64,000 nucleotides of DNA. Source: Aquabacterium commune. GTDB lineage: Bacteria; Pseudomonadota; Gammaproteobacteria; Burkholderiales; Burkholderiaceae_C. Below the pieces are notes generated by a model. It was not told the DNA's origin, did no database searches, and saw nothing but the letters and a program-made list of their open reading frames with translations. The position numbers were made by a program, and so were the translations under genes. Positions 1-64,000 of this stretch are shown here, piece by piece. The stretch's first letter is position 1; every line of letters starts with the position of its first letter. The stretch is from NCBI RefSeq assembly GCF_004362855.1, contig NZ_SNXW01000003.1, positions 62,001 to 126,000 on the forward strand, read 5' to 3'.

Positions 1-2
1 AC

Positions 3-1049
3 TGGTTCTTCCACGATGCCGCCCGCTCGCTGCTGCCTTGCGGTCGCGTCGTCGTGCTGGGCCGTCCGCCTGAGGCCTGCACCTCGCCGCGCCAGGCCAC
101 CATCCAGCGCGGCCTGGAAGGCCTGACGCGCTCGCTGGGCAAGGAGCTCAAGAAGGGCAGCAACGCCCAGCTGGTCTATGTGGCCGAAGGCGCCGAAAGC
201 CAGGTCGAATCCACCCTGCGCTTCCTGCTGTCGCCGCGCTCGGCCTATGTGTCGGCGCAGGTCATCCGCATCGGCGCGCCAGTGGGCGACAACGTCGCGC
301 CCGCCAACTGGGACCAGCCCCTGGCCGGCAAGAAGGTGCTGGTGACGGGCGCCTCGCGCGGCATCGGTGCCGCCATTGCCGAGTGCATGGCCCGCGACGG
401 TGCCCACGTCATCGCCCTGGACGTGCCCCAGGCCCAGGAAGGCCTCAACGAGGTCGCCAAGCAGATCGGTGGCACGGCGCTGGCGCTGGACATCGGTTCG
501 CCCGAAGCGCCGCAAAAGCTGGTGGATGCCGCCAAGGCCGACGGCGGCTGGGACGTGGTCGTGCACAACGCCGGCATCACCCGCGACAAGACCATCGCCA
601 ACATGAAGGAGCACCTCTGGCAGCTCGTCATGAACGTCAACCTGTCCACCCAAGAGCGCATCAACGAGGCCCTCGTTGAAAGTGGCGCGCTGAAGACCGG
701 TGGCCGCATCGTCTGCGTGTCGTCCATTTCGGGCGTCGCCGGCAACATGGGCCAGACCAACTACGCCGTCTCCAAGGCCGGTGTGGTCGGCATGGTGCAG
801 GCCAGCGCGCCGATCTTTGCCGAGAAGGGCATCACCATCAACGCCGTGGCCCCGGGCTTCATCGAAACGGCCATGACGGCCGCCATCCCGTTTGCCATCC
901 GCGAAGCCGGCCGCCGCATGAACTCCATGAGCCAGGGCGGCCAGCCCATCGACGTGGCCGAGGCCATCGGCTGGTTCGCCAGCCCCGCATCGGCCGGCAT
1001 CACGGGCAACGTGATCCGCGTGTGCGGCCAGAGCCTGATCGGCGCCTGA
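3..1049 (+). CDS. High-molecular-weight FabG-type 3-oxoacyl-ACP/CoA reductase (5' truncated)
   Basis: NADPH-type short-chain dehydrogenase that would reduce 3-oxoacyl thioesters to 3-hydroxyacyl thioesters. The frame is open to the left edge, so the start lies outside the window; about 348 residues are visible. The first 90 or so are a degenerate Rossmann-like domain, as in the two-domain HMwFabG (FabG4) family of about 450 residues. The second domain is a complete SDR: cofactor motif TGASRGIG near bases 345-368, the NAG motif near 564-575, and the catalytic Ser...Tyr-x3-Lys in SSISG and YAVSK near 721-776. It is followed on the same strand by a MaoC hydratase and a thiolase, so the three probably serve one acyl-CoA beta-oxidation or 3-hydroxyacyl interconversion route. 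The family call is firm; CoA versus ACP substrate is inference. Confidence 0.85.
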   Translation, partial: WFFHDAARSLLPCGRVVVLGRPPEACTSPRQATIQRGLEGLTRSLGKELKKGSNAQLVYVAEGAESQVESTLRFLLSPRSAYVSAQVIRIGAPVGDNVAPANWDQPLAGKKVLVTGASRGIGAAIAECMARDGAHVIALDVPQAQEGLNEVAKQIGGTALALDIGSPEAPQKLVDAAKADGGWDVVVHNAGITRDKTIANMKEHLWQLVMNVNLSTQERINEALVESGALKTGGRIVCVSSISGVAGNMGQTNYAVSKAGVVGMVQASAPIFAEKGITINAVAPGFIETAMTAAIPFAIREAGRRMNSMSQGGQPIDVAEAIGWFASPASAGITGNVIRVCGQSLIGA

Positions 1050-1091
1050 GTTGCGCACCGACACCACCGGCACTTCACTGGCACAACGCCC

Positions 1092-1952
1092 ATGAAAATC
1101 ATCGAAGTCAACAAGCTGCCCAGCGCGCTGTCGCTCAACCTGGGCGCCTTGCGCTCCAGCAGCAAGCGTCCCGGCGTGGTCGAGGCCCTGCCCGAGGTGA
1201 CCTATGTGCGCCCGCGCGTGGTTGTCGATGCCAAGCGCGTGGCGGCCTATGCCAAGGTGTGTGGCTTCAGCAAGGCGCACGGTGTGCCCATGCTGTTCCC
1301 GCACCTGGACGCCTTCCCGCTGGCCATGATGCTGTTCGGTTCGCGGCGCTTTCCCTGGCCTGCGATGGGGCTGGTGCACCTGGCCAACAGCGCCCGGCTG
1401 CTGCAGCGCATCCATGTGGAAGACGTGCTGCGCATCGAGATGCGCACGGGCGAGCTGATCGCGCACGACAAGGGCCAGGCCTTCACACTGCACGCCCGCG
1501 CCCTGCGCGGTGGCGAGGTGGTGTGGGAGAGCACCTGGACGCTGCTGCGCCTGGGCGTGCGCCAGCCCAAGGGCGAGCCCTACACCAGCCAGTTGGTCGA
1601 TGAGCGTCCGCTGTCGCACCAGGCCGACTTCTTCGCCGGCGCCAGCATCGGCCGCAGCTATGGCCGCGTCTCGGGCGACATCAACCCCATCCACCTCTCG
1701 GCGCTCACCGCCAAGTTCCTCGGTTTTCGCAAAGCGATTGCCCACGGCATGTGGACCAAGGCCCGCGCCCTGGCCACGCTGATGCCGCGCGAGGCGGTGG
1801 CGCAGGCGGAGGTCATCGTCGAGTTCAAAACCCCGCTGTTCCTGCCCGCGCGCGCTTCTCTGTGGGCCATCCGCAGCGAAGACGGCGCTCTTTTCGAAGT
1901 TCGCAACGCCAAGGGCGACAAGCCCCACCTGCGCGGCCGCGTCACCTACTGA
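1092..1952 (+). CDS. MaoC-like acyl-CoA dehydratase/hydratase, double hotdog
   Basis: Predicted (R)-specific enoyl thioester hydratase of 286 residues. The C-terminal half has the hydratase-2 signature YGRVSGDINPIHLS at residues 190-203, with the catalytic Asp and His of the family, then the conserved IAHGMW stretch near 216-221. The N-terminal half (about residues 35-160) has no such motif and looks like the inactive structural hotdog repeat of the double-hotdog hydratases. The ATG at 1092 lies 43 bases after the reductase stop, and the thiolase starts 32 bases after this stop. This is a common arrangement with HMwFabG, suggesting consecutive steps on 3-hydroxyacyl, enoyl and 3-oxoacyl thioesters. 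No strong Shine-Dalgarno sequence is visible. Confidence 0.82.
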   Translation: MKIIEVNKLPSALSLNLGALRSSSKRPGVVEALPEVTYVRPRVVVDAKRVAAYAKVCGFSKAHGVPMLFPHLDAFPLAMMLFGSRRFPWPAMGLVHLANSARLLQRIHVEDVLRIEMRTGELIAHDKGQAFTLHARALRGGEVVWESTWTLLRLGVRQPKGEPYTSQLVDERPLSHQADFFAGASIGRSYGRVSGDINPIHLSALTAKFLGFRKAIAHGMWTKARALATLMPREAVAQAEVIVEFKTPLFLPARASLWAIRSEDGALFEVRNAKGDKPHLRGRVTY

Positions 1953-1983
1953 ACATCCCTGAATCCTTGAAAGGCACCTGCCC

Positions 1984-3276
1984 ATGAACACCACCGTCCG
2001 TCGCGTTGCCATCATCGGTGGCAACCGCATCCCGTTTGCTCGCTCCAACTCCGTCTATTCCAACGTCTCCAACCAGGAGATGCTGACCGCCACCCTGCAG
2101 GGCCTGGTCGATCGCTTCAACCTGCATGGCAAGCGCCTGGGCGATGTCGCCGCTGGCGCCGTGATGAAGCACAGCCGTGACTTCAACCTGGTGCGCGAGT
2201 GCGTGCTGTCCACGACCCTGGCGCCCGAGACCCCCGCCTACGACCTGCAACAGGCCTGCGGCACCGGCCTGGAAGCCATCATGCTGGTGGCCAACAAGAT
2301 CGCCCTGGGCCACATCGAGTGCGGCATTGGCGGCGGTGTGGACACCACCTCTGATGCGCCCATCGGCATCAACGAAAAGATGCGCAAGATCCTGATGGAG
2401 GCCAACCGCGCCAAGGGCACGATGGCCCAGCTCAAGGTGATGTCCCAGATCCGCCCGAGCATGCTGATGAAGCCGGCCATCCCGAAGAACGGCGAGCCGC
2501 GCACCGGCTTCTCGATGGGCGAGCACGCCGAGCTGATGGCGCGCGAATGGGGCATCCCCCGCGAGGAGCAGGACCAACTCGCCGTGGCCAGCCACGCCAA
2601 CCTGGCGCGTGCCTACAAGGACGGTTTCTTCGCCGACCTCATCACCCCCTTCAAGGGCGTGAGCAAGGACAACAACCTGCGCGAAGGCCTGAGCATCGAG
2701 AAGCTGCGCTCGCTCAAGCCTTGCTTTGACAAGAAGGTCGCGCCCGGCCAGGGCACGCTGACCCCGGGCAACTCCACGCCCCTGACCGACGGCGCCTCGG
2801 CCGTGCTGCTGGGCAGCGAGGCGTGGGCCCAGGCCAACAACCTGCCCGTGCTGGCCTACATCACCTTCAGCGAAGTCGCTGCGGTGGACTTCTTCAACAA
2901 GAAGGAAGGCCTGCTGATGGCCCCGGCCTACGCCGTGCCCCGCATGCTGGAGCGCGCCGGCATCAAGCTGCAGGACTTCGATTTCTATGAAATCCACGAA
3001 GCCTTCGCCGCGCAGGTGCTGTGCACGCTGAAGGCCTGGGAAGATGGCAAGTACTGCAAGGAACGCCTGGGCCTGGACCAGCCCCTGGGGAGCATCGACC
3101 GCAGCAAGCTCAACATCAACGGTTCTTCGCTGGCCGCGGGCCATCCCTTCGCCGCCACCGGTGGCCGCATCGTGGCCTCGCTGGCCAAGATGCTGGCGCA
3201 AAAGGGTTCGGGCCGCGGCCTGATCTCGATTTGCGCCGCCGGCGGCCAGGGCGTCGTTGCCATCTTGGAGCGCTGA
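1984..3276 (+). CDS. Acetyl-CoA C-acyltransferase (thiolase, FadI/FadA type)
   Basis: Thiolase of 430 residues that cleaves 3-oxoacyl-CoA to acetyl-CoA and a shortened acyl-CoA, or runs in reverse. The nucleophilic Cys is residue 92 in QQACGTGLEA. The C-terminal catalytic His387 is in AAGHPFAATGG, and the second Cys417 is in CAAGGQG, so all three active-site elements are intact. The length and N-terminus (RRVAIIGGNRIPFARSN) resemble the FadI-like subgroup more than the biosynthetic PhaA group of about 390 residues. It sits 32 bases after the MaoC hydratase on the same strand. It most likely completes a beta-oxidation module with the flanking reductase, hydratase and acyl-CoA ligase. Confidence 0.88.
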   Translation: MNTTVRRVAIIGGNRIPFARSNSVYSNVSNQEMLTATLQGLVDRFNLHGKRLGDVAAGAVMKHSRDFNLVRECVLSTTLAPETPAYDLQQACGTGLEAIMLVANKIALGHIECGIGGGVDTTSDAPIGINEKMRKILMEANRAKGTMAQLKVMSQIRPSMLMKPAIPKNGEPRTGFSMGEHAELMAREWGIPREEQDQLAVASHANLARAYKDGFFADLITPFKGVSKDNNLREGLSIEKLRSLKPCFDKKVAPGQGTLTPGNSTPLTDGASAVLLGSEAWAQANNLPVLAYITFSEVAAVDFFNKKEGLLMAPAYAVPRMLERAGIKLQDFDFYEIHEAFAAQVLCTLKAWEDGKYCKERLGLDQPLGSIDRSKLNINGSSLAAGHPFAATGGRIVASLAKMLAQKGSGRGLISICAAGGQGVVAILER

Positions 3277-3281
3277 GCCTG

Positions 3282-3298
3282 AGCCCTTAAACTGGGCT
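3282..3298 (+). terminator. Weak hairpin after the thiolase gene
   Basis: Arms AGCCC and GGGCT with a 7-base AT-rich loop, followed by TTTC. It lies six bases after the thiolase stop and 50 bases before fadD. The stem is only five pairs and the T run is short, so it may attenuate transcription rather than end it. Confidence 0.3.
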
Positions 3299-3351
3299 TT
3301 CAAAACCAAGACCAGCCGCGCCCACCGAGGCGACGGCACGAGGAGACACCG

Positions 3352-5091
3352 ATGAGCCAAACCGCAGCCGCCGCCCAGCCTGGGCAGTCCATCGTCAACC
3401 CGGACGGTTCCACCAACCGCATCTGGTTGTCGTCGTATGTGAAGGGCGTGGCCCACGACATCGACGTCCACAAGTACCAGTCGCTGACGCAGTACTTCGA
3501 CGAGTGCGTGGCCAAGTTCCGCGACCGCCCGGGCTTCGTGAGCATCGGCACGGAGATGTCGTTTGCGCGCCTGGACCGCCTGGTCAAGTCCTTCGCGGCC
3601 TACCTGCAAAGCCAGGGCGTGAAGAAGGGCGACCGGGTGGCCATCATGCTGCCCAACACCTTCCAGTACCCCGTGTGCCTGTTCGCGGTGCTGCGCATCG
3701 GCGCCATCGTGGTCAACGTCAACCCGCTGTACACGGCGCGCGAGCTGAACCACCAGCTCAAGGACTCTGGCGCCGAAACCATCATCGTGATGGAGACCTT
3801 CGCCAAGACCCTGCAAGACGCCATGGCGGGCACCCAGGTCAAGCGCGTGGTGCTGACGCAAATTGGCGATTTGCTCTCCGACGGCTTCGTCAACCTCAAG
3901 GGCCGCTTGCTGAACTTCGTGCTGCGCAAGGTGCAGAAGATGGTGCCGGCCTACAGCCTGCCCGGCGCCGTGTGGATGCGCGATGCGATCAAGGCCGGTG
4001 CCGCCCACAAACTGCAGCCCGTGAAGGTGCAGCCCGACGAACTCGCCTTCCTGCAGTACACCGGTGGCACCACCGGCGTGGCCAAGGGCGCCATGCTGAC
4101 CCACCGCAATGTGCTGGCCAATTGCCAGCAGGCGCTGGCCTTTGCCGAGGGCCAGCTGACCGGCGAAACCGAGACCGTGGTCACGCTCATCCCGATGTAC
4201 CACATCTTCTCGCTGACGGTGAACGGCCTGATCTTCATGGGCCTGGGCGGACGCAACATCCTGATCGCCAACCCGCGCGACACCAAGCGCGTGATGATGA
4301 TGCTCAAGAACGAAAAGTTCTCCGGCATCAGCGGCGTCAACACCTTGTTCGCGTCCTTCCTGGACGATCCGGCCTTCCGCAAGCTGGACTTCTCCAAGCT
4401 CAAGCTGCCCATCGCCGGCGGCATGGCCCTGCAACGCAGCGTGGCCGAGCGCTGGAAAGAGGTCACCGGCCAGGCCATCGTCGAGGGCTACGGCCTGACC
4501 GAGTGCTCGCCCATCGTGTCGCAAGCCCCGGTGGACATCAGCAAGCCGCGCCCGACCTTCACCGGCTCCATCGGCGTGCCCGTGCCTTCCACCGAGGTGC
4601 GCAACCGCCGCGAGGACGGCTCATGGGCCGACATCGGCGAGCCGGGCGAGCTGTGCGTGCGCGGCCCGCAGGTCATGAAGGGCTACTGGAACCGCCCGGA
4701 CGAAACCGCCAAGGTCATTGACAGCGAAGGCTGGCTGGCCACGGGCGACATCGCCGTGATGGACGAGCAGGGCTTCCTCAAGATCGTGGACCGCAAGAAG
4801 GACATGATCCTGGTGTCGGGCTTCAACGTCTATCCGAACGAGATCGAAGACGTGGTCGCCATGCACCCCGACGTCAAGGAAGTGGCGGCCGTGGGCGTGC
4901 CCGACGAGGTGGCCGGCGAACGCGTGAAGATCATCGTGGTGCCGCGCAACCCGGGTCTGACCAAGGAAGCCTTGCTGGAGCATTGCCGCAAGAACCTGAC
5001 GGGCTACAAGATGCCGCGCATCGTCGAGTTCCGCAATGAAGAGTTGCCCAAGACGCCGGTGGGCAAGATCCTGCGCCGCGAATTGCGCTGA
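3352..5091 (+). CDS. fadD: Long-chain fatty acid--CoA ligase
   Basis: AMP-forming acyl-CoA synthetase of 579 residues that activates fatty acids with ATP and CoA for beta-oxidation or lipid synthesis. Adenylation motifs are in the expected order: YTGGTTGVAKGAMLTH at about residues 235-250, GYGLTECSP near 380, the TGD motif near 464, the hinge DRKKDMILVSGFNVYP near 480, and the catalytic Lys in KTPVGKILRR at the C-terminus. The start ATG has GGAG about seven bases upstream. Its position after a reductase-hydratase-thiolase set supports a role in fatty acid degradation. The chain-length preference is inferred from FadD-like length and motifs. Confidence 0.9.
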   Translation: MSQTAAAAQPGQSIVNPDGSTNRIWLSSYVKGVAHDIDVHKYQSLTQYFDECVAKFRDRPGFVSIGTEMSFARLDRLVKSFAAYLQSQGVKKGDRVAIMLPNTFQYPVCLFAVLRIGAIVVNVNPLYTARELNHQLKDSGAETIIVMETFAKTLQDAMAGTQVKRVVLTQIGDLLSDGFVNLKGRLLNFVLRKVQKMVPAYSLPGAVWMRDAIKAGAAHKLQPVKVQPDELAFLQYTGGTTGVAKGAMLTHRNVLANCQQALAFAEGQLTGETETVVTLIPMYHIFSLTVNGLIFMGLGGRNILIANPRDTKRVMMMLKNEKFSGISGVNTLFASFLDDPAFRKLDFSKLKLPIAGGMALQRSVAERWKEVTGQAIVEGYGLTECSPIVSQAPVDISKPRPTFTGSIGVPVPSTEVRNRREDGSWADIGEPGELCVRGPQVMKGYWNRPDETAKVIDSEGWLATGDIAVMDEQGFLKIVDRKKDMILVSGFNVYPNEIEDVVAMHPDVKEVAAVGVPDEVAGERVKIIVVPRNPGLTKEALLEHCRKNLTGYKMPRIVEFRNEELPKTPVGKILRRELR

Positions 5092-5119
5092 TCACTGCCT
5101 GCCCGTTGGCCCAGCCCGC

Positions 5120-5983
5120 ATGACCCAGCCTGCCGACTTTCGCTTCCACCACCGCCTGCGTGTGCGCTGGGTGGAGGTGGACGCGCAGCAGGTGGTGTTC
5201 AACGGCCACTACCTGACTTATCTGGACGTGGCCGTCACCGAGTTCTGGCGGACGGTCGGCCTGCCCTACCCGGACGCGATGCGGCACGTCGGTGGCGACA
5301 TCTTCGTGCGCCGCAACACGCTGCAATACCACGCGCCGGCGCGCCTGGACGACTGGCTGGACATCGGCATGCGCTGCGAGCGCATCGGCACCTCGTCCAT
5401 CACCTTGAACTGGGCGGTGTGGTCGCAAGGCCGCTTGCTGGTCACGGGCGAGGTGGTCTATGTGTTCACCGACCTGGCCTCGGGGCGATCGGCCCCGGTG
5501 CCCGAGGCGTTGCGCGACCAGTTGGACGCCCACATGCAAGGCGCGCCCGTCACCCAGCTGGTGTGCGGCCCTTGGGACGCGCTGGCCGAGGCGGCGAGGG
5601 CCGTGCGCCTGGCCGTGTTCGTCGGTGAGCAGGGCATCCCGGAGTCCGACGAGTGGGATGAAGACGACGCCACCGCGGTGCACGCCGTGGTGCGTAACTT
5701 GGCGGGCCTGCCGCTGGCCACGGGGCGCTTGATTTTGTCTGTCGATGCCGGTCACGCCCGCATCGGGCGCATGGCGGTGCTGCGCAGCGCGCGCGGCGTC
5801 GGCCTGGGGCGCGAGGTGCTGCAGGCGCTGATCGCTCAGGCGCGTGAGCGGGGTGTGCAGCACATCGGCATCCACGCGCAGTGCAGCGCCATGCCGCTGT
5901 ACGCCCAGGCGGGCTTCGTGCCCGTGGGCGAGGTGTTCGACGAGGTGGGCATCCCGCACCAGGGCATGACGCTGGCGCTGTGA
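5120..5983 (+). CDS. Fusion: acyl-CoA thioesterase (4HBT) + GNAT acetyltransferase
   Basis: A 287-residue protein made of two enzymes. Residues about 1-140 are a hotdog thioesterase of the YbgC/FadM kind: VRWVEVDAQQVVFNGHYLTY carries the family's Asp near the loop and the YLDVAV helix. Residues about 145-287 are a GNAT acetyltransferase of the ElaA type, with VFVGEQGIPESDEWDEDD and the acetyl-CoA pyrophosphate loop near RSARGVGLGREVLQAL. The ATG at 5120 is chosen because it begins just before the thioesterase fold; the open frame upstream overlaps fadD. It lies 28 bases after fadD, so it is probably in the same transcript. The acyl-CoA substrate and the acetyl acceptor are unknown. Confidence 0.8.
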   Translation: MTQPADFRFHHRLRVRWVEVDAQQVVFNGHYLTYLDVAVTEFWRTVGLPYPDAMRHVGGDIFVRRNTLQYHAPARLDDWLDIGMRCERIGTSSITLNWAVWSQGRLLVTGEVVYVFTDLASGRSAPVPEALRDQLDAHMQGAPVTQLVCGPWDALAEAARAVRLAVFVGEQGIPESDEWDEDDATAVHAVVRNLAGLPLATGRLILSVDAGHARIGRMAVLRSARGVGLGREVLQALIAQARERGVQHIGIHAQCSAMPLYAQAGFVPVGEVFDEVGIPHQGMTLAL

Positions 5984-5998
5984 GGGCTCAGCCCAGGC

Positions 5999-6997
5999 TC
6001 AGGCCTTCACGACGAAGCCCGGTGCGGCCTTGATCAGGCTGCGTGCGCGCTGGCGCCGCTCCTGAACCTCGGCCATGACCTGCTGGTCGTCGTGCTCCGA
6101 GATGTCGCTGGCCTCGAAGGCCTCATCGCTGCGCATGTTGGGCGGCGGCAGGGTGGCGTCCAGCCGGGCCACTTCGGCCTGCGCCATGGTGTGGCGCGGC
6201 GGCCAGTTTTTCAAGCTCACGCGGCGCAGCAAGGCCAGGCTGGATTGCGCGGCGAAGGTGCGCTCCATCACGTGGGTCACCAGGCGTTTGTTGACGCGCT
6301 CGGTGATGACGACGGTGGAACAGCGCGTGCCGTACAGGCGATTGCCCGAGCGGATGAAAGCCGAGGACAGCATCTTCTCCCATTCGGGCGAGACGCCGGT
6401 GCGCGGCAAGTGCTCGTCGGGTGCCTGGGCAGGGTCGGCCAGGGCTTCGAAGAGGCTGTGCGCCAGTTCCTCAGCGTCCTGGCTCTCGGGGATGGCGGTT
6501 TTCAGGCGGCCCTTGAGCGCCTGCACCTTGGGCCATGGCGTGTTGAGCAAGGCGTTCGACAGGCCGAAGATGCCGCGCTGCAGCCGCTCCGGATAGACGC
6601 GTCGGTTGTTGATCCAGTAGCACTCGCCCTGGGCAAAATCCAGCGCGATCATGTTGAAGCCGTTGTGGCCCGACATGGCCAGGCGCGGCCAGAGCATGGA
6701 CATGTGCAGATCGCCCTTGAGCCATTGCGGCACGATCTGGCCGCGCGAGGGGGCTTGCGGGTCCATGTCGTGGGGGTCGCGGATGTTGGTGACCATGCCA
6801 AGGCGCCCCAGGGCGGTGAGGCCCAGCCAGGTGCCACCGGCTTGGAGGTCGCGCCCGCCCAGGATGGCCGGGCCGCCGGCCTCTGGCTCCCACCAGCCCA
6901 GGCGCGCGGCGGGCCGGTCGAAGAACTCGTCTCGGTTGGCCGCCATCACGAAGGGGAAGCGGCTGCTTTGGTCAAGGGCGAAGGCAATGAGGCACAT
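5999..6997 (-). CDS. NRDE family protein (TANGO2-like)
   Basis: Protein of 332 residues of the NRDE/TANGO2 family, named for the Asn-Arg-Asp-Glu motif, here AANRDEFFDRP at about residues 19-29. It begins Met-Cys, so removal of Met would expose an N-terminal Cys as in N-terminal nucleophile hydrolases. GGTWLGL and NIRDP follow near residues 55-75, also typical of the family. The biochemical role of bacterial members is not settled; eukaryotic TANGO2 is linked to lipid and haem handling. It starts nine bases after the DUF4936 stop and converges on the thioesterase fusion with a 15-base gap. Confidence 0.82.
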   Translation of the reverse strand: MCLIAFALDQSSRFPFVMAANRDEFFDRPAARLGWWEPEAGGPAILGGRDLQAGGTWLGLTALGRLGMVTNIRDPHDMDPQAPSRGQIVPQWLKGDLHMSMLWPRLAMSGHNGFNMIALDFAQGECYWINNRRVYPERLQRGIFGLSNALLNTPWPKVQALKGRLKTAIPESQDAEELAHSLFEALADPAQAPDEHLPRTGVSPEWEKMLSSAFIRSGNRLYGTRCSTVVITERVNKRLVTHVMERTFAAQSSLALLRRVSLKNWPPRHTMAQAEVARLDATLPPPNMRSDEAFEASDISEHDDQQVMAEVQERRQRARSLIKAAPGFVVKA

Positions 6998-7006
6998 GCG
7001 GGCTCC

Positions 7007-7390
7007 TCACGCGGTGGGCGTGGTCAAAGGTGGGTGCAGCGGCAGGGTCAGAGGCTCGAAGGTTTCGACATGACGGACGCCGATCAAGCTGCTGGGCAGC
7101 GCACTGGCCTGGGCCGCGATGGCCTGTGCGAGCGCTGCAGAGACCCCCGCGGGATGCGCGTAGGTTTCCATCCAGGTGTCCTCTGCAGCCTCTGTGTGCG
7201 CGGTGGCATCGGCACGGCGCATCAGCGTGGCTTGGAGGCCCGGCCACTGCTGCGTCAGCGCCGCTTGCATGGCCTGGACGGCCAGGGCCGCAGCGTGCCT
7301 GTTGGCGTGAGGCACCCGGTAGTACACGAATTGGGCGGGCAGGGCGGTGGGACTGGGCATGGGCGTCGGGGTGTCCGGCAGGTCAGACAT
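7007..7390 (-). CDS. DUF4936 family protein
   Basis: Small protein of 127 residues resembling the DUF4936 family of betaproteobacteria; function unknown. The recognisable core is FVYYRVPHANRHAAALAV near the N-terminus, the Gln-Trp-Pro-Gly segment, and TWMETYAHP near residue 80. No signal peptide or membrane segment is seen, so it is probably cytoplasmic. The ATG at 7390 (MSDLPDT) is preferred over a TTG six codons upstream. It lies between ygfZ and the NRDE gene on the same strand, nine bases before the latter, so the two are likely co-transcribed. Confidence 0.65.
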   Translation of the reverse strand: MSDLPDTPTPMPSPTALPAQFVYYRVPHANRHAAALAVQAMQAALTQQWPGLQATLMRRADATAHTEAAEDTWMETYAHPAGVSAALAQAIAAQASALPSSLIGVRHVETFEPLTLPLHPPLTTPTA

Positions 7391-7419
7391 GCCGATGAGA
7401 CTGTGCAAAGCGTACCCCA

Positions 7420-7452
7420 GGCGTCAAGGCCTGACGCCAGCCTGGCGCGTCA
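7420..7452 (-). other. Alternative hairpins in the DUF4936 leader
   Basis: In the 113-base gap between ygfZ and the DUF4936 gene, the sequence GGCGTCA (7420-7426) can pair with TGACGCC (7432-7438). The element TGACGC (7432-7437) can instead pair with GCGTCA at 7447-7452. The two pairings exclude each other. This may be chance in GC-rich DNA, or a terminator or attenuator. Confidence 0.25.
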
Positions 7453-7503
7453 GGTGAACCCAAACGCGGCCGAATGCCGTTAAGGATTTGACAGGGCGCG
7501 CAT

Positions 7504-8583
7504 TCATGCCGATGGCGCCTCCTGGGGCAGCGCGTAAGGCAGATCCGCCCACTGCAGCAACGGGCCTTCGGCCGAGCCAGCGTGCACCGGCGTTTGCCAG
7601 GCCGCGAGCTTGATCTCCACCAGGGCCGAGTGCGCCTCGCTGAGCGCACTGCCGTCGCCGGTCGGGATGGCGGCGGACTGGATCACCAGGCCCGCGGGCT
7701 GGCTCGGGTCGCTCTCGGCGAACAGCTCCTGGCCAGGCTGCAAGGCCGCGTCGCTGTGGGCCAGCACGGCCCGGCGTTTGATGGTGCCGCGGTACTGGCT
7801 GCGCGCCACGATCTCCTGGCCGGGGTAGCAGCCCTTCTGGAAGTTGACGCCGCCCAGCAGCTCGAAGTTGACCATCTGGGGCACGAACTGGTCGGCCGTG
7901 GCGGCCTGGATGCGGGGCACCGCGCTCATCACGTCCAGCCAGGCCCAGGCGGGCGCGGGCAGCACAGGCAAACGGGCTTGCAGGGCGTCGGCCTCGGCGT
8001 GTGGGCCGACCCACAGCCAGCGCGGCACGCCCAGCACGGCCGGCAGGCTCACGAGCTGACCACCGTGGCAGGCGCGAACGGGCCAGGGCGCGTCGGGAGG
8101 TGGCATGTCGGCAGATGGCGCGTCGGCGGTGGCGGGTGCCGCACTGCCGGACCCGGCGGGGGCCTCATCGGCCAGGAGGGCATGCACCGCGTCGCCGGCC
8201 AGGCCCAGCACGCGCAGGGCGGACTGGCCATCGACCAGGCGGGTCTTGGCGCGAAGCACGAACATCGACAGGCGCTTGAGCAAGGGCGGCAACACGCTGG
8301 CATCGCACAGCAGCCAGACGGTGTCGGCATCAGGGCGCAGGGCGATGGCGCTGGCCAGCATGCGCCCCTTGGCGGAGCAGTAGGCGGCCAGGCGGGCCTG
8401 GGTGGCGTCCAGGTGCTGGATGTCCTGGCTGAGCTGGCCGTGCAGGAAGCTCGCGGTGTCGGGGCCCGTGGCCTGCAGCACGGCGATGTCTTGCAGCGGC
8501 AAAGCGCCGCACCAAGCCGCAGGGGAAGGCAGCTGCGGATGCGGAAGGGACGAGGGCGTGAGGAGCGATGTCATGCGGGTCAT
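7504..8583 (-). CDS. ygfZ: YgfZ/GcvT-domain iron-sulfur cluster protein
   Basis: Folate-binding YgfZ protein of 359 residues that supports assembly or repair of certain Fe-S enzymes. The family signature KGCYPGQEIVARSQYRG, containing the conserved Cys, is at about residues 244-260. The N-terminal HGQLSQDI and YCSAKGRMLA segments are the usual GcvT-like folate-binding elements. The middle carries a low-complexity Ala/Pro/Asp insert (about residues 150-175). The start at 8583 (MTRMTSLL) is chosen because the frame upstream runs into the divergent mltG region; an ATG three codons further in is also possible. Divergent from mltG. Confidence 0.85.
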   Translation of the reverse strand: MTRMTSLLTPSSLPHPQLPSPAAWCGALPLQDIAVLQATGPDTASFLHGQLSQDIQHLDATQARLAAYCSAKGRMLASAIALRPDADTVWLLCDASVLPPLLKRLSMFVLRAKTRLVDGQSALRVLGLAGDAVHALLADEAPAGSGSAAPATADAPSADMPPPDAPWPVRACHGGQLVSLPAVLGVPRWLWVGPHAEADALQARLPVLPAPAWAWLDVMSAVPRIQAATADQFVPQMVNFELLGGVNFQKGCYPGQEIVARSQYRGTIKRRAVLAHSDAALQPGQELFAESDPSQPAGLVIQSAAIPTGDGSALSEAHSALVEIKLAAWQTPVHAGSAEGPLLQWADLPYALPQEAPSA

Positions 8584-8709
8584 TATGATCACGCCCTGAT
8601 GCACCCGCAAAACACTCGGAGGACGACCCTCCAACCAGGCGTCTTTCTCGGCGCCACCCACGTCGCCTGGCCCGACGCTGCCAAGCGCGCCGTGCCCCCG
8701 TCCGCTCGC

Positions 8710-9726
8710 ATGAACCGGGCGCGCGGTGGTTTGGTGACGGCTGCGCTGATGCTGGTGGCCGCGCTGGCCCTGGCGGTGTCAGCGGGCGTGTGGTGGTGGC
8801 TCAACCAGCCGCTGCGTCTGAACGCACCCACGGTGGAGTTGTCGGTCGAGGCGGGCAGCACGCCGCGCGATGTGGCACGGGCCTGGGCGGCCGCCGGCGT
8901 CGAGGCGCCTTCCTGGATGCTGTACGAGTGGTTCCGCTGGTCGGGGCAGTCGCGCCAGATCCGCGCCGGCAGCTACGAGCTGGAAACGGGCGCCACACCG
9001 CGCGACCTGCTGCGCATGATGGTGCGGGGCGACGAGCGCCTGACCACGGTCAAGCTCATCGAGGGCTGGACCTTCAAGCGCTTCCGCGCCGAACTGGCGC
9101 AAGCCGATGGCCTCAAACCCCTGACCCAGGGCATGGGCGAGGCCGAGCTGATGGCCCAACTCGGTGCCCCTGGCGTGCCAGCCGAAGGCCAGTTCTTCCC
9201 CGACACCTACGCCTACGCCAAGGGCAGCACCGACCTGGCCGTGCTGCAGCGTGCCCACCGGGCCTTGCGCAAGCAGCTCGATGCCGTCTGGGCCCAGCGG
9301 GCCGCGGGCAGCATGCTGGCCTCGCCGCAGGATGCGCTCGTGCTGGCGTCCATCGTCGAGAAGGAAACCGGCCGCGAGTCCGACCGCCCGATGATCTCGT
9401 CGGTGTTCCACAACCGCTTGCGCATCCGCATGCCCCTGCAGACCGACCCCACCGTCATTTACGGCCTGGGCGACGCCTTCGATGGCAACCTGCGGCGCGT
9501 GCACCTGCAAACCGACACGCCCTTCAACACCTACACCCGCCCCGGCCTGCCGCCCACGCCCATCGCCATGCCAGGCAAGGCCGCCTTGATGGCCGCGGTG
9601 CAGCCGGCCACGTCCAAGGCGCTGTATTTCGTGGCACGCGGCGACGGCAGCAGTGTCTTCAGCGCGACACTGGCTGAGCATAATCGCGCAGTGAACCAGT
9701 ACCAACGCGCCAGAAAGGGTCCATGA
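8710..9726 (+). CDS. mltG: Endolytic murein transglycosylase MltG
   Basis: Inner-membrane lytic transglycosylase that cleaves nascent peptidoglycan strands and is thought to set glycan chain ends. It has 338 residues, normal for the family. A single membrane anchor spans about residues 9-31, after a short positively charged N-terminus, followed by a LysM-like region and the YceG domain. The catalytic Glu lies in [15 protein letters not shown] at about residues 214-228, followed by [18 protein letters not shown]. The ATG at 8710 gives the anchor the usual position; an in-frame ATG at 8599 would overlap the ygfZ promoter region. Its TGA overlaps the tmk ATG (ATGA), so the two are translationally coupled. 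Confidence 0.9.
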
Positions 9727-10340
9727 GCACAGGCCGATTCATCTCCTTCGAAGGCATCGACGGGGCGGGCAAAACCACCCACATCGACGCCGTCGAGCAG
9801 GCCTGGCGCGCGGCCGGTCACGAAGTTGTGCGCACGCGCGAACCTGGTGGCACGGCCTTGGCCGAGTCGCTGCGCGAACTCGTGCTGCACCAGCCCATGG
9901 ACGCGCTGACCGAGGCCTTGCTGGTGTTCGCTGCGCGGCGGGACCACGTCCAGCAAGTGATCGCGCCGGCGCTGGCCCGTGGCGCCTGGGTGCTGTGCGA
10001 CCGCTTCACCGACGCCACCTTCGCCTACCAGGGCGCCGGCCGGGGTTTTGATCTGCAGGTGCTGGCGCAGCTGGAAGGCTGGGTGCAGCAAGGCTTGCAG
10101 CCCGAGCTGACCCTGTTGTTCGACCTGCCGCCCGCTGTGGCCGCAGCCCGCCTGCGCGATGCCCGCCAGCCCGACCGCTTCGAGTCCCTGGACGAAGCCT
10201 TCTTCGAGCGCGTGCGCGGCGGCTACCTGGCCCGCCAGGCCGCGGACCCGCAGCGCTTCGCCCTGGTCCAGGCCGACGCCGCACCGCAGGCCGTGGCCGC
10301 GCAGGTGCGGGCCGCTTTACAGTCACGGGGCCTGGCATGA
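9723..10340 (+). CDS. tmk: Thymidylate kinase
   Basis: dTMP kinase of 205 residues (ATP + dTMP to ADP + dTDP), essential for dTTP supply. P-loop [11 protein letters not shown] is at residues 8-18, the DR(F/Y) motif [16 protein letters not shown] is near 97-112, and the LID region follows ([15 protein letters not shown], about 140-154). The ATG overlaps the mltG stop and the TGA overlaps the holB start, so mltG-tmk-holB form an overlapping reading-frame chain. This order is conserved in many proteobacteria. Confidence 0.93.
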
Positions 10341-11479
10341 AGGGGCGCATGCAAGCGGATGAAGGCTGTGCGTCAGAGGCCGCGCCAGACACGCTTTGGC
10401 CCTGGCTGCACGCCCCCTTGGCGCAGGCCTTGCAGCAGTTGCACAGCCATGCGGTGCTCCTGCACGGCCCGCAAGGCGTCGGGCAGTTCGAGTTCTCGTT
10501 GGCGCTCGCGCGCGCCTGGCTGTGCGAGCAGCCCGTTGGCGATGACGCTGGTAGCGCACCCGTTTTGAAGCCCGCTTGCGGCCAATGCGTGTCTTGCAAG
10601 CTGATGAACGCAGGCTCCCACCCTGATTTCCACCTGGTGCTGCCCGAGGCCTTGCAGGGCAGCCTGGGCTTGGGCGGCAGCGAGGGCGGCGCAGACGACG
10701 GTGCCGATGGGGGCAACGACGGCGGCAGCGATAAAAGTGGCGAGAAGGGTGGCAAGTCCCGCAAGCCCAGCCAGGAGATCAAGGTCGATGCCATCCGCGC
10801 GGTCGTGCAATTCTCTCAAAGCACGGCCTCGCGCGGTCGGGCCAAGGTCGTGATGGTCCACCCGGTGGAGCGCATGAACATGGTCGCGGCCAACACCTTG
10901 CTCAAGACGCTGGAAGAGCCGCCCGGTCGGGTGCGCTTCGTGCTGTCGGGTTCGGCCCTGGAGCAGCTGCTGCCCACCGTGCGCAGCCGTTGCCAGGCCT
11001 GGCGCCTGAGCCTGCCCGATGCCGATGTGGCCGCCGACTGGCTGGCGCGGCAGTTGAAGCTGAGCCCGGAAGACGCCCGCGTGCTGCTGGCCGCCGCCGG
11101 TGGCCAGGCCCTCAATGCCCGCGACCGTTTCGCGCAAGGCCTGGACGCCCGCAGCTGGATGAGCCTGCCCCGTGAGCTGCAGCAAGGCCAGGCGGGCACC
11201 CTGTCGCAGTGGCCCTTGCCCTGGATGGTCGAGAGCCTCCAAAAGCTCTGCCACGACCTCGCCCGCACGGCCGTGGGCGCCCAGCCACGCTATTTCCCGG
11301 CCGATTGCCTGCCCCCGCCGCCCGAGATGTCGCGCCTGCAGCAATGGTCGCAGGAACTGTCTCGCCTGGCCCGGCATGCCGACCACCCCTGGAACCTGCC
11401 CCTGAAGGTCGAGACCCTGGTGCTGCAGGCTCGGGCTGTCATGCGCGTCAAAGCGGTGCGGGGAAGCCCTCAGGCCTGA
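10337..11479 (+). CDS. holB: DNA polymerase III delta' subunit
   Basis: Clamp-loader subunit of 380 residues. The P-loop-like stretch [12 protein letters not shown] (about residues 37-48) has Gln where ATP-binding subunits have Lys, matching the known absence of ATP hydrolysis by delta'. A zinc module is formed by the Cys of AWLCEQ and by ACGQCVSC at about 59-88. The conserved SRC motif (TVRSRCQAW) is near residue 217. Between the zinc module and the KVDAIR segment there is a Gly/Asp/Ser-rich insert of about 35 residues (about 113-150), which is unusual. The gene lies between tmk and pilZ, as in Pseudomonas and many betaproteobacteria. Confidence 0.9.
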
Positions 11480-11570
11480 GCCCGCACAAGCTGTGTCAGA
11501 AGGTAAAGCCAGCCGTGTCCCGGGCGGATTTCACGAGTGAGCTTTCAGGCACGGCGCTACACTTCAGCCG

Positions 11571-12029
11571 ATGAGCGAGTTTCATACCACCGCCATGCCC
11601 TCGGCGTTCGTGCCCATGATCGGCAAGGCCTCCAGCAGCACCGGCGCCGGCCTGGCAGCGGGTGGTGTTGCGCCCACCACGGGTGCGATGGCCCGCCCCA
11701 GCGTCATCCAGCTGGTGTTCCGCGAAAAGGGCGCGCTTTACGCCGCCTACATGCCGGCCTTCACCGACGGCGGTTTGTTCGTGCCCACCACGCGCGACTA
11801 CACCCTGGGCGACGACATCTACCTGCTGCTGTCCCTGCCCGAAGATCCCCAGCGCTACCCCGTGGCCGGCAAGATCGCCTGGATCACCCCTGCCAACGCC
11901 TCCGGCGGCCGCACCCAGGGCGTCGGCGTGCGCTTCCCGGCAGACGACAAAACCCGCCTGCTGCGCGTCAAGATCGAACAGATCCTGGGCACCAACATCT
12001 CGTCGAGCAAGCCGACCCAGACCATCTGA
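11571..12029 (+). CDS. pilZ: PilZ, type IV pilus biogenesis protein
   Basis: PilZ-domain protein of 152 residues. The PilZ core starts near residue 42 (VIQLVFREKGALYAAY), continues through TDGGLFVPT, and ends with QGVGVRFPADD. The c-di-GMP-binding RxxxR motif is absent, as in the canonical PilZ of Pseudomonas aeruginosa, which does not bind c-di-GMP and acts with pilus assembly factors such as PilB and FimX. The N-terminal 40 residues are Ala/Thr/Ser/Gly rich and likely disordered. Its position downstream of tmk-holB and upstream of tatD is the conserved pilZ context. The 91 bases before it hold no clear terminator. Confidence 0.85.
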   Translation: MSEFHTTAMPSAFVPMIGKASSSTGAGLAAGGVAPTTGAMARPSVIQLVFREKGALYAAYMPAFTDGGLFVPTTRDYTLGDDIYLLLSLPEDPQRYPVAGKIAWITPANASGGRTQGVGVRFPADDKTRLLRVKIEQILGTNISSSKPTQTI

Positions 12030-12077
12030 GGCATGATCGCAGGTTGCGCATCTGGCGCATCACACCTGCTTTGCATC

Positions 12078-12863
12078 ATGTTCGTTGACTCGCACTGCCA
12101 CCTCAACTTCCCCGATTACGCCCAGACCCTGGACCAAGTCCGTGCCGACATGGCCGAGGCCCGCGTTGATCGGGCGCTGTGCATCAGCACCACCCTGGAA
12201 GAGTTTCCGCAAGTGCAGGCCCTGGCCGCGCGCTTCGACAATTTCTGGGCCACGGTGGGCGTCCATCCCGACAACGAGGGCGTGCAAGAGCCCACGCTCC
12301 AAGACCTGGTCGAGCGCAGCCGCCTGCCGCGCGTGGTCGGCATCGGCGAGACAGGGCTCGACTACTACCGCCTGGGCGAGCGCACCGTGGCCGACATGGC
12401 CTGGCAGCGCGAGCGCTTCCGCGTGCACATCCGCGCCGCGCGCCAGACCGGCCTGCCATTGGTGATCCACACCCGCGAAGCCAGCGCCGACACCCTGGCC
12501 ATCCTGCGCGAAGAGGGCGAGGGCCAGGTGCGTGGTGTCTTCCACTGCTTCACCGAAAGCGAGGCCGTGGCCCGTGCCGCCCTGGACCTGGGCTTCTACA
12601 TTTCGTTCTCCGGCATCCTGACCTTCAAGAACGCCGTCGAGCTGCGCGAGGTGGCCAGCTTCGTGCCGCTCAAGCGCTGCCTGATCGAGACCGACAGCCC
12701 CTACCTGGCGCCCACACCGCACCGCGGCAAGACCAACTCCCCGGCCTATGTGGCCTTGGTGGCCCGCCAGCTCGCCGCCATCAAAGGCTGTGACGAAGCC
12801 GAAGTGGGGCGCGTCACCAGCGAGAATTTCGAGGATTTGTTCTCGTTGGTGCGCCGCAGCTGA
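12078..12863 (+). CDS. tatD: TatD family hydrolase (deoxyribonuclease)
   Basis: Metal-dependent hydrolase of 261 residues in the TatD/YcfH/YjjV group, which act as 3'-5' exonucleases or D-aminoacyl-DNA processing enzymes. Metal ligands are visible in order: FVDSHCHLNF at residues 2-11, GIGETGLDYY near 93-102, VIHTREAS near 128-135, VFHCFTES near 153-160 and ETDSPYLAP near 207-215. It starts 48 bases after pilZ. The ATG at 12078 is used because the TIM-barrel family begins at this motif; the open frame extends 15 codons upstream without family similarity. Confidence 0.88.
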   Translation: MFVDSHCHLNFPDYAQTLDQVRADMAEARVDRALCISTTLEEFPQVQALAARFDNFWATVGVHPDNEGVQEPTLQDLVERSRLPRVVGIGETGLDYYRLGERTVADMAWQRERFRVHIRAARQTGLPLVIHTREASADTLAILREEGEGQVRGVFHCFTESEAVARAALDLGFYISFSGILTFKNAVELREVASFVPLKRCLIETDSPYLAPTPHRGKTNSPAYVALVARQLAAIKGCDEAEVGRVTSENFEDLFSLVRRS

Positions 12864-12890
12864 GGGTTTGGCCACGCTGTTTGCCTGACG

Positions 12891-12915
12891 GCCTGTCAGA
12901 CAATTTCTGACAGGC
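12891..12915. repeat. Perfect 10-bp inverted repeat after tatD
   Basis: GCCTGTCAGA and TCTGACAGGC separated by five bases (CAATT), 28 bases after the tatD stop and about 90 bases before the small gene at 13005. It has no T run, so it may be a terminator hairpin or an operator for the small gene. Confidence 0.55.
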
Positions 12916-13004
12916 GGTATGGTTGTTGGGTGACTACCACCAACCGCCTCTGATCCCTACAGTGAGTCCCATCGCAACGGACATATTTCACGCAGAGGCA
13001 CCCC

Positions 13005-13220
13005 ATGCAAAAGCAAAGCTTGTACGCCAACCCCTTCGCCCTGATGATGGACCCCCAGGCTGTGTTGGAGGCCATGGAGCGTTCGGAGCGCCTGAACCGC
13101 CTGCAAAGCCGCGTGTGCCGTCCGCTGGACAAGCCGCTGATCCCGATGGTGGGCTCGGACGATCAGGAGATCGACGCCAGCGACATCGAGTTGCCGGAAG
13201 AAAGCGTCTCGGCCCAGTGA
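13005..13220 (+). CDS. Small conserved-looking hypothetical protein (71 aa)
   Basis: Protein of 71 residues with no recognised domain. It begins MQKQSLYANPFALMMDPQ and continues with a charged helix (EAMERSERLNRLQSR) and RPLDKPLIPM, then an acidic tail rich in Asp, Glu and Ser. No signal peptide or membrane segment is seen. The reading frame looks real: codon use matches its neighbours, AGAGG lies about seven bases before the ATG, and it is a stand-alone gene between two hairpins. I have the impression of similar short proteins in other Burkholderiales but cannot verify it. Function unknown. Confidence 0.6.
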   Translation: MQKQSLYANPFALMMDPQAVLEAMERSERLNRLQSRVCRPLDKPLIPMVGSDDQEIDASDIELPEESVSAQ

Positions 13221-13230
13221 GCCAGACAGC

Positions 13231-13248
13231 GCGTCGGACGCCCGACGC
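13231..13248. terminator. Hairpin between convergent genes
   Basis: Arms GCGTCGG and CCGACGC with a four-base loop. It lies in the 37-base gap between the small + strand gene and the end of the ABC permease on the - strand, so it could terminate both. There is no T run. Confidence 0.45.
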
Positions 13249-13257
13249 AGGCGCGGC

Positions 13258-14127
13258 TCACAGCGCCTGAGGCCAGCGTGCCTCCAGATGTCGCCCCAGG
13301 CGCGCCAGCGCCAGGCACATGAGGGCATAGACCAGCCCCACGAACAGGTAGGCCTCGAAGTAGAAGGCCCGCCAGACCGGGTCCCCGCTCAGGCTGAGCG
13401 AGAGGCCGCCGGTCAGCTCGTGCAGGCCGATCACCATCACCAGCGAGCTGTCCTTGAGCAGCCCGATGGCATGGCTGGTCAGCGCCGGCAACACGGCCCT
13501 CAGGGCCTGTGGCAGCACGATGCGACCTTGTGTCGCCCACCACCCCAAGCCCAGCGTGTGAGCGGCTTCGCTCTGCTCTTTCGGCACCGTCTGCAGGCCG
13601 CCTCTGACGATTTCCGCAAGATAGACCGCCGAAAACACGCTGAGCACGGCCGTGGCCCGCCACAACAGCGCGGGGGCTTCGCCCTGTGGCCACAGCAGCG
13701 GCAGCAAGAACGCCGCCATGAAGAGCAGGGTGACCACTGGCACGCCGCGCACGCCTTCGATGAAGGCCACGGCCGGCCAGTGCAGCCAGCGCATGCGCGA
13801 ACGACGCGCCAGCGCCAGGCCGATGGCCAGCGGCCAGGACAGCAGCCAGCTCAGGCCGAACAGCATCAGCGTCAAGGGCAGGCCGGCGGGCTGCCAGGGC
13901 TGACCGGGTGCCGACTCGATGACCCGCCCGAGCAGCCACTGCGGCCCTTTTTCGGCCACCACGCCCCAGCATGCGCCCTGGTGCTGCAAGGCCTGGCAGG
14001 CGACGGCATCGGCGCGGAACTCGGCCCGCCAGACGGCCCAGCCCAACGCTTGCCACAGCAGCCATGCGACCACGCACAGCCCCAAGCCGCTGGAGACGGC
14101 TTTCACCACACGTGCGGCGGACGTCAA
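13258..14127 (-). CDS. Polar amino acid ABC transporter permease (AapM-like)
   Basis: Inner-membrane permease of 289 residues of the HisM/AapM family with several membrane helices. The family's EAA-type loop is visible as QSEAAHTLGLGWWATQGRIV followed by LPQALRAVLP at about residues 183-212, where the missing ATPase would dock. A TTG start at 14127 is chosen: it overlaps the TGA of the preceding permease, and GGAGG lies six bases upstream. Downstream GTG codons are alternatives. It is the last gene of the binding protein-permease-permease set. The partner ATPase (AapP type), often next in such operons, is absent here. Confidence 0.8.
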   Translation of the reverse strand: MTSAARVVKAVSSGLGLCVVAWLLWQALGWAVWRAEFRADAVACQALQHQGACWGVVAEKGPQWLLGRVIESAPGQPWQPAGLPLTLMLFGLSWLLSWPLAIGLALARRSRMRWLHWPAVAFIEGVRGVPVVTLLFMAAFLLPLLWPQGEAPALLWRATAVLSVFSAVYLAEIVRGGLQTVPKEQSEAAHTLGLGWWATQGRIVLPQALRAVLPALTSHAIGLLKDSSLVMVIGLHELTGGLSLSLSGDPVWRAFYFEAYLFVGLVYALMCLALARLGRHLEARWPQAL

Positions 14128-14987
14128 GCCTGACCTCCCTGCGCAGCCTGTCGTGCGTTGAAGGCGTTCATGGCGGCCGACGTCAGCAGCGACATCGCCA
14201 GGTACAGGGCCATCATCACCGCCACGCACTCCACCGCACGCCCGGTCTGGTTGAGCGTGGTGTTGCCCACCGAGACGAGGTCCGGGTAGCCCACCGCCAC
14301 GGCCAGGGACGAGTTCTTCACCAGGTTGAGGTACTGGTTGGTGGTGGCCGGCAAGATGGTGCGCAGCGCCTGCGGCAACAGCACCCGGCGGATGACTTGC
14401 CAGCGCGTGGCGCCCAGGGTCTCGGCGGCTTCGAGCAGGCTGGCCGACACGGCCTCGATGCCGCTGCGGAACACCTCGGCCAGGAAGGCACCGGTATAGA
14501 CGCTCAGTGCGAGCATGACGGCCAGGAACTCGGGCGTGACCGCACCACCGCCCTGGACGTTGAAAGCTTCCTGCACCGGCCAGGACCACGCCCATCCCCC
14601 ATCGGCCATGGCGGGCCAGGGAAAGGCCAGGCCGCCCTTGCTCAGCCACACGCCCGGCAGCAGGGAAAGCGCCGCGTTGGCGTCCGGCAGCCATTCCACC
14701 AGCAGCAGGTACCAGATCAGCAGTTGCAGCAGCAGGGGCACGAGGCGCACCGTGTCCACGACGACGCTGCTCAGCAAGCGCCAACTGCGCGAAGACGAGC
14801 CACGGCCCAGCGCCAGCAAGAGCCCCAGCACGGTGGCCAGCAGCAGGGCGGGCAGGCTCACGCGCAGGGTGTTGCCCAGGCCGACCATCAAGGCACGCCA
14901 CACGGGCTGCGTGGCCTCGAAGGCGAACAGCCCGGTTTCGCCGATGTCAAAGCCCGCGGGCTGGAGGAGGAAGTCCCAGGTGGACAC
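14124..14987 (-). CDS. Polar amino acid ABC transporter permease (AapQ-like)
   Basis: Inner-membrane permease of 287 residues. The N-terminal LLQPAGFDIGET region is typical of AapQ proteins, followed by the first helix VGLGNTLRVSLPALLLATVL. The coupling loop reads LLEAAETLGATRWQVIRRVLLPQALR at about residues 184-209; the conserved Gly of the EAA loop is present. The start is GTG at 14987, since the N-terminal segment is needed for the family match and the frame is closed upstream. It lies 23 bases after the binding-protein gene and overlaps the next permease by four bases. With the binding protein it would import a general amino acid. Confidence 0.82.
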   Translation of the reverse strand: MSTWDFLLQPAGFDIGETGLFAFEATQPVWRALMVGLGNTLRVSLPALLLATVLGLLLALGRGSSSRSWRLLSSVVVDTVRLVPLLLQLLIWYLLLVEWLPDANAALSLLPGVWLSKGGLAFPWPAMADGGWAWSWPVQEAFNVQGGGAVTPEFLAVMLALSVYTGAFLAEVFRSGIEAVSASLLEAAETLGATRWQVIRRVLLPQALRTILPATTNQYLNLVKNSSLAVAVGYPDLVSVGNTTLNQTGRAVECVAVMMALYLAMSLLTSAAMNAFNARQAAQGGQA

Positions 14988-15010
14988 GTTGGCGGGGGCT
15001 TGCAGTGGGC

Positions 15011-16081
15011 TCAGCGCACCGGCGGCGCGAAGACCAGGCCGCCCTGGTTCCAGGGTCGGTTGACGCCGCGTGGCAGCTTGAGCGGCGACTGCGCACCGAC
15101 GTTGCGCTCGAAGATTTCACCGTAATGGCCCACCGCCTTGATCGCGCGCAGCGACCAGGCCTTGTCCAGACCCAGCAGCTTGCCCATGTCTTCGCCCGTG
15201 CCCAGCAGGCGCTGGATGGCCGGGTCGTCGGAGGGCTTGGCTGCGGCGGCCTGGGCCTGGGTGATGCCCAGCTCTTCGGCTTCCTGCAGCGCGAACACCG
15301 TCCATTTGACGATGGCGAACCACTCGTCGTCGCCACGGCGCACCACGGGGCCCAGCGGCTCTTTGGAGATGAGGTCGGGCAGCACGGCATAGTCGGCGGG
15401 GTTGGGGGACTCCTTGCTGCGGATGCTGGCCAGCGCCGACGCGTCGGCCGAGTAGGCCTGGCAACGGCCGGCGAACAAAGCCTTGAAGCCGGCCTCGTAG
15501 GTGTCGAACACGATGGGCTTGATGGCCAGCTTGTGGGCGCGGGAGAAGTCCGCGAGGTTCTTCTCGGTGGTGGTGCCCGACTGCACGCACACCTGGGCGC
15601 CCTTGAGCTGGTTCGCGCGCGTGACCTTGAGCTTGGTGGGCACGAGGAAGCCCTGGCCGTCGATGTAGGTGATGGCGGTGAAGTGGAAGCCCAGCGAGGC
15701 GTCGCGCGTCAGCGTCCAGGAGGTGTTGCGCGAGAGCACGTCGATCTGGCCCGACTGCAGCGCCGCGAAGCGCTGTTGCGCATTCAGCGGCACGAAGTGG
15801 ACCTTGTCGCCATCGCCCAGCACGGCGGCGGCCACGGCGCGGCAGATGTCCACGTCCAGGCCCGTCCAGCGGCCTTTGGCATCGGGTGCAGAAAAGCCTG
15901 CCACGCCGGTGCTGACGCCGCAGTTGATTTGGCCGCGCTGGCGGATGCCATCGAGCGTCTTGCCGGCATGGGCCTGATCGGCTGCGCTCAACGCCAGTGC
16001 AGCAAGGATCCACACAGGCAGGATCGCGCGCCAGGCATGCAGGGGGCGGAGCAGACGCAACAGGTGGGGCAGGATGGGCAT
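15011..16081 (-). CDS. Amino acid ABC transporter periplasmic binding protein (AapJ-like)
   Basis: Solute-binding protein of 356 residues, family 3. A signal peptide covers about residues 1-39, with a hydrophobic stretch (WILAALALSAA) and a likely cleavage after AHA. The mature part starts with KTLDGIRQRGQINCGVSTG, typical of AapJ and related general L-amino-acid binders. Inner motifs include WTGLDVDICRAVAAAVLG and the DVLSRNTSWT segment that marks this subfamily. The ATG at 16081 is chosen over the frame's earlier alternative start because it gives a standard signal peptide. The gap to the upstream PrmC-like gene is 81 bases without a convincing terminator, so read-through from that cluster is possible. 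Confidence 0.85.
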   Translation of the reverse strand: MPILPHLLRLLRPLHAWRAILPVWILAALALSAADQAHAGKTLDGIRQRGQINCGVSTGVAGFSAPDAKGRWTGLDVDICRAVAAAVLGDGDKVHFVPLNAQQRFAALQSGQIDVLSRNTSWTLTRDASLGFHFTAITYIDGQGFLVPTKLKVTRANQLKGAQVCVQSGTTTEKNLADFSRAHKLAIKPIVFDTYEAGFKALFAGRCQAYSADASALASIRSKESPNPADYAVLPDLISKEPLGPVVRRGDDEWFAIVKWTVFALQEAEELGITQAQAAAAKPSDDPAIQRLLGTGEDMGKLLGLDKAWSLRAIKAVGHYGEIFERNVGAQSPLKLPRGVNRPWNQGGLVFAPPVR

Positions 16082-16162
16082 GGCGCAGGTCACGGGGTTG
16101 GCGGCAGGGGCTGTGGGGCCCCAGCGGGCCACGCGCCGCCATTGTGGGTCAAAGCGCGTGGT

Positions 16163-17098
16163 TCACAGGCGCTGTGCCAGCAAAGACCGCACCTGGCCGT
16201 GGTCGTCGAGCACCGTTTGTGGCGCGCCGAACTGGCCCGTGCGCGCCAGCCACTGTTGCACCGCCGGGCCCTGGCCCAGGCCGACTTCCAGCCCCAGCCA
16301 GCCGCCCGAGCGCAGGAAACGGGGCGCGTCCTTCATCAGCCTTTGCAGGATGCGGATGCCGAAAGGGCCGCCGTCAAACGCCAGGCTGGGCTCGTGCTGG
16401 ACGATCTCGGCGGGCATGCTGTCGAGCTTGCCGCTGGAGATGTAGGGCGGGTTGCACAACAGCAGGTCGGTGTGACCGAGGAAGTCGGCAGCATCGCCAT
16501 GGACGGCGTTGGCCTCGCCGGCGTCAAAAGGCGCGAGCAGGTCGCCGCAGCGCCATTGCACGCGCTCGCTCAGGCCCAGGTGGCGGGCGTTGGCCTCGGC
16601 CAGGGCCACGGCCTCGGGCGAGAGGTCCGCACCCCAGACGCGCGCCGTGGGCACGCCCTGGGCCATGGCCAGGGCCAGGTTGCCCGAGCCCGTGCACACG
16701 TCGATGACGCGGGGTGAGGCCATCTCGCGCAGGTGCGCCAGGGCGGCGCGGGCCAGCAGCTCGGTCTCGCGGCGGGGGATCAGGGCTTGCGGTCCGGCGA
16801 GCATTTCCAGCCCCATGAAGGCCTGCCGGCCGCTCAGGTGCGCCAGGGGGATGCCCGCCAGGCGCTGGGCGATGAGCGCACCGAGTTGGGCGTCCTGCGC
16901 GGCGTCCAGCGTGGGCAGGGCCTCATTGGCCAGGTGGCCGGCCGCGTCTGCTGACATCGGCTTTCCAGCGGCCAGGCACCACAGCGCGCGCAAGGTGGCT
17001 TCCGGCGTCTCTTCGGGCTTGTCGGGCAGGGTCTGCATGGCCGATCGCAACACGGCCAGGCGTTCGGCGAAGCCTTCTGTGCGCATGCCTGCGCTCAT
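16163..17098 (-). CDS. PrmC/HemK-like N-methyltransferase
   Basis: SAM-dependent methyltransferase of 311 residues. The PrmC layout is present: an N-terminal helical domain, [14 protein letters not shown] (PrmC usually has PRPETE) near residue 110, the SAM loop [16 protein letters not shown] near 130-145, and the catalytic NPPY motif ([12 protein letters not shown]) near 215-226. [10 protein letters not shown] follows, as in release-factor methylases. NPPY enzymes methylate planar amide or base nitrogens. True prmC normally sits next to prfA. Here the ATG overlaps the stop of the NAD-synthase-like gene within an amidotransferase cluster. So this is either a displaced prmC or, I think at least as likely, a pathway N-methyltransferase. 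Confidence 0.72.
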
Positions 17099-18117
17099 GC
17101 CCGCACCTCCAGCACCTCATCGACCAGCGCGGGGCGGGCGTGCAGGTAGGCGGTGGCGCGACGCTTGGCCTCGATGTCCAGGTACACCGCCTGGGCGTGG
17201 GCCTCGGTGATGCCCAGGGCCTGGGCCAGTTCGTGCGCCGGACGCCCCTGGTTGTGGGCCCACAGCGCCAGGTCCATCTGCTGGTGGGGCAGGCTGAAGT
17301 AGAACTCGTCCTGGCCTTGCGGCAGGCTGTAGGTGTCGGTCGTGGGCGGCGCGCTGCACACCGATTCGGGCAAGCCCAGATGCCGCGCCAGCAGATAGAC
17401 CTGCGTCTTGTAGAGGTGGGCGATGGGCTTGATGTCGGCCGCACCGTCGCCGTTCTTCACGAAGAAGCCCTGGTCGTACTCCAGGCGGTTGGGCGTGCCG
17501 ATCACGGCGCGGTTGAGTCGGTCGGCGTGGAAGTACTCGACCGTCTTGCGGATGCGCTGCTTGTGGTTGGTGGCGGCCACGATCTGCAGGTAGGCCTTCA
17601 GCGGCAGGCGCGCCTCGTGCATCTGCCCGTCAGGCGACTGCACGATGAGCTTGAAGTAGCTGATGCGGCCTTGTGCTGGCGCTGCGCCCGGCTCACCGGC
17701 CTGCGCGATGGCGATCTTGCTTTTCCAGTCCGGGCCGTAGGCAGGGAAGACACTGCGCATGGCCTCGTCGCGCCAGCGGTAGCAACCAATGGCCTCGACC
17801 GTCGCACCGATGGGCTCCAGCATCGCCTCGACACCGAGTTGCTCGGCCACTTCGCGGCCCTTGTCTTCGCTGGACAGGCTGGAATCTTTCTCGGGCATGA
17901 GCAGGCCCAGCACCTTGTCGGCACCCAGCGCACGCACGGCCAGCGCGGCGCACACGGAGCTGTCCACACCGCCCGACATGCCCAGCACCACGCCACGCTT
18001 GTTGAAGCGACGCAGCGAGGCGACCATGTGCTGGCCGATGCGTTGCACCTCGGCTTCGCCGTCGAGCGCGAAAACGTCGGGCGTGATGGGGGGCGTGAGG
18101 GAGGGCGCGGTGCTCAT
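17095..18117 (-). CDS. NAD synthase-like ATP pyrophosphatase (ammonia-dependent amidase type)
   Basis: NadE-family protein of 340 residues. The N-type P-loop VVLGMSGGVDSSVCAAL is at about residues 43-59. Family motifs GTPNRLEYDQGFF and KNGDGAADIKPIAHLYKTQV are near 210-245, followed by an altered C-terminal motif around QGQDEFYFSLP. There is no nitrilase-type glutaminase domain, so nitrogen would come from free ammonia or a partner. An insert of about 60 residues after GCYRWRDEAM is unlike E. coli NadE. It begins one base after the carrier-protein gene and overlaps the methyltransferase gene. The context suggests it adenylates and amidates a pathway substrate rather than making NAD, but housekeeping NadE activity cannot be excluded. 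Confidence 0.75.
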   Translation of the reverse strand: MSTAPSLTPPITPDVFALDGEAEVQRIGQHMVASLRRFNKRGVVLGMSGGVDSSVCAALAVRALGADKVLGLLMPEKDSSLSSEDKGREVAEQLGVEAMLEPIGATVEAIGCYRWRDEAMRSVFPAYGPDWKSKIAIAQAGEPGAAPAQGRISYFKLIVQSPDGQMHEARLPLKAYLQIVAATNHKQRIRKTVEYFHADRLNRAVIGTPNRLEYDQGFFVKNGDGAADIKPIAHLYKTQVYLLARHLGLPESVCSAPPTTDTYSLPQGQDEFYFSLPHQQMDLALWAHNQGRPAHELAQALGITEAHAQAVYLDIEAKRRATAYLHARPALVDEVLEVRA

Positions 18118-18118
18118 G

Positions 18119-18373
18119 TCAGGCTGCCTTCTTGCGCTGGACGTAAGCCTCGATGGCGCTCAGGCAGTCGAGGTTGTCGGGCACCATCTCGTCCTCCGTG
18201 ACCTCGATGCCATAGGTTTCCTCCAGGAACATGATCAGCTCCAGGAAGCCGGTGGAGTCAACGATGTGGTGCTCCAGGAAGGAGTCGCCATCGGCGAAAC
18301 CGGCTTGCTCGCCGCCCATGAGGAAGCTGTCGGTGATGAAGGCGCGGACGGTGTCTTTGATGGCTGCGGTCAT
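18119..18373 (-). CDS. Acyl carrier protein (dedicated carrier)
   Basis: Carrier protein of 84 residues. The phosphopantetheine attachment Ser is residue 40 in HHIVDSTGFLELIMFLEE, a variant of the usual DSL motif (DST) seen in stand-alone carriers of polysaccharide and small-molecule clusters rather than in the fatty-acid AcpP. The rest is an acidic four-helix pattern ending QRKKAA. It lies 47 bases after the acyl-AMP ligase, which probably loads it, and one base before the NAD-synthase-like gene. The start ATG at 18373 is preceded by a short A/G-rich stretch in the mRNA sense. Confidence 0.85.
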   Translation of the reverse strand: MTAAIKDTVRAFITDSFLMGGEQAGFADGDSFLEHHIVDSTGFLELIMFLEETYGIEVTEDEMVPDNLDCLSAIEAYVQRKKAA

Positions 18374-18420
18374 GGTGGATCCGTGAGGTTTCTTGTGGGG
18401 TCTGTGAAGGGCTTGCGTGT

Positions 18421-19995
18421 TCAGGCCAGACCGGTTTTCTTGATCTTGCCCGTGTCGGTTTTGGGCAGGGCGTCAACGAACTCGACGTGCTTGGGCGCCA
18501 TGAAGCTCTCCAGGCGTGCCAGGCATTGTCGGATGACCTCGCGCTCGGTCAGCGTCACCCCGGGCTGGCAGACGACGAAGGCTTTGACGGCCTGGCCCAG
18601 CAAATCATCGGGCACGCCGATGACAGCGGCTTCGAACACGCCCTCGATGGCGTACAGCGCGTTCTCGACTTCCTTGGGGCTGACCTTTTCGCCACGGCTT
18701 TTGATGATGTCGTCCTTGCGGGCCACGAAGTAGAGGTAGCCCTCGCTGTCGGTGCGGAAGAGGTCGCCGGTGTGAAGCACGGGCGCACCTGCCTGGCCAC
18801 CGATAGCCGGTCCTGGCCGCAAACGCTGGGCCGTGGCCTCGGGCTTGTCCCAGTAGCCCAGCATGACGTTGCTGCCGCGCACGACCAGCTCGCCCGTGCT
18901 GCCATTCGGCAGGCGTTGCCCCGCCTCATCGACCAGCCAGACTTCCTCGTTGGGCATGCCTCGGCCGACGCTGGTGGGGCGCACGTCGAGCTGCTCGGGC
19001 GGCAGGTAGGTCACGCGCTTGCACTCGGTCAGGCCGTACATGGAAAACAGCGTGGCCTGCGGGAAGAGCGCACGCAGGCGCTGGATGTGGGCCTCCGACA
19101 AGGCCGCGGCGGTGTTGGTGATCATGCGCAGGTGGCCCAGGGCGAAGCTGGGCAAGGTCTGCAGGTTCATCAGCATGGCGAACATGGTCGGTACACCGGG
19201 GAAGACGGTGACCCGCTCGCGCACCATCACCTCCAGCACCTTGACGGGGAAGGTGAAGCTGCGCTCCAGCACCAGGGTGGCGCCGACGCGTGCGCACATC
19301 AGCAGCTGGTAGAGGCCGTAGTCGAAAGCCAGGGGCAGGGCGCACAGCACGGTGTCGTCGGCACGCAGGCCCAGGTAGGTGCTCACCGAGGTGCAGGCCG
19401 AGACCATGTTCAGGTGGCTGAGCATCACGCCCTTCGGGTCACCGGTGGAGCCCGAGGTGTAGATGATGGCGGCGAGGTCCTGGTCGATCAGGCCCCCGTC
19501 GATCACACCGACGTGGGCCATGCGGGTGCTGGCGTCGGGCATGAATGCGGGCAGGGCGCGTTCACGGCCGGTGCTGCTGCCATCGTCATGGCCACCGGCA
19601 CCCTGCAGCCCGCACACCCAGGCCACATCGACCGAGGTGTTCTGCGCCAGCGCCGCATGCCACACGCCACGCAGGTTGTCTTGCGTGATCAGCACGCGGG
19701 CGCGCGCGTCGTTGAGCATGTAAGCCAGCTTGTCGGCCTTGGTCAGCGGGTTGATCGGCATGAAGGCCCCACCGGCCTGCAGCACGGCCCACACGGCCAC
19801 CGCCATCTCGACGCGGTTGTCCAGGAACAGGGCGACCCGGTCACCGCGCTGCAGCCCGATGCCTTGCAGGGCCGATGCCAGTTGCTGCGACCGCTGCAGC
19901 AGCTCACCGAAGCTGTGGCGCTGCCCGTCGCTGACCAGGGCGATGTGGTCGGGGCTCTGGGTGGCGCTGTGGACGAAGAAATCGTGGAGGAGCAT
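18421..19995 (-). CDS. AMP-dependent acyl/aminoacyl-ACP ligase
   Basis: ANL-superfamily adenylating enzyme of 524 residues. Core motifs in order: IIYTSGSTGDPKGVMLSH near residues 172-189, SMYGLTECKRV near 322, LHTGDLF near 407, the hinge FVARKDDIIKSRGEKVSPKE near 421-440 and the catalytic Lys of KTDTGKIKKTGL at the C-terminus. It resembles the exosortase-associated acyl-CoA ligases (AMP-forming) found beside a carrier protein and an asparagine-synthase-like amidotransferase, though no exosortase gene is in the window. The gene starts 12 bases after the amidotransferase and is followed by the carrier protein, so its natural acceptor is probably that carrier. The acid substrate is unknown. Confidence 0.82.
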   Translation of the reverse strand: MLLHDFFVHSATQSPDHIALVSDGQRHSFGELLQRSQQLASALQGIGLQRGDRVALFLDNRVEMAVAVWAVLQAGGAFMPINPLTKADKLAYMLNDARARVLITQDNLRGVWHAALAQNTSVDVAWVCGLQGAGGHDDGSSTGRERALPAFMPDASTRMAHVGVIDGGLIDQDLAAIIYTSGSTGDPKGVMLSHLNMVSACTSVSTYLGLRADDTVLCALPLAFDYGLYQLLMCARVGATLVLERSFTFPVKVLEVMVRERVTVFPGVPTMFAMLMNLQTLPSFALGHLRMITNTAAALSEAHIQRLRALFPQATLFSMYGLTECKRVTYLPPEQLDVRPTSVGRGMPNEEVWLVDEAGQRLPNGSTGELVVRGSNVMLGYWDKPEATAQRLRPGPAIGGQAGAPVLHTGDLFRTDSEGYLYFVARKDDIIKSRGEKVSPKEVENALYAIEGVFEAAVIGVPDDLLGQAVKAFVVCQPGVTLTEREVIRQCLARLESFMAPKHVEFVDALPKTDTGKIKKTGLA

Positions 19996-20007
19996 GGGTG
20001 TGATCGG

Positions 20008-21960
20008 TCAATGTGAACGCACAAAACGCGCGTGCAACAGCATGGTGGACAGCACGCCGACGAGGGCCATGTTGTCGCCGAAACCGATGGCCCGGCCTTG
20101 CGCGCACTTGGCCATCAACTTGCCCACGGCCTGAGGCTCGAACAAACCGGCATCGGCCAGGCGCGTGGGGCTGAGCAGCTCGGCCACCCAATCCAGCGCA
20201 CGCCCCTGATCGAAGAAGCAGGCGCTGTCGGGCGCGCGGTAGGGCTGCTTGGTGCGGGTGCGGATGCCTTCGGGCAGCAGGCCACTCACCGAGCGCTTGA
20301 GCAGGTATTTTTCGGTCAGGCCCATGAGCTTGTAGCGCGGCGGCAGGCGGTTGCCGAACTCGATGACGCGGTGGTCCAGGAAGGGGAAACGCCCCTCGAT
20401 GGACGCGGCCATGGCCATGCGGTCGCCTTGTGAGCTCAGCAGGTAGCCCGACATCAGCGTGTGCGCCTCGATGTACTGGTCGCGCTGCAGCGGTTGCCAG
20501 CCCGCGTGCGAGGCCGGCAGGTGGGCTTCGAGCGCGGCCAGGTGGTTCCAGCCCGCCAGCTGCGCGCGCACATCGGGCGAGAAAAACTGCCAGATGCGCT
20601 GGGTGGTCTGCCAGCGCGGGTGGTGGCCAAAGTGGGGCTGGTGGGCGTGCTCGGCGCCTTCGGCGAAAAAGCGCTGGGCCAGCACCCGGGCGGCCGCGGG
20701 CGAGTGGCGCAGGTAGGGGTAGAGCCGGTCGATGAGCTGCGGCCGCGCCTTCGACTGCGGCTGGCGCGCCATGAAGCGGCGGATGCGCGCTTCTTTGAAG
20801 ATGTCGTAGCCGCCGAAGACCTCGTCTGCGCCTTCGCCCGTCAGCACGACCTTGAAGCCGGATGCGCGCACATGGCGGGCCAGCAGCATCATCGGCGTGG
20901 GAGCCGTGCGCAGCACCGGGGCCTCGGTGTGCCAGACGGTGTCGGCAAAGGCCTCGGCGATGTCGGCGCGGCTGCAGCGCAGGCTGCTGTGCGCGGTGCC
21001 CAGGTGCGCAACCAGCTCGGCCTGTTGCGCGCTTTCGTCGAACTCGGCGTCGTCGAAGGTCAGCGAGAAAGTGCGCAGCGGCGTGTCGGTGAAGTGCTTG
21101 ATGAGCGTGGTGACGATGGACGAGTCCAGGCCACCGCTCAGGTAAGCGCCCACGGGCACGTCGGCGCGCAATTGCAGGCGCACGGCATCGACCAGCAACT
21201 CGCGCAGCTCTTCGGCCAAATCTGCACCATCGCGGTGGGCATGGTGGCTGGCAGCGCCATCGCCAAAATCCCAATCCCAGTAGCGCTGCGTGCGTGCGCT
21301 GGCGCGCAGGTCGGGCGCTTGCGCGTCCACCACCATCAGGGTGCCAGGGGGCAGGGCGTCGATGCCCTGGAACACGGTGCGGCCGGGCAGGGGGGCCCAG
21401 TAGGTGAAGGTTTCGCCGATAGCGCCCACATCCAGCGCACGCGGCACCTCGGGCAGAGCGAACAGCGCTTTGACCTCGGAAGCGAAGGCCAGACCTTCTG
21501 GTGTCCAGGTGAAGAACAGGGGGCGGATGCCGGTGCGGTCGCGCGCCAGCACCAGCCTGCGCTGGCGGTCGTCCCACAGGGCGATGGCGAACTGGCCGTT
21601 GAGGCGGTCCACGAAGGCCTCGCCGACCTGCTCGTACAGGTGGACGATCACTTCGGTGTCGGAGTGCGTGCGGAAGGTGTGGCCCTGGGCGATCAGCTCG
21701 GCACGCAACTCGATGTGGTTGAAAATTTCTCCATTGAAAACGACCTGGATGGCGCCGTCTTCGTTGCCCATCGGCTGGTGGCCACCGGCCAGGTCGATGA
21801 TGCTCAGGCGGCTGTGGGCCAGGCCGATGCGGCCGTCGGGTCCACCGGCCCAGACGCCTTGACCATCGGGGCCGCGGTGGGCCAGGCGTTGGATCATGGC
21901 GGTCAGCAAGCCAGGTTCAACCCGCCTTGCCCGATTCAACAACCCTGCAATGCCGCACAT
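20008..21960 (-). CDS. Asparagine synthase-like glutamine amidotransferase
   Basis: Class II amidotransferase of 650 residues. The ATG at 21960 gives MCGIAGLL, exposing the nucleophilic Cys2 after Met removal; the longer open frame would bury it. The glutaminase domain shows RGPDGQG, SRLSIIDL, VFNGEIFNH and THSDTEV. The synthetase domain has the PP-loop VGAYLSGGLDSSIV at about residues 266-279 and GEGADEVFGGYDIF near 378-391. Both halves therefore look active. The length and C-terminus resemble the AsnB-like amidotransferases of exopolysaccharide and exosortase loci rather than housekeeping AsnB. It is the first gene of the run with the ligase, carrier protein and NAD-synthase-like gene. Confidence 0.85.
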   Translation of the reverse strand: MCGIAGLLNRARRVEPGLLTAMIQRLAHRGPDGQGVWAGGPDGRIGLAHSRLSIIDLAGGHQPMGNEDGAIQVVFNGEIFNHIELRAELIAQGHTFRTHSDTEVIVHLYEQVGEAFVDRLNGQFAIALWDDRQRRLVLARDRTGIRPLFFTWTPEGLAFASEVKALFALPEVPRALDVGAIGETFTYWAPLPGRTVFQGIDALPPGTLMVVDAQAPDLRASARTQRYWDWDFGDGAASHHAHRDGADLAEELRELLVDAVRLQLRADVPVGAYLSGGLDSSIVTTLIKHFTDTPLRTFSLTFDDAEFDESAQQAELVAHLGTAHSSLRCSRADIAEAFADTVWHTEAPVLRTAPTPMMLLARHVRASGFKVVLTGEGADEVFGGYDIFKEARIRRFMARQPQSKARPQLIDRLYPYLRHSPAAARVLAQRFFAEGAEHAHQPHFGHHPRWQTTQRIWQFFSPDVRAQLAGWNHLAALEAHLPASHAGWQPLQRDQYIEAHTLMSGYLLSSQGDRMAMAASIEGRFPFLDHRVIEFGNRLPPRYKLMGLTEKYLLKRSVSGLLPEGIRTRTKQPYRAPDSACFFDQGRALDWVAELLSPTRLADAGLFEPQAVGKLMAKCAQGRAIGFGDNMALVGVLSTMLLHARFVRSH

Positions 21961-22036
21961 GCCATCCCGTCCCGTGTGATGTCGCCTGCCCGACCGCTTG
22001 GGGCTTCGCACATGCGCAGAGTGTAAAAGCCCCGCC

Positions 22037-22141
22037 ATGACAGCCGAGCGGCAACATCTCCAGAATGTCCCCCATCATACTGAGGTCATTGAGCTGATCG
22101 CGGACAATGTTGCTCTGCAGCAAAACATGCGGCTCTTTTGA
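22037..22141 (+). CDS. Possible 34-codon upstream reading frame
   Basis: Short frame starting MTAERQHLQNVPHHTEV and ending MRLF, stopping at TGA 12 bases before the gene at 22154 and in the same frame as it. Its composition looks protein-like (an amphipathic IELIADNVALQQ segment) and is richer in AT than its surroundings. There is no good ribosome site. It may be a leader peptide, a fragment of a once longer gene, or chance. Confidence 0.25.
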   Translation: MTAERQHLQNVPHHTEVIELIADNVALQQNMRLF

Positions 22142-22153
22142 CGCAACCGACCG

Positions 22154-22609
22154 ATGCCCATCACCTCCACGCGACGCATCAACGTCGTACAGCAATTCGT
22201 TCGCCTGGGGTTCGCCGACCACCTCGACCCCGATGCGCCCTTTTACTCGGGTGATTTCCTCACCCAGGAGCTCACGACGACCGAAGTCCAGGCCGCCATG
22301 AGCGTGCTGCCGCGCATCAACACCTTCGTGGGTGTTCAGGTGGCCGGCAGCCTGGACCGTTTTCGCGGCGAGGTGAGGGCGTGGAAATTCGGCCGCTCGG
22401 GCACGCCCGTGTTGCACGTGTTGCTGCCGTTCTGGACGCACCAAGTGGAAGAGCGCCACGTGGCCAGCCCGGTGGGCGCGCCTGTCCAAGACGCCGAGCA
22501 CCGCGCCCTCATCGAACGCCTGCAGCACTGCCTGGTGGACGAGCTGGATGCCTTTGATTTCACCCGGGTGGACGAAACAGACCACGTCTGGCGCGCCCGC
22601 TGGCGCTGA
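22154..22609 (+). CDS. Hypothetical protein (151 aa)
   Basis: Protein of 151 residues with no domain I can name. It starts MPITSTRRINVVQQFVRLGF, has a basic N-terminus, a central FVGVQVAGSLDRFRGEVRAW segment, and a C-terminal helix with Cys in RLQHCLVDELDAFDF. There is no signal peptide and no membrane helix. Codon use matches neighbouring genes, and the frame lies in a divergent position to the amidotransferase cluster, 193 bases away, followed by convergent YeeE/YedE genes. It could belong functionally to the amidotransferase cluster, but only proximity suggests this. Confidence 0.5.
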   Translation: MPITSTRRINVVQQFVRLGFADHLDPDAPFYSGDFLTQELTTTEVQAAMSVLPRINTFVGVQVAGSLDRFRGEVRAWKFGRSGTPVLHVLLPFWTHQVEERHVASPVGAPVQDAEHRALIERLQHCLVDELDAFDFTRVDETDHVWRARWR

Positions 22610-22639
22610 GCCTGCGTCGCTTGCCAGTGCCGGTGGATG

Positions 22640-23098
22640 TCAGTGCCGGTTCGTCTGGCGCTGCAGCCAGGCGCCTGCCAGCATCGCAGGCACGAACACC
22701 CAGACTTCGGCATTGCCTGCCAGCAGCGATGTCAGCGCAGGTCCGGGGCAATAGCCTGACAGCCCCCAGCCGATGCCGAACAGCGCGGCGCCCAGCAGCA
22801 GGCGCGCATCGATCGCCTTGTTCTGAGGCACGTGGAAAACCGTGCCGCACACCGGCGCCTGGCGGCGCTTGAGCAGCCACTGGAAGCCCAGCAGGCTGAC
22901 CGCGACCGCCCCGCCCATCACGAAAGCCAGGCTGGGGTCCCAGTGGCCCGCCACGTCCAGGAAGGCTTGCACGGTCAGCGGGTTGCTCATGCCCGACAGC
23001 GTCAGCCCCCAGCCAAAGAAGAGCCCGCATCCCAGGGCGATGACGAACCCGTGCCAGGGCGAGCCGGTGCTAGCAGCATTCACATTGCTTTTTGTCAT
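22640..23098 (-). CDS. YeeE/YedE family sulfur transporter, second half (DUF6691)
   Basis: Membrane protein of 152 residues with about four helices. The conserved motif GLTLSGMSNPLTVQAFLD lies near residues 32-49 and GIGWGLSGYCPGPALTS near 111-127, the latter with the single conserved Cys of the family. Members of the YeeE/YedE group carry thiosulfate or other reduced sulfur compounds; many are split into two adjacent halves, as here. The start ATG at 23098 is 14 bases after the stop of the partner gene, so they form one operon. Confidence 0.82.
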   Translation of the reverse strand: MTKSNVNAASTGSPWHGFVIALGCGLFFGWGLTLSGMSNPLTVQAFLDVAGHWDPSLAFVMGGAVAVSLLGFQWLLKRRQAPVCGTVFHVPQNKAIDARLLLGAALFGIGWGLSGYCPGPALTSLLAGNAEVWVFVPAMLAGAWLQRQTNRH

Positions 23099-23112
23099 GT
23101 CGATGTGCTCCT

Positions 23113-23544
23113 TCAAAGCGCCAGCAGGTGCCGGCTCACATACACCGTGATGGCGCCGGTCGCCATGAAAGTGAGCACCGCGGCCAGCGATCGCAGCGAC
23201 AAGCGGCCCAGCCCGCACACGCCATGGCCGCTGGTGCAGCCGCTGCCCAGAGACGTGCCCCAGCCAACAAGCAGCCCGCTGACCACCAGCAGCGGGACGT
23301 TTTCGACGCGAGCCGGCGCCAGTGGGGTGTGGGCCGCCTGCGTCCAGAGCCAACCCGCCAGCACGAGGCCGAGCACAAAGCCCACGCGCCAAAGGTTGGC
23401 GGCGTTCCAGTTGGGTCGATCCATCAGGCCGAAAGTGATGCCGCTGATGCCAGCGATGCGGCCGAGCCCGATCAGCAGCAGCACGCTGGCGGCGCCGATC
23501 ATGAGCCCGCCCAGCAGTGGCGGCAGAAACGCTTGGAAGTTCAT
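23113..23544 (-). CDS. YeeE/YedE family sulfur transporter, first half
   Basis: Membrane protein of 143 residues with about four helices. The family signature [20 protein letters not shown] at about residues 92-111 contains the two conserved Cys used in sulfur passage in TsuA-like proteins. The ATG at 23544 gives [13 protein letters not shown], a normal N-terminus for this half. With the downstream gene it makes the usual split transporter. A CsoR/FrmR-like site lies 28 bases upstream. No rhodanese or persulfide dioxygenase gene, often found beside such pairs, is present in the window. Confidence 0.82.
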
Positions 23545-23571
23545 CACAGACCTCGCTTGTGTGGCGACTTG

Positions 23572-23587
23572 ATACCCTGGGGAGTAT
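23572..23587 (-). promoter_or_regulatory. CsoR/FrmR-like operator candidate before the YeeE/YedE operon
   Basis: ATACCCTGGGGAGTAT: ATAC and GTAT ends flank a C-then-G-rich core, the pattern known for CsoR/RcnR/FrmR-family (DUF156) sites. On the - strand it overlaps TATACT (23583-23588), a possible -10, so a bound repressor would block the operon. No regulator gene of this family is in the window. Confidence 0.4.
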
Positions 23588-23768
23588 ATGAAATTCTGGC
23601 GATGTGTGCGCGGACCGGCGTCCAGCACCATCGACATCATGAAAACACATTTGCCACGATGTATATTATGTCAACCAAACGATCAGAAAAGACACCGAAC
23701 TTGGTGTCCGTGGCTTCAGGGTAAGCCATGGGACACGCCCTCCGAGCAGTTAGAGTCTTTCCTTTACG

Positions 23769-25094
23769 ATGGATCGGTGCGACATTGAGCGCTGCGTTAA
23801 AGGTGACCCGTTAAGGCCAGGCGTGAGAAAGTTCGAAGCATCCTCCTCATCGCCCATGGTGCCGCCGCCTGCGCCATGGGGGCGGCCGGTGGTGGCCGTG
23901 CGTGAATTGCGCCCGCTGATGGTTGACCCGGTCGAGTCACAGGTGCTCGAAGATGTGTTGCGCACGGGCCTGCGGGGGCTGCGCTTCCCGCCCGAACTGG
24001 AGACCCGCTTCCAGGAGGAAACCGGCCCGCAGCGCCTGCGCACCTTGCTCGTCAGCAGCGCGCTGGTCAGTGTGCTGTTCAACTGGCTGTTGCTGTCCGA
24101 CTGGATGATGATCCCGGACGTGTTTGACACGGCCCTTCAATGGCGACTGTTCATTTACACGCCGGCCACCTTGGCGGGGCTTTTCGTCCTCATGCACATG
24201 CCCAGCCCGCGGCTGCGCGAAGCCATGATCGTGGTGGCAGGCTGTTGTGCCGCGGCGCTCAACACCTGGTTGTGCATGCGCAGCCAGGACGCTTTGGCGG
24301 GGCCTTACCTGGTCAGCGTCACGGTCGTCGTTGTGTACTGCAACACGGTGGCGCGCCTGCGGTTTCGCCCTGCGCTGGTGCTCGACAGCCTGGTCGTGGC
24401 GATGTACTTCTACGGATGGTGGCATCTGCCCAACGCGCCCGTCACCATCATGGCGCCGGGAGCGCTGACCCTGATCTCGGCCGTGGTGTTCACTTTGTAT
24501 GGCGCCTATTCCCAAGAGCACGATGTCCGCGAAAACTGGCTGCGCCTGATGCGCGACCGCGTGTTGCAAGACGAGCTGCGCCAGGCCAACGCCCGACTGG
24601 AGGCCGCATCGCGCAGTGACATGCTGACCGAACTGGCCAGCCGGCGGCATTTCGACGCGTCTTTGCTGTCGATGTGGGCCCAGGCCCGCGAAGATGGCCA
24701 TGAGATATCGCTCATGCTCATCGACATCGACGACTTCAAGGCCTACAACGGGCGGCAAGGCCATCTGCGGGGCGACGCCTGCCTCAAGGCGGTGGCCGGC
24801 ATCCTCAAGCACCGCTTGCGTCGCCCGGAGGACATGGTCGCCCGCTTCGGCGGCGAGGAGTTCATCGTGGCCATGAGCGACACCTCGCTGCAAACGGCGG
24901 TGGGTGCGGCCGAGCGCGTGCGCAAGGGCGTGGAGACGCTGGGCGATGTCACCGTGAGCGTGGGCGTGTCCTGCATGCGGCCCAACTCACCGCACGCGAA
25001 CATGGCGCAACTGCTGGCCGCGGCCGACGAGGCCTTGCATCTGGCCAAAAAGCGTGGCCGCAACCGCGTCATCGCATTCGGGACCCAGGATTGA
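23769..25094 (+). CDS. Membrane-bound diguanylate cyclase (GGDEF), first of a tandem pair
   Basis: Protein of up to 441 residues that would make c-di-GMP from two GTP. About six membrane helices lie between residues 95 and 250 (for example LVSSALVSVLFNWLLL), followed by a short coiled coil (LQDELRQANARLEA) and a GGDEF domain from about 277. The catalytic motif ARFGGEEFIV is near 360. RPED sits five residues upstream, an intact RxxD inhibitory site, so product feedback is likely. The start is uncertain: ATG at 23769 has no ribosome site, and ATG at 23856 would give an N-terminus closer in length to the paralogue that follows. The membrane domain is not one I can name. Confidence 0.82.
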   Translation: MDRCDIERCVKGDPLRPGVRKFEASSSSPMVPPPAPWGRPVVAVRELRPLMVDPVESQVLEDVLRTGLRGLRFPPELETRFQEETGPQRLRTLLVSSALVSVLFNWLLLSDWMMIPDVFDTALQWRLFIYTPATLAGLFVLMHMPSPRLREAMIVVAGCCAAALNTWLCMRSQDALAGPYLVSVTVVVVYCNTVARLRFRPALVLDSLVVAMYFYGWWHLPNAPVTIMAPGALTLISAVVFTLYGAYSQEHDVRENWLRLMRDRVLQDELRQANARLEAASRSDMLTELASRRHFDASLLSMWAQAREDGHEISLMLIDIDDFKAYNGRQGHLRGDACLKAVAGILKHRLRRPEDMVARFGGEEFIVAMSDTSLQTAVGAAERVRKGVETLGDVTVSVGVSCMRPNSPHANMAQLLAAADEALHLAKKRGRNRVIAFGTQD

Positions 25095-25096
25095 CC

Positions 25097-26371
25097 ATGA
25101 GCACCGCGGCGCAGCCTCCTCTGCAGTCCTTGCCGGAAAGCGACTTCGGCGCTTTCCGCCATCGCACGTCCATGGACCGCATCCACGAATTGCTGGAGCA
25201 CGGTTTTCCGTGGATGTCCTTTCCCTCTGACATGGAGCAGCAGTTCCAGCGGGATGGTGCAGCGGCCCGTGCGCGGCACTTCCTGATCAGTGGCCTGATT
25301 TCGCTGTTCATCTACAACGGTTTTCTGCTGGCCGACTACCTGATGGCCCGCGATGTTTTCTGGCTGGCTGTGGAGCTGCGGCTGCTGGTGTTCACGCCCG
25401 TTTCACTGTTGGCGCTTTACAGCTTCCACAGAGGCGCCCTGCCCTGGTTGCGCCAGGCACCGCCCAGCATCGTGGATGTGCTGGCTTTGCTGGGCGGCAT
25501 CGGTGCAGCCTTCAGTCTGGCCATCATCCTGATGCTGTCACGCAGCCCGTTGATCTATTTCTACCCGGTGGGCTTCATGGTGGTCATCACCTACGGCAAC
25601 GTGGTGCAGCGGCTGCGGTTCTGGTTCGCGGTGGTGTTCACGGTGGTGTTGCTGGGCACTTTCGTGGTGGGCGTGATGGCCACGCCTGAATACCCTGCCC
25701 GCCTGCTGTGGCCCATCAGCTCGATGGTGCTGTCCGTGGCCATGTTCACCCTCAGTGCGAACTACTTCCTGGAGCGCGATGAGCGCCGACGCTACCTCCT
25801 GACGCAGCGCGAACGCGGCTTGGTCAGCGAGCTCAGCCTGGCCCACACGCGCTTGCGCGAGGTGTCTGACATCGATGCGCTGACGGGCATGCACAACCGC
25901 AGCCACATCCAGGAGCACCTGTCCCTGCTGTGGGAGCGTGCGCGGCGCGATGGCGATCACCTCAGCCTGCTGCTGGTGGACATCGACCACTTCAAGAAAT
26001 TCAACGAGCGCTATGGCAACCCGGCCGGCGATGTCTGTTTGCAAAAAGTGGCGCGCGTGCTGCAGGACAGCCAACGCCGCACCGGTGACACCGTGGCGCG
26101 TTACGGCGGCGAGGAGTTCATGGTGGTGCTGCCACGCACCGATGCCTCATTCGCCGTGGGGGCTGCCGAGCGCATCCGCCAGGCGGTGGAGGCCCTGCAG
26201 ATCCGCCACGAAAGCTCGACCACAGCCCTGCACCTGACGGCCAGCGTGGGCGTGGTGTCCTGCCAGGCGGGACCGCAGCTGACGGTGGAGCAGGTCATGG
26301 CGGTGGCAGAGCAGGCGCTGCAGCAGGCCAAGCTCGAAGGCCGCAACCGGGTGTGTGGTCTCAGCCTCTGA
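25097..26371 (+). CDS. Membrane-bound diguanylate cyclase (GGDEF), second of a tandem pair
   Basis: Protein of 424 residues and a clear paralogue of the gene before it. Both have an N-terminal segment of the form PWMSFPSDMEQQF / LRFPPELETRF, about six membrane helices, a short linker and a GGDEF domain. The catalytic motif ARYGGEEFMVV is near residue 340, with RTGD five residues upstream as an intact inhibitory site. The ATG at 25097 is two bases after the TGA of the first gene, so they are translated together. The last 11 bases overlap the 3' end of the convergent CDF gene. The repeated architecture points to a local duplication. Confidence 0.87.
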   Translation: MSTAAQPPLQSLPESDFGAFRHRTSMDRIHELLEHGFPWMSFPSDMEQQFQRDGAAARARHFLISGLISLFIYNGFLLADYLMARDVFWLAVELRLLVFTPVSLLALYSFHRGALPWLRQAPPSIVDVLALLGGIGAAFSLAIILMLSRSPLIYFYPVGFMVVITYGNVVQRLRFWFAVVFTVVLLGTFVVGVMATPEYPARLLWPISSMVLSVAMFTLSANYFLERDERRRYLLTQRERGLVSELSLAHTRLREVSDIDALTGMHNRSHIQEHLSLLWERARRDGDHLSLLLVDIDHFKKFNERYGNPAGDVCLQKVARVLQDSQRRTGDTVARYGGEEFMVVLPRTDASFAVGAAERIRQAVEALQIRHESSTTALHLTASVGVVSCQAGPQLTVEQVMAVAEQALQQAKLEGRNRVCGLSL

Positions 26372-27293
26372 GCGCAAGTGGGTCCAGCTCGACCGGGTCC
26401 AGGTGCGTGAGCACGTCCAGCACCGGCAAGGCCTGCATCACACGCTGGCGGGCTTGCACGGCGATGTCATGGCCTTGCTGCACGGTGAGTTGGCCATCGA
26501 CCTCCAGGTGGGCGTCCACCAGGATCATGTCGCCCATCTTGCGGGTGCGCAGGTCGTGCAGCCCTTGCACGCCAGGCGTCTCGCGGATGAGGTTGCCGAT
26601 CTGCGCGATCTGGTCTTGCGAGGCTGAGCGGTCCATCAGGTCGTGCAAGGCCTCCCAGCCGAACTCCCAGCCCATCTTGCTGACCATGAAGCCGACGATG
26701 AGCGCGGCCACGGGGTCCAGCAGCGGGTAGCCCGCGAGGTTGCCGACGATGCCCAGCGCCACCACCAGCGATGAGGCGGCATCAGAGCGCGCATGCCAGG
26801 CGTTGGCCACGAGCATGCTGGAGCGCACGCGCTCGGCCGCGGCCAGCATGTAGCGAAACAGCAATTCCTTGGCAGCGAGCGCGCCGAGCGCGACGTACAG
26901 CGCCATCGCCTGCACCTTGGGGATGGTGTCCGGGTCGCTGAGCTTGTGCACGGCGCTCCAGAGCATGCCCACGCCCACCGTGAGCAACAGCATGCCCAGC
27001 ACCAGGGAGGCTGCCGTTTCGTAGCGTTGGTGGCCGTAGTGGTGGTCTTCGTCGGCCTCCTTGTGGCTGTGCCGGTTGGCCAGCAGCACGACGAAATCGG
27101 CGATCAGGTCAGACAGGGAATGGATGCCATCGGCGATCAAGGCCTGGGAGTGCGCGATCACGCCCACCGTCACCTGAACGGCAGTCAGCACCAGGTTCAC
27201 CACGACGCTGACCAGGGTGCTGCGCTGGGCCACCTGGTGGCGTTCGGGCGAGTCCTGTTCGGGGTCGTCGTGGGGAGCAAGGTCGATGGCCAT
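26361..27293 (-). CDS. Cation diffusion facilitator metal exporter
   Basis: CDF-family divalent metal/proton antiporter of 310 residues (FieF/ZitB-like). About six membrane helices lie in residues 25-210. Metal-site residues are in IADGIHSLSDLIAD (His-x3-Asp, about 52-65) and NAWHARSDAASS (about 167-178). A His-rich loop (HHYGH) is near residue 84. The soluble C-terminal domain includes the GVQGLHDLRTRKMGD and DAHLEVDG stretches typical of these proteins. Substrate, for example Zn, Fe or Co, cannot be told. It starts three bases after the ribA stop and so probably shares its transcript. Confidence 0.88.
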   Translation of the reverse strand: MAIDLAPHDDPEQDSPERHQVAQRSTLVSVVVNLVLTAVQVTVGVIAHSQALIADGIHSLSDLIADFVVLLANRHSHKEADEDHHYGHQRYETAASLVLGMLLLTVGVGMLWSAVHKLSDPDTIPKVQAMALYVALGALAAKELLFRYMLAAAERVRSSMLVANAWHARSDAASSLVVALGIVGNLAGYPLLDPVAALIVGFMVSKMGWEFGWEALHDLMDRSASQDQIAQIGNLIRETPGVQGLHDLRTRKMGDMILVDAHLEVDGQLTVQQGHDIAVQARQRVMQALPVLDVLTHLDPVELDPLALRG

Positions 27294-27296
27294 GCT

Positions 27297-27959
27297 TCAG
27301 CCCAGCCAGTCGATGTGGTGGCCGAGCTTGCGGGCCTTGGTGTCCAGGTAACGCTCGTTTTCGGGCTGGACGTCGCTGCGCACGGGCACGCGTTCTTCGA
27401 CGGCCACGCCGTGTTCGCGCAGCGTGTCCACCTTGCGCGGGTTGTTGGTCATGAGCTTGACCGAGGAGATGCCCAGCGCGGAGAGGATTTCGACCGCGGC
27501 GTCGAACTTGCGCAGGTCAGCCGCAAAGCCCAAGTGTTGGTTGGCCTCGACGGTGTCCATGCCCTGGTCTTGCAACTGGTAGGCACGCAGCTTGTTGGCC
27601 AGGCCAATGCCCCGCCCTTCCTGACGCAAGTAAACCACCACGCCGCTGCCGCGCTTGCCGATTTCGTTCATGGCGAAATGGAGCTGCGGGCCGCAGTCGC
27701 AGCGCAACGAGCCGAAGACATCGCCGGTCATGCATTCGGAATGCACGCGCACCAGGGCGCTGCCGCGGACGTCGCCCATGACCATGGCCACATGCTCCAG
27801 GCCCGTGGCTTTTTCGCGGAACAGCTTCATGGTGAAGCTGCCGTGTTCGGTGGGCACCCGGGCTTCGGCCAGGAACTCGACCAAGGCGTTGGCCACGGGG
27901 GTCAGGGGCTCGGCGGGTTGCGGATCGGCAGGTGGGAGGGCGGTGTCTGGGCTGGACAT
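27297..27959 (-). CDS. ribA: GTP cyclohydrolase II
   Basis: Riboflavin pathway enzyme of 220 residues that converts GTP to a diaminopyrimidine phosphate. The three zinc Cys lie in CMTGDVFGSLRCDCG near residues 80-94. The GTP-binding stretch EGRGIGLANKLRAYQLQ is near 117-133, and LMTNNPRKVDTL near 172-183 holds the catalytic Arg region. It is a stand-alone RibA without the RibB domain. No FMN riboswitch is visible upstream. It is divergent from the SOS mutagenesis operon, sharing a spacer of 130 bases. Confidence 0.93.
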   Translation of the reverse strand: MSSPDTALPPADPQPAEPLTPVANALVEFLAEARVPTEHGSFTMKLFREKATGLEHVAMVMGDVRGSALVRVHSECMTGDVFGSLRCDCGPQLHFAMNEIGKRGSGVVVYLRQEGRGIGLANKLRAYQLQDQGMDTVEANQHLGFAADLRKFDAAVEILSALGISSVKLMTNNPRKVDTLREHGVAVEERVPVRSDVQPENERYLDTKARKLGHHIDWLG

Positions 27960-28068
27960 TCAATTTCCTTAGAGGGCCTATTTTGCCAAAGAGCACAGGC
28001 TCAGGCCGTCGCAAGGCCAAAGATGGGGTGGCAGCTCATGGACATGGGGTGCTGCCCGGACTATGATG

Positions 28069-28084
28069 CTGTATATAAACACAG
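28069..28084 (+). promoter_or_regulatory. LexA box (SOS operator) of the imuA-imuB-dnaE2 operon
   Basis: CTGTATATAAACACAG is a perfect CTGT-N8-ACAG LexA site. It contains the TATA-rich stretch likely to serve as the -10 element, so LexA binding would block RNA polymerase. The imuA ATG used here begins five bases after the site. Confidence 0.85.
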
Positions 28085-28089
28085 TGATC

Positions 28090-28878
28090 ATGCTTGCCGC
28101 CCCCCCTCCCCATCCGAGCCCGCAACCCAAGGCGCAGGCCCTGAACTTGCCGCCGCACCTGGCACAGGCCGTGTGGTCAGGACAGGCTTTGGGGGGCGGG
28201 CAAAGCCCCGTGCTGCCCAGTGGCCACGCCGCCTTGGACGCCCATCTGCCCGGCGGTGGCTGGCCGTGCCAGGCCCTGACCGAAGTGCTGCAGGCCCAGG
28301 CGGGCCTGGCGGAGTGGCGCCTGCTGCTGCCAGCCCTGGTGCGCCTGGTTCAGCGGGGCGGCCAGGTGCTGCTGGTGGGCGCGCCTTGGCGTCCGCAGCT
28401 CACGGCCCTGGCGCGCGAGGGGCTGCCCGAAGACCGCCTGGTCTGCATCGACGCCCGCAGTCCGCTGGAGCGCTTGTGGGCGACCGAGCAGGCCTTGAAA
28501 GCCGGTTGCCTGTCGGCCGTGCTCGCCTGGTTGCCGCAGGTGCGCGCCGAGGCCTTGCGGCGCCTGCAAGCCTGTGCGGCCCGGCATGCGGGGCCGGTGT
28601 TCATTTTTCGCCCGGAGCATGCGGGGCAAGGGGCTTCGCCCGCGCCTTTGCGCCTGCACCTGGGCCTGGGGCCTTGCCCCCACCCGCTGCAGGTGCGCTT
28701 GCTCAAGCGGCGCGGTCCGCAGCACGTGCCAGCCATCGTGCTGCCGCACTGGCCGGTGGGCCTGGCCACACTGTTGCCTGCGGCTGCGCTGCCGGCCACT
28801 CATCTTGCTCATCCTGGTTTGTCAGAGGTCGATCGCCATGTGGCACTGGATCGCACTGCTGCCCCCACCGGCGCCTGA
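28090..28878 (+). CDS. imuA: Translesion synthesis-associated protein ImuA
   Basis: RecA/SulA-like accessory factor of 262 residues for SOS mutagenesis with ImuB and DnaE2. Family stretches are LPPHLAQAVWSGQALG near residue 22, SGHAALDAHLPGGGWPCQAL near 45-64 and LVGAPWRPQLTALAREGL near 97-114. It has the degenerate RecA-like fold without a classical Walker A. The ATG at 28090 is chosen because an earlier in-frame ATG at 28063 lies before and within the LexA site, where a transcript would not yet have begun. No ribosome site precedes it, and the mRNA may be leaderless. It overlaps imuB by 41 bases. Confidence 0.85.
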   Translation: MLAAPPPHPSPQPKAQALNLPPHLAQAVWSGQALGGGQSPVLPSGHAALDAHLPGGGWPCQALTEVLQAQAGLAEWRLLLPALVRLVQRGGQVLLVGAPWRPQLTALAREGLPEDRLVCIDARSPLERLWATEQALKAGCLSAVLAWLPQVRAEALRRLQACAARHAGPVFIFRPEHAGQGASPAPLRLHLGLGPCPHPLQVRLLKRRGPQHVPAIVLPHWPVGLATLLPAAALPATHLAHPGLSEVDRHVALDRTAAPTGA

Positions 28879-30244
28879 GCCAGACATCACTGCGCCCGCC
28901 CTGCCCTCGCTGCAACGGCAACTGGGGTGGTGGGCCCTGCAGTTCACACCGCGCGTGGCCTGGCTGGAAGATGCCGTGCTGCTCGAGGTGGCGGCCAGCG
29001 AGCGCCTGTTCGGCGGGGCGCAGGCCCTGCGCGAGCGCATCCAGCGCGAGGCTCGCCAGATGGCTTCCGCACAGGGGGAGGCGGATGTGCGCAGCGCGCA
29101 CGCGCCGACGGCCTTGGGCGCGCTGGCAATGGCACGCGCGCTTGACCATGAGGCACCTTGCACGCTGGATCGCCTGCCTTTGCAGACCGTGAGCGCGGTG
29201 GCCCGGCACGCCAGCACCCTGGCGCAACTGGGCTGTCGCACGCTGGGCGATGTGCGCGCCCTGCCGCGAGGCGGACTGAGCCGGCGTTTCGGGGCGGCCT
29301 TGCTGCAGGCGCTGGACCAGGCCTGGGGCGAGCAGCCCGAGGTCTTCGAGTGGCTCACCTTGCCGCCCACCTTCGATGAGCAGCTGGAGTTGCCCGCGCG
29401 CACCGACACCACCGCGGGACTGCAGCCAGCGTTCGTCCACCTGCTGCGCGCCTTATGCGCCTGGATGAGTGGGCACCAGTCTGGCACCGAGGCGTTGGTG
29501 CTGCGCTGGTGCCATGAGTGGTCCCGCCAGGGCCATGCGCCCTGGCAGGGCTGGCCCGTGCGCCTGGCCAGCCCGGTGTGCGATGTCACCAGGCTGGAGC
29601 GTCTGGTGGGCGAGCACCTGCAACGCATCACCTTGGCGTCGCCCGTGACCGACATCGGCTTGCAGGTCCACACGCTGGTGCCACGCTCGCCCGACAGCGC
29701 CGAGCTGTTCCCATCCGACGCGACCACGGCGCTGGATAACCCCAACGTGGCCGGTTCTCCCGCTGCGCAGCGCGCCCAGCACGAGGCCTGGCTGACCCTG
29801 CTGGAGCGCCTCAGCGTGCGCCTGGGGCCGGAGCGCGTGCAACAAGCCCGACGTTGCGCTGACCACCGCCTGTCGCAGTCCCAGCTTTGGGTGCCTGCGC
29901 TGTCGGTGCTGAACGCGGCTCGTCGGCCAGACCCTGGTCAGGTGGCGCCCATGCCAGGCGACATCCCCCAACCCACCTGGCTGCTGCCCGAGCCCTTGCC
30001 CCTGGCGCTGGACACCCGCAGCGGCCCGCGCGAGCAGCCGCTCTACCAGGGGCCGCTGCAGTTGCTGGCCGGCCCGCACCGCATCGAAGCCGGCTGGTGG
30101 GACACCCGAGACAGCGCCGCTGCCGAAGCACGTGACCACTACCTGGCCAGCAGTCCGGGCGCCGGCCTGTTGTGGGTGTTCCGCACCCGCCATGCCCCGC
30201 CAGATGCGCGCAGCGCCTGGTTCCTGCTGGGCTTTTTTGCCTGA
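28838..30244 (+). CDS. imuB: Y-family polymerase-like protein ImuB
   Basis: Protein of 468 residues related to Y-family polymerases but lacking polymerase activity in studied members; it bridges DnaE2, ImuA and the beta clamp. The start MWHWIALLPPP is the usual ImuB N-terminus. LQFTPRVAWLEDAVLLEVAASERLFGG contains the family core, and LGCRTLGDVRALPRGGLSRRFG near residues 130-151 is the helix-hairpin-helix region. DSAELFPSD near 287-295 is a weak match to a clamp-binding motif. The Y-family catalytic acidic residues are not seen at the N-terminus, consistent with ImuB. It starts inside the end of imuA, indicating translational coupling, and precedes dnaE2 by 11 bases. Confidence 0.85.
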   Translation: MWHWIALLPPPAPEPDITAPALPSLQRQLGWWALQFTPRVAWLEDAVLLEVAASERLFGGAQALRERIQREARQMASAQGEADVRSAHAPTALGALAMARALDHEAPCTLDRLPLQTVSAVARHASTLAQLGCRTLGDVRALPRGGLSRRFGAALLQALDQAWGEQPEVFEWLTLPPTFDEQLELPARTDTTAGLQPAFVHLLRALCAWMSGHQSGTEALVLRWCHEWSRQGHAPWQGWPVRLASPVCDVTRLERLVGEHLQRITLASPVTDIGLQVHTLVPRSPDSAELFPSDATTALDNPNVAGSPAAQRAQHEAWLTLLERLSVRLGPERVQQARRCADHRLSQSQLWVPALSVLNAARRPDPGQVAPMPGDIPQPTWLLPEPLPLALDTRSGPREQPLYQGPLQLLAGPHRIEAGWWDTRDSAAAEARDHYLASSPGAGLLWVFRTRHAPPDARSAWFLLGFFA

Positions 30245-30255
30245 GTGCCAGGGCC

Positions 30256-33200
30256 ATGTCCACCCCCGAGCGATGGCCGCTGCCCGACGTGGTCGAGTTG
30301 CATGCCGTGTCCAACTTCAGCTTCCTGCGCGGCGCCTCGCACCCGGAGGAGCTGGTGCAACGCGCCTTGACCCTGGGCTACCGCGGCCTGGCCCTGACGG
30401 ACGACTGCAGTCTCGCTGGCGTGGTGCGCGCCCACCTGGCCTTGACGCAAGCCCAGCAGGCGGGTGTGCCTGGCGCCGACACGTTCAAGCTCCTCATCGG
30501 CAGCGAATTCGCTGTGCACGAGGGGCCTGATCCGCACGCACCTCCTGCCTTCGAGCTCATCGTCCTGGCTTGCCACCGCCTGGGCTACGGCTTGTTGTGC
30601 GAGTTCATCACGCGCTTGCGCCGTGGGGTGGTGGGCAAAGGCCAGGCTCGGCTGCAACGCGCCGAAATCCACCCCGCCGCGCTGGGCGATTGCGTGCTCC
30701 TGCTGAGGCCCCGGCGTGGCACCCCCTGGGGCAGCTTGCTGGCCCAGGCTCGGTGGCTCAGGCGGCGCTTTCCCGGGCGCAGCTGGCTGGTGGTGGAGTT
30801 GCACCACAGCCTGGACGACGCCCTTTGGCTGCGCACCTTGCGCGCGCTCAGCGAGGCCACCGAGGTGCCTCTGGTGGCCGCGGGCGATGTGCACATGCAC
30901 GTGCGTTCGCGCCAGCCCTTGCAGGATGTGCTCACGGCCATCCGCCTGGGCCGCCCCCTGAGCGAATGTGGCCTGAACCTGGCCCGTCACGCCGAACGCC
31001 ACCTGCGCAGCCGCTTGCGCCTGGCCCAACGCTACCCCGCTGATCTGCTGGCCGAAACCCTGCGCGTGGCATCGCACTGTGACTTCAGCCTGAGCGAGCT
31101 GCGTTACGAATACCCTGAAGAAATCGTGCCCGCAGGCCACACCCCGATCGACCACCTGCGCCAGCTGACCCTGCAGGGCGCGGTAGATCGCTTCCCCCTG
31201 GGCGTGCCCCCCGATGTCCAGGCGCAGATCCACAAGGAACTGGCGCTCATCGCGGAGCTGGACTACGCCAAGTACTTCCTCACCGTCCACGACATCGTCC
31301 ACTTCGCGCGCTCACGCGGCATCCTATGCCAGGGGCGCGGCAGCGCGGCCAACTCGGCCGTGTGCTACTGCCTGGGCATCACCGAGGTGGACCCGTCGCA
31401 AAGCACCTTGCTGTTCGAGCGCTTCATCTCGCGCGAGCGCAAAGAGCCGCCCGACATCGACGTGGACTTCGAGCACGAGCGCCGCGAAGAGGTCATCCAG
31501 TACCTCTACGCCAAGTACGGGCGCGACCGCACCGCGCTCACGGCCACCGTCATCAGCTACCGCACCCGCAGCGCCCTGCGCGATGTCGGCAAGGCGCTCG
31601 GGTTTTCCGCAGACTGCATCGCGCAGGTCAGCGGCAACCACCAGTGGTGGGACGGCCAGGGCATCCGCCGCGAGTGGCTGATCGAACTGGGTCTGGACCC
31701 CGATGAACGCCGCATGCGCCTGTGGCAGGAGCTCAGCCTGACACTGATGGGCTTCCCGCGGCACCTCAGCCAGCACACCGGCGGCTTCGTCATTGCCAAA
31801 GGCGCGCTGTGCCGCATGGTGCCCATCGAGAACGCCGCCATGCCCGAGCGCAGCATCATCCAGTGGGACAAGGACGACCTCGACGCCCTCGGCCTGCTCA
31901 AGGTCGATGTGCTGGCGCTCGGCATGCTCACGGCCTTGCGCAAAGCGATGGCGTTCATCAGCTTGCGCCGCGGCCATCCTCCTGAGCGGCCTTTCCGCCT
32001 GCAGGACATCCCGCGCGAAGACCCCGCCACCTACGACATGGCCTGCGACGCCGACACCATCGGCGTCTTCCAGATCGAAAGCCGCGCGCAGATGAGCATG
32101 CTGCCGCGCTTGCGACCGCGCTGCTTTTACGACCTGGTCGTCGAGGTGGCGCTGGTGCGGCCTGGGCCCATCCAGGGCGGCATGGTCCACCCCTACCTGC
32201 AACGGCGCGAGCTGCATCGCACCAATCCGAACGCCATCACCTGCCCGCCACGGCTGGAAGCGGCGCTCAAGCGCACCCTGGGCGTGCCCATTTTTCAGGA
32301 GCAGGTGATGCAGATCGTGGTGCTCGCCGCCGGCTTCACGGCAGGTGAGGCCGACGAGCTGCGCCGTTCCATGGCCGCCTGGCGACGCAAAGGCGGCGTG
32401 CACAAATTCAAGCGCAAGGTGATCGATGGCATGACGGCCAACGGCCACGACCTCGGCTTTGCCGAACAGATCTTCCAGCAGATCGAAGGCTTTGGCGAAT
32501 ACGGTTTCCCGGAATCCCACGCGGCCAGCTTCGCCTTGCTCGTCTATGCCAGCGCCTGGGTCAAGCGCCACGAGCCAGCGGCCTTCCTGGCGGGGCTGCT
32601 CAACGCCCAGCCCTTGGGCTTTTACTCGCCCAGCCAGCTCGTGCAAGACGCCCGCCGCCACGGCGTGGTGGTGCTGCCCCCCGATGTGACGCACAGTGGC
32701 TGGGATTGCCGCCTGGTGCCGCCCCCTGCCGACCCGGCAGATGCGCTCACGCCCATCGCCGGGCGCATCTCCCAGCATCGCCCACCGGCGGACAGCCCCC
32801 AGCCCGCGGTGCGCCTGGGCTTGCGGCTCGTGGCAGGGTTGGGGCTCGACGCCGCGCTGCGCATCGAGAACGCTTTGGCGCAACAGCCTTTCGCCGATGT
32901 CGATGACCTGGCCCGCCGCGCGCACCTGGCACAAGACGAACTGCGCGCCCTGGCCGCGGGCGATGCGCTGCGCAGCCTGGCAGGCCACCGCCGCCAGCAG
33001 GTCTGGGAAGCCGCGGCCCGCCACCGTGCCCCTGCCCTGCTGCGCGATGCGCCCACCGAAGAAGCTCTGCTCACGCTGCCTGCCGCACCGGAGGGCGAGG
33101 CCATCGTCTTCGACCACGCCGCGCTGGGCCTGACCTTGCGCCGCCACCCCCTCGCGCTGCTTCGGCCGCAGTTGTCCGCCCAACGCCTGCTGAGCGCCAT

Positions 33201-33507
33201 GGAACTGCACGAATTCCCCAACGGCCGCCTGGCCCGCGCCTGCGGCATCGTCACCGTGCGACAGCAACCGGGCACGGCCTCGGGCGTGGTCTTCGTCACC
33301 CTGGAAGACGAAACCGGCACGGTCAACGTCATCGTCTGGGCGGCCCTCAAGGAGCGCCAGCGGCGCGAACTCGTGCACGCGCGTCTGCTGGCGGTGTACG
33401 GCGTGTGGCAGCGCGAAGGCGAGGTCCGCCACCTCATCGCCCACCACCTGCGTGACCTCAGCCCCCTGCTCGGAGGCCTCAGCACGTCCAGCCGCGACTT
33501 CCATTGA
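30256..33507 (+). CDS. dnaE2: Error-prone DNA polymerase DnaE2 (ImuC)
   Basis: C-family polymerase of 1083 residues used for damage-induced mutagenesis. It starts with a PHP domain (VELHAVSNFSFLRGASHPEE at about 13-32, LALTDDCSLAG near 47-57). The palm domain holds the catalytic Asp pair in PPDIDVDFEHERREEV near residue 400. RGSAANSAVCYCLGI, upstream of it, is the nucleotide-binding region. FLAGLLNAQPLGFYSP near 777 and the OB fold with VFVTLEDETGTVNVIVW near 1013-1029 mark the C-terminal part. It is shorter than replicative DnaE (about 1160 residues), as expected. Third gene of the LexA-controlled cassette. Confidence 0.92.
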   Translation: MSTPERWPLPDVVELHAVSNFSFLRGASHPEELVQRALTLGYRGLALTDDCSLAGVVRAHLALTQAQQAGVPGADTFKLLIGSEFAVHEGPDPHAPPAFELIVLACHRLGYGLLCEFITRLRRGVVGKGQARLQRAEIHPAALGDCVLLLRPRRGTPWGSLLAQARWLRRRFPGRSWLVVELHHSLDDALWLRTLRALSEATEVPLVAAGDVHMHVRSRQPLQDVLTAIRLGRPLSECGLNLARHAERHLRSRLRLAQRYPADLLAETLRVASHCDFSLSELRYEYPEEIVPAGHTPIDHLRQLTLQGAVDRFPLGVPPDVQAQIHKELALIAELDYAKYFLTVHDIVHFARSRGILCQGRGSAANSAVCYCLGITEVDPSQSTLLFERFISRERKEPPDIDVDFEHERREEVIQYLYAKYGRDRTALTATVISYRTRSALRDVGKALGFSADCIAQVSGNHQWWDGQGIRREWLIELGLDPDERRMRLWQELSLTLMGFPRHLSQHTGGFVIAKGALCRMVPIENAAMPERSIIQWDKDDLDALGLLKVDVLALGMLTALRKAMAFISLRRGHPPERPFRLQDIPREDPATYDMACDADTIGVFQIESRAQMSMLPRLRPRCFYDLVVEVALVRPGPIQGGMVHPYLQRRELHRTNPNAITCPPRLEAALKRTLGVPIFQEQVMQIVVLAAGFTAGEADELRRSMAAWRRKGGVHKFKRKVIDGMTANGHDLGFAEQIFQQIEGFGEYGFPESHAASFALLVYASAWVKRHEPAAFLAGLLNAQPLGFYSPSQLVQDARRHGVVVLPPDVTHSGWDCRLVPPPADPADALTPIAGRISQHRPPADSPQPAVRLGLRLVAGLGLDAALRIENALAQQPFADVDDLARRAHLAQDELRALAAGDALRSLAGHRRQQVWEAAARHRAPALLRDAPTEEALLTLPAAPEGEAIVFDHAALGLTLRRHPLALLRPQLSAQRLLSAMELHEFPNGRLARACGIVTVRQQPGTASGVVFVTLEDETGTVNVIVWAALKERQRRELVHARLLAVYGVWQREGEVRHLIAHHLRDLSPLLGGLSTSSRDFH

Positions 33508-33598
33508 AAGCGCACATGCCGGCAGGGAAGCCGGGTTTGCCCGGGTCAGACCATGGCGTCCACGCAACGCCAGGCGGCGTCACGCAACAGCATTCAAT

Positions 33599-33627
33599 TC
33601 GACAATGCCCATTGTCAAACTTAGAAT
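33599..33627 (+). promoter_or_regulatory. Promoter with embedded palindrome upstream of the MAPEG gene
   Basis: TCGACA (33599-33604) and TAGAAT (33622-33627) are separated by 17 bases and match sigma-70 -35 and -10 elements in five of six and four to five of six positions. The spacer holds the perfect palindrome GACAATGCCCATTGTC (33601-33616), a likely site for a dimeric repressor of MarR or TetR type. The start codon is about 50 bases downstream. Confidence 0.55.
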
Positions 33628-33678
33628 GCCCCGATGCCAGCACGCCGTTCGCGTGCGGCCCACACCAAGGAGACCTCC

Positions 33679-34086
33679 ATGAGCATCGCCAACACCTGCG
33701 TCCTGATCGCCGCCGTCATGCCCATCGTGACCATGGGCCTGGCCAAAGGCGCCACCGCTGGCAAACGCCGCAGCGACGGTGGCTACGACAACAACAACCC
33801 GCGCGATTGGGCCGCCCGCCAGGAAGGCTGGAAGGGCCGCGCCGCCGCCGCCCACAGCAACGGCTTCGAGATCCTGCCGATCTTCGTTTTCGCCGTGCTG
33901 GCCGCCCAAAGCGCCGGTCTGGAACAAGGTCGCACCGACCAACTGGCCATGGCCTTCATCGCCTCCCGCCTGGTCTATACCGGCCTGTACCTGGCCAACA
34001 TCGCTGCCCTGCGCAGCGTGATCTGGGCCGTGGGCCTGGGCTGCGCCATCGCCATGTTCTCGCCGACGCTGAACCTGCCTTTCTGA
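33679..34086 (+). CDS. MAPEG family membrane protein
   Basis: Integral membrane protein of 135 residues with about four helices (for example NTCVLIAAVMPIVTMGLAKG at residues 5-24). It resembles the bacterial MAPEG group (membrane-associated proteins in eicosanoid and glutathione metabolism). Family features are the polar loop NNPRDWAARQEGWKGRA near 40-56, NGFEILPIFVFAVLAA near 63-78 and the final helices with SRLVYTGLYLANIA. Some MAPEG members are glutathione transferases, but function here is unproven. The ATG at 33679 has AAGGAG about eight bases upstream. It is a single-gene unit between dnaE2 and a terminator, with its own regulated-looking promoter. Confidence 0.78.
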   Translation: MSIANTCVLIAAVMPIVTMGLAKGATAGKRRSDGGYDNNNPRDWAARQEGWKGRAAAAHSNGFEILPIFVFAVLAAQSAGLEQGRTDQLAMAFIASRLVYTGLYLANIAALRSVIWAVGLGCAIAMFSPTLNLPF

Positions 34087-34135
34087 CGCCAGCTCGTCGG
34101 GCCGCGGCCTGACACCAGCGACAGCCAGACAGCAC

Positions 34136-34176
34136 AACGCCCGACCCGCGGTGTCGCCACCGCAGCGTCGGGCGTT
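34136..34176. terminator. Bidirectional terminator between the MAPEG gene and lpd
   Basis: Perfect arms AACGCCCGAC and GTCGGGCGTT enclose an inner hairpin (GCGGTG / CACCGC), giving one long stem. It lies between convergent genes. There is no long T run on either side. Confidence 0.65.
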
Positions 34177-34204
34177 GCCGTGCGTGAGTTGCCTTGCGTG
34201 AGCC

Positions 34205-36070
34205 TCAGCGCTTGCGAACGGGCGGCAAGTCGGTGCAGCTGCCGTGAGCGGCCTCGGCCGCCAGGCCGACACTCTCGCCCAGCGTCGGGTGCGGGTGGAT
34301 GGACTTGCCGATGTCGATCTCGTCGGCGCCCATCTCGATGGCCAGCACCACTTCACCGATCAGGTCACCCGCGTGCGTGCCCACGATGCCACCGCCGACG
34401 ATGCGCCCGGTCTCAGCGTCGAACAGCAGCTTGGTGAAACCTTCCGATCGGCCGTTGGCCAGCGCGCGCCCTGAAGCCGCCCAAGGGAACAGCCCCTTGG
34501 TGACGGACTTGCCCTGCGCCTTGGCCTGCTCTTCGGTCAGGCCCACCCAGGCGATTTCCGGGTCGGTGTAGGCCACGCTCGGGATGACTGTCGCGTCGAA
34601 CGAGGCGGACGCCAACTTGGCATCGCCCAGCAACTCGCCAGCCACCACCTCGGCCGCCACGTGGCCCTCGTGCACGGCCTTGTGCGCCAGCATGGGCTGG
34701 CCGACCAGGTCGCCGATGGCGAACAGGCTGGGCACGTTGGTGCGCATCTGGCGGTCCACCGGAACGAAGCCGCGCTCGTTGACGTTCAGGCCGGCCTTGT
34801 CCCCGCCGAACTTGCGGCCGTTGGGGCTGCGGCCCACGGCTTGCAGCACCAGGTCATAAACGCCGGGCTCGGGTGCGGGCTGACCTTCCTTGGCCGACGC
34901 GAAGGACACCTTGATGCCCTCCGGCGTGGCCTCGGCCGCCACGGTCTTGGTGCCCAGCATGACGCGGTCGAAGCGCGGCGCGTTGAGCTTGTCCCAGACC
35001 TTGACCAGGTCGCGGTCGGCGCCGGGCATGAGCGTGTCGCTCATCTCGACGACGTCGATCTTCGTGCCCGTTTGCGCGCCCAGCGTCGAGTACACCGTGC
35101 CCATCTCCAGGCCGATGATGCCGCCGCCGATGACCAGCATCTTCTGGGGCACATGCGGCAGTTGCAGCGCGCCGGTGGAATCCACCACACGCGGGTCATC
35201 GGGCAGGAAAGGCAGGTGCACCGCTTGCGAGCCCGCGGCCAGGATGGCGCGCTTGAACTTCAGCGTGCGGGTTTCGCCAGACTTGTCCTGCGCCGTGCCG
35301 GTGGTCAGCTCGACCTGCAGCGTGTGCGCATCGATCAGGCTGCCGTAGCCACGCACCACCTCGACCTTGCGCATCTTGGCCATGCCGGCCAGGCCTTGCG
35401 TGAGCTTGCCGGTCACGCCCGATTTGTGGGCGCGCAGCTTGGCCAGGTCCAGCGCCGGTGCACCAAAGCTCACGCCGAGTGCGTCGAAGTGCTTGACCTC
35501 GTCCATGACGGCGGCCACGTGCAGCAGCGCCTTCGACGGGATGCAACCCACGTTCAGGCACACGCCACCCAGCTCGGCATAGCGCTCCACCAGGATGACC
35601 TTGAGCCCCAGGTCGGCAGCGCGGAATGCGGCGCTGTAGCCACCGGGGCCACCGCCGAGCACGAGGACATCGCAGTCGGTGTCGGTGGGGATGGGGCCCG
35701 CGGCGACAGCAGCAGCGGGGGCCGCTGCGGCCGGTACAGGCGATGCCGCAGCGGCTGGTGCCTGCGCAGATGGCGCAGAGGCGGCCGCCGCAGGTGCAGC
35801 CACCGCAGCGCCCTCACCTGCCACGTCCAGCGTCAGGATCAGGTGCCCCTGCCCCACGCGGTCGCCCAGCTTGACCAGGATGTCCTTGACCACACCGGCT
35901 TGCGGCGTGGGCACTTCCATCGAGGCTTTGTCAGACTCCAGCGTGATCAGGCTTTGCTCGGCCGTCACAGACTGCCCCGGCTTGACCAGGATCTCGATGA
36001 TGACCGCGTCGGCGATGTCGCCCAGGTCGGGCACGGGGATGTTCACAGTGCGGGTGTGGTTGGTTGTCAT
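34205..36070 (-). CDS. lpdA: Dihydrolipoyl dehydrogenase (E3) with N-terminal lipoyl domain
   Basis: Flavoprotein of 621 residues that reoxidises dihydrolipoamide in the pyruvate dehydrogenase complex. Residues 1-80 are a biotinyl-lipoyl domain with the lipoylated Lys in [10 protein letters not shown] near residue 50. An Ala/Pro-rich linker (about 85-125) follows. The FAD loop [20 protein letters not shown] is near 132-151, the redox pair is in [13 protein letters not shown] near 166-178, and the NAD loop is in [12 protein letters not shown] near 314. The C-terminal interface His is in [11 protein letters not shown]3 with its own lipoyl domain is typical of betaproteobacterial PDH operons. 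Last gene of aceE-aceF-lpd. Confidence 0.93.
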
Positions 36071-36079
36071 GTCAGCCCC

Positions 36080-37426
36080 TTACACCAACGCACGGCGGAA
36101 ATCGGCCAGCAAGCTGGCGAGGTAGGCGTTGAACTTCGCCGCCGAGGCGCCGTCGATGACGCGGTGGTCGTAGCTCAAGCTCAGCGGCACCATCAAACGC
36201 GGCTGGAAGGCTTGGCCGTCCCACACCGGCTTCATGGCCGAGCGGCACACGCCCAGGATGGCCACTTCCGGCGCGTTGATGATGGGCGTGAAGGTCGTGC
36301 CGCCGAAGCCACCCAGCGAGCTGATCGAGAAGCACCCCCCCTGCATGTCGGCCGGCGAGAGCTTGCCGTCGCGGGCCTTGGCGGCCAGCGACGCGGTCTC
36401 CAGCGCCAGCTGCGACAGGCTCTTTTGGTCCACGTCGCGGATGACGGGCACCACCAGGCCGTTGGGCGTGTCGGCCGCGAAGCCGATGTGCACGTAGTTC
36501 TTCAGCACCAGGTCGTCGCCATCCAGCGAGGCGTTGAACTGCGGGAACTTGCGCAGCGCCACCGCACAGGCTTTCAGCAGGAAGGCCAGCAGCGTGAACT
36601 TGGTGCCGGCCTTGGCGTGCTCGCCATTGAGCTGCACGCGGAAGGCCTCCAGCTCGGTGATGTCGGCTTCTTCGTTGTTGGTGACGTGCGGGATGCGCAC
36701 CCAGTTGCGGTGCAGGTTCGCGCCCGAGATCTTCTGGATGCGCGACAGCGGCTTGCGCTCCACCGGGCCGAACTTGGTGAAGTCCACCGAGGGCCAGGGC
36801 AACAGGGTCATGCCGCCCAGGTCAGCGCTGCCCGCGCCTGAAGACGCGGCAGCCGCCGGCGAGGAGGCCTTGGCGATCACGCCCTTGACGAAGTTCTGCA
36901 CGTCGCCCTGGGTGATGCGGCCTTTGGGTCCGGTGCCGGGCACCTTGGCCACGTCCACGCCCAGCTCGCGCGCGAAACGGCGCACCGAGGGCGAGGCATG
37001 GGCCAGCGCGCCGATGACGGCGGGTTCGGCCGGCGGCAGGGCCGCGGTCGGGCTGGTGCGCGGCTGGTCGGCCACCGTGGCGGCCACAGCTGCGGCAGCC
37101 GGTGCCACAGCGGGCGCGGCAGCCGCAGGCGCAGGGCTCACCGATGATGCAGCAGGCGCTGCGGCCGGGGATGCCGTCGCGGCACCCTCGGCCGTCTCCA
37201 GCACGCCCACGATGCTGCCCTGGCTCACCTTGTCGCCCAGCTTCAGTCGCAGCTCTTTCAGCACACCGCCCACCGAGGCGGGCACCTCCATCGAGGCCTT
37301 GTCCGACTCGATGGTGATGAGGCTTTGTTCGGGGCGGATGGTGTCGCCCGGCTTGACGAGCAGTTCGATGACCGCAGCGTCGCTCACGTCCCCGATGTCC
37401 GGGACGGTCAGTTCAATCAGTGCCAT
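36080..37426 (-). CDS. aceF: Pyruvate dehydrogenase E2, dihydrolipoyllysine acetyltransferase
   Basis: E2 core protein of 448 residues. A single lipoyl domain covers residues 1-75, with the lipoylated Lys in [10 protein letters not shown] near 42. A long Ala/Pro linker follows, then the E1/E3-binding domain (SPSVRRFARELGVDVAKVPG and GRITQGDV, about 146-180) and the catalytic domain, with the active-site His in LSYDHRVIDGASAAKFN near residue 420. E. coli AceF has three lipoyl domains; one plus one on E3 fits this operon. The ATG at 37426 (MALIELTV) is ten bases after the aceE stop. The start nine bases before lpd indicates one transcript. Confidence 0.93.
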   Translation of the reverse strand: MALIELTVPDIGDVSDAAVIELLVKPGDTIRPEQSLITIESDKASMEVPASVGGVLKELRLKLGDKVSQGSIVGVLETAEGAATASPAAAPAASSVSPAPAAAAPAVAPAAAAVAATVADQPRTSPTAALPPAEPAVIGALAHASPSVRRFARELGVDVAKVPGTGPKGRITQGDVQNFVKGVIAKASSPAAAASSGAGSADLGGMTLLPWPSVDFTKFGPVERKPLSRIQKISGANLHRNWVRIPHVTNNEEADITELEAFRVQLNGEHAKAGTKFTLLAFLLKACAVALRKFPQFNASLDGDDLVLKNYVHIGFAADTPNGLVVPVIRDVDQKSLSQLALETASLAAKARDGKLSPADMQGGCFSISSLGGFGGTTFTPIINAPEVAILGVCRSAMKPVWDGQAFQPRLMVPLSLSYDHRVIDGASAAKFNAYLASLLADFRRALV

Positions 37427-37436
37427 GTCCAGGTCC

Positions 37437-40151
37437 TCAGGCGTACAGGGGGTTGATCTTGTCGGCGTCGATGCCGTACTTCTTGATCGCTTCGGCGACC
37501 TTGGACACAGGCACCGCACCCTCGTCTGCCAGCGACTTCAAGGCCGCCACCACGATGTAGTGGCGGTTGATCTCGAAGTGCTCACGCAGGCGGAAGCGGA
37601 AGTCGCTGCGGCCAAAGCCGTCGGTGCCCAGCACCTTGAAGCTCCTGCCCCTGGGGATGTACGCCCGGATCTGCTCGGGCAAGGCTTTGACATAGTCGGT
37701 GGACGCCACGACCGGGCCGCTGGTGCGGTCCAGCTGTTGGGTGACGAAAGACACGCGCGGTGCGTCGGTCGGGTGCAGCAGGTTCCAGCGCTCGACGTCC
37801 TGGCCATCGCGGGCCAGCAGGTTGAAGCTAGGGCAGCTCCAGACGTTGGCGCCCACGCCCCACTCGGCTTCCAGCAGTTCCTTGGCGGCCATCGACTCGC
37901 GCAGGATGGAGCCCGAACCCAGCAGGTTGACCTGGAGTTTGTGCTTGGCCACCACGCCGGAATCTGCATCCTGCAGCAGGTACATGCCCCGGATGATCTC
38001 GGCCTCGGTGCCTTGCTTCAGACCCGGCTGTGCGTAGTTCTCGTTGAGCAGCGTCAGGTAGTAGAAGACGTTTTCTTGGCGTTCGACCATGCGCTTGAGG
38101 CCATCCTGGATGATGACGCCCACTTCGTGCGCGAAGCTCGGGTCGTAGCTCAGGCAGTTCGGGATGGTGCCCGCCACCAGCTGGCTGTGGCCGTCTTCGT
38201 GCTGCAGGCCTTCGCCGTTCAGCGTGGTGCGCCCGGAGGTGCCGCCCAGCAGGAAGCCGCGCGCCTGCATGTCACCGGCCGCCCAGGCCAGATCGCCAAT
38301 GCGCTGCAGCCCGAACATCGAGTAGTAGATGTAGAACGGGATCATCACGCGGTTGTTCGTCGAGTACGACGTGGCCGCTGCGATCCACGAGCTCATGCCG
38401 CCCGCTTCGTTGATGCCTTCCTGCAGGATCTGGCCGGCCTTGTCTTCGCGGTAGTACATGACCTGGTCCTTGTCCACCGGGGTGTACTTCTGGCCTTCCG
38501 GCGCGTAGATGCCGATCTGTCGGAACAGGCCTTCCATGCCGAAGGTGCGGGCCTCGTCCACCAGGATGGGCACCACGCGCGGGCCCAGGTTGGCGTCGCG
38601 CAGCAGCGGGGTCAGGCAGCGCACGAAGGCCTGCGTCGTCGAGATCTCACGGCCTTCGGCGGTCGGCTCCAGCACGCTCTGGAAGGCGTCCAGGCCGGGC
38701 ACGGTCAGCGTCTCTTCGGCCTTGGGGCGGCGCTTGGGCAGGTAGCCGCCCAGGGCCTGGCGGCGCTCATGCAGGTACTTCATTTCCGGCGTGTTTTCGG
38801 CCGGTTTGATGAAGGGCAGGTTCGGCAGGTCCTCGTCCGTGACGGGGATGTTGAAGCGGTCGCGGAACAGCTTGATGTCCTCGTCCGTCAGCTTCTTGGT
38901 CTGGTGGGCGGTGTTCTTGCCTTCGCCGCTCTTGCCCATGCCGAAGCCCTTGACCGTCTTGATCAACAGCACGGTCGGCTGGCCTTCGTGGTTCACGGCC
39001 GCGTTGTAGGCCGCATAGACCTTCTGCGGGTCGTGGCCACCGCGTTGCAGGCGCCAGATGTCGTCGTCGGACAGACGCGCCACCATCTCCAGGGCGCGTG
39101 GGTCACGGCCGAAGAAGTGCTGGCGCACAAAGGCGCCGTCGTTGGCCTTGCAGGCCTGGTAGTCGCCGTCCACCATCTCCATCATGATCTTGCGCAGGAT
39201 GCCGTCCTTGTCGCGCGCCAGCAGCGGGTCCCAGTAGGAGCCCCACAGCAGCTTGATCACGTTCCAGCCGGATCCGCGGAACTCGCCTTCGAGCTCCTGC
39301 ACGATCTTGCCGTTGCCACGCACCGGGCCGTCCAGGCGCTGCAGGTTGCAGTTCACCACGAAGATCAGGTTGTCGAGCTTTTCGCGCGCGGCCAGACCGA
39401 TGGCGCCCAGCGATTCGGGCTCGTCCATCTCGCCGTCGCCGCAGAACACCCAGACCTTGCGCTTGGACGTGTCGGCCAGGCCACGGGCATGCAGGTACTT
39501 CAGGAAGCGGGCCTGGTAGATGGCCATGATGGGGCCCAGGCCCATCGACACGGTCGGGAACTGCCAGAACTCCGGCATCAGCTTGGGATGCGGGTAGCTG
39601 GACAGGCCCTTGCCACCGACTTCCTGGCGGAAGTTGTCGAGCTGTTCGGCGGTGATGCGGCCTTCCAGGAAGGCGCGGGCGTAAATGCCGGGGGCCGAGT
39701 GGCCCTGGATGTAGAGCAGGTCACCGCCGTGGTCGGGCGAATCACCGTGCCAGAAATGGTTGAAGCCGATGCCCAGCATCGTGGCCAGCGAGGCAAACGA
39801 CGAAATGTGGCCGCCCAGGTCGCCGCCATCCGGAGGGTTGTGGCGATTGGCCTTGACCACCATGGCCATGGCGTTCCAGCGCATGTAGGTGCGCAGGCGC
39901 TCTTCGATTTCCAGGTTGCCCGGGCAGTGCGCTTCGTCTTCGACCGCGATGGTGTTGACGTAGGCCGTGGTGGCCGAGAAGGGCATGTCGATGCCCGATT
40001 GTCGGGCATGGTCGAGCAGCGTTTCGAGCAGATCGTGGGCGCGTCCGCGGCCCTCGGTCTCGATGACCCCGGACAAGGCGTCGAGCCATTCGCGGGTTTC
40101 CTGGGGATCCTGGTCCTGCAGGGAGGACAGCACGGGATCGTTTGCAGACAT
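37437..40151 (-). CDS. aceE: Pyruvate dehydrogenase E1 component, homodimeric type
   Basis: Thiamine diphosphate-dependent decarboxylase of 904 residues that feeds acetyl groups to E2. The TPP motif begins CGDGEMDEPESLGAIGLA near residue 228 and ends at VNCNLQRLDG near 258-267. The N-terminal region with YVNTI and GHISSFAS is typical of the AceE family (E. coli, 887 residues). The start at 40151 (MSANDPVL) is used because GGAG lies about nine bases upstream in the mRNA; an ATG five codons earlier is possible. First gene of the PDH operon, divergent from a two-component system with a 191-base spacer. Confidence 0.94.
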   Translation of the reverse strand: MSANDPVLSSLQDQDPQETREWLDALSGVIETEGRGRAHDLLETLLDHARQSGIDMPFSATTAYVNTIAVEDEAHCPGNLEIEERLRTYMRWNAMAMVVKANRHNPPDGGDLGGHISSFASLATMLGIGFNHFWHGDSPDHGGDLLYIQGHSAPGIYARAFLEGRITAEQLDNFRQEVGGKGLSSYPHPKLMPEFWQFPTVSMGLGPIMAIYQARFLKYLHARGLADTSKRKVWVFCGDGEMDEPESLGAIGLAAREKLDNLIFVVNCNLQRLDGPVRGNGKIVQELEGEFRGSGWNVIKLLWGSYWDPLLARDKDGILRKIMMEMVDGDYQACKANDGAFVRQHFFGRDPRALEMVARLSDDDIWRLQRGGHDPQKVYAAYNAAVNHEGQPTVLLIKTVKGFGMGKSGEGKNTAHQTKKLTDEDIKLFRDRFNIPVTDEDLPNLPFIKPAENTPEMKYLHERRQALGGYLPKRRPKAEETLTVPGLDAFQSVLEPTAEGREISTTQAFVRCLTPLLRDANLGPRVVPILVDEARTFGMEGLFRQIGIYAPEGQKYTPVDKDQVMYYREDKAGQILQEGINEAGGMSSWIAAATSYSTNNRVMIPFYIYYSMFGLQRIGDLAWAAGDMQARGFLLGGTSGRTTLNGEGLQHEDGHSQLVAGTIPNCLSYDPSFAHEVGVIIQDGLKRMVERQENVFYYLTLLNENYAQPGLKQGTEAEIIRGMYLLQDADSGVVAKHKLQVNLLGSGSILRESMAAKELLEAEWGVGANVWSCPSFNLLARDGQDVERWNLLHPTDAPRVSFVTQQLDRTSGPVVASTDYVKALPEQIRAYIPRGRSFKVLGTDGFGRSDFRFRLREHFEINRHYIVVAALKSLADEGAVPVSKVAEAIKKYGIDADKINPLYA

Positions 40152-40178
40152 GGGTTCAGTCTCCATTGGATTTGGCAT

Positions 40179-40197
40179 GTGGTCTGAGTGTGACCAC
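40179..40197. promoter_or_regulatory. Inverted repeat upstream of aceE
   Basis: GTGGTC and GACCAC separated by seven bases, 28 bases upstream of the aceE start in the spacer shared with the kinase gene. It may be an operator for the PDH operon. The arms share the TGGTC/GACCA character of GntR-family sites but with wider spacing, so the identity of a binding protein is open. Confidence 0.35.
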
Positions 40198-40342
40198 TGC
40201 CGCCAATCGCTTGCCGTGGATAAACGGGGCGATTTCGGTTGCAACGAGGTGTGCGCGCAACAGGGTGGCGCTGCGGCACCCGCGCACTATAACCAAATCA
40301 ACCGGGCCTCCAGATGTGGAATCCCGCACCGATAATCCGAGG

Positions 40343-42928
40343 ATGCCTTTTTCCGCTTCCACGCCAACACCCAGCCCGGTGCCGCCACCGCCTCCGGGAC
40401 AAACCAGCCGCCTGTTCTGGCGCTGGTGGCGCAAACAAACGCCCAGCCAGCAGGACCGCTACGCCACGCTGGGCCCGCTGGTGTCCGTGCTGCTGTTCCT
40501 CGTGGCCATCATTGCGGCCTTCTGGTACCTGCGCAACGAGGAAATCGAACGCGAGCAGGAATCCGTCAAACGCGACACCGAAGTCGTGCAGCAGCAAATT
40601 CGGATGCGGCTGGTGGAAAACCAGGAGCAATTGCTGCGCATGGCCCGCGAAATTGCCATGAAACCGGCCAGCACCGAGGCATTCACCCGCCAAGCCGGTG
40701 ATTTTGTGCGGGCACGTCCAGAGGTCACCAGCGTGACCTGGGTGCAGGCCGATGCACGCGTGCGGGCCTACCGCAGCGCCCTGAGTTTGTCCATGGACCC
40801 AGACGCCCCTGGCGACGACACCAGCACAGACACCCGGCTGGACTGGCGCGAGCAATTCCCCGGCGGCGAGCCCATGCAGGCCTTCCAGCAGACCCGTGAG
40901 CGTGGCTCAGCGGTGTACTCGCGCCCCTACATCAACGCCCAGGGCGCGCGGACCATCCAGCTGCACATGCCCCTGGTGGACCGCCAGGGCTTTGCCGGCA
41001 CGCTGGTGACCGAGTACGCGCTGGAATCGCTGATGCGCTACCTGGTGCCCCGCGAGATCGCCAGCCGCCACGCCATGAGCCTGGTCGAGGTCAGCGGCGT
41101 GGTGCTGACCAGCACGGTGGGTGGGGTCAATGAGCGTTCGGCCAAACCCACCTTCGTGCACGACGTGGTGGTCACCCCGGTGGGCAACGGCCTGATTTTG
41201 CGCGGCATGGGCTTTCGCACCTCGTCCAACCTGATCGGCAACACCCTGTTCTGGATGGTCGTGGCGCTTTCGGGCTTCACGCTCTGGACGCTCATGGGCA
41301 CGCTGCGCCACATGCGCCGCCGCTCGCAGATCCAGAAAACCCTGGTGCAGGAAACCAACTTCCGCCGGGCCATGGAAAATTCCATGCTCACCGGCATGCG
41401 CACCATCGACCTCGAAGGCCGCATCACCTACGTGAACCCGGCTTTCTGCGCGATGTCAGGCTTCTCGGAAGAAGAGTTGATCGGCTGCGTGCCGCCCTAC
41501 CCTTATTGGCCCAAAGACCGCCTCGAAGAATTCAACCGAATGTTCCAGCAGGAATTGCTGGGCCGCAGCCCGATGGGCGGCATCGAGGTCGTCATGCAAC
41601 GCCGCGACGGCAGCCAGTTCGACGCCCGCATGTACGTTTCGCCGCTGATCGACGCCCAGGGCGACCAGACCGGCTGGATGACCTCGGTCACCAACATCAC
41701 GGAAGCCAAGCGCGTGCGCGACCAGCTCACGGCAGCGCATGAACGCTTCACCACCGTGCTGGAAGGCCTGGACGCGGCCGTGTCCGTGGTGTCGGTGCAG
41801 CGCGGCGAACTGCTGTTCGCCAACCGTTCCTACCGCCTGTGGTTCGGTGCCAACCCCGACGCCCACGTGCAGCTGACCGGGGGCCAGGTCATGCCCGACG
41901 AGGTGATCGACGGCGACGAGTCGGTCGATGATTTCGGCGGTCTGCCTGCCCATTCGCTGACCAATGCCGGCAGCGACACCCGCGAAGTCTTCATGGAAGG
42001 CGTGCAGAAGTGGTTCGACGTGCGCGCCCGCTACGTGCAATGGACCGACGGCAACCTCGCCCAGATGCTGATCGCCACCGACGTCACCGTGCGCCGCCAG
42101 AGCGAAGAGGCCGCCGCCCGTCAGGCCGAGAAGTCCCAGTTCACCAGCCGCCTCATCACCATGGGCGAAATGGCCTCGACCGTGGCCCACGAGCTCAACC
42201 AGCCGCTGGCGGCCATCTCCAACTACTGCAGCGGCATGATCAGTCGCGTGCAGGCCGGCAGCATAGACAACGAACAACTCGTCGGCGCGCTGGAAAAGAC
42301 CTCGCGCCAGGCGCAGCGGGCTGGACAGATCATCCACCGCATCCGCCAGTTCGTGAAGCGCTCCGAGCCGCAACGCCAGCCCTGCCGCGTGCGCGACATC
42401 ACCGACGCCGTGCTGGAACTCGCCGTTTTCGAGATGAAGCGCCGCCGCGTCACGCTCAACACGGCCGTGGCCAACCGCCTGCCGCAGCTGTCGGCCGACC
42501 CCATCCTGATCGAGCAGGTGCTGCTGAACTTGCTGAAAAATGCGGCAGAAGCCATCGATTCGGCACAGATGCCACAGTCGCGTCGCCTGATCGACCTCCG
42601 CGTGCAGCTGCGCAAAACCGAGGAGCAAGGCCAGGTCGTCGAGTTCTCCGTGACCGACGGCGGCCCGGGCATGAAAGAGGAGATGCTGGCCCGCTTGTTC
42701 GAGGCTTTCCACTCGACCAAGGCCGAGGGCCTAGGGATAGGCCTGAGCCTTTGCCGGTCCATCATCGAGTCCCACCATGGCCGAATCAAGGCAGAGAACA
42801 TCTACAATGGACCATCGGTGACAGGGTGTCGTTTCACATTCACCCTGCCCGTTGACAACGGCGCCGTGGCCGACTTCGCCGACTCGGGCCTGCCTCCCTC
42901 CAACGATTTGCTTGCCGACAACCCATGA
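40343..42928 (+). CDS. PAS-domain sensor histidine kinase (FixL/DctS-like)
   Basis: Membrane histidine kinase of 861 residues. A proline-rich N-terminus is followed by a membrane helix at about 43-63, a periplasmic sensing region of about 230 residues, and a second helix near 297-320. Then come two PAS domains (about 340-460, with ITYVNPAFCAMSGFSEEELIG, and about 470-590). The phosphorylated His616 is in STVAHELNQPLAA. The ATPase domain shows LLNLLKNAAEA, DGGPGM and GLGIGLSLC. The H-box type is shared with FixL, DctS and TodS kinases that pair with FixJ-type regulators, and such a regulator overlaps its stop. Start MPFSAS has CGAGG just upstream. Divergent from the PDH operon. Confidence 0.9.
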   Translation: MPFSASTPTPSPVPPPPPGQTSRLFWRWWRKQTPSQQDRYATLGPLVSVLLFLVAIIAAFWYLRNEEIEREQESVKRDTEVVQQQIRMRLVENQEQLLRMAREIAMKPASTEAFTRQAGDFVRARPEVTSVTWVQADARVRAYRSALSLSMDPDAPGDDTSTDTRLDWREQFPGGEPMQAFQQTRERGSAVYSRPYINAQGARTIQLHMPLVDRQGFAGTLVTEYALESLMRYLVPREIASRHAMSLVEVSGVVLTSTVGGVNERSAKPTFVHDVVVTPVGNGLILRGMGFRTSSNLIGNTLFWMVVALSGFTLWTLMGTLRHMRRRSQIQKTLVQETNFRRAMENSMLTGMRTIDLEGRITYVNPAFCAMSGFSEEELIGCVPPYPYWPKDRLEEFNRMFQQELLGRSPMGGIEVVMQRRDGSQFDARMYVSPLIDAQGDQTGWMTSVTNITEAKRVRDQLTAAHERFTTVLEGLDAAVSVVSVQRGELLFANRSYRLWFGANPDAHVQLTGGQVMPDEVIDGDESVDDFGGLPAHSLTNAGSDTREVFMEGVQKWFDVRARYVQWTDGNLAQMLIATDVTVRRQSEEAAARQAEKSQFTSRLITMGEMASTVAHELNQPLAAISNYCSGMISRVQAGSIDNEQLVGALEKTSRQAQRAGQIIHRIRQFVKRSEPQRQPCRVRDITDAVLELAVFEMKRRRVTLNTAVANRLPQLSADPILIEQVLLNLLKNAAEAIDSAQMPQSRRLIDLRVQLRKTEEQGQVVEFSVTDGGPGMKEEMLARLFEAFHSTKAEGLGIGLSLCRSIIESHHGRIKAENIYNGPSVTGCRFTFTLPVDNGAVADFADSGLPPSNDLLADNP

Positions 42929-43563
42929 GCTTGATCCCCAAAAAAGGCACTGTGTATGTGGTGGATGACGACGAGGCCGTGCGCGACTCGTTGCAATGGC
43001 TGCTGGAGGGCAAGGACTACCGCGTGCGCTGCTTCGAATCGGCCGAGTCCTTCCTCGCCCGCTTCGACCCCCGCGAAGTCGCCTGCCTGATCGCCGACAT
43101 CCGCATGGACGGCATGAGCGGCCTGGAGCTGCAAGACAAGCTGCTGGAGCGCAAGTCCCCGCTGCCCATCGTCTTCATCACCGGTCACGGCGACGTGCCC
43201 ATGGCCGTGAACACGATGAAGAAAGGCGCAATGGACTTCATCGAGAAGCCTTTCAAGGAAGACGCCCTGGTCGCCCTGGTCGAGCGCATGCTCGATCAAG
43301 CCCGCAGCGCCTTCTCGCAATCGCAGGAAGCCGCCAGCCGCGAAGCCCTGCTGTCGCGCCTGACCACCCGCGAAGCCCAGGTGCTGGAGCGCATCGTCGC
43401 CGGACGCCTGAACAAGCAGATCGCGGATGACTTGGGCATCTCCATCAAGACGGTGGAAGCCCACCGCGCCAACGTGATGGAAAAGCTCAACGCCAACACC
43501 GTGGCCGACCTGCTGAAAATCGCCCTCGGTGCCAACGCCCCGGCGGCCGGCGCCACCAAGTGA
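42925..43563 (+). CDS. FixJ-family response regulator
   Basis: DNA-binding response regulator of 212 residues. The receiver domain has the acidic pair in VVDDDEAVRD (about 12-21), the phosphorylated Asp58 in LIADIRMDGMSG, Thr in VFITGHGDVPMAV near 87-99 and Lys in FIEKPFKEDALV near 109-120. The LuxR-type HTH is in LTTREAQVLERIVAGRLNKQ to TVEAHRANVMEKL at about 150-190. Its ATG overlaps the kinase stop (ATGA), so the two are co-translated. The likely regulon includes the divergent PDH operon, but that is inference from position. Confidence 0.93.
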   Translation: MSLIPKKGTVYVVDDDEAVRDSLQWLLEGKDYRVRCFESAESFLARFDPREVACLIADIRMDGMSGLELQDKLLERKSPLPIVFITGHGDVPMAVNTMKKGAMDFIEKPFKEDALVALVERMLDQARSAFSQSQEAASREALLSRLTTREAQVLERIVAGRLNKQIADDLGISIKTVEAHRANVMEKLNANTVADLLKIALGANAPAAGATK

Positions 43564-43598
43564 ATCTGGGTCAGCGCCCTCGGCGCTGCGCACGATGG

Positions 43599-43623
43599 AA
43601 GGCCGCCCACCCGCGGCCTTTTT
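43599..43623 (+). terminator. Rho-independent terminator of the two-component operon
   Basis: Stem AAGGCCGC / GCGGCCTT with a six-base loop, running into five T. Further pairing of ATGGAA with TTCCAT outside it is possible. It ends the kinase-regulator transcript ahead of folD. Confidence 0.85.
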
Positions 43624-43660
43624 CCATTCCTGAACCTCAAGCCCCCACGGAGCCCACCCC

Positions 43661-44521
43661 ATGACCGCCCAACTCATCGACGGCAACGCCCTGTCCAAGC
43701 AACTGCGTGGCGAAGTCGCCCAGCGCGCCGCCGCGCTCACGGCCAAGGGCACGAAGCCTGGCCTGGCCGTCGTCCTGGTGGGCGACAACCCGGCCAGCCA
43801 GGTCTATGTGCGCAACAAGGTCAAGGCCTGCGAGGACGCCGGCTTCAAGTCGGTGCTGGAGAAGTACGAGGCCGGCTTGAGCGAGGCCGAGCTGCTGGCC
43901 CGCGTCGAGGCGCTCAACAACGACCCGAGCATCCACGGCATCCTGGTGCAGTTGCCCCTGCCCAAGCACATCGACGACCACAAGGTGATCGAAGCCATCT
44001 CGCCGCTGAAGGACGTGGACGGTTTCCACGTCGCCAGCGCCGGCGCCCTGATGGTCGGCGAAGTCGGCTTCAAGGCCTGCACGCCCTACGGCTGCATGAA
44101 GATGCTCGAATCCATCGGCATGAAAGACCTGCGCGGCAAGCACGCGGTGGTGATCGGGCGCTCCAACATCGTCGGCAAGCCCATGGCGATGATGCTGCTG
44201 GCCGCCAACGCCACCGTCACCGTCACCCACAGCGGCACGGCCGACCTGGGCGCCATGACCCGCCAGGCCGACATCGTGGTCGCCGCCGTGGGCAGGCGCA
44301 ATGTGCTGACGGCCGACATGGTCAAGCCCGGCGCCGTGGTCATCGACGTGGGCATGAACCGCGACGACGAAGGCAAGCTCTGCGGCGACGTGGACTTCGC
44401 TGGCGTGAAGGAAGTGGCAGGCCACATCACCCCCGTGCCCGGCGGGGTCGGCCCCATGACGATTACCATGTTGCTGGTCAACACCATGGAAGCGGCCGAA
44501 CGTGCCGCTGCCGCAGCATGA
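43661..44521 (+). CDS. folD: Bifunctional methylenetetrahydrofolate dehydrogenase/cyclohydrolase
   Basis: One-carbon enzyme of 286 residues that interconverts methylene-, methenyl- and formyl-tetrahydrofolate with NADP. Signatures are [19 protein letters not shown] near residues 39-57 (catalytic Lys), the [12 protein letters not shown] segment near 88-99, PYGCMKMLE near 143, and the NADP loop [18 protein letters not shown] near 162-179. [15 protein letters not shown] is near the C-terminus. The TGA overlaps the start of the oligopeptidase gene. Confidence 0.94.
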
Positions 44522-46572
44522 GCACCAACCCCCTCCTCGACACCGCCGGCCTGCCTTTGTTCGACCAGATCCAGCCGGCGCACGTCAGCCCGGCCATGGA
44601 TGCGCTGCTGGCCGAGTCGGAAGCCGCCCTGGCCAAGGTCACCTCGCCCGACGTGGCGGCCAACTACGATGCGCTGTCCCTGCTGCTGGACGTGCCCACC
44701 GAGCGCCTGGGCCGTGCCTGGGGCGCCGTGGGGCACCTCAACGCCGTGGCCGACACGCCCGAGTTGCGCGCCGCCTTCAACGAGAACATCCCGCGCCTGA
44801 CCGAGTTCTACACGCGCCTGGGTGCCGACGAGCAGCTGTACGCCAAGTACAAGGCCATCGACGTGCAAGACCGCGCTGAGGGCGTCCAGCAGCGCAAGCT
44901 GACGCCGGCCCGCCGGCGCGCCCTGGACAACGCCCTGCGCGGCTTCGTGCTGGGTGGCGCCGAGTTGCAAGGCGAGGCCAAACAGCGCTTCGCCGAGATC
45001 CAGGAGTTGCAGGCGGCCAAGTCGCAGGCCTTTTCCGAGCACGTGATGGACGCCACCGACGCCTTCGCCCACTTCGCGTCCACCGGTGAGCTCGATGGCG
45101 TGCCAGACGACGTGAAGGCCGCCACCCGCGCCGCGGCCGAAACCGACGGCAAAGAAGGCCACAAGCTCACCCTGCACATGCCCAGCTACCTGCCGGTCAT
45201 GCAGTACGCCACGAACCGCGCGCTGCGCGAGGCGATGTACCGCGCCTACGCCACCCGCGCCAGCGAGCTGGGCGCCTCCGAGCGCGACAACACCGTGCTG
45301 ATGCAGGAAATCGTCGCGCTGCGCCAGGAAGAGGCCCGCCTGCTGGGCTACGCCAACTTCGCCGACGTCTCCCTGGTGCCCAAGATGGCCCAGTCGCACC
45401 AGCAGGTCACCGACTTCCTGCGCGACCTGGCCCAACGCGCCCGTCCCTACGCCGAAAAAGACATGGCCGAGCTGCGCGACTTCGCGCGCACCGAATGCGA
45501 CCTGACCGACCTGCAAGCCTGGGACGTGGCCTTCGTGAGCGAAAAGCTCAAGGAAGCGCGCTACGCTTTCAGCGACCAGGAGGTCAAGCAGTACTTCACC
45601 GAGCCGACCGTGCTGCAGGGCCTGTTCGGCCTGATCGAAAAGCTGTTCGACGTCACCATCTCGCCCGACACGGCGCCCGTGTGGCACGCGTCGGTGCGCT
45701 TCTTCCGCATCGAGCGCGCCGGCAAGCTGGTGGGCCAGTTCTACCTGGACCCCTACGCCCGCGCCGGCAAGCGCCCCGGCGCCTGGATGGACGACGTGCG
45801 CGGCCGCTGGGCCCGCCCTGACAACGGCCAGACGCAAACACCCGTGGCCCACCTCGTGTGCAACTACGCCAAGGGCGTGGGCGACAAGCCCGCCCTGCTC
45901 ACGCACGACGACGTCACCACCCTCTTCCACGAGTTCGGCCACGGCCTGCACCACATGCTCACCCAGGTCGATGACATCGGCGTGGCCGGCATCAGCGGTG
46001 TCGAATGGGACGCGGTCGAGCTGCCCAGCCAGTTCATGGAGAACTTCTGCTGGGAATGGGACGTGGTTCAGAAGCTGACCTCGCACGTGGACACCGGCGC
46101 CCACCTGCCGCGTGCCTTGTTCGACAAGATGGTCGCGGCCAAGAACTTCCAGAGCGGCATGCAGACCCTGCGCCAGATCGAGTTCTCGCTCTTCGACATG
46201 CGCCTGCACGCCGAGCCGGGCGCTGAAGGCAACATCCAGGCCCTGGTCGATGCCGTCCGCCAGGAAGTGGCCGTGAACATCCCGCCGGCCTTCAACCGTT
46301 TCCAGCACAGCTTCTCGCACATCTTCGCGGGCGGCTACGCGGCCGGCTACTACAGCTACAAGTGGGCCGAGGTGCTGTCCGCAGACGCCTACGCCGCCTT
46401 CGAAGAAGCCGCCACGCCGCAGGCCGGCGTGCTGAACGCCGAGGTCGGTCGCCGCTACCGCGAGGCCATCCTGGAAGCCGGTGGCAGCCGCTCGGCCATG
46501 GAGAACTTCAAGGCCTTCCGTGGCCGCGAACCCAGCATCGACGCCCTGCTGCGCCACCAGGGCATGGCTTGA
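44518..46572 (+). CDS. prlC: Oligopeptidase A (M3 family metallopeptidase)
   Basis: Cytoplasmic zinc oligopeptidase of 684 residues, M3A family, that degrades short peptides, including cleaved signal peptides. The zinc site [13 protein letters not shown] is near residues 470-482, with the third ligand Glu in [20 protein letters not shown] near 492-511. The C-terminal [25 protein letters not shown] stretch holds the substrate-binding His and Tyr. Length matches E. coli PrlC (680). It overlaps folD by four bases (ATGA), so the two are co-expressed. Confidence 0.93.
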
Positions 46573-46598
46573 GCACACGACACCACCGGAGCCCGACC

Positions 46599-47267
46599 AT
46601 GCGCCTGCCCCTGTTTCGCCCTGAAACCGTCAACGCACGCCGCGTCGGCGCGGGCGCGCTGCTGGCCCTGCCCGCGTTGTTGGCCGGGTTGCTGGCTTCA
46701 CTGAGCGGCCCGGCCTGGGCGCTCTACAAGGTCGTAGGGCCCGACGGCCGCGTCACCTACACCGACCGTGCACCGGTGGACAAACCCGCCAAGGCGATCA
46801 AGGCCAATGGCGCAAGCGCCCCGGCCGACGCCCTGCCTTACGAGCTGCAGAAGGTCGTCAGCCGCTTCCCGGTCACGCTCTACACAGGCAACAACTGCAC
46901 GCCCTGCGACACCGCGCGCCAGTTGCTCAAGGCCCGCGGTGTGCCCTTCACCGAAAAAACCGTGACCAGCTCGGAAGACATCCGCCAGTTCCGCAGCCAG
47001 GAAGCCACCGACCAACTGCCCACCGTGCGCATCGGTCAAAAGCAGCTGTCCGGCCTGCAGCACAGCGACTGGAACGCCTACCTCGACGCCGCGGGCTACC
47101 CTGCGACCTCCGCCTTGCCGCCGGGCTACCAGCACAGCCCACCCACGCCGCTGGTGCCCATCGAACCGAAGCCCGGCAACGCGCCCGGCGCCTCCGATGC
47201 GACGCCAGGCACCCCGACCACGCCCGTGGCACCTGCCGGCAACACGCCGGCCGGCATCCGTTTCTGA
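46599..47267 (+). CDS. DUF4124 + glutaredoxin-like exported protein
   Basis: Protein of 222 residues. A signal peptide is likely at residues 1-44 (hydrophobic LLALPALLAGLLASLSG, cleavage after AWA). DUF4124 follows (LYKVVGPDGRVTYTDRAP, about 45-62), then a glutaredoxin-like domain at about 88-165 with the redox pair in TGNNCTPCDTARQLL. A Pro/Gly/Thr-rich tail ends the protein. The CTPC motif suggests a periplasmic thiol oxidoreductase, although glutaredoxins usually work in the cytoplasm with glutathione. It starts 26 bases after prlC and ends one base before the GTG of the flavoprotein gene. Confidence 0.78.
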   Translation: MRLPLFRPETVNARRVGAGALLALPALLAGLLASLSGPAWALYKVVGPDGRVTYTDRAPVDKPAKAIKANGASAPADALPYELQKVVSRFPVTLYTGNNCTPCDTARQLLKARGVPFTEKTVTSSEDIRQFRSQEATDQLPTVRIGQKQLSGLQHSDWNAYLDAAGYPATSALPPGYQHSPPTPLVPIEPKPGNAPGASDATPGTPTTPVAPAGNTPAGIRF

Positions 47268-47268
47268 A

Positions 47269-48585
47269 GTGAGCCTCCCCCTGCCCTCCTCCCCTGCCCC
47301 TTTGACCACCCAGGTCGCCATCGTCGGTGGCGGTCCCGCCGGCCTGATGGCTGCCGAGTGGCTGTCCCAGTCCGGCGTCCAGGTGGACCTGTTCGACACC
47401 AAGCCCTCGGTGGGCCGCAAATTCCTGCTGGCAGGCCGTGGCGGCCTCAACCTGACCCACTCCGAGCCCCTGCCGCGCTTCCAGGCGCGTTTCGCCGAGC
47501 GCAGCGAGTGGCTGTCGCCGCTGCTGGAGGACTTCAGCCCCGACGCCTTGCGCGCATGGGCCCAGGGCCTGGGCATCGAGACCTTCGTGGGCAGCTCCGG
47601 CCGCGTCTTCCCCACAGACCTGAAAGCCGCGCCGCTGCTGCGCGCCTGGCTGCACCGCCTGCGCCAGCAAGGCGTGCGCTTCCACATGCGCCACCGCTGG
47701 CTCGGCTGGGCCGATGCGGCCGCCGAAGGTCACAGCCCCGCGCTGCGCATGGCCACGCCGGACGGCGAGCGCCTCGTCCAGGCCCGGGCCACGGTGCTGG
47801 CCCTGGGCGGTGGCAGCTGGTCTCGGCTGGGCTCCGACGGCGCCTGGCTGCCCTGGCTGCAGGCCAAGGGCGTCGATGTGGCCCCCTTGCGCGCGGCCAA
47901 TTGCGGCTTCGACGTGGCACCCACAGGCCTCGACCACACGCATTGGAGCGAGCACCTGCGCAGCCGCTTTGCCGGCCAGCCGGTCAAGCCGGTCAGCCTG
48001 AGCTTCACCGACCTGCAAGGCCACACCCGGCAGCAGCAAGGTGAATTCGTGCTGACGGACACCGGCGTCGAAGGCAGCCTGATTTACGCCTTTTCGGCGG
48101 CCATCCGCGACCGCATCGCCGCCGAAGGCAGCGCCACCGTGCACCTCAACCTGCTGCCCTCGCACAGCGCCGAGACGGTGCTGACCGAAACCCGCCGCGC
48201 CCGTGGCCCGCGCAGCCTGAGCACCCACCTCAAGAGCCGCCTGGGCCTGCAAGGCCTGAAGATGGCGCTGTTGCACGAGCTGCTGACGCCCGAGCAGCTC
48301 AACGACCCGCATGCGCTGGCGCTGGCCCTGCAGGCCTTGCCGATCACGCTGTCGGCTGCCCGCCCCATGGACGAGGCCATCAGCACCGCCGGCGGCGTGC
48401 GCTTCGAGGCGCTCGACACGCAGCTCATGCTGCGCGCCCTGCCCGGCGTGTTCTGCGCTGGCGAGATGCTCGACTGGGAAGCCCCCACTGGCGGCTACCT
48501 GCTCACGGCCAGCCTGGCCACAGGCCGACAAGCGGCCCTGGGTGCGCTGGCCCATCTGAAACTGGCCGAGCCCAAGCACACCTGA
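47269..48585 (+). CDS. HI0933/BaiN-type NAD(P)/FAD-dependent oxidoreductase
   Basis: Flavoprotein of 438 residues of the HI0933-like family (TIGR03862-type). FAD loop VAIVGGGPAGLMAAEWLS is near residues 18-35, VGRKFLLAGRGGLNLTHSE near 49-67, VLALGGGSWSRLGSDGAWL near 179-197, and the C-terminal FAD contact GVFCAGEMLDWEAPTGGYLL near 393-412. The specific substrate is unknown; family members have been linked to flavin- or menaquinone-type reductions. The GTG at 47269 is chosen since it begins one base after the previous stop; a TTG at about 47301, closer to the FAD loop, is possible. Confidence 0.8.
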   Translation: MSLPLPSSPAPLTTQVAIVGGGPAGLMAAEWLSQSGVQVDLFDTKPSVGRKFLLAGRGGLNLTHSEPLPRFQARFAERSEWLSPLLEDFSPDALRAWAQGLGIETFVGSSGRVFPTDLKAAPLLRAWLHRLRQQGVRFHMRHRWLGWADAAAEGHSPALRMATPDGERLVQARATVLALGGGSWSRLGSDGAWLPWLQAKGVDVAPLRAANCGFDVAPTGLDHTHWSEHLRSRFAGQPVKPVSLSFTDLQGHTRQQQGEFVLTDTGVEGSLIYAFSAAIRDRIAAEGSATVHLNLLPSHSAETVLTETRRARGPRSLSTHLKSRLGLQGLKMALLHELLTPEQLNDPHALALALQALPITLSAARPMDEAISTAGGVRFEALDTQLMLRALPGVFCAGEMLDWEAPTGGYLLTASLATGRQAALGALAHLKLAEPKHT

Positions 48586-48588
48586 ACA

Positions 48589-48604
48589 AGGGGGTTGGCC
48601 CCCT
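48589..48604 (+). terminator. Short hairpin after the flavoprotein gene
   Basis: AGGGGG and CCCCCT around a TTGG loop, three bases after the stop codon. The stem is strong but is followed by TCTCC and not by a T run, so termination may be partial. Confidence 0.45.
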
Positions 48605-48626
48605 CTCCTGAAGATTGCAGTTGTCT

Positions 48627-48648
48627 TGGCAACGTTCTAAGGTTGCCA
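48627..48648. promoter_or_regulatory. Inverted repeat upstream of the SGNH hydrolase gene
   Basis: TGGCAAC and GTTGCCA with eight bases between, 28 bases before the start codon of the next gene. The position, in a 91-base leader, fits an operator overlapping the promoter; no firm -35/-10 pair could be placed. Confidence 0.4.
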
Positions 48649-48676
48649 CTCAATCACATCAAACCAGGAGAGTTCC

Positions 48677-49651
48677 ATGACCCACCGCCACGCCGTGCGG
48701 CGCTTGCCCCTGCTCGCCGCTTGCCTGAGCCTGTTCGGCGCCAGCGCCGCATCCGCCCAGTACTCGAAGATGGTCGTGCTCAGCGACAGCATGTCGGACA
48801 CGCACCGCTATTACGACTTCACCAAAGCCCTTTTCGGCACCGGTGACCCGCGCCCTCCCGCCTTCGACGGCCGCTTCTGCAATGGCCCCGTGGGCGTCGA
48901 GGTGCTGGCCAAGGGCATGGACGTGGAGATCGAGAATTACGCGTTCTCGGGCGCACTCAGTGGCTACCTCACACTCATCCCCGGCATCCCGCTGGGTGTG
49001 CTGAGCCAGGTCACCGAGCACCTCAACCGCCAATCCCTGGTGCCCTCCCTGCCCACCGTGCCTTTGGTGGGAGGCATCTTCAGCGTGCTGCCCGGCACCG
49101 GCCGCGCCGACCCCAAGGCGCTCTACGTGATCTGGACCGGGCCTGACGACTACTACTTCCCCGGTGGCATGAACGCCCTGACCGCCTACAAGGCTGCGGC
49201 CAACATCCAGCAGGCCATCACCAGCCTGTACAACACCGGTGCGCGCTACTTTTTCGTACCCACCATGCCGGACCTGGGCATCACGCCACGGGCCCTCCAG
49301 CTGGAGAAATCACGGCCCGGCTACATCGCCAACGCCAGCAAATACAGCGTGCAGTTCTCGGACGTGCTGGGCAAAGCCCTGCAAGCCTCCGCACGGCGTT
49401 ACCCGAAGGCGCACATCATGAGCTTCGACACCCTGGCCTTCCTGAAAACAGAGATGGACAAGGGCCGCGCCGAAGGCAAGAACCTCACGGACGCCTGCCA
49501 CCCAGGCGGGCTGAACCTGACGCAGTTCGAAACCCGGCCCGTGTGTGCCGACCCGGACAATCACCTGTTCTGGGACGACAACCACCCCACCGCCGAAGCC
49601 AACCGGCGTCTGGGCAGCGCCTGGCTGAAGGCGATCACCGCCAAGCCGTGA
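48677..49651 (+). CDS. Secreted SGNH/GDSL-type esterase (phospholipase/lecithinase-like)
   Basis: Exported hydrolase of 324 residues. The signal peptide is residues 1-27 (LLAACLSLFGASAASA, cleavage after ASA). Block I reads MVVLSDSMSDTHRYY, so the usual Gly of GDS is Ser. The N-containing block III appears as WTGPDDYYF. The catalytic Asp-His pair is in FWDDNHPTAEANRR near residues 296-309. Two Cys (DACHPG and PVCADP) near the C-terminus may form a disulfide. It resembles the phospholipase/lecithinase/haemolysin branch (COG3240). GGAGAG lies six to eight bases before the ATG. It converges on rpiA with no gap. Confidence 0.8.
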   Translation: MTHRHAVRRLPLLAACLSLFGASAASAQYSKMVVLSDSMSDTHRYYDFTKALFGTGDPRPPAFDGRFCNGPVGVEVLAKGMDVEIENYAFSGALSGYLTLIPGIPLGVLSQVTEHLNRQSLVPSLPTVPLVGGIFSVLPGTGRADPKALYVIWTGPDDYYFPGGMNALTAYKAAANIQQAITSLYNTGARYFFVPTMPDLGITPRALQLEKSRPGYIANASKYSVQFSDVLGKALQASARRYPKAHIMSFDTLAFLKTEMDKGRAEGKNLTDACHPGGLNLTQFETRPVCADPDNHLFWDDNHPTAEANRRLGSAWLKAITAKP

Positions 49652-50323
49652 TCAGAAGCTCAGGGTCTTGACGCCCTGGGCCGTGCCCAGCAGGCAGACA
49701 TCGGCCTTGTTGCGGGCGAACACGCCCACCGTGACAACGCCGGGCCACTGGTTGACATCGGCCTCGAACTGGGCCGGCTGTGTGATCTGCAGACCCTTCA
49801 CATCGACGATGACGTTGCCATTGTCGGTCGTGACACCTGCGCGCACCTGGGCTTGCCCACCGAGGGCGGCAAAGGCGCGGATGACCTGGGCCGCGGCCAT
49901 GGGGATGACCTCCACCGGCAGCGGGAAGCGGCCCAGCGCCTCGACCAGCTTGGAGTCGTCGGCGATGCAGACAAAGCGCTCGGCCAGTTCGGCCACGATC
50001 TTCTCGCGAGTGAGCGCTGCGCCGCCGCCCTTGACCATGTTCCCGGCGTGATCGATTTCATCGGCGCCGTCGATGTACACGCCCAGGCCGGTCACGGCCT
50101 CGGCTTCCAGCACCGGCACGCCGAGGGCTTGCAGGCGTTGCGTGCTGCGCACCGAGCTGGAGACAACCCCGGCCACACGCTGCGGGTTGGCCTTGAGGGC
50201 CTCGCCCAGGGCGTCGATGAACTTGTCCACCGTGGAGCCGGTGCCCACGCCCACGATGCTGCCCTCGGGCACGTATTGCAGGGCGGCTTGGCCCACCAGG
50301 GTCTTGAGTTCGTCTTGGGTCAT
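49652..50323 (-). CDS. rpiA: Ribose-5-phosphate isomerase A
   Basis: Pentose phosphate enzyme of 223 residues that interconverts ribose 5-phosphate and ribulose 5-phosphate. Signatures are [15 protein letters not shown] near residues 25-39, YIDGADEID near 83-91 (catalytic Asp), and [16 protein letters not shown] near 95-110 (catalytic Glu region). Length and motifs match E. coli RpiA (219). The ATG at 50323 (MTQDELKTL) is used; the open frame upstream has no family similarity. The DUF1624 gene ends 44 bases upstream on the same strand. Confidence 0.94.
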
Positions 50324-50367
50324 GGTCGTCAGGAGGATGGGGGTTCGGGCAGGGGTGTCAGGAGATG

Positions 50368-51231
50368 CTAAGGGCGGGCATGGCCACTGAGCTGCACCCA
50401 GGCCATCAGGCCGCCGATCAGCACCGGCTGGTGCACCATGTAAAACGTCAGGCTCCAGCGGCCCAGGGTGGTCAGCAGCCGCCACACCCGAGGGGAAGGC
50501 ATCGCCGCACGGGCGACATTGTGGCCCGAAGTGGCGCCCGCGGTGTGCGGCAAACTGCCGCTGCTCAGCCAGTGCCTGCGGTGCGCCAGCAACCAGCGCG
50601 TGCCGGCCAGGCCCCACCACATCACGCCCAGCCAGGGCAGCACGGGCACGAAATCTTCGGTGATGGGTTTGTGCGTGACCAGGCCCACCCAGTTGGTGAG
50701 CCGCGTGTCGAACAGCGGGTCCGCCACGAGCTGTGGCAGCAACAGCGCCAGCCCGCCCAGCGGCCACAGCCACGCGCCCCAGCCGGCCGTCAGACGCGCG
50801 ACGATGAGCATCACCGCCATGCCATGCAGCACGCCGAAGGAAATCCAGCTCTGCGGGAACATGAAGGCGCTGCCGGCGCTCACCAGCGCGGCGCAGCCCA
50901 CGATCTGCGCCCAGCGCCGCCAAAAGCGCGCCCAGCTCTGACCCTGGTCGGTGGCCACGGCCTGACCGGCACCCGCGCACAGCAGGAACAGCGACAGGAT
51001 GCAGGTGCGCTGCGTGGTCCACAGCAGGTCGGTGTAGAAATTCGCGTCGATCAGGCGCTCGTTGGCCAGGTCGAAGCAGAAATGGAAGGTGGCCATCCAG
51101 ACCAGGGCGAAGCCGCGCAGGGCGTCGAGCCGGTCCAGACGTGCCTGGAGCGGCTGAGGTGTCCCGCGCGCTTGCCGGGCCGCGCCAAAGTCACCGCTGG
51201 GAGAAATTGCCTTGCCATTTCCGGGTCGCAT
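50368..51231 (-). CDS. DUF1624 (HGSNAT-like) membrane protein
   Basis: Integral membrane protein of 287 residues with about seven or eight helices. [25 protein letters not shown] at about residues 30-54 is the start of the DUF1624/heparan-alpha-glucosaminide acetyltransferase-like family, with the conserved His of the first helix. The final [20 protein letters not shown] segment is the typical last helix. These proteins are thought to move acyl groups across the membrane, but bacterial substrates are mostly unknown. The ATG at 51231 (MRPGNGK) is chosen; further upstream the frame runs into the divergent U32 gene. Likely co-transcribed with rpiA. Confidence 0.78.
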
Positions 51232-51316
51232 GGCGATAGTATCGGCGCTTTGCCGGCTCGCTCGCGCAACCTTGCCGCGCCCAAGCCGTCTGCCATCGCT
51301 CTTGACCTCTGCTGCC

Positions 51317-53290
51317 ATGACCCTGCCCCGTCCCCACCTCGAACTGCTCGCGCCCGCCCGCACCGCCGACATCGGCATCGAAGCGGTTAACCACGGGGCC
51401 GATGCCGTGTACATCGGCGGGCCATCTTTCGGCGCGCGCAGCAACGCCAGCAACGAGGTGTCGGACATCGCGCGGCTGGTCCAGCACGCCCACCGCTACC
51501 ACGCCAAGGTCTTCCCCACGCTCAACACCATCTTGCGTGACGACGAGCTGGAGCCGGCCCGCAAGATGATCTGGGAGCTCTACGACGCCGGCGCCGACGC
51601 CCTCATCGTGCAGGACATGGCCTTGCTGGAGATGGACCTGCCCCCCATCCAGCTGCACGCGTCCACCCAGACCGACATCCGCACCGTCGAGAAAGCCAGA
51701 TTCCTGCAAGACGTCGGCTTCAGCCAGATCGTGCTGGCGCGTGAGCTGACGCTGGAACAAATCAAAGCGATTTCCGATGCCACCGACGTGGCCATCGAGT
51801 TCTTCGTGCACGGCGCGCTGTGCGTGGCCTACAGCGGCCAGTGCTTCATCAGCCATGCCCACACCGGCCGCAGCGCCAACCGTGGCGACTGCTCGCAAGC
51901 CTGCCGCCTGCCCTACAACGTGCTGGACGGCACGGGCCAGGTCGTGGCCTTTGAGCAGCACGTGCTGTCGATGAAGGACAACGATCAGAGCGCCAACCTC
52001 AACGCCCTGATCGACGCCGGCGTGCGCTCCTTCAAAATCGAAGGTCGCTACAAGGACATGGGCTATGTGAAGAACCTCACCGCCCACTACCGTCTGCTGC
52101 TCGACGAGGTCCTGGAACAGCGCCCCGAGCTCGCGCGTGCCTCGTCCGGCGAGTGCACCTTCTACTTCCAGCCCGAGCCGGACCGCAACTTCAACCGCGG
52201 CAGCACGGACTACTTCGTCAACGGCCGCAAGGAAGACATCGGCGCGTTCGAGTCGCCGAAGCACCTGGGCCTGCCGTTGGGCGAGGTGGCCAAGGTCGGT
52301 GACACCTGGTTCGACGTCGCCATCGACGACGTGGCCACGCGCGAAGCCGGCGGCATCCACAACGGCGACGGCCTCAACTACCTGACCCTGACCAAGGACG
52401 TGGTCGGCGTGCAGGTCAACACGGCCGAGCCCATCGGCAAGTCCGGCCGCATCTGGCGCGTGCACCCCAACGAGGGCATCGAGGCGCTCAAGGACCTGCA
52501 ACCCGGCCTGGCCATCAACCGCAACCGCGACCGCGCCTGGGAAAACCTGCTGGGCAAGAAATCGTCCGACCGCCGCATCGGCATGTGGGCCGCTTTGAGC
52601 GACACCGCCGACGGTCTGGCGCTGCAGCTGTCCGACGACGACGGCTTCGTGGGCGAGGCCCAGGTGGTGTGCGACAAACAAGCCCCGCAAGACGCCGAAC
52701 GCGCCGAGGCCACGCTGCGCGAGCAGGTCGGCAAGCTGGGCACGACCATTTTCGAGCCCCGCGAGGTCACGCTGAGCCTGGCCCAGCCCTGGTTCGTGCC
52801 GGCCTCGGCGCTCAAGGCCCTGCGCCGCGACGCCGTGGTCGCGCTGGAAGCCGCCCGCGAGGCCGGCCGCGAGCGCCTGCAACGCGCCGCCGCCGTCGAG
52901 CCGCCCGTGGCCTATCCGGAAGATGCCTTGAGCTACCTGGCCAACGTCTTCAACCACAAGGCCCGCGATTTCTACGCCAAGCACGGCGTGAAGGTGATCG
53001 AGCCGGCCTACGAGAGCCACGAGGAGCTCGGCGAGGTCAGCCTGATGATCACCAAGCACTGCGTGCGCTTCTCCCTGAGCCTGTGCCCCAAGCAGGCCAA
53101 GGGCGTGCAAGGCGTGCAGGGCCAAGTCAAAGCCGAGCCGCTGCAGCTCATCAACGGCAAGGAAAAGCTGACCCTGCGCTTCGACTGCAAGCCCTGCGAA
53201 ATGCACGTGGTGGGCAAGATGAAGAAGTCGGTGCTCAACCAGGTGCCCGCCGCACCGGTGCAGTTCTACAAAACGCGCCCGACAGCCTGA
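51317..53290 (+). CDS. rlhA: U32 peptidase-family RNA hydroxylase (RlhA-like)
   Basis: Protein of 657 residues of the U32 family. Its length and domain order match RlhA (YdcP), which makes 5-hydroxycytidine in 23S rRNA, rather than the shorter TrhP/YegQ (about 450). The TIM-barrel part starts LELLAPARTADIGIEAV at residues 8-24. FFVHGALCVAYSGQCFIS and NRGDCSQACRLPY at about 162-200 carry the Cys that bind an iron-sulfur cluster in the family. KIEGRYKDMGYVKN is near residue 239. The C-terminal domain has LCPKQAK and FDCKPCEMHVVGKMKKS. The ATG at 51317 precedes the barrel directly. The 85-base spacer to the divergent DUF1624 gene holds no clear operator. Confidence 0.82.
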   Translation: MTLPRPHLELLAPARTADIGIEAVNHGADAVYIGGPSFGARSNASNEVSDIARLVQHAHRYHAKVFPTLNTILRDDELEPARKMIWELYDAGADALIVQDMALLEMDLPPIQLHASTQTDIRTVEKARFLQDVGFSQIVLARELTLEQIKAISDATDVAIEFFVHGALCVAYSGQCFISHAHTGRSANRGDCSQACRLPYNVLDGTGQVVAFEQHVLSMKDNDQSANLNALIDAGVRSFKIEGRYKDMGYVKNLTAHYRLLLDEVLEQRPELARASSGECTFYFQPEPDRNFNRGSTDYFVNGRKEDIGAFESPKHLGLPLGEVAKVGDTWFDVAIDDVATREAGGIHNGDGLNYLTLTKDVVGVQVNTAEPIGKSGRIWRVHPNEGIEALKDLQPGLAINRNRDRAWENLLGKKSSDRRIGMWAALSDTADGLALQLSDDDGFVGEAQVVCDKQAPQDAERAEATLREQVGKLGTTIFEPREVTLSLAQPWFVPASALKALRRDAVVALEAAREAGRERLQRAAAVEPPVAYPEDALSYLANVFNHKARDFYAKHGVKVIEPAYESHEELGEVSLMITKHCVRFSLSLCPKQAKGVQGVQGQVKAEPLQLINGKEKLTLRFDCKPCEMHVVGKMKKSVLNQVPAAPVQFYKTRPTA

Positions 53291-53375
53291 GCCAGATCCC
53301 ACGCTTTCCCGGGGGTGAGCGAAACCGTCACCCCACCGTCGCGCCGTTGTCACGCGCACTGGCGACCATCGGCGC

Positions 53376-54272
53376 ATGCGGAACTGGATCAACGCCCCAC
53401 TGCTCAAGGCCTTGACCTCGCCCGCCGGCTTCACCGCCGGCCTGGGGCGCGAACCAGGCCCTTCCAACGCCGACGACCGCGAGGGCCAGTTCAAGGTTCG
53501 CACGGCCTGGATTTCCGACGTCCACCTGGGCACGCCGGGCTGCCAGGCCGATGCCTTGCTGGATTTCCTCAAGCGCGTCGAGTGCGACACCCTCTACCTC
53601 GTGGGCGACATCATCGACGGCTGGCAGCTGCGCCGCAGCTGGTACTGGCCTCAGGCCCACAACGACGTCGTCCAGAAGCTGCTGCGCAAGGCACGCAAGG
53701 GCACACGCGTCATCTTCATCCCGGGCAACCACGATGAGTTCGGCCGCAAGTTCCTCGACCACTCCTTCGGTGGCATCGAGGTGGCCGAGGAATGGATCCA
53801 CACCACCGCCGACGGCAAGCGCCTGTGGGTCACCCACGGCGACCTCTACGACGGCGTCATCCAGTGCGCGCGCTGGCTGGCCCTGCTGGGCGACTCGCTC
53901 TACGAGTTCACGCTCAAGCTCAACCGCCACCTGAATTCTTTCCGCGCCCGCGCCGGCCTGCCGTATTGGTCGCTCTCGAAGTACCTCAAGCTCAAGGTCA
54001 AGCGCGCTGTGAGCTACATGGGCGATTTCGAGTCCGCCCTGGCCCGCGAGGCCCGCAAGCGCGGCGTCGATGGCCTGGTCTGCGGCCACATCCACCACGC
54101 CGAGATGCGCATGGTGGAAGACATCCTGTACTGCAACGACGGCGATTGGGTGGAGAGCCTGACGGCACTGGTCGAGCACGCCGACGGCCGCCTGGCCATC
54201 GTGGACTGGGGCCAGGTCATGGCCGGCCAGGACATGCCTTTCGATGCGCCGTTGGACGTGCAGCCGGTCTGA
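53376..54272 (+). CDS. LpxH-like metallophosphoesterase
   Basis: Calcineurin-like phosphoesterase of 298 residues, related to UDP-2,3-diacylglucosamine diphosphatases. Metal motifs in order: ISDVHLGTPGC near residue 45, LVGDIIDGWQL near 74-84, FIPGNHDEFGR near 115-125, VTHGDLYDG near 152-160 and CGHIHHAEMR near 231-240. No signal peptide or membrane helix is present. It is longer than LpxH of E. coli (240) and resembles the paralogous group often found near lipid genes; the true substrate is not certain. Starts 85 bases after rlhA. Confidence 0.82.
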   Translation: MRNWINAPLLKALTSPAGFTAGLGREPGPSNADDREGQFKVRTAWISDVHLGTPGCQADALLDFLKRVECDTLYLVGDIIDGWQLRRSWYWPQAHNDVVQKLLRKARKGTRVIFIPGNHDEFGRKFLDHSFGGIEVAEEWIHTTADGKRLWVTHGDLYDGVIQCARWLALLGDSLYEFTLKLNRHLNSFRARAGLPYWSLSKYLKLKVKRAVSYMGDFESALAREARKRGVDGLVCGHIHHAEMRMVEDILYCNDGDWVESLTALVEHADGRLAIVDWGQVMAGQDMPFDAPLDVQPV

Positions 54273-54290
54273 GCGGTTGGGCACGTGGGT

Positions 54291-54326
54291 GCAGCGTCTG
54301 AGGCAGCACCTGAGCCAGCATCTGAG
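54291..54326. repeat. Three tandem 12-bp imperfect repeats
   Basis: GCAGCGTCTGAG, GCAGCACCTGAG and CCAGCATCTGAG lie head to tail between the phosphoesterase and the DUF2322 gene. They may be chance slippage in an untranslated leader. No function is evident. Confidence 0.5.
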
Positions 54327-54392
54327 GCATCGGGCAGGCCAAGCGCCTGGGGCACAATGCGGCCCCTGCAACCCACCTCTGGAGCCCGCCGC

Positions 54393-54707
54393 ATGGCCTT
54401 CGCCGACAACCTCAAAGCCCTGCCCGCTGTGGCCCACCTGGCCGCGCTCGAACTGAGCGACGCCACCGGCCAGATCACGGCCCGCATCGAGAACAAACCG
54501 GGCCAGGCGGGCTCGCTGGCGGTTTACGCCGCCCTGGCCGCCAAGCACGGCAGCATCAACCCGGCCGCCGCTGCCGAAGGCCTGGCGATCTACGCCGAGC
54601 ACACGGCCGACGCCCGAGCCAACCCCGGCAAGCACCCCAACATCGACCGCCTGATCGGCATCACCACGCCGGCGCAGACGCTCAGCGTCCGCCTGATCGC
54701 GGCCTGA
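54393..54707 (+). CDS. DUF2322 family protein
   Basis: Small cytoplasmic protein of 104 residues. It resembles the DUF2322 family of proteobacteria: MAFADNLKALPAVAHLAALE, IENKPGQAGSLAVY near residues 34-47, and EHTADARANPGKHPNIDRL near 69-87. No catalytic residues can be named; function unknown. GGAG is nine bases upstream of the ATG. It is followed by a hairpin shared with the convergent lysR gene. Confidence 0.72.
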   Translation: MAFADNLKALPAVAHLAALELSDATGQITARIENKPGQAGSLAVYAALAAKHGSINPAAAAEGLAIYAEHTADARANPGKHPNIDRLIGITTPAQTLSVRLIAA

Positions 54708-54724
54708 TCACGCCCCTTCCCAAG

Positions 54725-54754
54725 GCTTCAGGCCGGCGTCAGACCGGCTGAAGC
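54725..54754. terminator. Bidirectional hairpin between DUF2322 and lysR
   Basis: GCTTCAG...CTGAAGC outer arms (7 bp) with an inner CCGG/CCGG pair and one bulged G. It overlaps the lysR stop codon region and sits 17 bases after the DUF2322 stop, so it can serve both convergent genes. No T run. Confidence 0.55.
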
Positions 54755-55659
54755 AAGGCAAAGGGCCCCTCGGCCAGCTGCTCCTGCAGGTAGCGCACGG
54801 CCACGCGCACCTTGGCCGACTGGCTCAGGCGCACCGTGCTGACGGCCCAGATGTCGGCCGGCTGTGACCAGGTCGGCATCAGCGTGCACAAGCGCCCGGC
54901 CTGCAGGTCGGCCTCGACGTCCCAGCGCGCCGTCAGCAGGATGCCGTGGCCGTCCATGGCCCAGCCCCGCACGATTTCCGAGTTGTTCGACGACAGCCGC
55001 CCGGTCACCTTGACCTTCTCCGGGCCCGCCGGGCCACTGAGCGTCCACACGCCAAAGGGCTGGTAGCGGTCGCGCAGCACCAGGCACTCGTGGCGGCCGA
55101 GCTCGGCCACCGTCGCGGGTGTGCCTGCATGCGCCAGGTAGGCCGGCGCGGCGCACAGCACGCGCGGGCTGGCCGCGATCGGGTGGGCCACCAGGTGGGG
55201 CTCGTGGACCTCGCCGATGCGCACGTCCAGATCGATGTTCTCGTCGAGCAAATCCACCCGCCGGTCCACCACGTCCAGGGTGATGTCCAGGCCGGGATGG
55301 CGCTGAGCCAGCAGCGACAGGATGGGCCCGATGTGCTTGCGCCCCAGGCGGAAGCTGGTCGTCACGCGCAGGGCACCGCGCGGCTCGGCGCGGCCGTCGG
55401 TGACGGTGTCGGCCATGTCGTCCACGCCCTGGAAGATCCGCTGCGCCGAGGCATAGACCCGCTCGCCCTCGGCCGTGATGGTGACGCGCCGCGCCGTGCG
55501 GTGGAACAGCGTCACGCCCAGCGCGCCCTCCAGCACCGCGATGCGCTTGCTGACGTAGGCCGGTGACATGCCCAGCTCGGCCGCCGTGGCCACGAAACTG
55601 GCTTTGCGGGCGGCCATGCAGAACACCTGGAGGTCGTCGAGCTGGAATTTGAGCTTCAT
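54739..55659 (-). CDS. LysR-type transcriptional regulator
   Basis: Regulator of 306 residues. The winged HTH is at about residues 5-63 (LDDLQVFCMAARKASFVATA, MSPAYVSKRIAVLEGALG, FHRTARRVTITAEGE). The effector domain covers about 90-300, with LRVTTSFRLGRKHIGP as its first strand. It is divergent from the acyl-CoA dehydrogenase/CoA-transferase pair, the classical position for a LysR activator of those genes. A perfect palindrome overlaps its start codon. The effector is probably a CoA ester or organic acid of the adjacent pathway, which is inference. Confidence 0.9.
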   Translation of the reverse strand: MKLKFQLDDLQVFCMAARKASFVATAAELGMSPAYVSKRIAVLEGALGVTLFHRTARRVTITAEGERVYASAQRIFQGVDDMADTVTDGRAEPRGALRVTTSFRLGRKHIGPILSLLAQRHPGLDITLDVVDRRVDLLDENIDLDVRIGEVHEPHLVAHPIAASPRVLCAAPAYLAHAGTPATVAELGRHECLVLRDRYQPFGVWTLSGPAGPEKVKVTGRLSSNNSEIVRGWAMDGHGILLTARWDVEADLQAGRLCTLMPTWSQPADIWAVSTVRLSQSAKVRVAVRYLQEQLAEGPFALLQPV

Positions 55660-55673
55660 GATCCGTGAATCAT
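55658..55673. promoter_or_regulatory. Palindrome ATGAT-N6-ATCAT over the lysR start
   Basis: ATGAT and ATCAT arms with six bases between include the lysR initiation codon region. A T-N11-A pattern, the hallmark of LysR sites, lies within it (T55662 to A55674). It fits autoregulation or activation of the divergent genes. Confidence 0.45.
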
Positions 55674-55747
55674 AAGACCACAGACAGGCCGTTGATCTCC
55701 GTTTCGTTCATCCGTAAATTGCCGGCATTCCCTCTGGAGACATGCCC

Positions 55748-56920
55748 ATGGCCATCGCCCTGAACGACGAACAGAAGATGATGATCGAGACCGTGCGTCG
55801 CTTCATCCAGACCGAGCTGCAGCCGCTGGAGGAGCGCATCGAGACGGATGGCCAGCTCGACACCGACACGGCCCGCACCGTCTTCGCCAAATCCAGCGCC
55901 CTCGGCCTCTACGCCCTGAACATGCCCGCCGAGCACGGCGGCGGCGGCCTCAGCGCGGTGGACCGCATCCTTTGCGAGGAGCAGTTCGGCCACACCAGCG
56001 ACATCCTCATCCGCCGCGCCTTTGGCAACGTCTACGAGCCGCTGCTGGAGTGCCACGGCGATCAAATCGAGCGCTGGCTGCGGCCCACGGTGCGGGGCGA
56101 GCGCACCTGCTCCATCGCCATCACCGAACCCGGCGCGGGCTCGGACGCCCAGGGCATCCGCACCACGGCACGCAGGACCGACAGCGGCTGGGTGCTCAAC
56201 GGCGGCAAGCACTTCATCAGCGATGGCCTGTGGAGCGACTTCTTCCTGGTCTCCGCCAAAACGGGTGAGCAAGCCGGCAGCAAAGAGATCTCGATGTTCC
56301 TGGTGGACAAGGCCCTGCCCGGCCTGACCGTGGGCAAGGACCAGGCCATGATGGGCCTGCGCGGCACGCCCCACGTCGAGCTGTTCTTCGACAACGTGGT
56401 GCTGGAGCCCATCGCCCTGCTCGGCCAGGCAGGACAGGGTTTCAAGCTGGCCATGGGCGCGCTCAACGTGGTGCGCCTGGCCCAGGTGGGCGCTCGCGCG
56501 GTGGGCAAGGCCTGCCATGTGCTGGAGTTGATGACGGCTTACGCGGCCGAGCGCAAGCAGTTCGGCCAACCCATCGGTGACTTCCAGATGGTGCAGCAGA
56601 TGCTGGCCGACAGCGTCATCGACATCAACGCGGCGCGCCTGATGGTGCTGCACGCGGCCGAGATGATCGACGCCGGCCAGGACGCTCGCGACTGGATCGC
56701 CATGGTCAAGGTGCACGCCTCGGAGATGCTGGGCCGCGTGGTGGACCGCGCCGTGCAGGTCTTCGGGGGCATGGGCTTTTGCAAGGAGCTGCCCATCGAG
56801 CGCTACTACCGGGATGCGCGCATCTACCGCATCTTCGACGGCACCTCGGAGATCCACCGCACGGTGATCGCGCGCAGCGTGCTCAAGCGCGGCGCGGCCC
56901 TGTTCGACGTGAACCGCTGA
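55748..56920 (+). CDS. Acyl-CoA dehydrogenase
   Basis: FAD-dependent dehydrogenase of 390 residues that introduces a double bond in an acyl-CoA. The FAD/substrate motif CSIAITEPGAGSDAQGI is near residue 120, and the C-terminal stretch YYRDARIYRIFDGTSEIHR is near 353-371. In MCAD-type enzymes the catalytic base is the Glu of the YEGT motif; here the residue is Asp (FDGT), so either Asp serves or the base lies elsewhere. The second ATG at 55748 is preferred: GGAG is eight bases upstream, against two for the ATG at 55742. First gene of the pair controlled, probably, by the divergent LysR. Confidence 0.88.
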   Translation: MAIALNDEQKMMIETVRRFIQTELQPLEERIETDGQLDTDTARTVFAKSSALGLYALNMPAEHGGGGLSAVDRILCEEQFGHTSDILIRRAFGNVYEPLLECHGDQIERWLRPTVRGERTCSIAITEPGAGSDAQGIRTTARRTDSGWVLNGGKHFISDGLWSDFFLVSAKTGEQAGSKEISMFLVDKALPGLTVGKDQAMMGLRGTPHVELFFDNVVLEPIALLGQAGQGFKLAMGALNVVRLAQVGARAVGKACHVLELMTAYAAERKQFGQPIGDFQMVQQMLADSVIDINAARLMVLHAAEMIDAGQDARDWIAMVKVHASEMLGRVVDRAVQVFGGMGFCKELPIERYYRDARIYRIFDGTSEIHRTVIARSVLKRGAALFDVNR

Positions 56921-56932
56921 GAGGGGCTGGCG

Positions 56933-58549
56933 ATGGCAAACGCGACGAAGCCCTCGGCGGCCTCCAAGTTCATGTCGGCCGACGAAGCCGCGGCGCTGAT
57001 CCGCAATGGCGACACCGTGGCCCTGATGGGCGGCGGTGGCGGCCTGATGGAAGCCACCTGCCTGTTCCAGGCCGTGGAGCGCCGCTTCCTGGCCACGCAG
57101 GCGCCGCGTGACCTGACCGTGGTGCACGCGCTGGGCATCGGCGACAAGGGCTACCGCGGCATGAACTGCTTCGCCCACGAGGGCCTGGTGCGCAAGGTGG
57201 TGGGCGGGCACTGGGTGTGGTCGCCGCGCATGCAGCAGCTGGCCCGCGAGGAAAAAATCGCGGCTTACATCCTGCCCGGTGGGGTGTCCTCGCAGCTGCT
57301 GCGCGAGATCGGCGGCGCCCGCCCCGGCCTGATCACGCACGTGGGCCTGGGCACGGTCTGCGACCCGCGCCACGGCGGCGGGCGCATGAACGCCAGCGCC
57401 ACCGAAGACCTCGCCGAGGTCATCACGCTCGATGGCCGCGAGTACCTGCGCTACAAGCCCTACCCTGTGCATGTGGCCCTGGTGCGGGCGTCGGCCGCCG
57501 ACGAGGACGGCAACATCAGCTTCGAGCACGAGGCCGCCAACCTCGACGCCACGGCCATCGCCCTGGCGGCGCGCAGCAGCGGTGGCCAGGTCATCGTGCA
57601 GGTGAAAGAGCGCCTGCCGCGCGGCGCGCTGAAAGCCCGCGAGGTGCGCCTCCCTGCGGCCTGGGTCAGCGCCATCGTGGTGGACCCGACGCAAAGCACC
57701 AGCTACGACATCCCCTTCGACGCCAGCCTGTCGGGCGAGCTGACCGGGTCGGATCGCCTGGCCATCGATGCGCAGGAAGCCTGTGCCACCACGGAGGAGC
57801 CCATCAACGCGCCGTTCGGCGAGCGCCAGGCCGTGGCCCGCCGCGCCGCCTGCGAGCTGTTCAAGGGCGCGGTGGTGAACTACGGCGTGGGCGTGCCCGA
57901 CGCGGTGGCCAAGCTGGTGGTGCGCCGCGACGAGCTGGGCCTCATCCACCAGACCATCGAGCACGGCACCTATGGCGGCAGCCTGCTCGACGGCGTGCTG
58001 TTCGGCTACGCCCGCAACGCCACGGCCATGCTGGACGCGCCCACCCAGTTCGACTTCTACGCCGGCGGCGGCCTGGACATCGCCTTCCTCGGCTTCGGCG
58101 AATTCGACGCCCAGGGCAACGTCAACGTCTCTCGCCTGGGTGGGCTGACGGTGGGCCCGGGAGGCTTCATCGACATCGCCCAGAACGCGCGCAAGGTGGT
58201 GTTTTGCGGCACCTTCGCGGCCAAGGGCGTGCAGTTGCACACGGGCGATGGCGAGTTGCGCGTGGCCCGGCAAGGCAGCGTGCGCAAGCTGGTGCAGGCC
58301 GTCGAGCAGATCACCTTCAGCGGCCCGCAGGCGCTGGTGCGCGGCCAGCAGGCGCTGTATTTGACCGAGCGAGCGAACTTCCGCCTGACGCCCGAAGGCG
58401 TGGAGCTGTTCGAGATCGCCCCGGGCGTGGACCTGCAGCGCGACGTGCTCGACCAGATGGGCTTTGCGCCCCGGCTGGCGCCTGACATCCGCGTGATGCC
58501 GCGCTCGCACTTCCTGCGCGAAGACGACAGGTTCGGTGCTTTGTCCTGA
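56933..58549 (+). CDS. Fused alpha/beta acyl-CoA:carboxylate CoA-transferase
   Basis: Family I CoA-transferase of 538 residues with both halves in one chain, as in YdiF-type enzymes. The N-terminal half carries the glycine-rich DTVALMGGGGGLMEA loop near residues 24-38 and GGVSSQLLREIGG near 115-127. The second half begins near 295 with AVARRAACELFKGAVVNYGV. The catalytic Glu that forms the CoA thioester lies in TIEHGTYGGSLL near residue 342. It starts 12 bases after the acyl-CoA dehydrogenase, so it would activate an acid with CoA for that enzyme. The acid substrate cannot be read from sequence. Confidence 0.85.
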   Translation: MANATKPSAASKFMSADEAAALIRNGDTVALMGGGGGLMEATCLFQAVERRFLATQAPRDLTVVHALGIGDKGYRGMNCFAHEGLVRKVVGGHWVWSPRMQQLAREEKIAAYILPGGVSSQLLREIGGARPGLITHVGLGTVCDPRHGGGRMNASATEDLAEVITLDGREYLRYKPYPVHVALVRASAADEDGNISFEHEAANLDATAIALAARSSGGQVIVQVKERLPRGALKAREVRLPAAWVSAIVVDPTQSTSYDIPFDASLSGELTGSDRLAIDAQEACATTEEPINAPFGERQAVARRAACELFKGAVVNYGVGVPDAVAKLVVRRDELGLIHQTIEHGTYGGSLLDGVLFGYARNATAMLDAPTQFDFYAGGGLDIAFLGFGEFDAQGNVNVSRLGGLTVGPGGFIDIAQNARKVVFCGTFAAKGVQLHTGDGELRVARQGSVRKLVQAVEQITFSGPQALVRGQQALYLTERANFRLTPEGVELFEIAPGVDLQRDVLDQMGFAPRLAPDIRVMPRSHFLREDDRFGALS

Positions 58550-58563
58550 CGCAAACCGGGCGG

Positions 58564-58586
58564 AAATGCACGGAGTCCGTGCATTT
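58564..58586. terminator. Long perfect inverted repeat after the CoA-transferase
   Basis: AAATGCACGGA and TCCGTGCATTT, 11-bp arms around one base, 14 bases after the stop codon. As RNA it would form a strong hairpin ending in TTT. A dimeric-protein site is an alternative. Confidence 0.55.
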
Positions 58587-58681
58587 GCATCGCTCTGCCC
58601 GAGTCTGACCCTTTGGCCGATTGATTCCCGGGCGTGCGGGCCCTAGCCTTGCCGCCGGATCCATTGTTTCGGAGTGTGAAG

Positions 58682-60151
58682 ATGTCAGCGGCCGTCAAAT
58701 ACAGCGCCATCGCGCTGGGAGTCATCGCCATCGCCGGGGTCGGCGCCTTGCCTTGGTACAGCTCACGTGCCATGGACCAGCGCCTGGCTGAGATGGCCCA
58801 GCAATCCTCACCGCACGAGGACGTCATGCTGCGCAACCTGCAGCACCAGGCGGGCTACCTCACGTCCAAGGGCAGCGTCGATGTCGTGCTGCGCGACCGT
58901 TGCCAAACTGGCGGCCAGGGCGGCGGTGAGTCTGCCGACACCACCTTCCACGTCACCTACGAGGCCCAGCACTTCCCCACACCGAGCGCGGCCAACCGCT
59001 TCGGCTGGCGCCTGCAGCCCACCGGCGACACCGCCCCCGTGTTCAAGAAGCTGTTCGGCAGCGACACGGCCCTCAGCGGCCAGGGCCAGGTCAGTTGGTC
59101 GGGCCTGGTGAGCTCTGATTTGAAGCTGCCCGCCATGGCCTATGCCGCTTCCGGTGGCCGCTTCGAGGCCGACCCCTCGCAAGGCCGCATCGCCATGGGC
59201 GGCAAGGCCCTGCAGTTCGACTGGCAGCTGGAGCGCGCCGTGCTGCGCGGTGCCAGCCACGCCATGGAGCTCAAGCAACTCGGCGTCAACCTGAACCTCA
59301 GCAACCGCCAGAAGGGCATCGGCGAAGTCGCCTTGCGCATGGGCGCCTTCAGCACGCCGGAAGCATCGGCCGAGGGCTATGTGCTGAAGTCGGTGACGAG
59401 CGAGCGCGGCGACAGGCTGGACTCGGTCGTGTCGCAGACGCTGACGCGCGCGCAGTTCGGCGACCAGGAGGTCAAAGACATGGTGCTGGAGGCCTCGTTC
59501 AAGGGCCTGCACGCACAGAGCGTGGAAACGCTGACCACGGTGATGGGCTCTTCGTGTGGCCTGGAGACGCTGACCCGCGACGAATCGGCCAAGGTGCGCC
59601 AGGCCGTGCAGACGCTGCTGGCCTCCGGCATGAGCGGCGGCATCACCAAGCTCAGCGGCAAGGGCAAGCAAGGCGCCATCGACGGCAAGTTCACGCTGGA
59701 GCTGGCCGCCGTGGGCGCAGGCCAGGCCATCAGCTTCGCGCGGCAACTCAGCGCCTCGGGTGAGTTGAACGTGCAGGGCGAGTTGCTGCCCCCGATGCCC
59801 CGCCAGATGGCCATCAACAGCGGCTTCGTGCGCGAAGTGGCCAACGGCCTCCAGTCCAGCGCCGTCTTCGAGAAGGGCCTGTTCAAGGTGAACGGCAAGA
59901 CCATCGACGCCACCGGCGTGCAGAACGCCCTGGCCGCGATGGACGTGGCCGTGATGGCCTACATCAACGACGAGCGCCCGCAGCGCGTGGCCCAAGAAGA
60001 GGAAGCCACGGCGCCTTTCGAGATGCCCGAAGCCGAAGCGGTGGCCGAGGCACCCGCCGAAGCCCCGGCCGCAGACGCGCCCTTGTCGCCCGCCATGCCG
60101 ATGCCCTCACCGGCCCAGGCCATCGCCCCGGCGCAGGCACCGCAGAGGTGA
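58682..60151 (+). CDS. DUF945 family (YdgA-like) protein
   Basis: Protein of 489 residues. One N-terminal hydrophobic segment (AIALGVIAIAGVGALPWY, about 8-25) acts as an uncleaved signal-anchor or signal peptide. The rest matches the DUF945 pattern of repeated beta-rich blocks, including VTYEAQHFPTP near residue 100, KLSGKGKQGAIDGKFTLEL near 325-343 and FEKGLFKVNGKTIDATG near 397-413. The last 60 residues are Ala/Pro/Glu-rich and disordered-looking. Function of the family is unknown; it faces the periplasm. ATG at 58682 has GGAGTG about nine bases upstream. Confidence 0.75.
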   Translation: MSAAVKYSAIALGVIAIAGVGALPWYSSRAMDQRLAEMAQQSSPHEDVMLRNLQHQAGYLTSKGSVDVVLRDRCQTGGQGGGESADTTFHVTYEAQHFPTPSAANRFGWRLQPTGDTAPVFKKLFGSDTALSGQGQVSWSGLVSSDLKLPAMAYAASGGRFEADPSQGRIAMGGKALQFDWQLERAVLRGASHAMELKQLGVNLNLSNRQKGIGEVALRMGAFSTPEASAEGYVLKSVTSERGDRLDSVVSQTLTRAQFGDQEVKDMVLEASFKGLHAQSVETLTTVMGSSCGLETLTRDESAKVRQAVQTLLASGMSGGITKLSGKGKQGAIDGKFTLELAAVGAGQAISFARQLSASGELNVQGELLPPMPRQMAINSGFVREVANGLQSSAVFEKGLFKVNGKTIDATGVQNALAAMDVAVMAYINDERPQRVAQEEEATAPFEMPEAEAVAEAPAEAPAADAPLSPAMPMPSPAQAIAPAQAPQR

Positions 60152-60189
60152 TCGCGCTGCGGCTGCAGCCCATCGTGTTCGTGTCATGG

Positions 60190-60214
60190 AAAAGCCCCGC
60201 ATGCGGGGCTTTTT
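60190..60214. terminator. Strong bidirectional terminator between DUF945 and purL
   Basis: AAAAGCCCCGC and GCGGGGCTTTT form a GC stem around a central ATGC palindrome, with A and T runs on both sides. It lies between convergent genes and works for either direction. Confidence 0.9.
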
Positions 60215-60235
60215 GCTTTGTGCCTCAGCCGCTGA

Positions 60236-63200
60236 TCAGCCCACCCACTTGCGCGCGTTGCGGAACATGCGCAGCCAGGGGCTGGCGTCGCCCGCGTTGC
60301 CGCTGGTCCAGCTCATCTGGACGTTGCGGAAGACGCGCTCGGGGTGCGGCATCATGGCCGTGAAGCGGCCGTCGGCCGTGGTCACGCCGGTCAGGCCATC
60401 CGGTGAGCCGTTCGGGTTGAGCGGATAGACCTCGGTGGGCGCGCCGGTGTGATCGACAAAGCGGACGGCGCGGTGCACCTTGGCGGCATCGCCGCGCTGC
60501 GAGAAGTTGGCAAAGCCCTCCCCGTGCGACACGGCGATCGGCATGCGGCTGCCGGCCATCCCCTGGAAGAAGATGGAGGGGCTGTCCAGCACCTCGACCT
60601 GGCTCAGGCGCGCCTCGAAGCGCGTGCTCTGGTTGGTGGTGAACTTCGGCCAGTCCTGCGCGCCCGGGATGATGGGGCTCAGCGCGGCCAGCATCTGGCA
60701 GCCGTTGCACACGCCCAGGCCAAAGGTGTCCTGGCGCTGCATGAAGGCGGCGAACTGCTCGGCCAGTTGCGGGTTGAACAGGATGGAGCGCGCCCAGCCC
60801 TCGCCGGCACCCAGGGTGTCGCCGTAGGAGAAGCCACCGCAGGCCACGAAGCCCTGGAACTGGTCCAGGCGGGCGCGGCCGGCGATCAGGTCGCTCATGT
60901 GCACGTCGAAGGTGTCGAAGCCGCCCAGGTGCATGGCGTAGGCCATTTCCACGTGCGAGTTCACGCCCTGCTCGCGCAGGATGGCGACCTTGGGACGCGT
61001 CTTGCCGATGAAGGGCGCGGCCACGTCTTCCAACGGGTCGAAGCCCAGCTGCACATGCAGGCCTGTGTTCTCGGGCACGCCGATGGTGGCGTGTTCGCTG
61101 TCGGCGCAGGCCGGGTTGTCGCGCAGCTGGGCGATGCGCCAGCTGACCTCGTCCCAGGTCTGGTGCAGCTGTTGCAGCGGGGCCTTGAAGATGTCCTTGG
61201 CGTCGCGCCACACCTGCATTTCGCCACGGTTGTTGGGCTTGCCGATGACGTGGCTGTGCTTGCTCAGGCCGTGCTCGCGCAGGGTCTGCATGACGGCGTC
61301 GCGCTCGGTGGTGCGCACCTGCAGCACCACGCCCAGCTCTTCGTTGAACAAGGCCTTGAGCGTCAGCTCGTTGCGGCGCTCCCCCACCTGGCCGGCCCAG
61401 TTCTTCGAGTCGCCGGTGTCGGCGCGGCTGTCGCTGATGCCATCGCCTTCGGTGACCAGCATGTCCACGTTCAGGCTCACGCCGGTGTGGCCGGCAAAGG
61501 CCATCTCGCACACCGTGGCCCACAGGCCGCCGTCGCCGCGGTCGTGGTAGGCCAGCAGCTTGCCTTGGGCGCGCAGGGCGTTCACGGCCTCGACCGTGGC
61601 CTTGAGCATGGCGGGGTTGTCCACGTCCGGCACTTCATTGCCGAACTGGTTCAGCACCTGGGCCAGCATGGAGCCGGCCATGCGGCGCTGGCCTTCGCCC
61701 AGGTCGATCAGGATCAGGCTGGTGTCCAGCGGCTGGCCGTGCTCGGTGGTGACGAGCTGCGGCGTCAGCGTGGGGCGCACATCGGCGATGGACGCAAAGG
61801 CCGTCACGATCAGGGACACGGGTGCCGTGACTTGCTTCGTGGTGCCGTTGTCTTGCCCACCTTCTTTCCATTTCGTGCGCATGGACAGCGAGTCCTTGCC
61901 CACGGGGATCGACACGCCGAGCGCCGGGCACAGTTCCATGCCCACGGCGCGCACCGTGTCGTACAGGGCGGCGTCTTCACCGGCTTCGCCGCACGCGGCC
62001 ATCCAGTTGGCCGACAGCTTCACACGGGAGAGCTCAATCGGAGCTGCCAGCAAGTTGGTGATGGCCTCACCCACGGCCATGCGGCCCGAGGCGGGCGCGT
62101 TGACCGAAGCCAGCGGCGTGCGCTCACCCATGGCCATGGCTTCGCCGGCGAAGCCTTGGAAGTCGGCCAGGGTCACGGCCACGTCGGCCACGGGCACCTG
62201 CCAGGGGCCGACCATCTGGTCGCGGCTGTTCAAGCCACCCACGGTGCGGTCGCCGATGGTGATGAGGAAGCGCTTGCTGGCCACGGTCGGGTGACGCAGC
62301 ACGTCGAAGGCGACCTTGTCCAGGGCCACGCCGGTCAAATCCAGCTGGCCGCCGTCCCAGGCCACGCGCTTGACGTCGCGGTGCATCTTGGGCGGCTTGC
62401 CCAGCAGCACGTCCATGGGCATATCGACAGGCTTGTCGGCCTCGGGCTGCGTCGTGTCTTCCAGCACCAGGGCCAGGGCCTCGGTGGCCACGCCGATGAC
62501 GCCGAAGGGGCAGCGCTCGCGCTCGGCCATGGCGGTGAAGATGGGCAGGCTCTCAGGCGCGATGGCCAGGACGTAGCGCTCCTGGCTCTCGTTGCACCAG
62601 ATTTCCTTCGGCGCCATGCCCGACTCTTCCAGCGGCACCTGGCTCAGGTCGAAGCGCGCACCCTTGCCCGCGCCGTCCACCAGCTCGGGGAAGGCGTTGG
62701 AGATGCCGCCCGCGCCCACGTCGTGGATGGCCAGGATGGGGTTGTTCGCGCCCAGGCCCCAGCAGTGGTTGATGACCTCTTGCGCGCGGCGCTCGATTTC
62801 AGGGTTGCCGCGCTGCACCGAGTCAAAATCCAGTGCCGCGGAATTGGTGCCCGCCGCCATCGACGACGCCGCAGCGCCCGCCATGCCGATGCGCATGCCC
62901 GGGCCGCCCAGCTGGATCAGCAGCGTGCCGGCGTCGAACACGACCTTCTTGGTCTGCTCGGCGCTGATGGTGCCGATGCCCCCGGCGATCATGATGGGCT
63001 TGTGGTAGCCACGGCGGATGGCGCCGGCGCCCTCGCCCACCGTCTGCTCGAACACGCGGAAGTAGCCGCCCAGGTTGGCGCGGCCGAATTCGTTGTTGAA
63101 CGCGGCGCCGCCCAGCGGGCCCTCGACCATGATCTGCAGCGGGCTGGCGATGTGCTCAGGCTTGCCAACGGGGTCTTGCTCCCACGGCTCGTTCGTGCCG

Positions 63201-64000
63201 GGCAAGTGCAGGTTGGACACCGAAAAGCCCGTCAGGCCCGATTTGGGGCGCGAGCCCCGGCCGGTGGCGCCTTCGTCGCGGATCTCGCCACCCGCGCCGG
63301 TCGAGGCGCCGGGGAACGGCGAAATCGCGGTCGGGTGGTTGTGCGTTTCCACCTTCATCAGCACATGGGCCAGCTCGTCGCGGGCCTGGTACTGCGGGGC
63401 GTTGGTGTAGCCGGCGGGCATCCATCGCTCGATGGCGTGGCCTTCCATCACGGAGGCGTTGTCGCTGTAAGCCACCACCGTGTGCTGGGGGTTGAGCTTC
63501 TCGGTGTTGCGGATCATGCCGAACATCGAGAGGTCTTGCGCCTGGCCGTCGATGGTGAATTGCGCATTGAAGATCTTGTGGCGGCAGTGCTCGGAGTTGG
63601 CCTGCGCGAACATGGTCAGCTCGACGTCGGTCGGGTTGCGCTTCAAGCCCGTGAAGGCGTTGACCAGGTACTCGATTTCGTCGTCCGACAAGGCCAGACC
63701 GAAGGTGACATTGGCCTCGTCCAGTGCTTTGCGGCCCTGGCCCAGCACATCGACGTGGGCCATCGGGGCGCCCTGCTTCTCGTCGAACAGGTGACGTGCG
63801 TCTTCGCGGCTGGGCAGCACGCTTTCGGTCATGCGGTCGTGCAACAAGGCGGCGATGGCCTGGCGGTCCTGCTCGGCCAGGGGCTTGGCGCCACCGCCGA
63901 AGCTGCCCATCAAGGCGCCCATGACACCGGCCTTGACCGCGATGCGGTACTCGGTGACGCGCTCGACGCGGCGGATGGCCAAACCACAGTTGTGGGCGAT
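60236..64000 (-). CDS. purL: Phosphoribosylformylglycinamidine synthase (5' truncated)
   Basis: Large purine-pathway enzyme (FGAM synthase) that converts FGAR, ATP and glutamine to FGAM. About 1254 residues are visible against about 1300 for the full protein. The frame is open to the right edge ([14 protein letters not shown]), matching the region after the first part of E. coli PurL, so the start lies outside. [14 protein letters not shown] is the family motif near the start of the synthetase domain. The C-terminal glutaminase has the nucleophilic Cys in [11 protein letters not shown] and the His-Glu pair in PHPERVF at the end. All in one chain, as in gammaproteobacteria and betaproteobacteria. 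Confidence 0.95.

What the first reader, a model, noticed from the sequence alone, without database searches (positions are those of the whole stretch)
16163..21960. Carrier-protein-linked cluster with two different ATP-pyrophosphatase amidotransferases
Five co-directional genes with gaps of 12, 47 and 1 bases and one overlap encode an AsnB-like amidotransferase (intact Cys2 glutaminase and SGGLDSS loop), an acyl-AMP ligase, a stand-alone carrier with a DST phosphopantetheine site, a NadE-like ATP pyrophosphatase without a glutaminase domain, and a PrmC-like methyltransferase. Both pyrophosphatases activate carbonyl groups by adenylation. Seen together with a carrier and its ligase, they suggest a small pathway in which an acid is loaded on the carrier and converted to an amide or amidine. 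Parts resemble exosortase-associated polysaccharide loci, but no glycosyltransferase, exosortase or export gene is nearby. The product is not predictable from sequence alone.
Basis: partly seen in the sequence, partly recalled or inferred. Interest (0 to 1): 0.75.

Follow-up and report, generated by a model that had tools for sequence, protein, structure and literature searches.

The report
Carrier-bound amide pathway, split in two
Five neighbouring bacterial genes form half of a conserved but uncharacterised pathway that probably builds an amide-bearing building block on a small carrier protein for attachment to a surface sugar or lipid; the other half sits elsewhere in the genome, and relatives show that the first half can be swapped.

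Summary
In detail: AsnB, acyl-AMP ligase, DST carrier, NadE-like and PrmC-like genes lie at 21960-16163 on the minus strand with the stated gaps. It is not a chance neighbourhood. The genome has another full-length NadE and a better PrmC. Of 80 fetched relatives of the NadE-like gene, 73 have the ligase in the locus, 74 the carrier, 61 AsnB, 28 the methyltransferase.

The window holds half a pathway. The closest relatives continue with a KASIII, a second carrier and a double-GNAT protein; here these three lie on another contig. This KASIII subtype occurs in 6 of 299 family genomes, all six among the 18 with the NadE-like gene.

One same-genus genome lacks window segment 15968-22678; another carries a different carrier-AsnB-ligase-NadE block beside KASIII where ours has a 0.1-kb gap: modules were exchanged.

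Methyltransferase presence tracks the ligase pocket: Asp at '235' in 38 of 38 with it, 2 of 52 without.

Most likely a carrier-bound acyl or aminoacyl unit is amidated, N-methylated and transferred to an amine of a surface glycan or lipid. The product is unknown.

The parts
20008..21960 (-). AsnB-like glutamine-hydrolysing amidotransferase, 650 aa; intact glutaminase Cys2 and ATP-PPase SGGLDSS loop
   Evidence: TIGR01536 504 bits, above cut-off 267; 113 columns conserved at 97% or more among 66 rows, window included
18421..19995 (-). class I adenylate-forming ligase, 524 aa; pocket code DYYPTTMRVK in GrsA-type numbering (numbering recalled)
   Evidence: AMP-binding PF00501; TIGR03098 478 bits, below cut-off 592; pocket positions
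18119..18373 (-). stand-alone carrier protein 1, 84 aa, serine in VDSTG
   Evidence: PP-binding 16.7 bits, below cut-off 20.8; S31 D39 S40 T41 G42 conserved at 97% or more among 82 rows, window included
17095..18117 (-). NadE-like ATP pyrophosphatase, 340 aa, subfamily NF002048 (PRK00876), with an insert of about 60-70 residues
   Evidence: NF002048 471 bits, cut-off 313; motif comparison; model pLDDT 89; the 50 PDB chains listed by Foldseek are all NAD or NMN synthetases, rank 1 under a structural-genomics title that names an NAD synthetase
16163..17098 (-). PrmC/HemK-like SAM methyltransferase with NPPY, 311 aa
   Evidence: TIGR00536 160.7 bits, over cut-off 115.5; TIGR03534 198.1 bits, just below cut-off 199.1; a better PrmC exists on C2, 279.6 bits
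15968..22678 (.). segment with no counterpart in same-genus genome G833: its flanks align to L206 at 11428 and 11261, about 166 bases apart there
   Evidence: blastn; end points are alignment ends, not exact junctions

Best explanation
The window encodes the upstream, exchangeable half of a carrier-protein pathway. Inferred order: the ligase adenylates a small acid and loads it on carrier 1; AsnB (ammonia from glutamine) and the NadE-like enzyme (free ammonia) adenylate carboxyl groups of that building block, or of its acceptor, and turn them into carboxamides; the PrmC-like enzyme methylates a planar amide nitrogen. In window-type systems the Asp at pocket position 235 suggests an amino acid, for instance an acidic amino acid or its amide. 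KASIII, carrier 2 and the double-GNAT protein, encoded on contig C1, then extend or pass on the acyl unit and transfer it to an amine, most likely an amino sugar of a surface polysaccharide. Shown here: gene content, conservation, residues, co-occurrence, module exchange, tie between methyltransferase and ligase pocket. Inferred: the reactions, their order, the acceptor and the product.
For: Conserved module in 80 fetched loci. NadE-like keeps NadE catalytic columns (SGGxDS, N184, R188, R190, GT.N..E, K221, GDG.D, DE) and adds an insert with invariant C112, Y113, R116, D117, Y127, W131, K134. KASIII, carrier 2 and GNAT adjoin the module in L006, L075, L038, L045, L058, L040, L055 and L185; L056, L069, L186 and L187 have KASIII and carrier 2 without a GNAT hit. 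KASIII has Cys120, His257, Asn287 invariant in 10 of 10 rows. KASIII subtype in 6 of 299 family genomes, all within the 18 of 299 with NF002048. The GNAT model (7 sequences, pLDDT 85) resembles N-myristoyltransferases, TM about 0.5, rmsd about 7, and is homologous to family c6 beside the module in other loci, hhalign probability 99.6. XrtA/EPS-type clusters in 29 of 80 loci, acyltransferase-like genes in 31 of 80. L056 has FabG-like, FabA-like and Antibiotic_NAT genes. Ligases of loci with the methyltransferase all have D235 and T301. In S. meliloti, ligase SMb20650 acylated carrier SMb20651 in E. coli (passage in PMC7232532, citing work I have not seen); the match of those tags to this operon is my inference.
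Against: No substrate, product or phenotype is known. KASIII lies near the module in only 9 of 80 loci; 12 of the 18 family genomes with NF002048 lack this subtype, as do 20 of 23 other NF002048 genomes searched, so it is not a universal partner. 36 of 80 loci show none of the acyltransferase, EPS or KASIII clusters within their flanks. Of the seven XrtA/EPS clusters, the representative exceeded the curated cut-off in three. AsnB is missing near the module in at least nine loci with the other genes (L008-L011, L013-L016, L018). L024 and L067 have a D235 ligase without the methyltransferase, also genome-wide; L024 also has a second, S-type ligase nearer to NadE. The tree-based sign test for the tie does not reach 0.05 (median p 0.125). 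The genome's exosortases are XrtB type or near it, not XrtA. Some loci have an ABC transporter beside AsnB: importer type in L019 and L037, ABC-2 type in L072.
Confidence: 0.5

Rival explanations
1. The NadE-like or AsnB enzyme amidates a nucleotide-activated uronic acid (a uronamide sugar), and the carrier and ligase serve a separate acyl decoration; the genes travel together because both modify the same polysaccharide.
For: Related loci lie in or near polysaccharide gene clusters (29 of 80). Deamido-NAD is itself a nucleotide with a carboxylate, and NadE catalytic residues are retained. AsnB-like proteins for uronamides are recalled from O-antigen loci, not looked up.
Against: The core genes also form operons without sugar genes close by (window; S. 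meliloti; Thiomonas-like loci), and in the window carrier, NadE-like and methyltransferase genes abut or overlap. No nucleotide-sugar gene was recognised among the 27 neighbour clusters scanned by one representative each; rarer neighbours were mostly not scanned.
Confidence: 0.2
2. The module makes a small diffusible metabolite (antibiotic, siderophore or signal) rather than a surface decoration.
For: Carrier, ligase, KASIII and amidotransferase resemble parts of polyketide or amino-acid natural product pathways; carrier hits include AmcB (cispentacin) below cut-off. The window operon is followed by an amino-acid ABC importer. ABC transporters stand beside AsnB in some loci: NMT1/THI5-type importer genes in L019 and L037, ABC-2 type in L072; the ABC ATPase cluster is in 6 of 80 loci.
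Against: The window's importer protein is also present in same-genus G833 and G913, which lack the operon beside it, so it is a pre-existing neighbour; the ABC transporters of other loci are of different types. EPS context recurs.
Confidence: 0.17
3. The NadE-like enzyme activates an amide instead of an acid and makes an amidine, which the PrmC-like enzyme methylates.
For: N-type PPases are known for acetamidino sugars, and NPPY methyltransferases act on planar nitrogens (both recalled). The methyltransferase keeps PPY and other motifs.
Against: Many residues of the NadE active site are kept, though several neighbours differ; no HisH/HisF-type partner was recognised in the neighbour clusters scanned.
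Confidence: 0.08
4. Chance neighbourhood: a spare NAD synthetase and PrmC beside unrelated genes.
For: The window alone shows no pathway context.
Against: Conservation across 80 loci, a separate NadE group, second nadE and prmC in the genome.
Confidence: 0.02

Closest known systems
Sinorhizobium meliloti SMb20650/SMb20651 ligase-carrier pair (pSymB)
   Same: Operon AsnB-carrier-ligase-NadE in S. meliloti RCAM1750 and, by tblastn, on Rm1021 pSymB; carrier with DST motif, one such place on that pSymB record at E 1e-3; ligase acylates the carrier in E. coli (passage); carrier with DST motif and 'unknown function' (passage).
   Different: S. meliloti proteins are 46-56% identical to the window's; order carrier-ligase instead of ligase-carrier; the methyltransferase lies about 12 kb away (in S. 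medicae about 10 kb, with a GNAT). The record I read had no gene table, so the tag match is inferred.
XrtA/PEP-CTERM exopolysaccharide loci (TIGR03098 ligase, TIGR03108 amidotransferase)
   Same: Same gene kinds; 29 of 80 relatives of the module lie among genes of XrtA/EPS-type clusters.
   Different: Window ligase and AsnB are below both cut-offs; no XrtA over cut-off in the genome, but XrtB types.
NH3-dependent NAD+ synthetase NadE
   Same: Fold (target-normalised TM 0.73-0.88, query-normalised 0.59-0.64, for the top 8 chains) and catalytic residues.
   Different: Insert with invariant residues, several neighbouring residues changed, separate group in trees, second NadE in genome.
PrmC release-factor glutamine methyltransferase
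   Same: Domain and NPPY motif.
   Different: Below the TIGR03534 cut-off by 1 bit; N-terminal domain below Pfam cut-off (21.4 against 23.4); another PrmC scores 279.6.
Malonamyl starter formation by an AsnB-like enzyme in tetracycline biosynthesis (OxyD; recalled, not looked up)
   Same: AsnB-like amidation of a small acyl starter before condensation.
   Different: No NadE-like enzyme, stand-alone ligase or N-acyltransferase is recalled there.

Membership tests
Housekeeping NAD+ synthetase (NadE) | catalytic PPase motifs and NadE signature residues | tested here: met
   (against 12 canonical rows; 9 of 21 candidate loci, the genome's own C1 NadE among them, were dropped by the script's motif filter)
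Housekeeping NAD+ synthetase (NadE) | only or best nadE of the genome | tested here: not met
   C1:89047-89814 scores 244.9 bits over full length; window pieces 93.6 and 63.1
Housekeeping NAD+ synthetase (NadE) | groups with canonical NadE in a tree | tested here: not met
   12 canonical rows on one side of a branch with support 100; with own C1 NadE added to a 33-row tree, 13 on one side, support 100, but its end branch is 7.1 long
Housekeeping NAD+ synthetase (NadE) | makes NAD+ from deamido-NAD | not testable with these tools
   needs enzyme assay
NF002048 (PRK00876) subfamily | score over curated cut-off | tested here: met
   471.1 against 313
TIGR03098 exosortase A-associated ligase | score over cut-off | tested here: not met
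   477.9 against 592.35
TIGR03108 XrtA amidotransferase | score over cut-off | tested here: not met
   442.8 against 816.9
XrtA/PEP-CTERM polysaccharide locus | XrtA exosortase in the genome | tested here: not met
   best 164.3 against 208; the three proteins fit XrtB best, two over its cut-off
PrmC | score over TIGR03534 cut-off | tested here: not met
   198.1 against 199.1; marginal
PrmC | methylates Gln of the GGQ motif | not testable with these tools
   another PrmC over cut-off exists
KASIII (FabH) for the C1 partner | Cys-His-Asn triad | tested here: met
   Cys120, His257, Asn287 invariant in 10 of 10 rows
KASIII (FabH) for the C1 partner | score over FabH cut-offs | tested here: not met
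   230 against 249 (NF006829), 201.5 against 292.1 (TIGR00747)
OlsHI or AmcB carrier families | score over cut-off | tested here: not met
   46.2 against 130; 42.7 against 80
SMb20650/SMb20651-type operon | AsnB, DST carrier, ligase and NadE-like gene adjacent | tested here: met
   tag identity inferred

The most novel reading that the evidence does not exclude
A widespread 'cartridge' system: interchangeable AsnB-ligase-carrier-NadE(-methyltransferase) modules, each making a different amidated and sometimes N-methylated building block, plug into a shared KASIII-carrier-double-GNAT (or other N-acyltransferase) machine that decorates surface glycans. Acquiring or losing the methyltransferase goes with a re-cut ligase pocket, so decoration chemistry is switched by exchanging a module. 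The NadE-like enzyme would be an amide synthetase for small carrier-linked molecules, a role not known to me for this fold.
Probability: 0.3. Interest if true: 0.78.

Novelty: new variant of a known kind. Interest (0 to 1): 0.62.

Why it matters
In every rhizobial and Azospirillum record read here that had a gene table, the gene is annotated 'NAD(+) synthase', yet it very likely does something else. If the reading holds, a NAD synthetase fold has been recruited to make amides in a carrier-protein pathway, a ligase-carrier pair of unknown function in S. meliloti gains its partners, and the chemistry of an unseen class of surface decorations becomes testable by deleting single genes in a laboratory symbiont. 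The exchange of half the pathway within one genus, with the other half kept, is a natural experiment that shows which parts must match.

Tried and rejected
Tried and dropped: spare housekeeping NadE; spare PrmC; strict XrtA locus; the amino-acid ABC importer as part of the pathway, since its protein is present in G833 and G913 without the operon beside it. A prediction of mine failed: I expected L024 and L067, which have D235 ligases without a nearby methyltransferase, to carry it elsewhere; the genome search found nothing above 101.1 bits in them. In the same of 16 genomes had nothing above 124 bits; the other three are those of L075, L020 and L047. The AU test did not reject a genus clade for the NadE-like protein (p 0.159), although it did for ligase and AsnB. 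A closest-structure job with VIA-align could not run.

Rows dropped: 9 of 21 canonical NadE candidate loci (motif filter; own C1 NadE among them, added later on a 33-row tree with 20 chosen family rows); these three and L136, L183, L188; seven loci without a usable ligase; L047 got no methyltransferase label; one ligase per locus was kept, so extra D-type ligases in L050 and L066, and the S-type one in L024, are not in its counts (before that choice, one search counted D in 29 of 29 with and 4 of 43 without the methyltransferase; the 4 are L024, L050, L066, L067). S. meliloti L212 (stretch ends before the methyltransferase position) and L216 (duplicates L209). Of 116 matching plasmid records I fetched eleven, chosen for variety. 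Methyltransferase absence was judged within about 9 kb or 10-14 kb, so distant copies can be missed. Near-copies among the rows inflate the counts.

Paper searches that found nothing on the module; open-licence papers only. One search found the SMb20651 papers. Papers: PMC3684757, PMC7232532, PMC5686131, PMC9386255, PMC12391972, PMC12794305: passages only. The other listed papers: search listing and start of abstract only. Ramos-Vega 2009 (PubMed 19118366): not held; seen only as a citation.


Full report
1. Observation. The five ORFs are present as described, on the minus strand: AsnB-like 20008-21960, ligase 18421-19995, carrier 18119-18373, NadE-like 17095-18117, PrmC-like 16163-17098; gaps 12, 47, 1 and a 4-base overlap. 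Families: TIGR01536 for AsnB, AMP-binding for the ligase (best NCBIfam match TIGR03098, below cut-off), NF002048 for the NadE-like protein (471 against 313), TIGR00536 (HemK family, over cut-off) and TIGR03534 (one bit below cut-off) for the methyltransferase. The carrier reaches no Pfam cut-off (PP-binding 16.7 against 20.8), but its DST serine region is conserved among 82 rows.

2. Not housekeeping. The genome has a full-length NadE in a 588-residue frame on C1 and a PrmC scoring 279.6 bits on C2. The NF002048-type gene is sporadic: over cut-off in 9 of 274 class genomes, 2 of 399 order genomes and 18 of 299 family genomes, the window's own counted in each. In a tree of 88 family rows and 12 canonical NadEs the canonical rows form one side of a branch with support 100. 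The genome's own C1 NadE was not among the 12; added to a smaller tree (20 chosen family rows) it falls on the canonical side, 13 rows, support 100, on a very long branch.

3. Conservation. Genes of seven clusters whose representatives match XrtA/EPS models (three of the seven over the curated cut-off) occur in 29 of 80; an acyltransferase-like gene (c6, c24, FemAB or Acetyltransf_6 clusters) in 31 of 80; 36 of 80 show none of these nor KASIII. Some loci have an ABC transporter upstream of AsnB: NMT1/THI5-type importer genes in L019 and L037, an ABC-2 type in L072. Alphaproteobacterial megaplasmids carry the module too: 116 plasmid records match the NadE-like protein. In Azospirillum ramasamyi carrier, ligase, AsnB, NadE-like and GNAT genes follow O-antigen ligase, glycosyltransferase and deacetylase genes. 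S. medicae has AsnB-carrier-ligase-NadE, then about 10 kb on a methyltransferase-GNAT pair at the edge of a polysaccharide locus with deacetylase, glycosyltransferases, GumC and O-antigen ligase.

4. The missing half. In L006 and L075, whose NadE-like proteins are the closest of the 80 (75-76%), the operon runs on into KASIII, a second carrier and a 380-388-residue protein. The window genome has all three together on C1 (L136: KASIII 12860-13936, carrier 2 12609-12863, GNAT 11358-12599, minus; C1 about 56357-58935), KASIII 72% identical to that of L075. KASIII has an intact Cys-His-Asn set. The third protein of L075 models (pLDDT 85, 7 sequences) as a tandem GNAT; the 50 PDB chains listed first by Foldseek are all N-myristoyltransferases, TM about 0.5, and it is homologous to the c6 family found beside the module in other loci (hhalign probability 99.6). 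The KASIII subtype at E 1e-120 or better occurs in 6 of 299 family genomes, and all 6 are among the 18 with the NadE-like gene (the listed genomes show the same draw). By hand, ignoring kinship, the chance is about 2 in 10^8; by genus it is 4 of 4, with the NadE-like gene in 12 of 141 genera. In 33 chosen genomes it was found over 500 bits in 3 of 23 with the NadE-like gene (those of L041, L006 and L075; the last two supplied rows to the query) and in 0 of 10 family genomes without it; weaker paralogues at 269-275 bits are in G404, without the gene, and G675, with it. In L056 the neighbourhood adds FabG-like, FabA-like and aminoglycoside-acetyltransferase-type genes, plus sugar C-methyltransferase and epimerase.

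5. Module exchange. Same-genus genome G715 has the same split as the window (proteins 88-99% identical). At the window site, G833 aligns on both sides of 15968-22678 with about 166 bases in between, and G833 has neither gene set at the thresholds used. The AU test on quick trees rejects a genus clade for ligase (p 3e-128) and AsnB (p 6e-45); for the NadE-like protein it does not (p 0.159). In the KASIII tree the window-genome row falls with L183, L038, L045, L058, L006 and L075 (99/98). The simplest account is that the old upstream block was lost and a different one gained at another place, with the downstream genes kept. The direction is inferred.

6. Ligase pocket and methyltransferase. Pocket letters were read at ten positions by alignment; Arg at '330' occurs in 72 and Met at '322' in 73 of 75 rows, and the three rows without Arg are unrelated or NRPS-like ligases. 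In the first set, 32 of 32 ligases with a methyltransferase in the locus have Asp at 235 and Thr at 301; of 48 without, 2 have. The pattern was seen before the plasmid loci were fetched. There, 6 of 6 with Asp (S. medicae, S. chiapasense, S. meliloti 1021, M. ciceri, E. adhaerens, Mesorhizobium AR07) have a methyltransferase homologue 42-47% identical within about 12 kb, and 4 of 4 without Asp (two Azospirillum, Shinella, R. rhizoryzae) have none in 10-14 kb. Together 38 of 38 and 2 of 52. Kinship matters: only 5 independent pairs on supported branches exist, on average 3.7 in favour, 0 against, 1.3 without difference, p 0.125. Losses in L006 (N), L025 (S) and L077 (G) fit; L067 does not, and L024 has both ligase types.

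7. NadE-like enzyme. NadE catalytic columns are kept, while an insert at about 111-171 carries family-invariant residues. The model (pLDDT 89) shows three strands there; the Foldseek list is made up of NAD synthetases, an NMN synthetase among them. Amide formation on a carboxylate is therefore the expected chemistry; the substrate is unknown.

8. Known precedent. In S. meliloti the ligase SMb20650 is cotranscribed with carrier SMb20651 and acylates it when co-expressed in E. coli (passage in PMC7232532); the carrier has a DST motif and unknown function (passage in PMC12391972). pSymB of Rm1021 has one match for this carrier type, beside ligase, AsnB and NadE-like genes. The record carried no gene table, so the tag match is inference.

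9. Mechanism and limits. See best explanation. The reactions, order, acceptor and product are inferred; none of the searches listed in Tried and rejected found the module described.

Noticed in passing
G000 contig C1, L127:13904-14842, L128:832-1800, L129:8797-10452: Three exosortases, two over the XrtB cut-off and one just below it (270.6 against 275) with an EpsI-like C-terminal part; EpsF/EpsG-like exopolysaccharide genes lie near the first two.
   Followed up: partly
control genome Methanosarcina acetivorans: The NF002048 NadE-like family is over cut-off in this archaeon, the only one of 14 controls, so the family reaches beyond Proteobacteria.
   Followed up: no
L008-L011, L013-L016: Thiomonas-like genomes carry ligase, carrier, NadE-like and methyltransferase genes next to glnA, ntrB, ntrC and an exonuclease III gene, without AsnB in the locus; whether nitrogen regulation is involved was not examined.
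   Followed up: no
window 22154-22609: A 151-residue plus-strand ORF inside the inserted segment has no family match; it may not be a gene.
   Followed up: no
window 23769-26371: Two tandem ORFs with GGEEF sequences (diguanylate cyclase-like, by eye); not scanned.
   Followed up: no
L024:5340-8620: Two ligases of the two pocket types (DYYPTTMRVK and SYSSTAMRLK) lie side by side in one locus, possibly a cluster caught with both modules.
   Followed up: no
L019:1252-3902 and L037:711-3288: NMT1/THI5-type binding protein and permease genes with an ABC ATPase (scanned in L019) stand directly upstream of AsnB; they could bring in a precursor.
   Followed up: no
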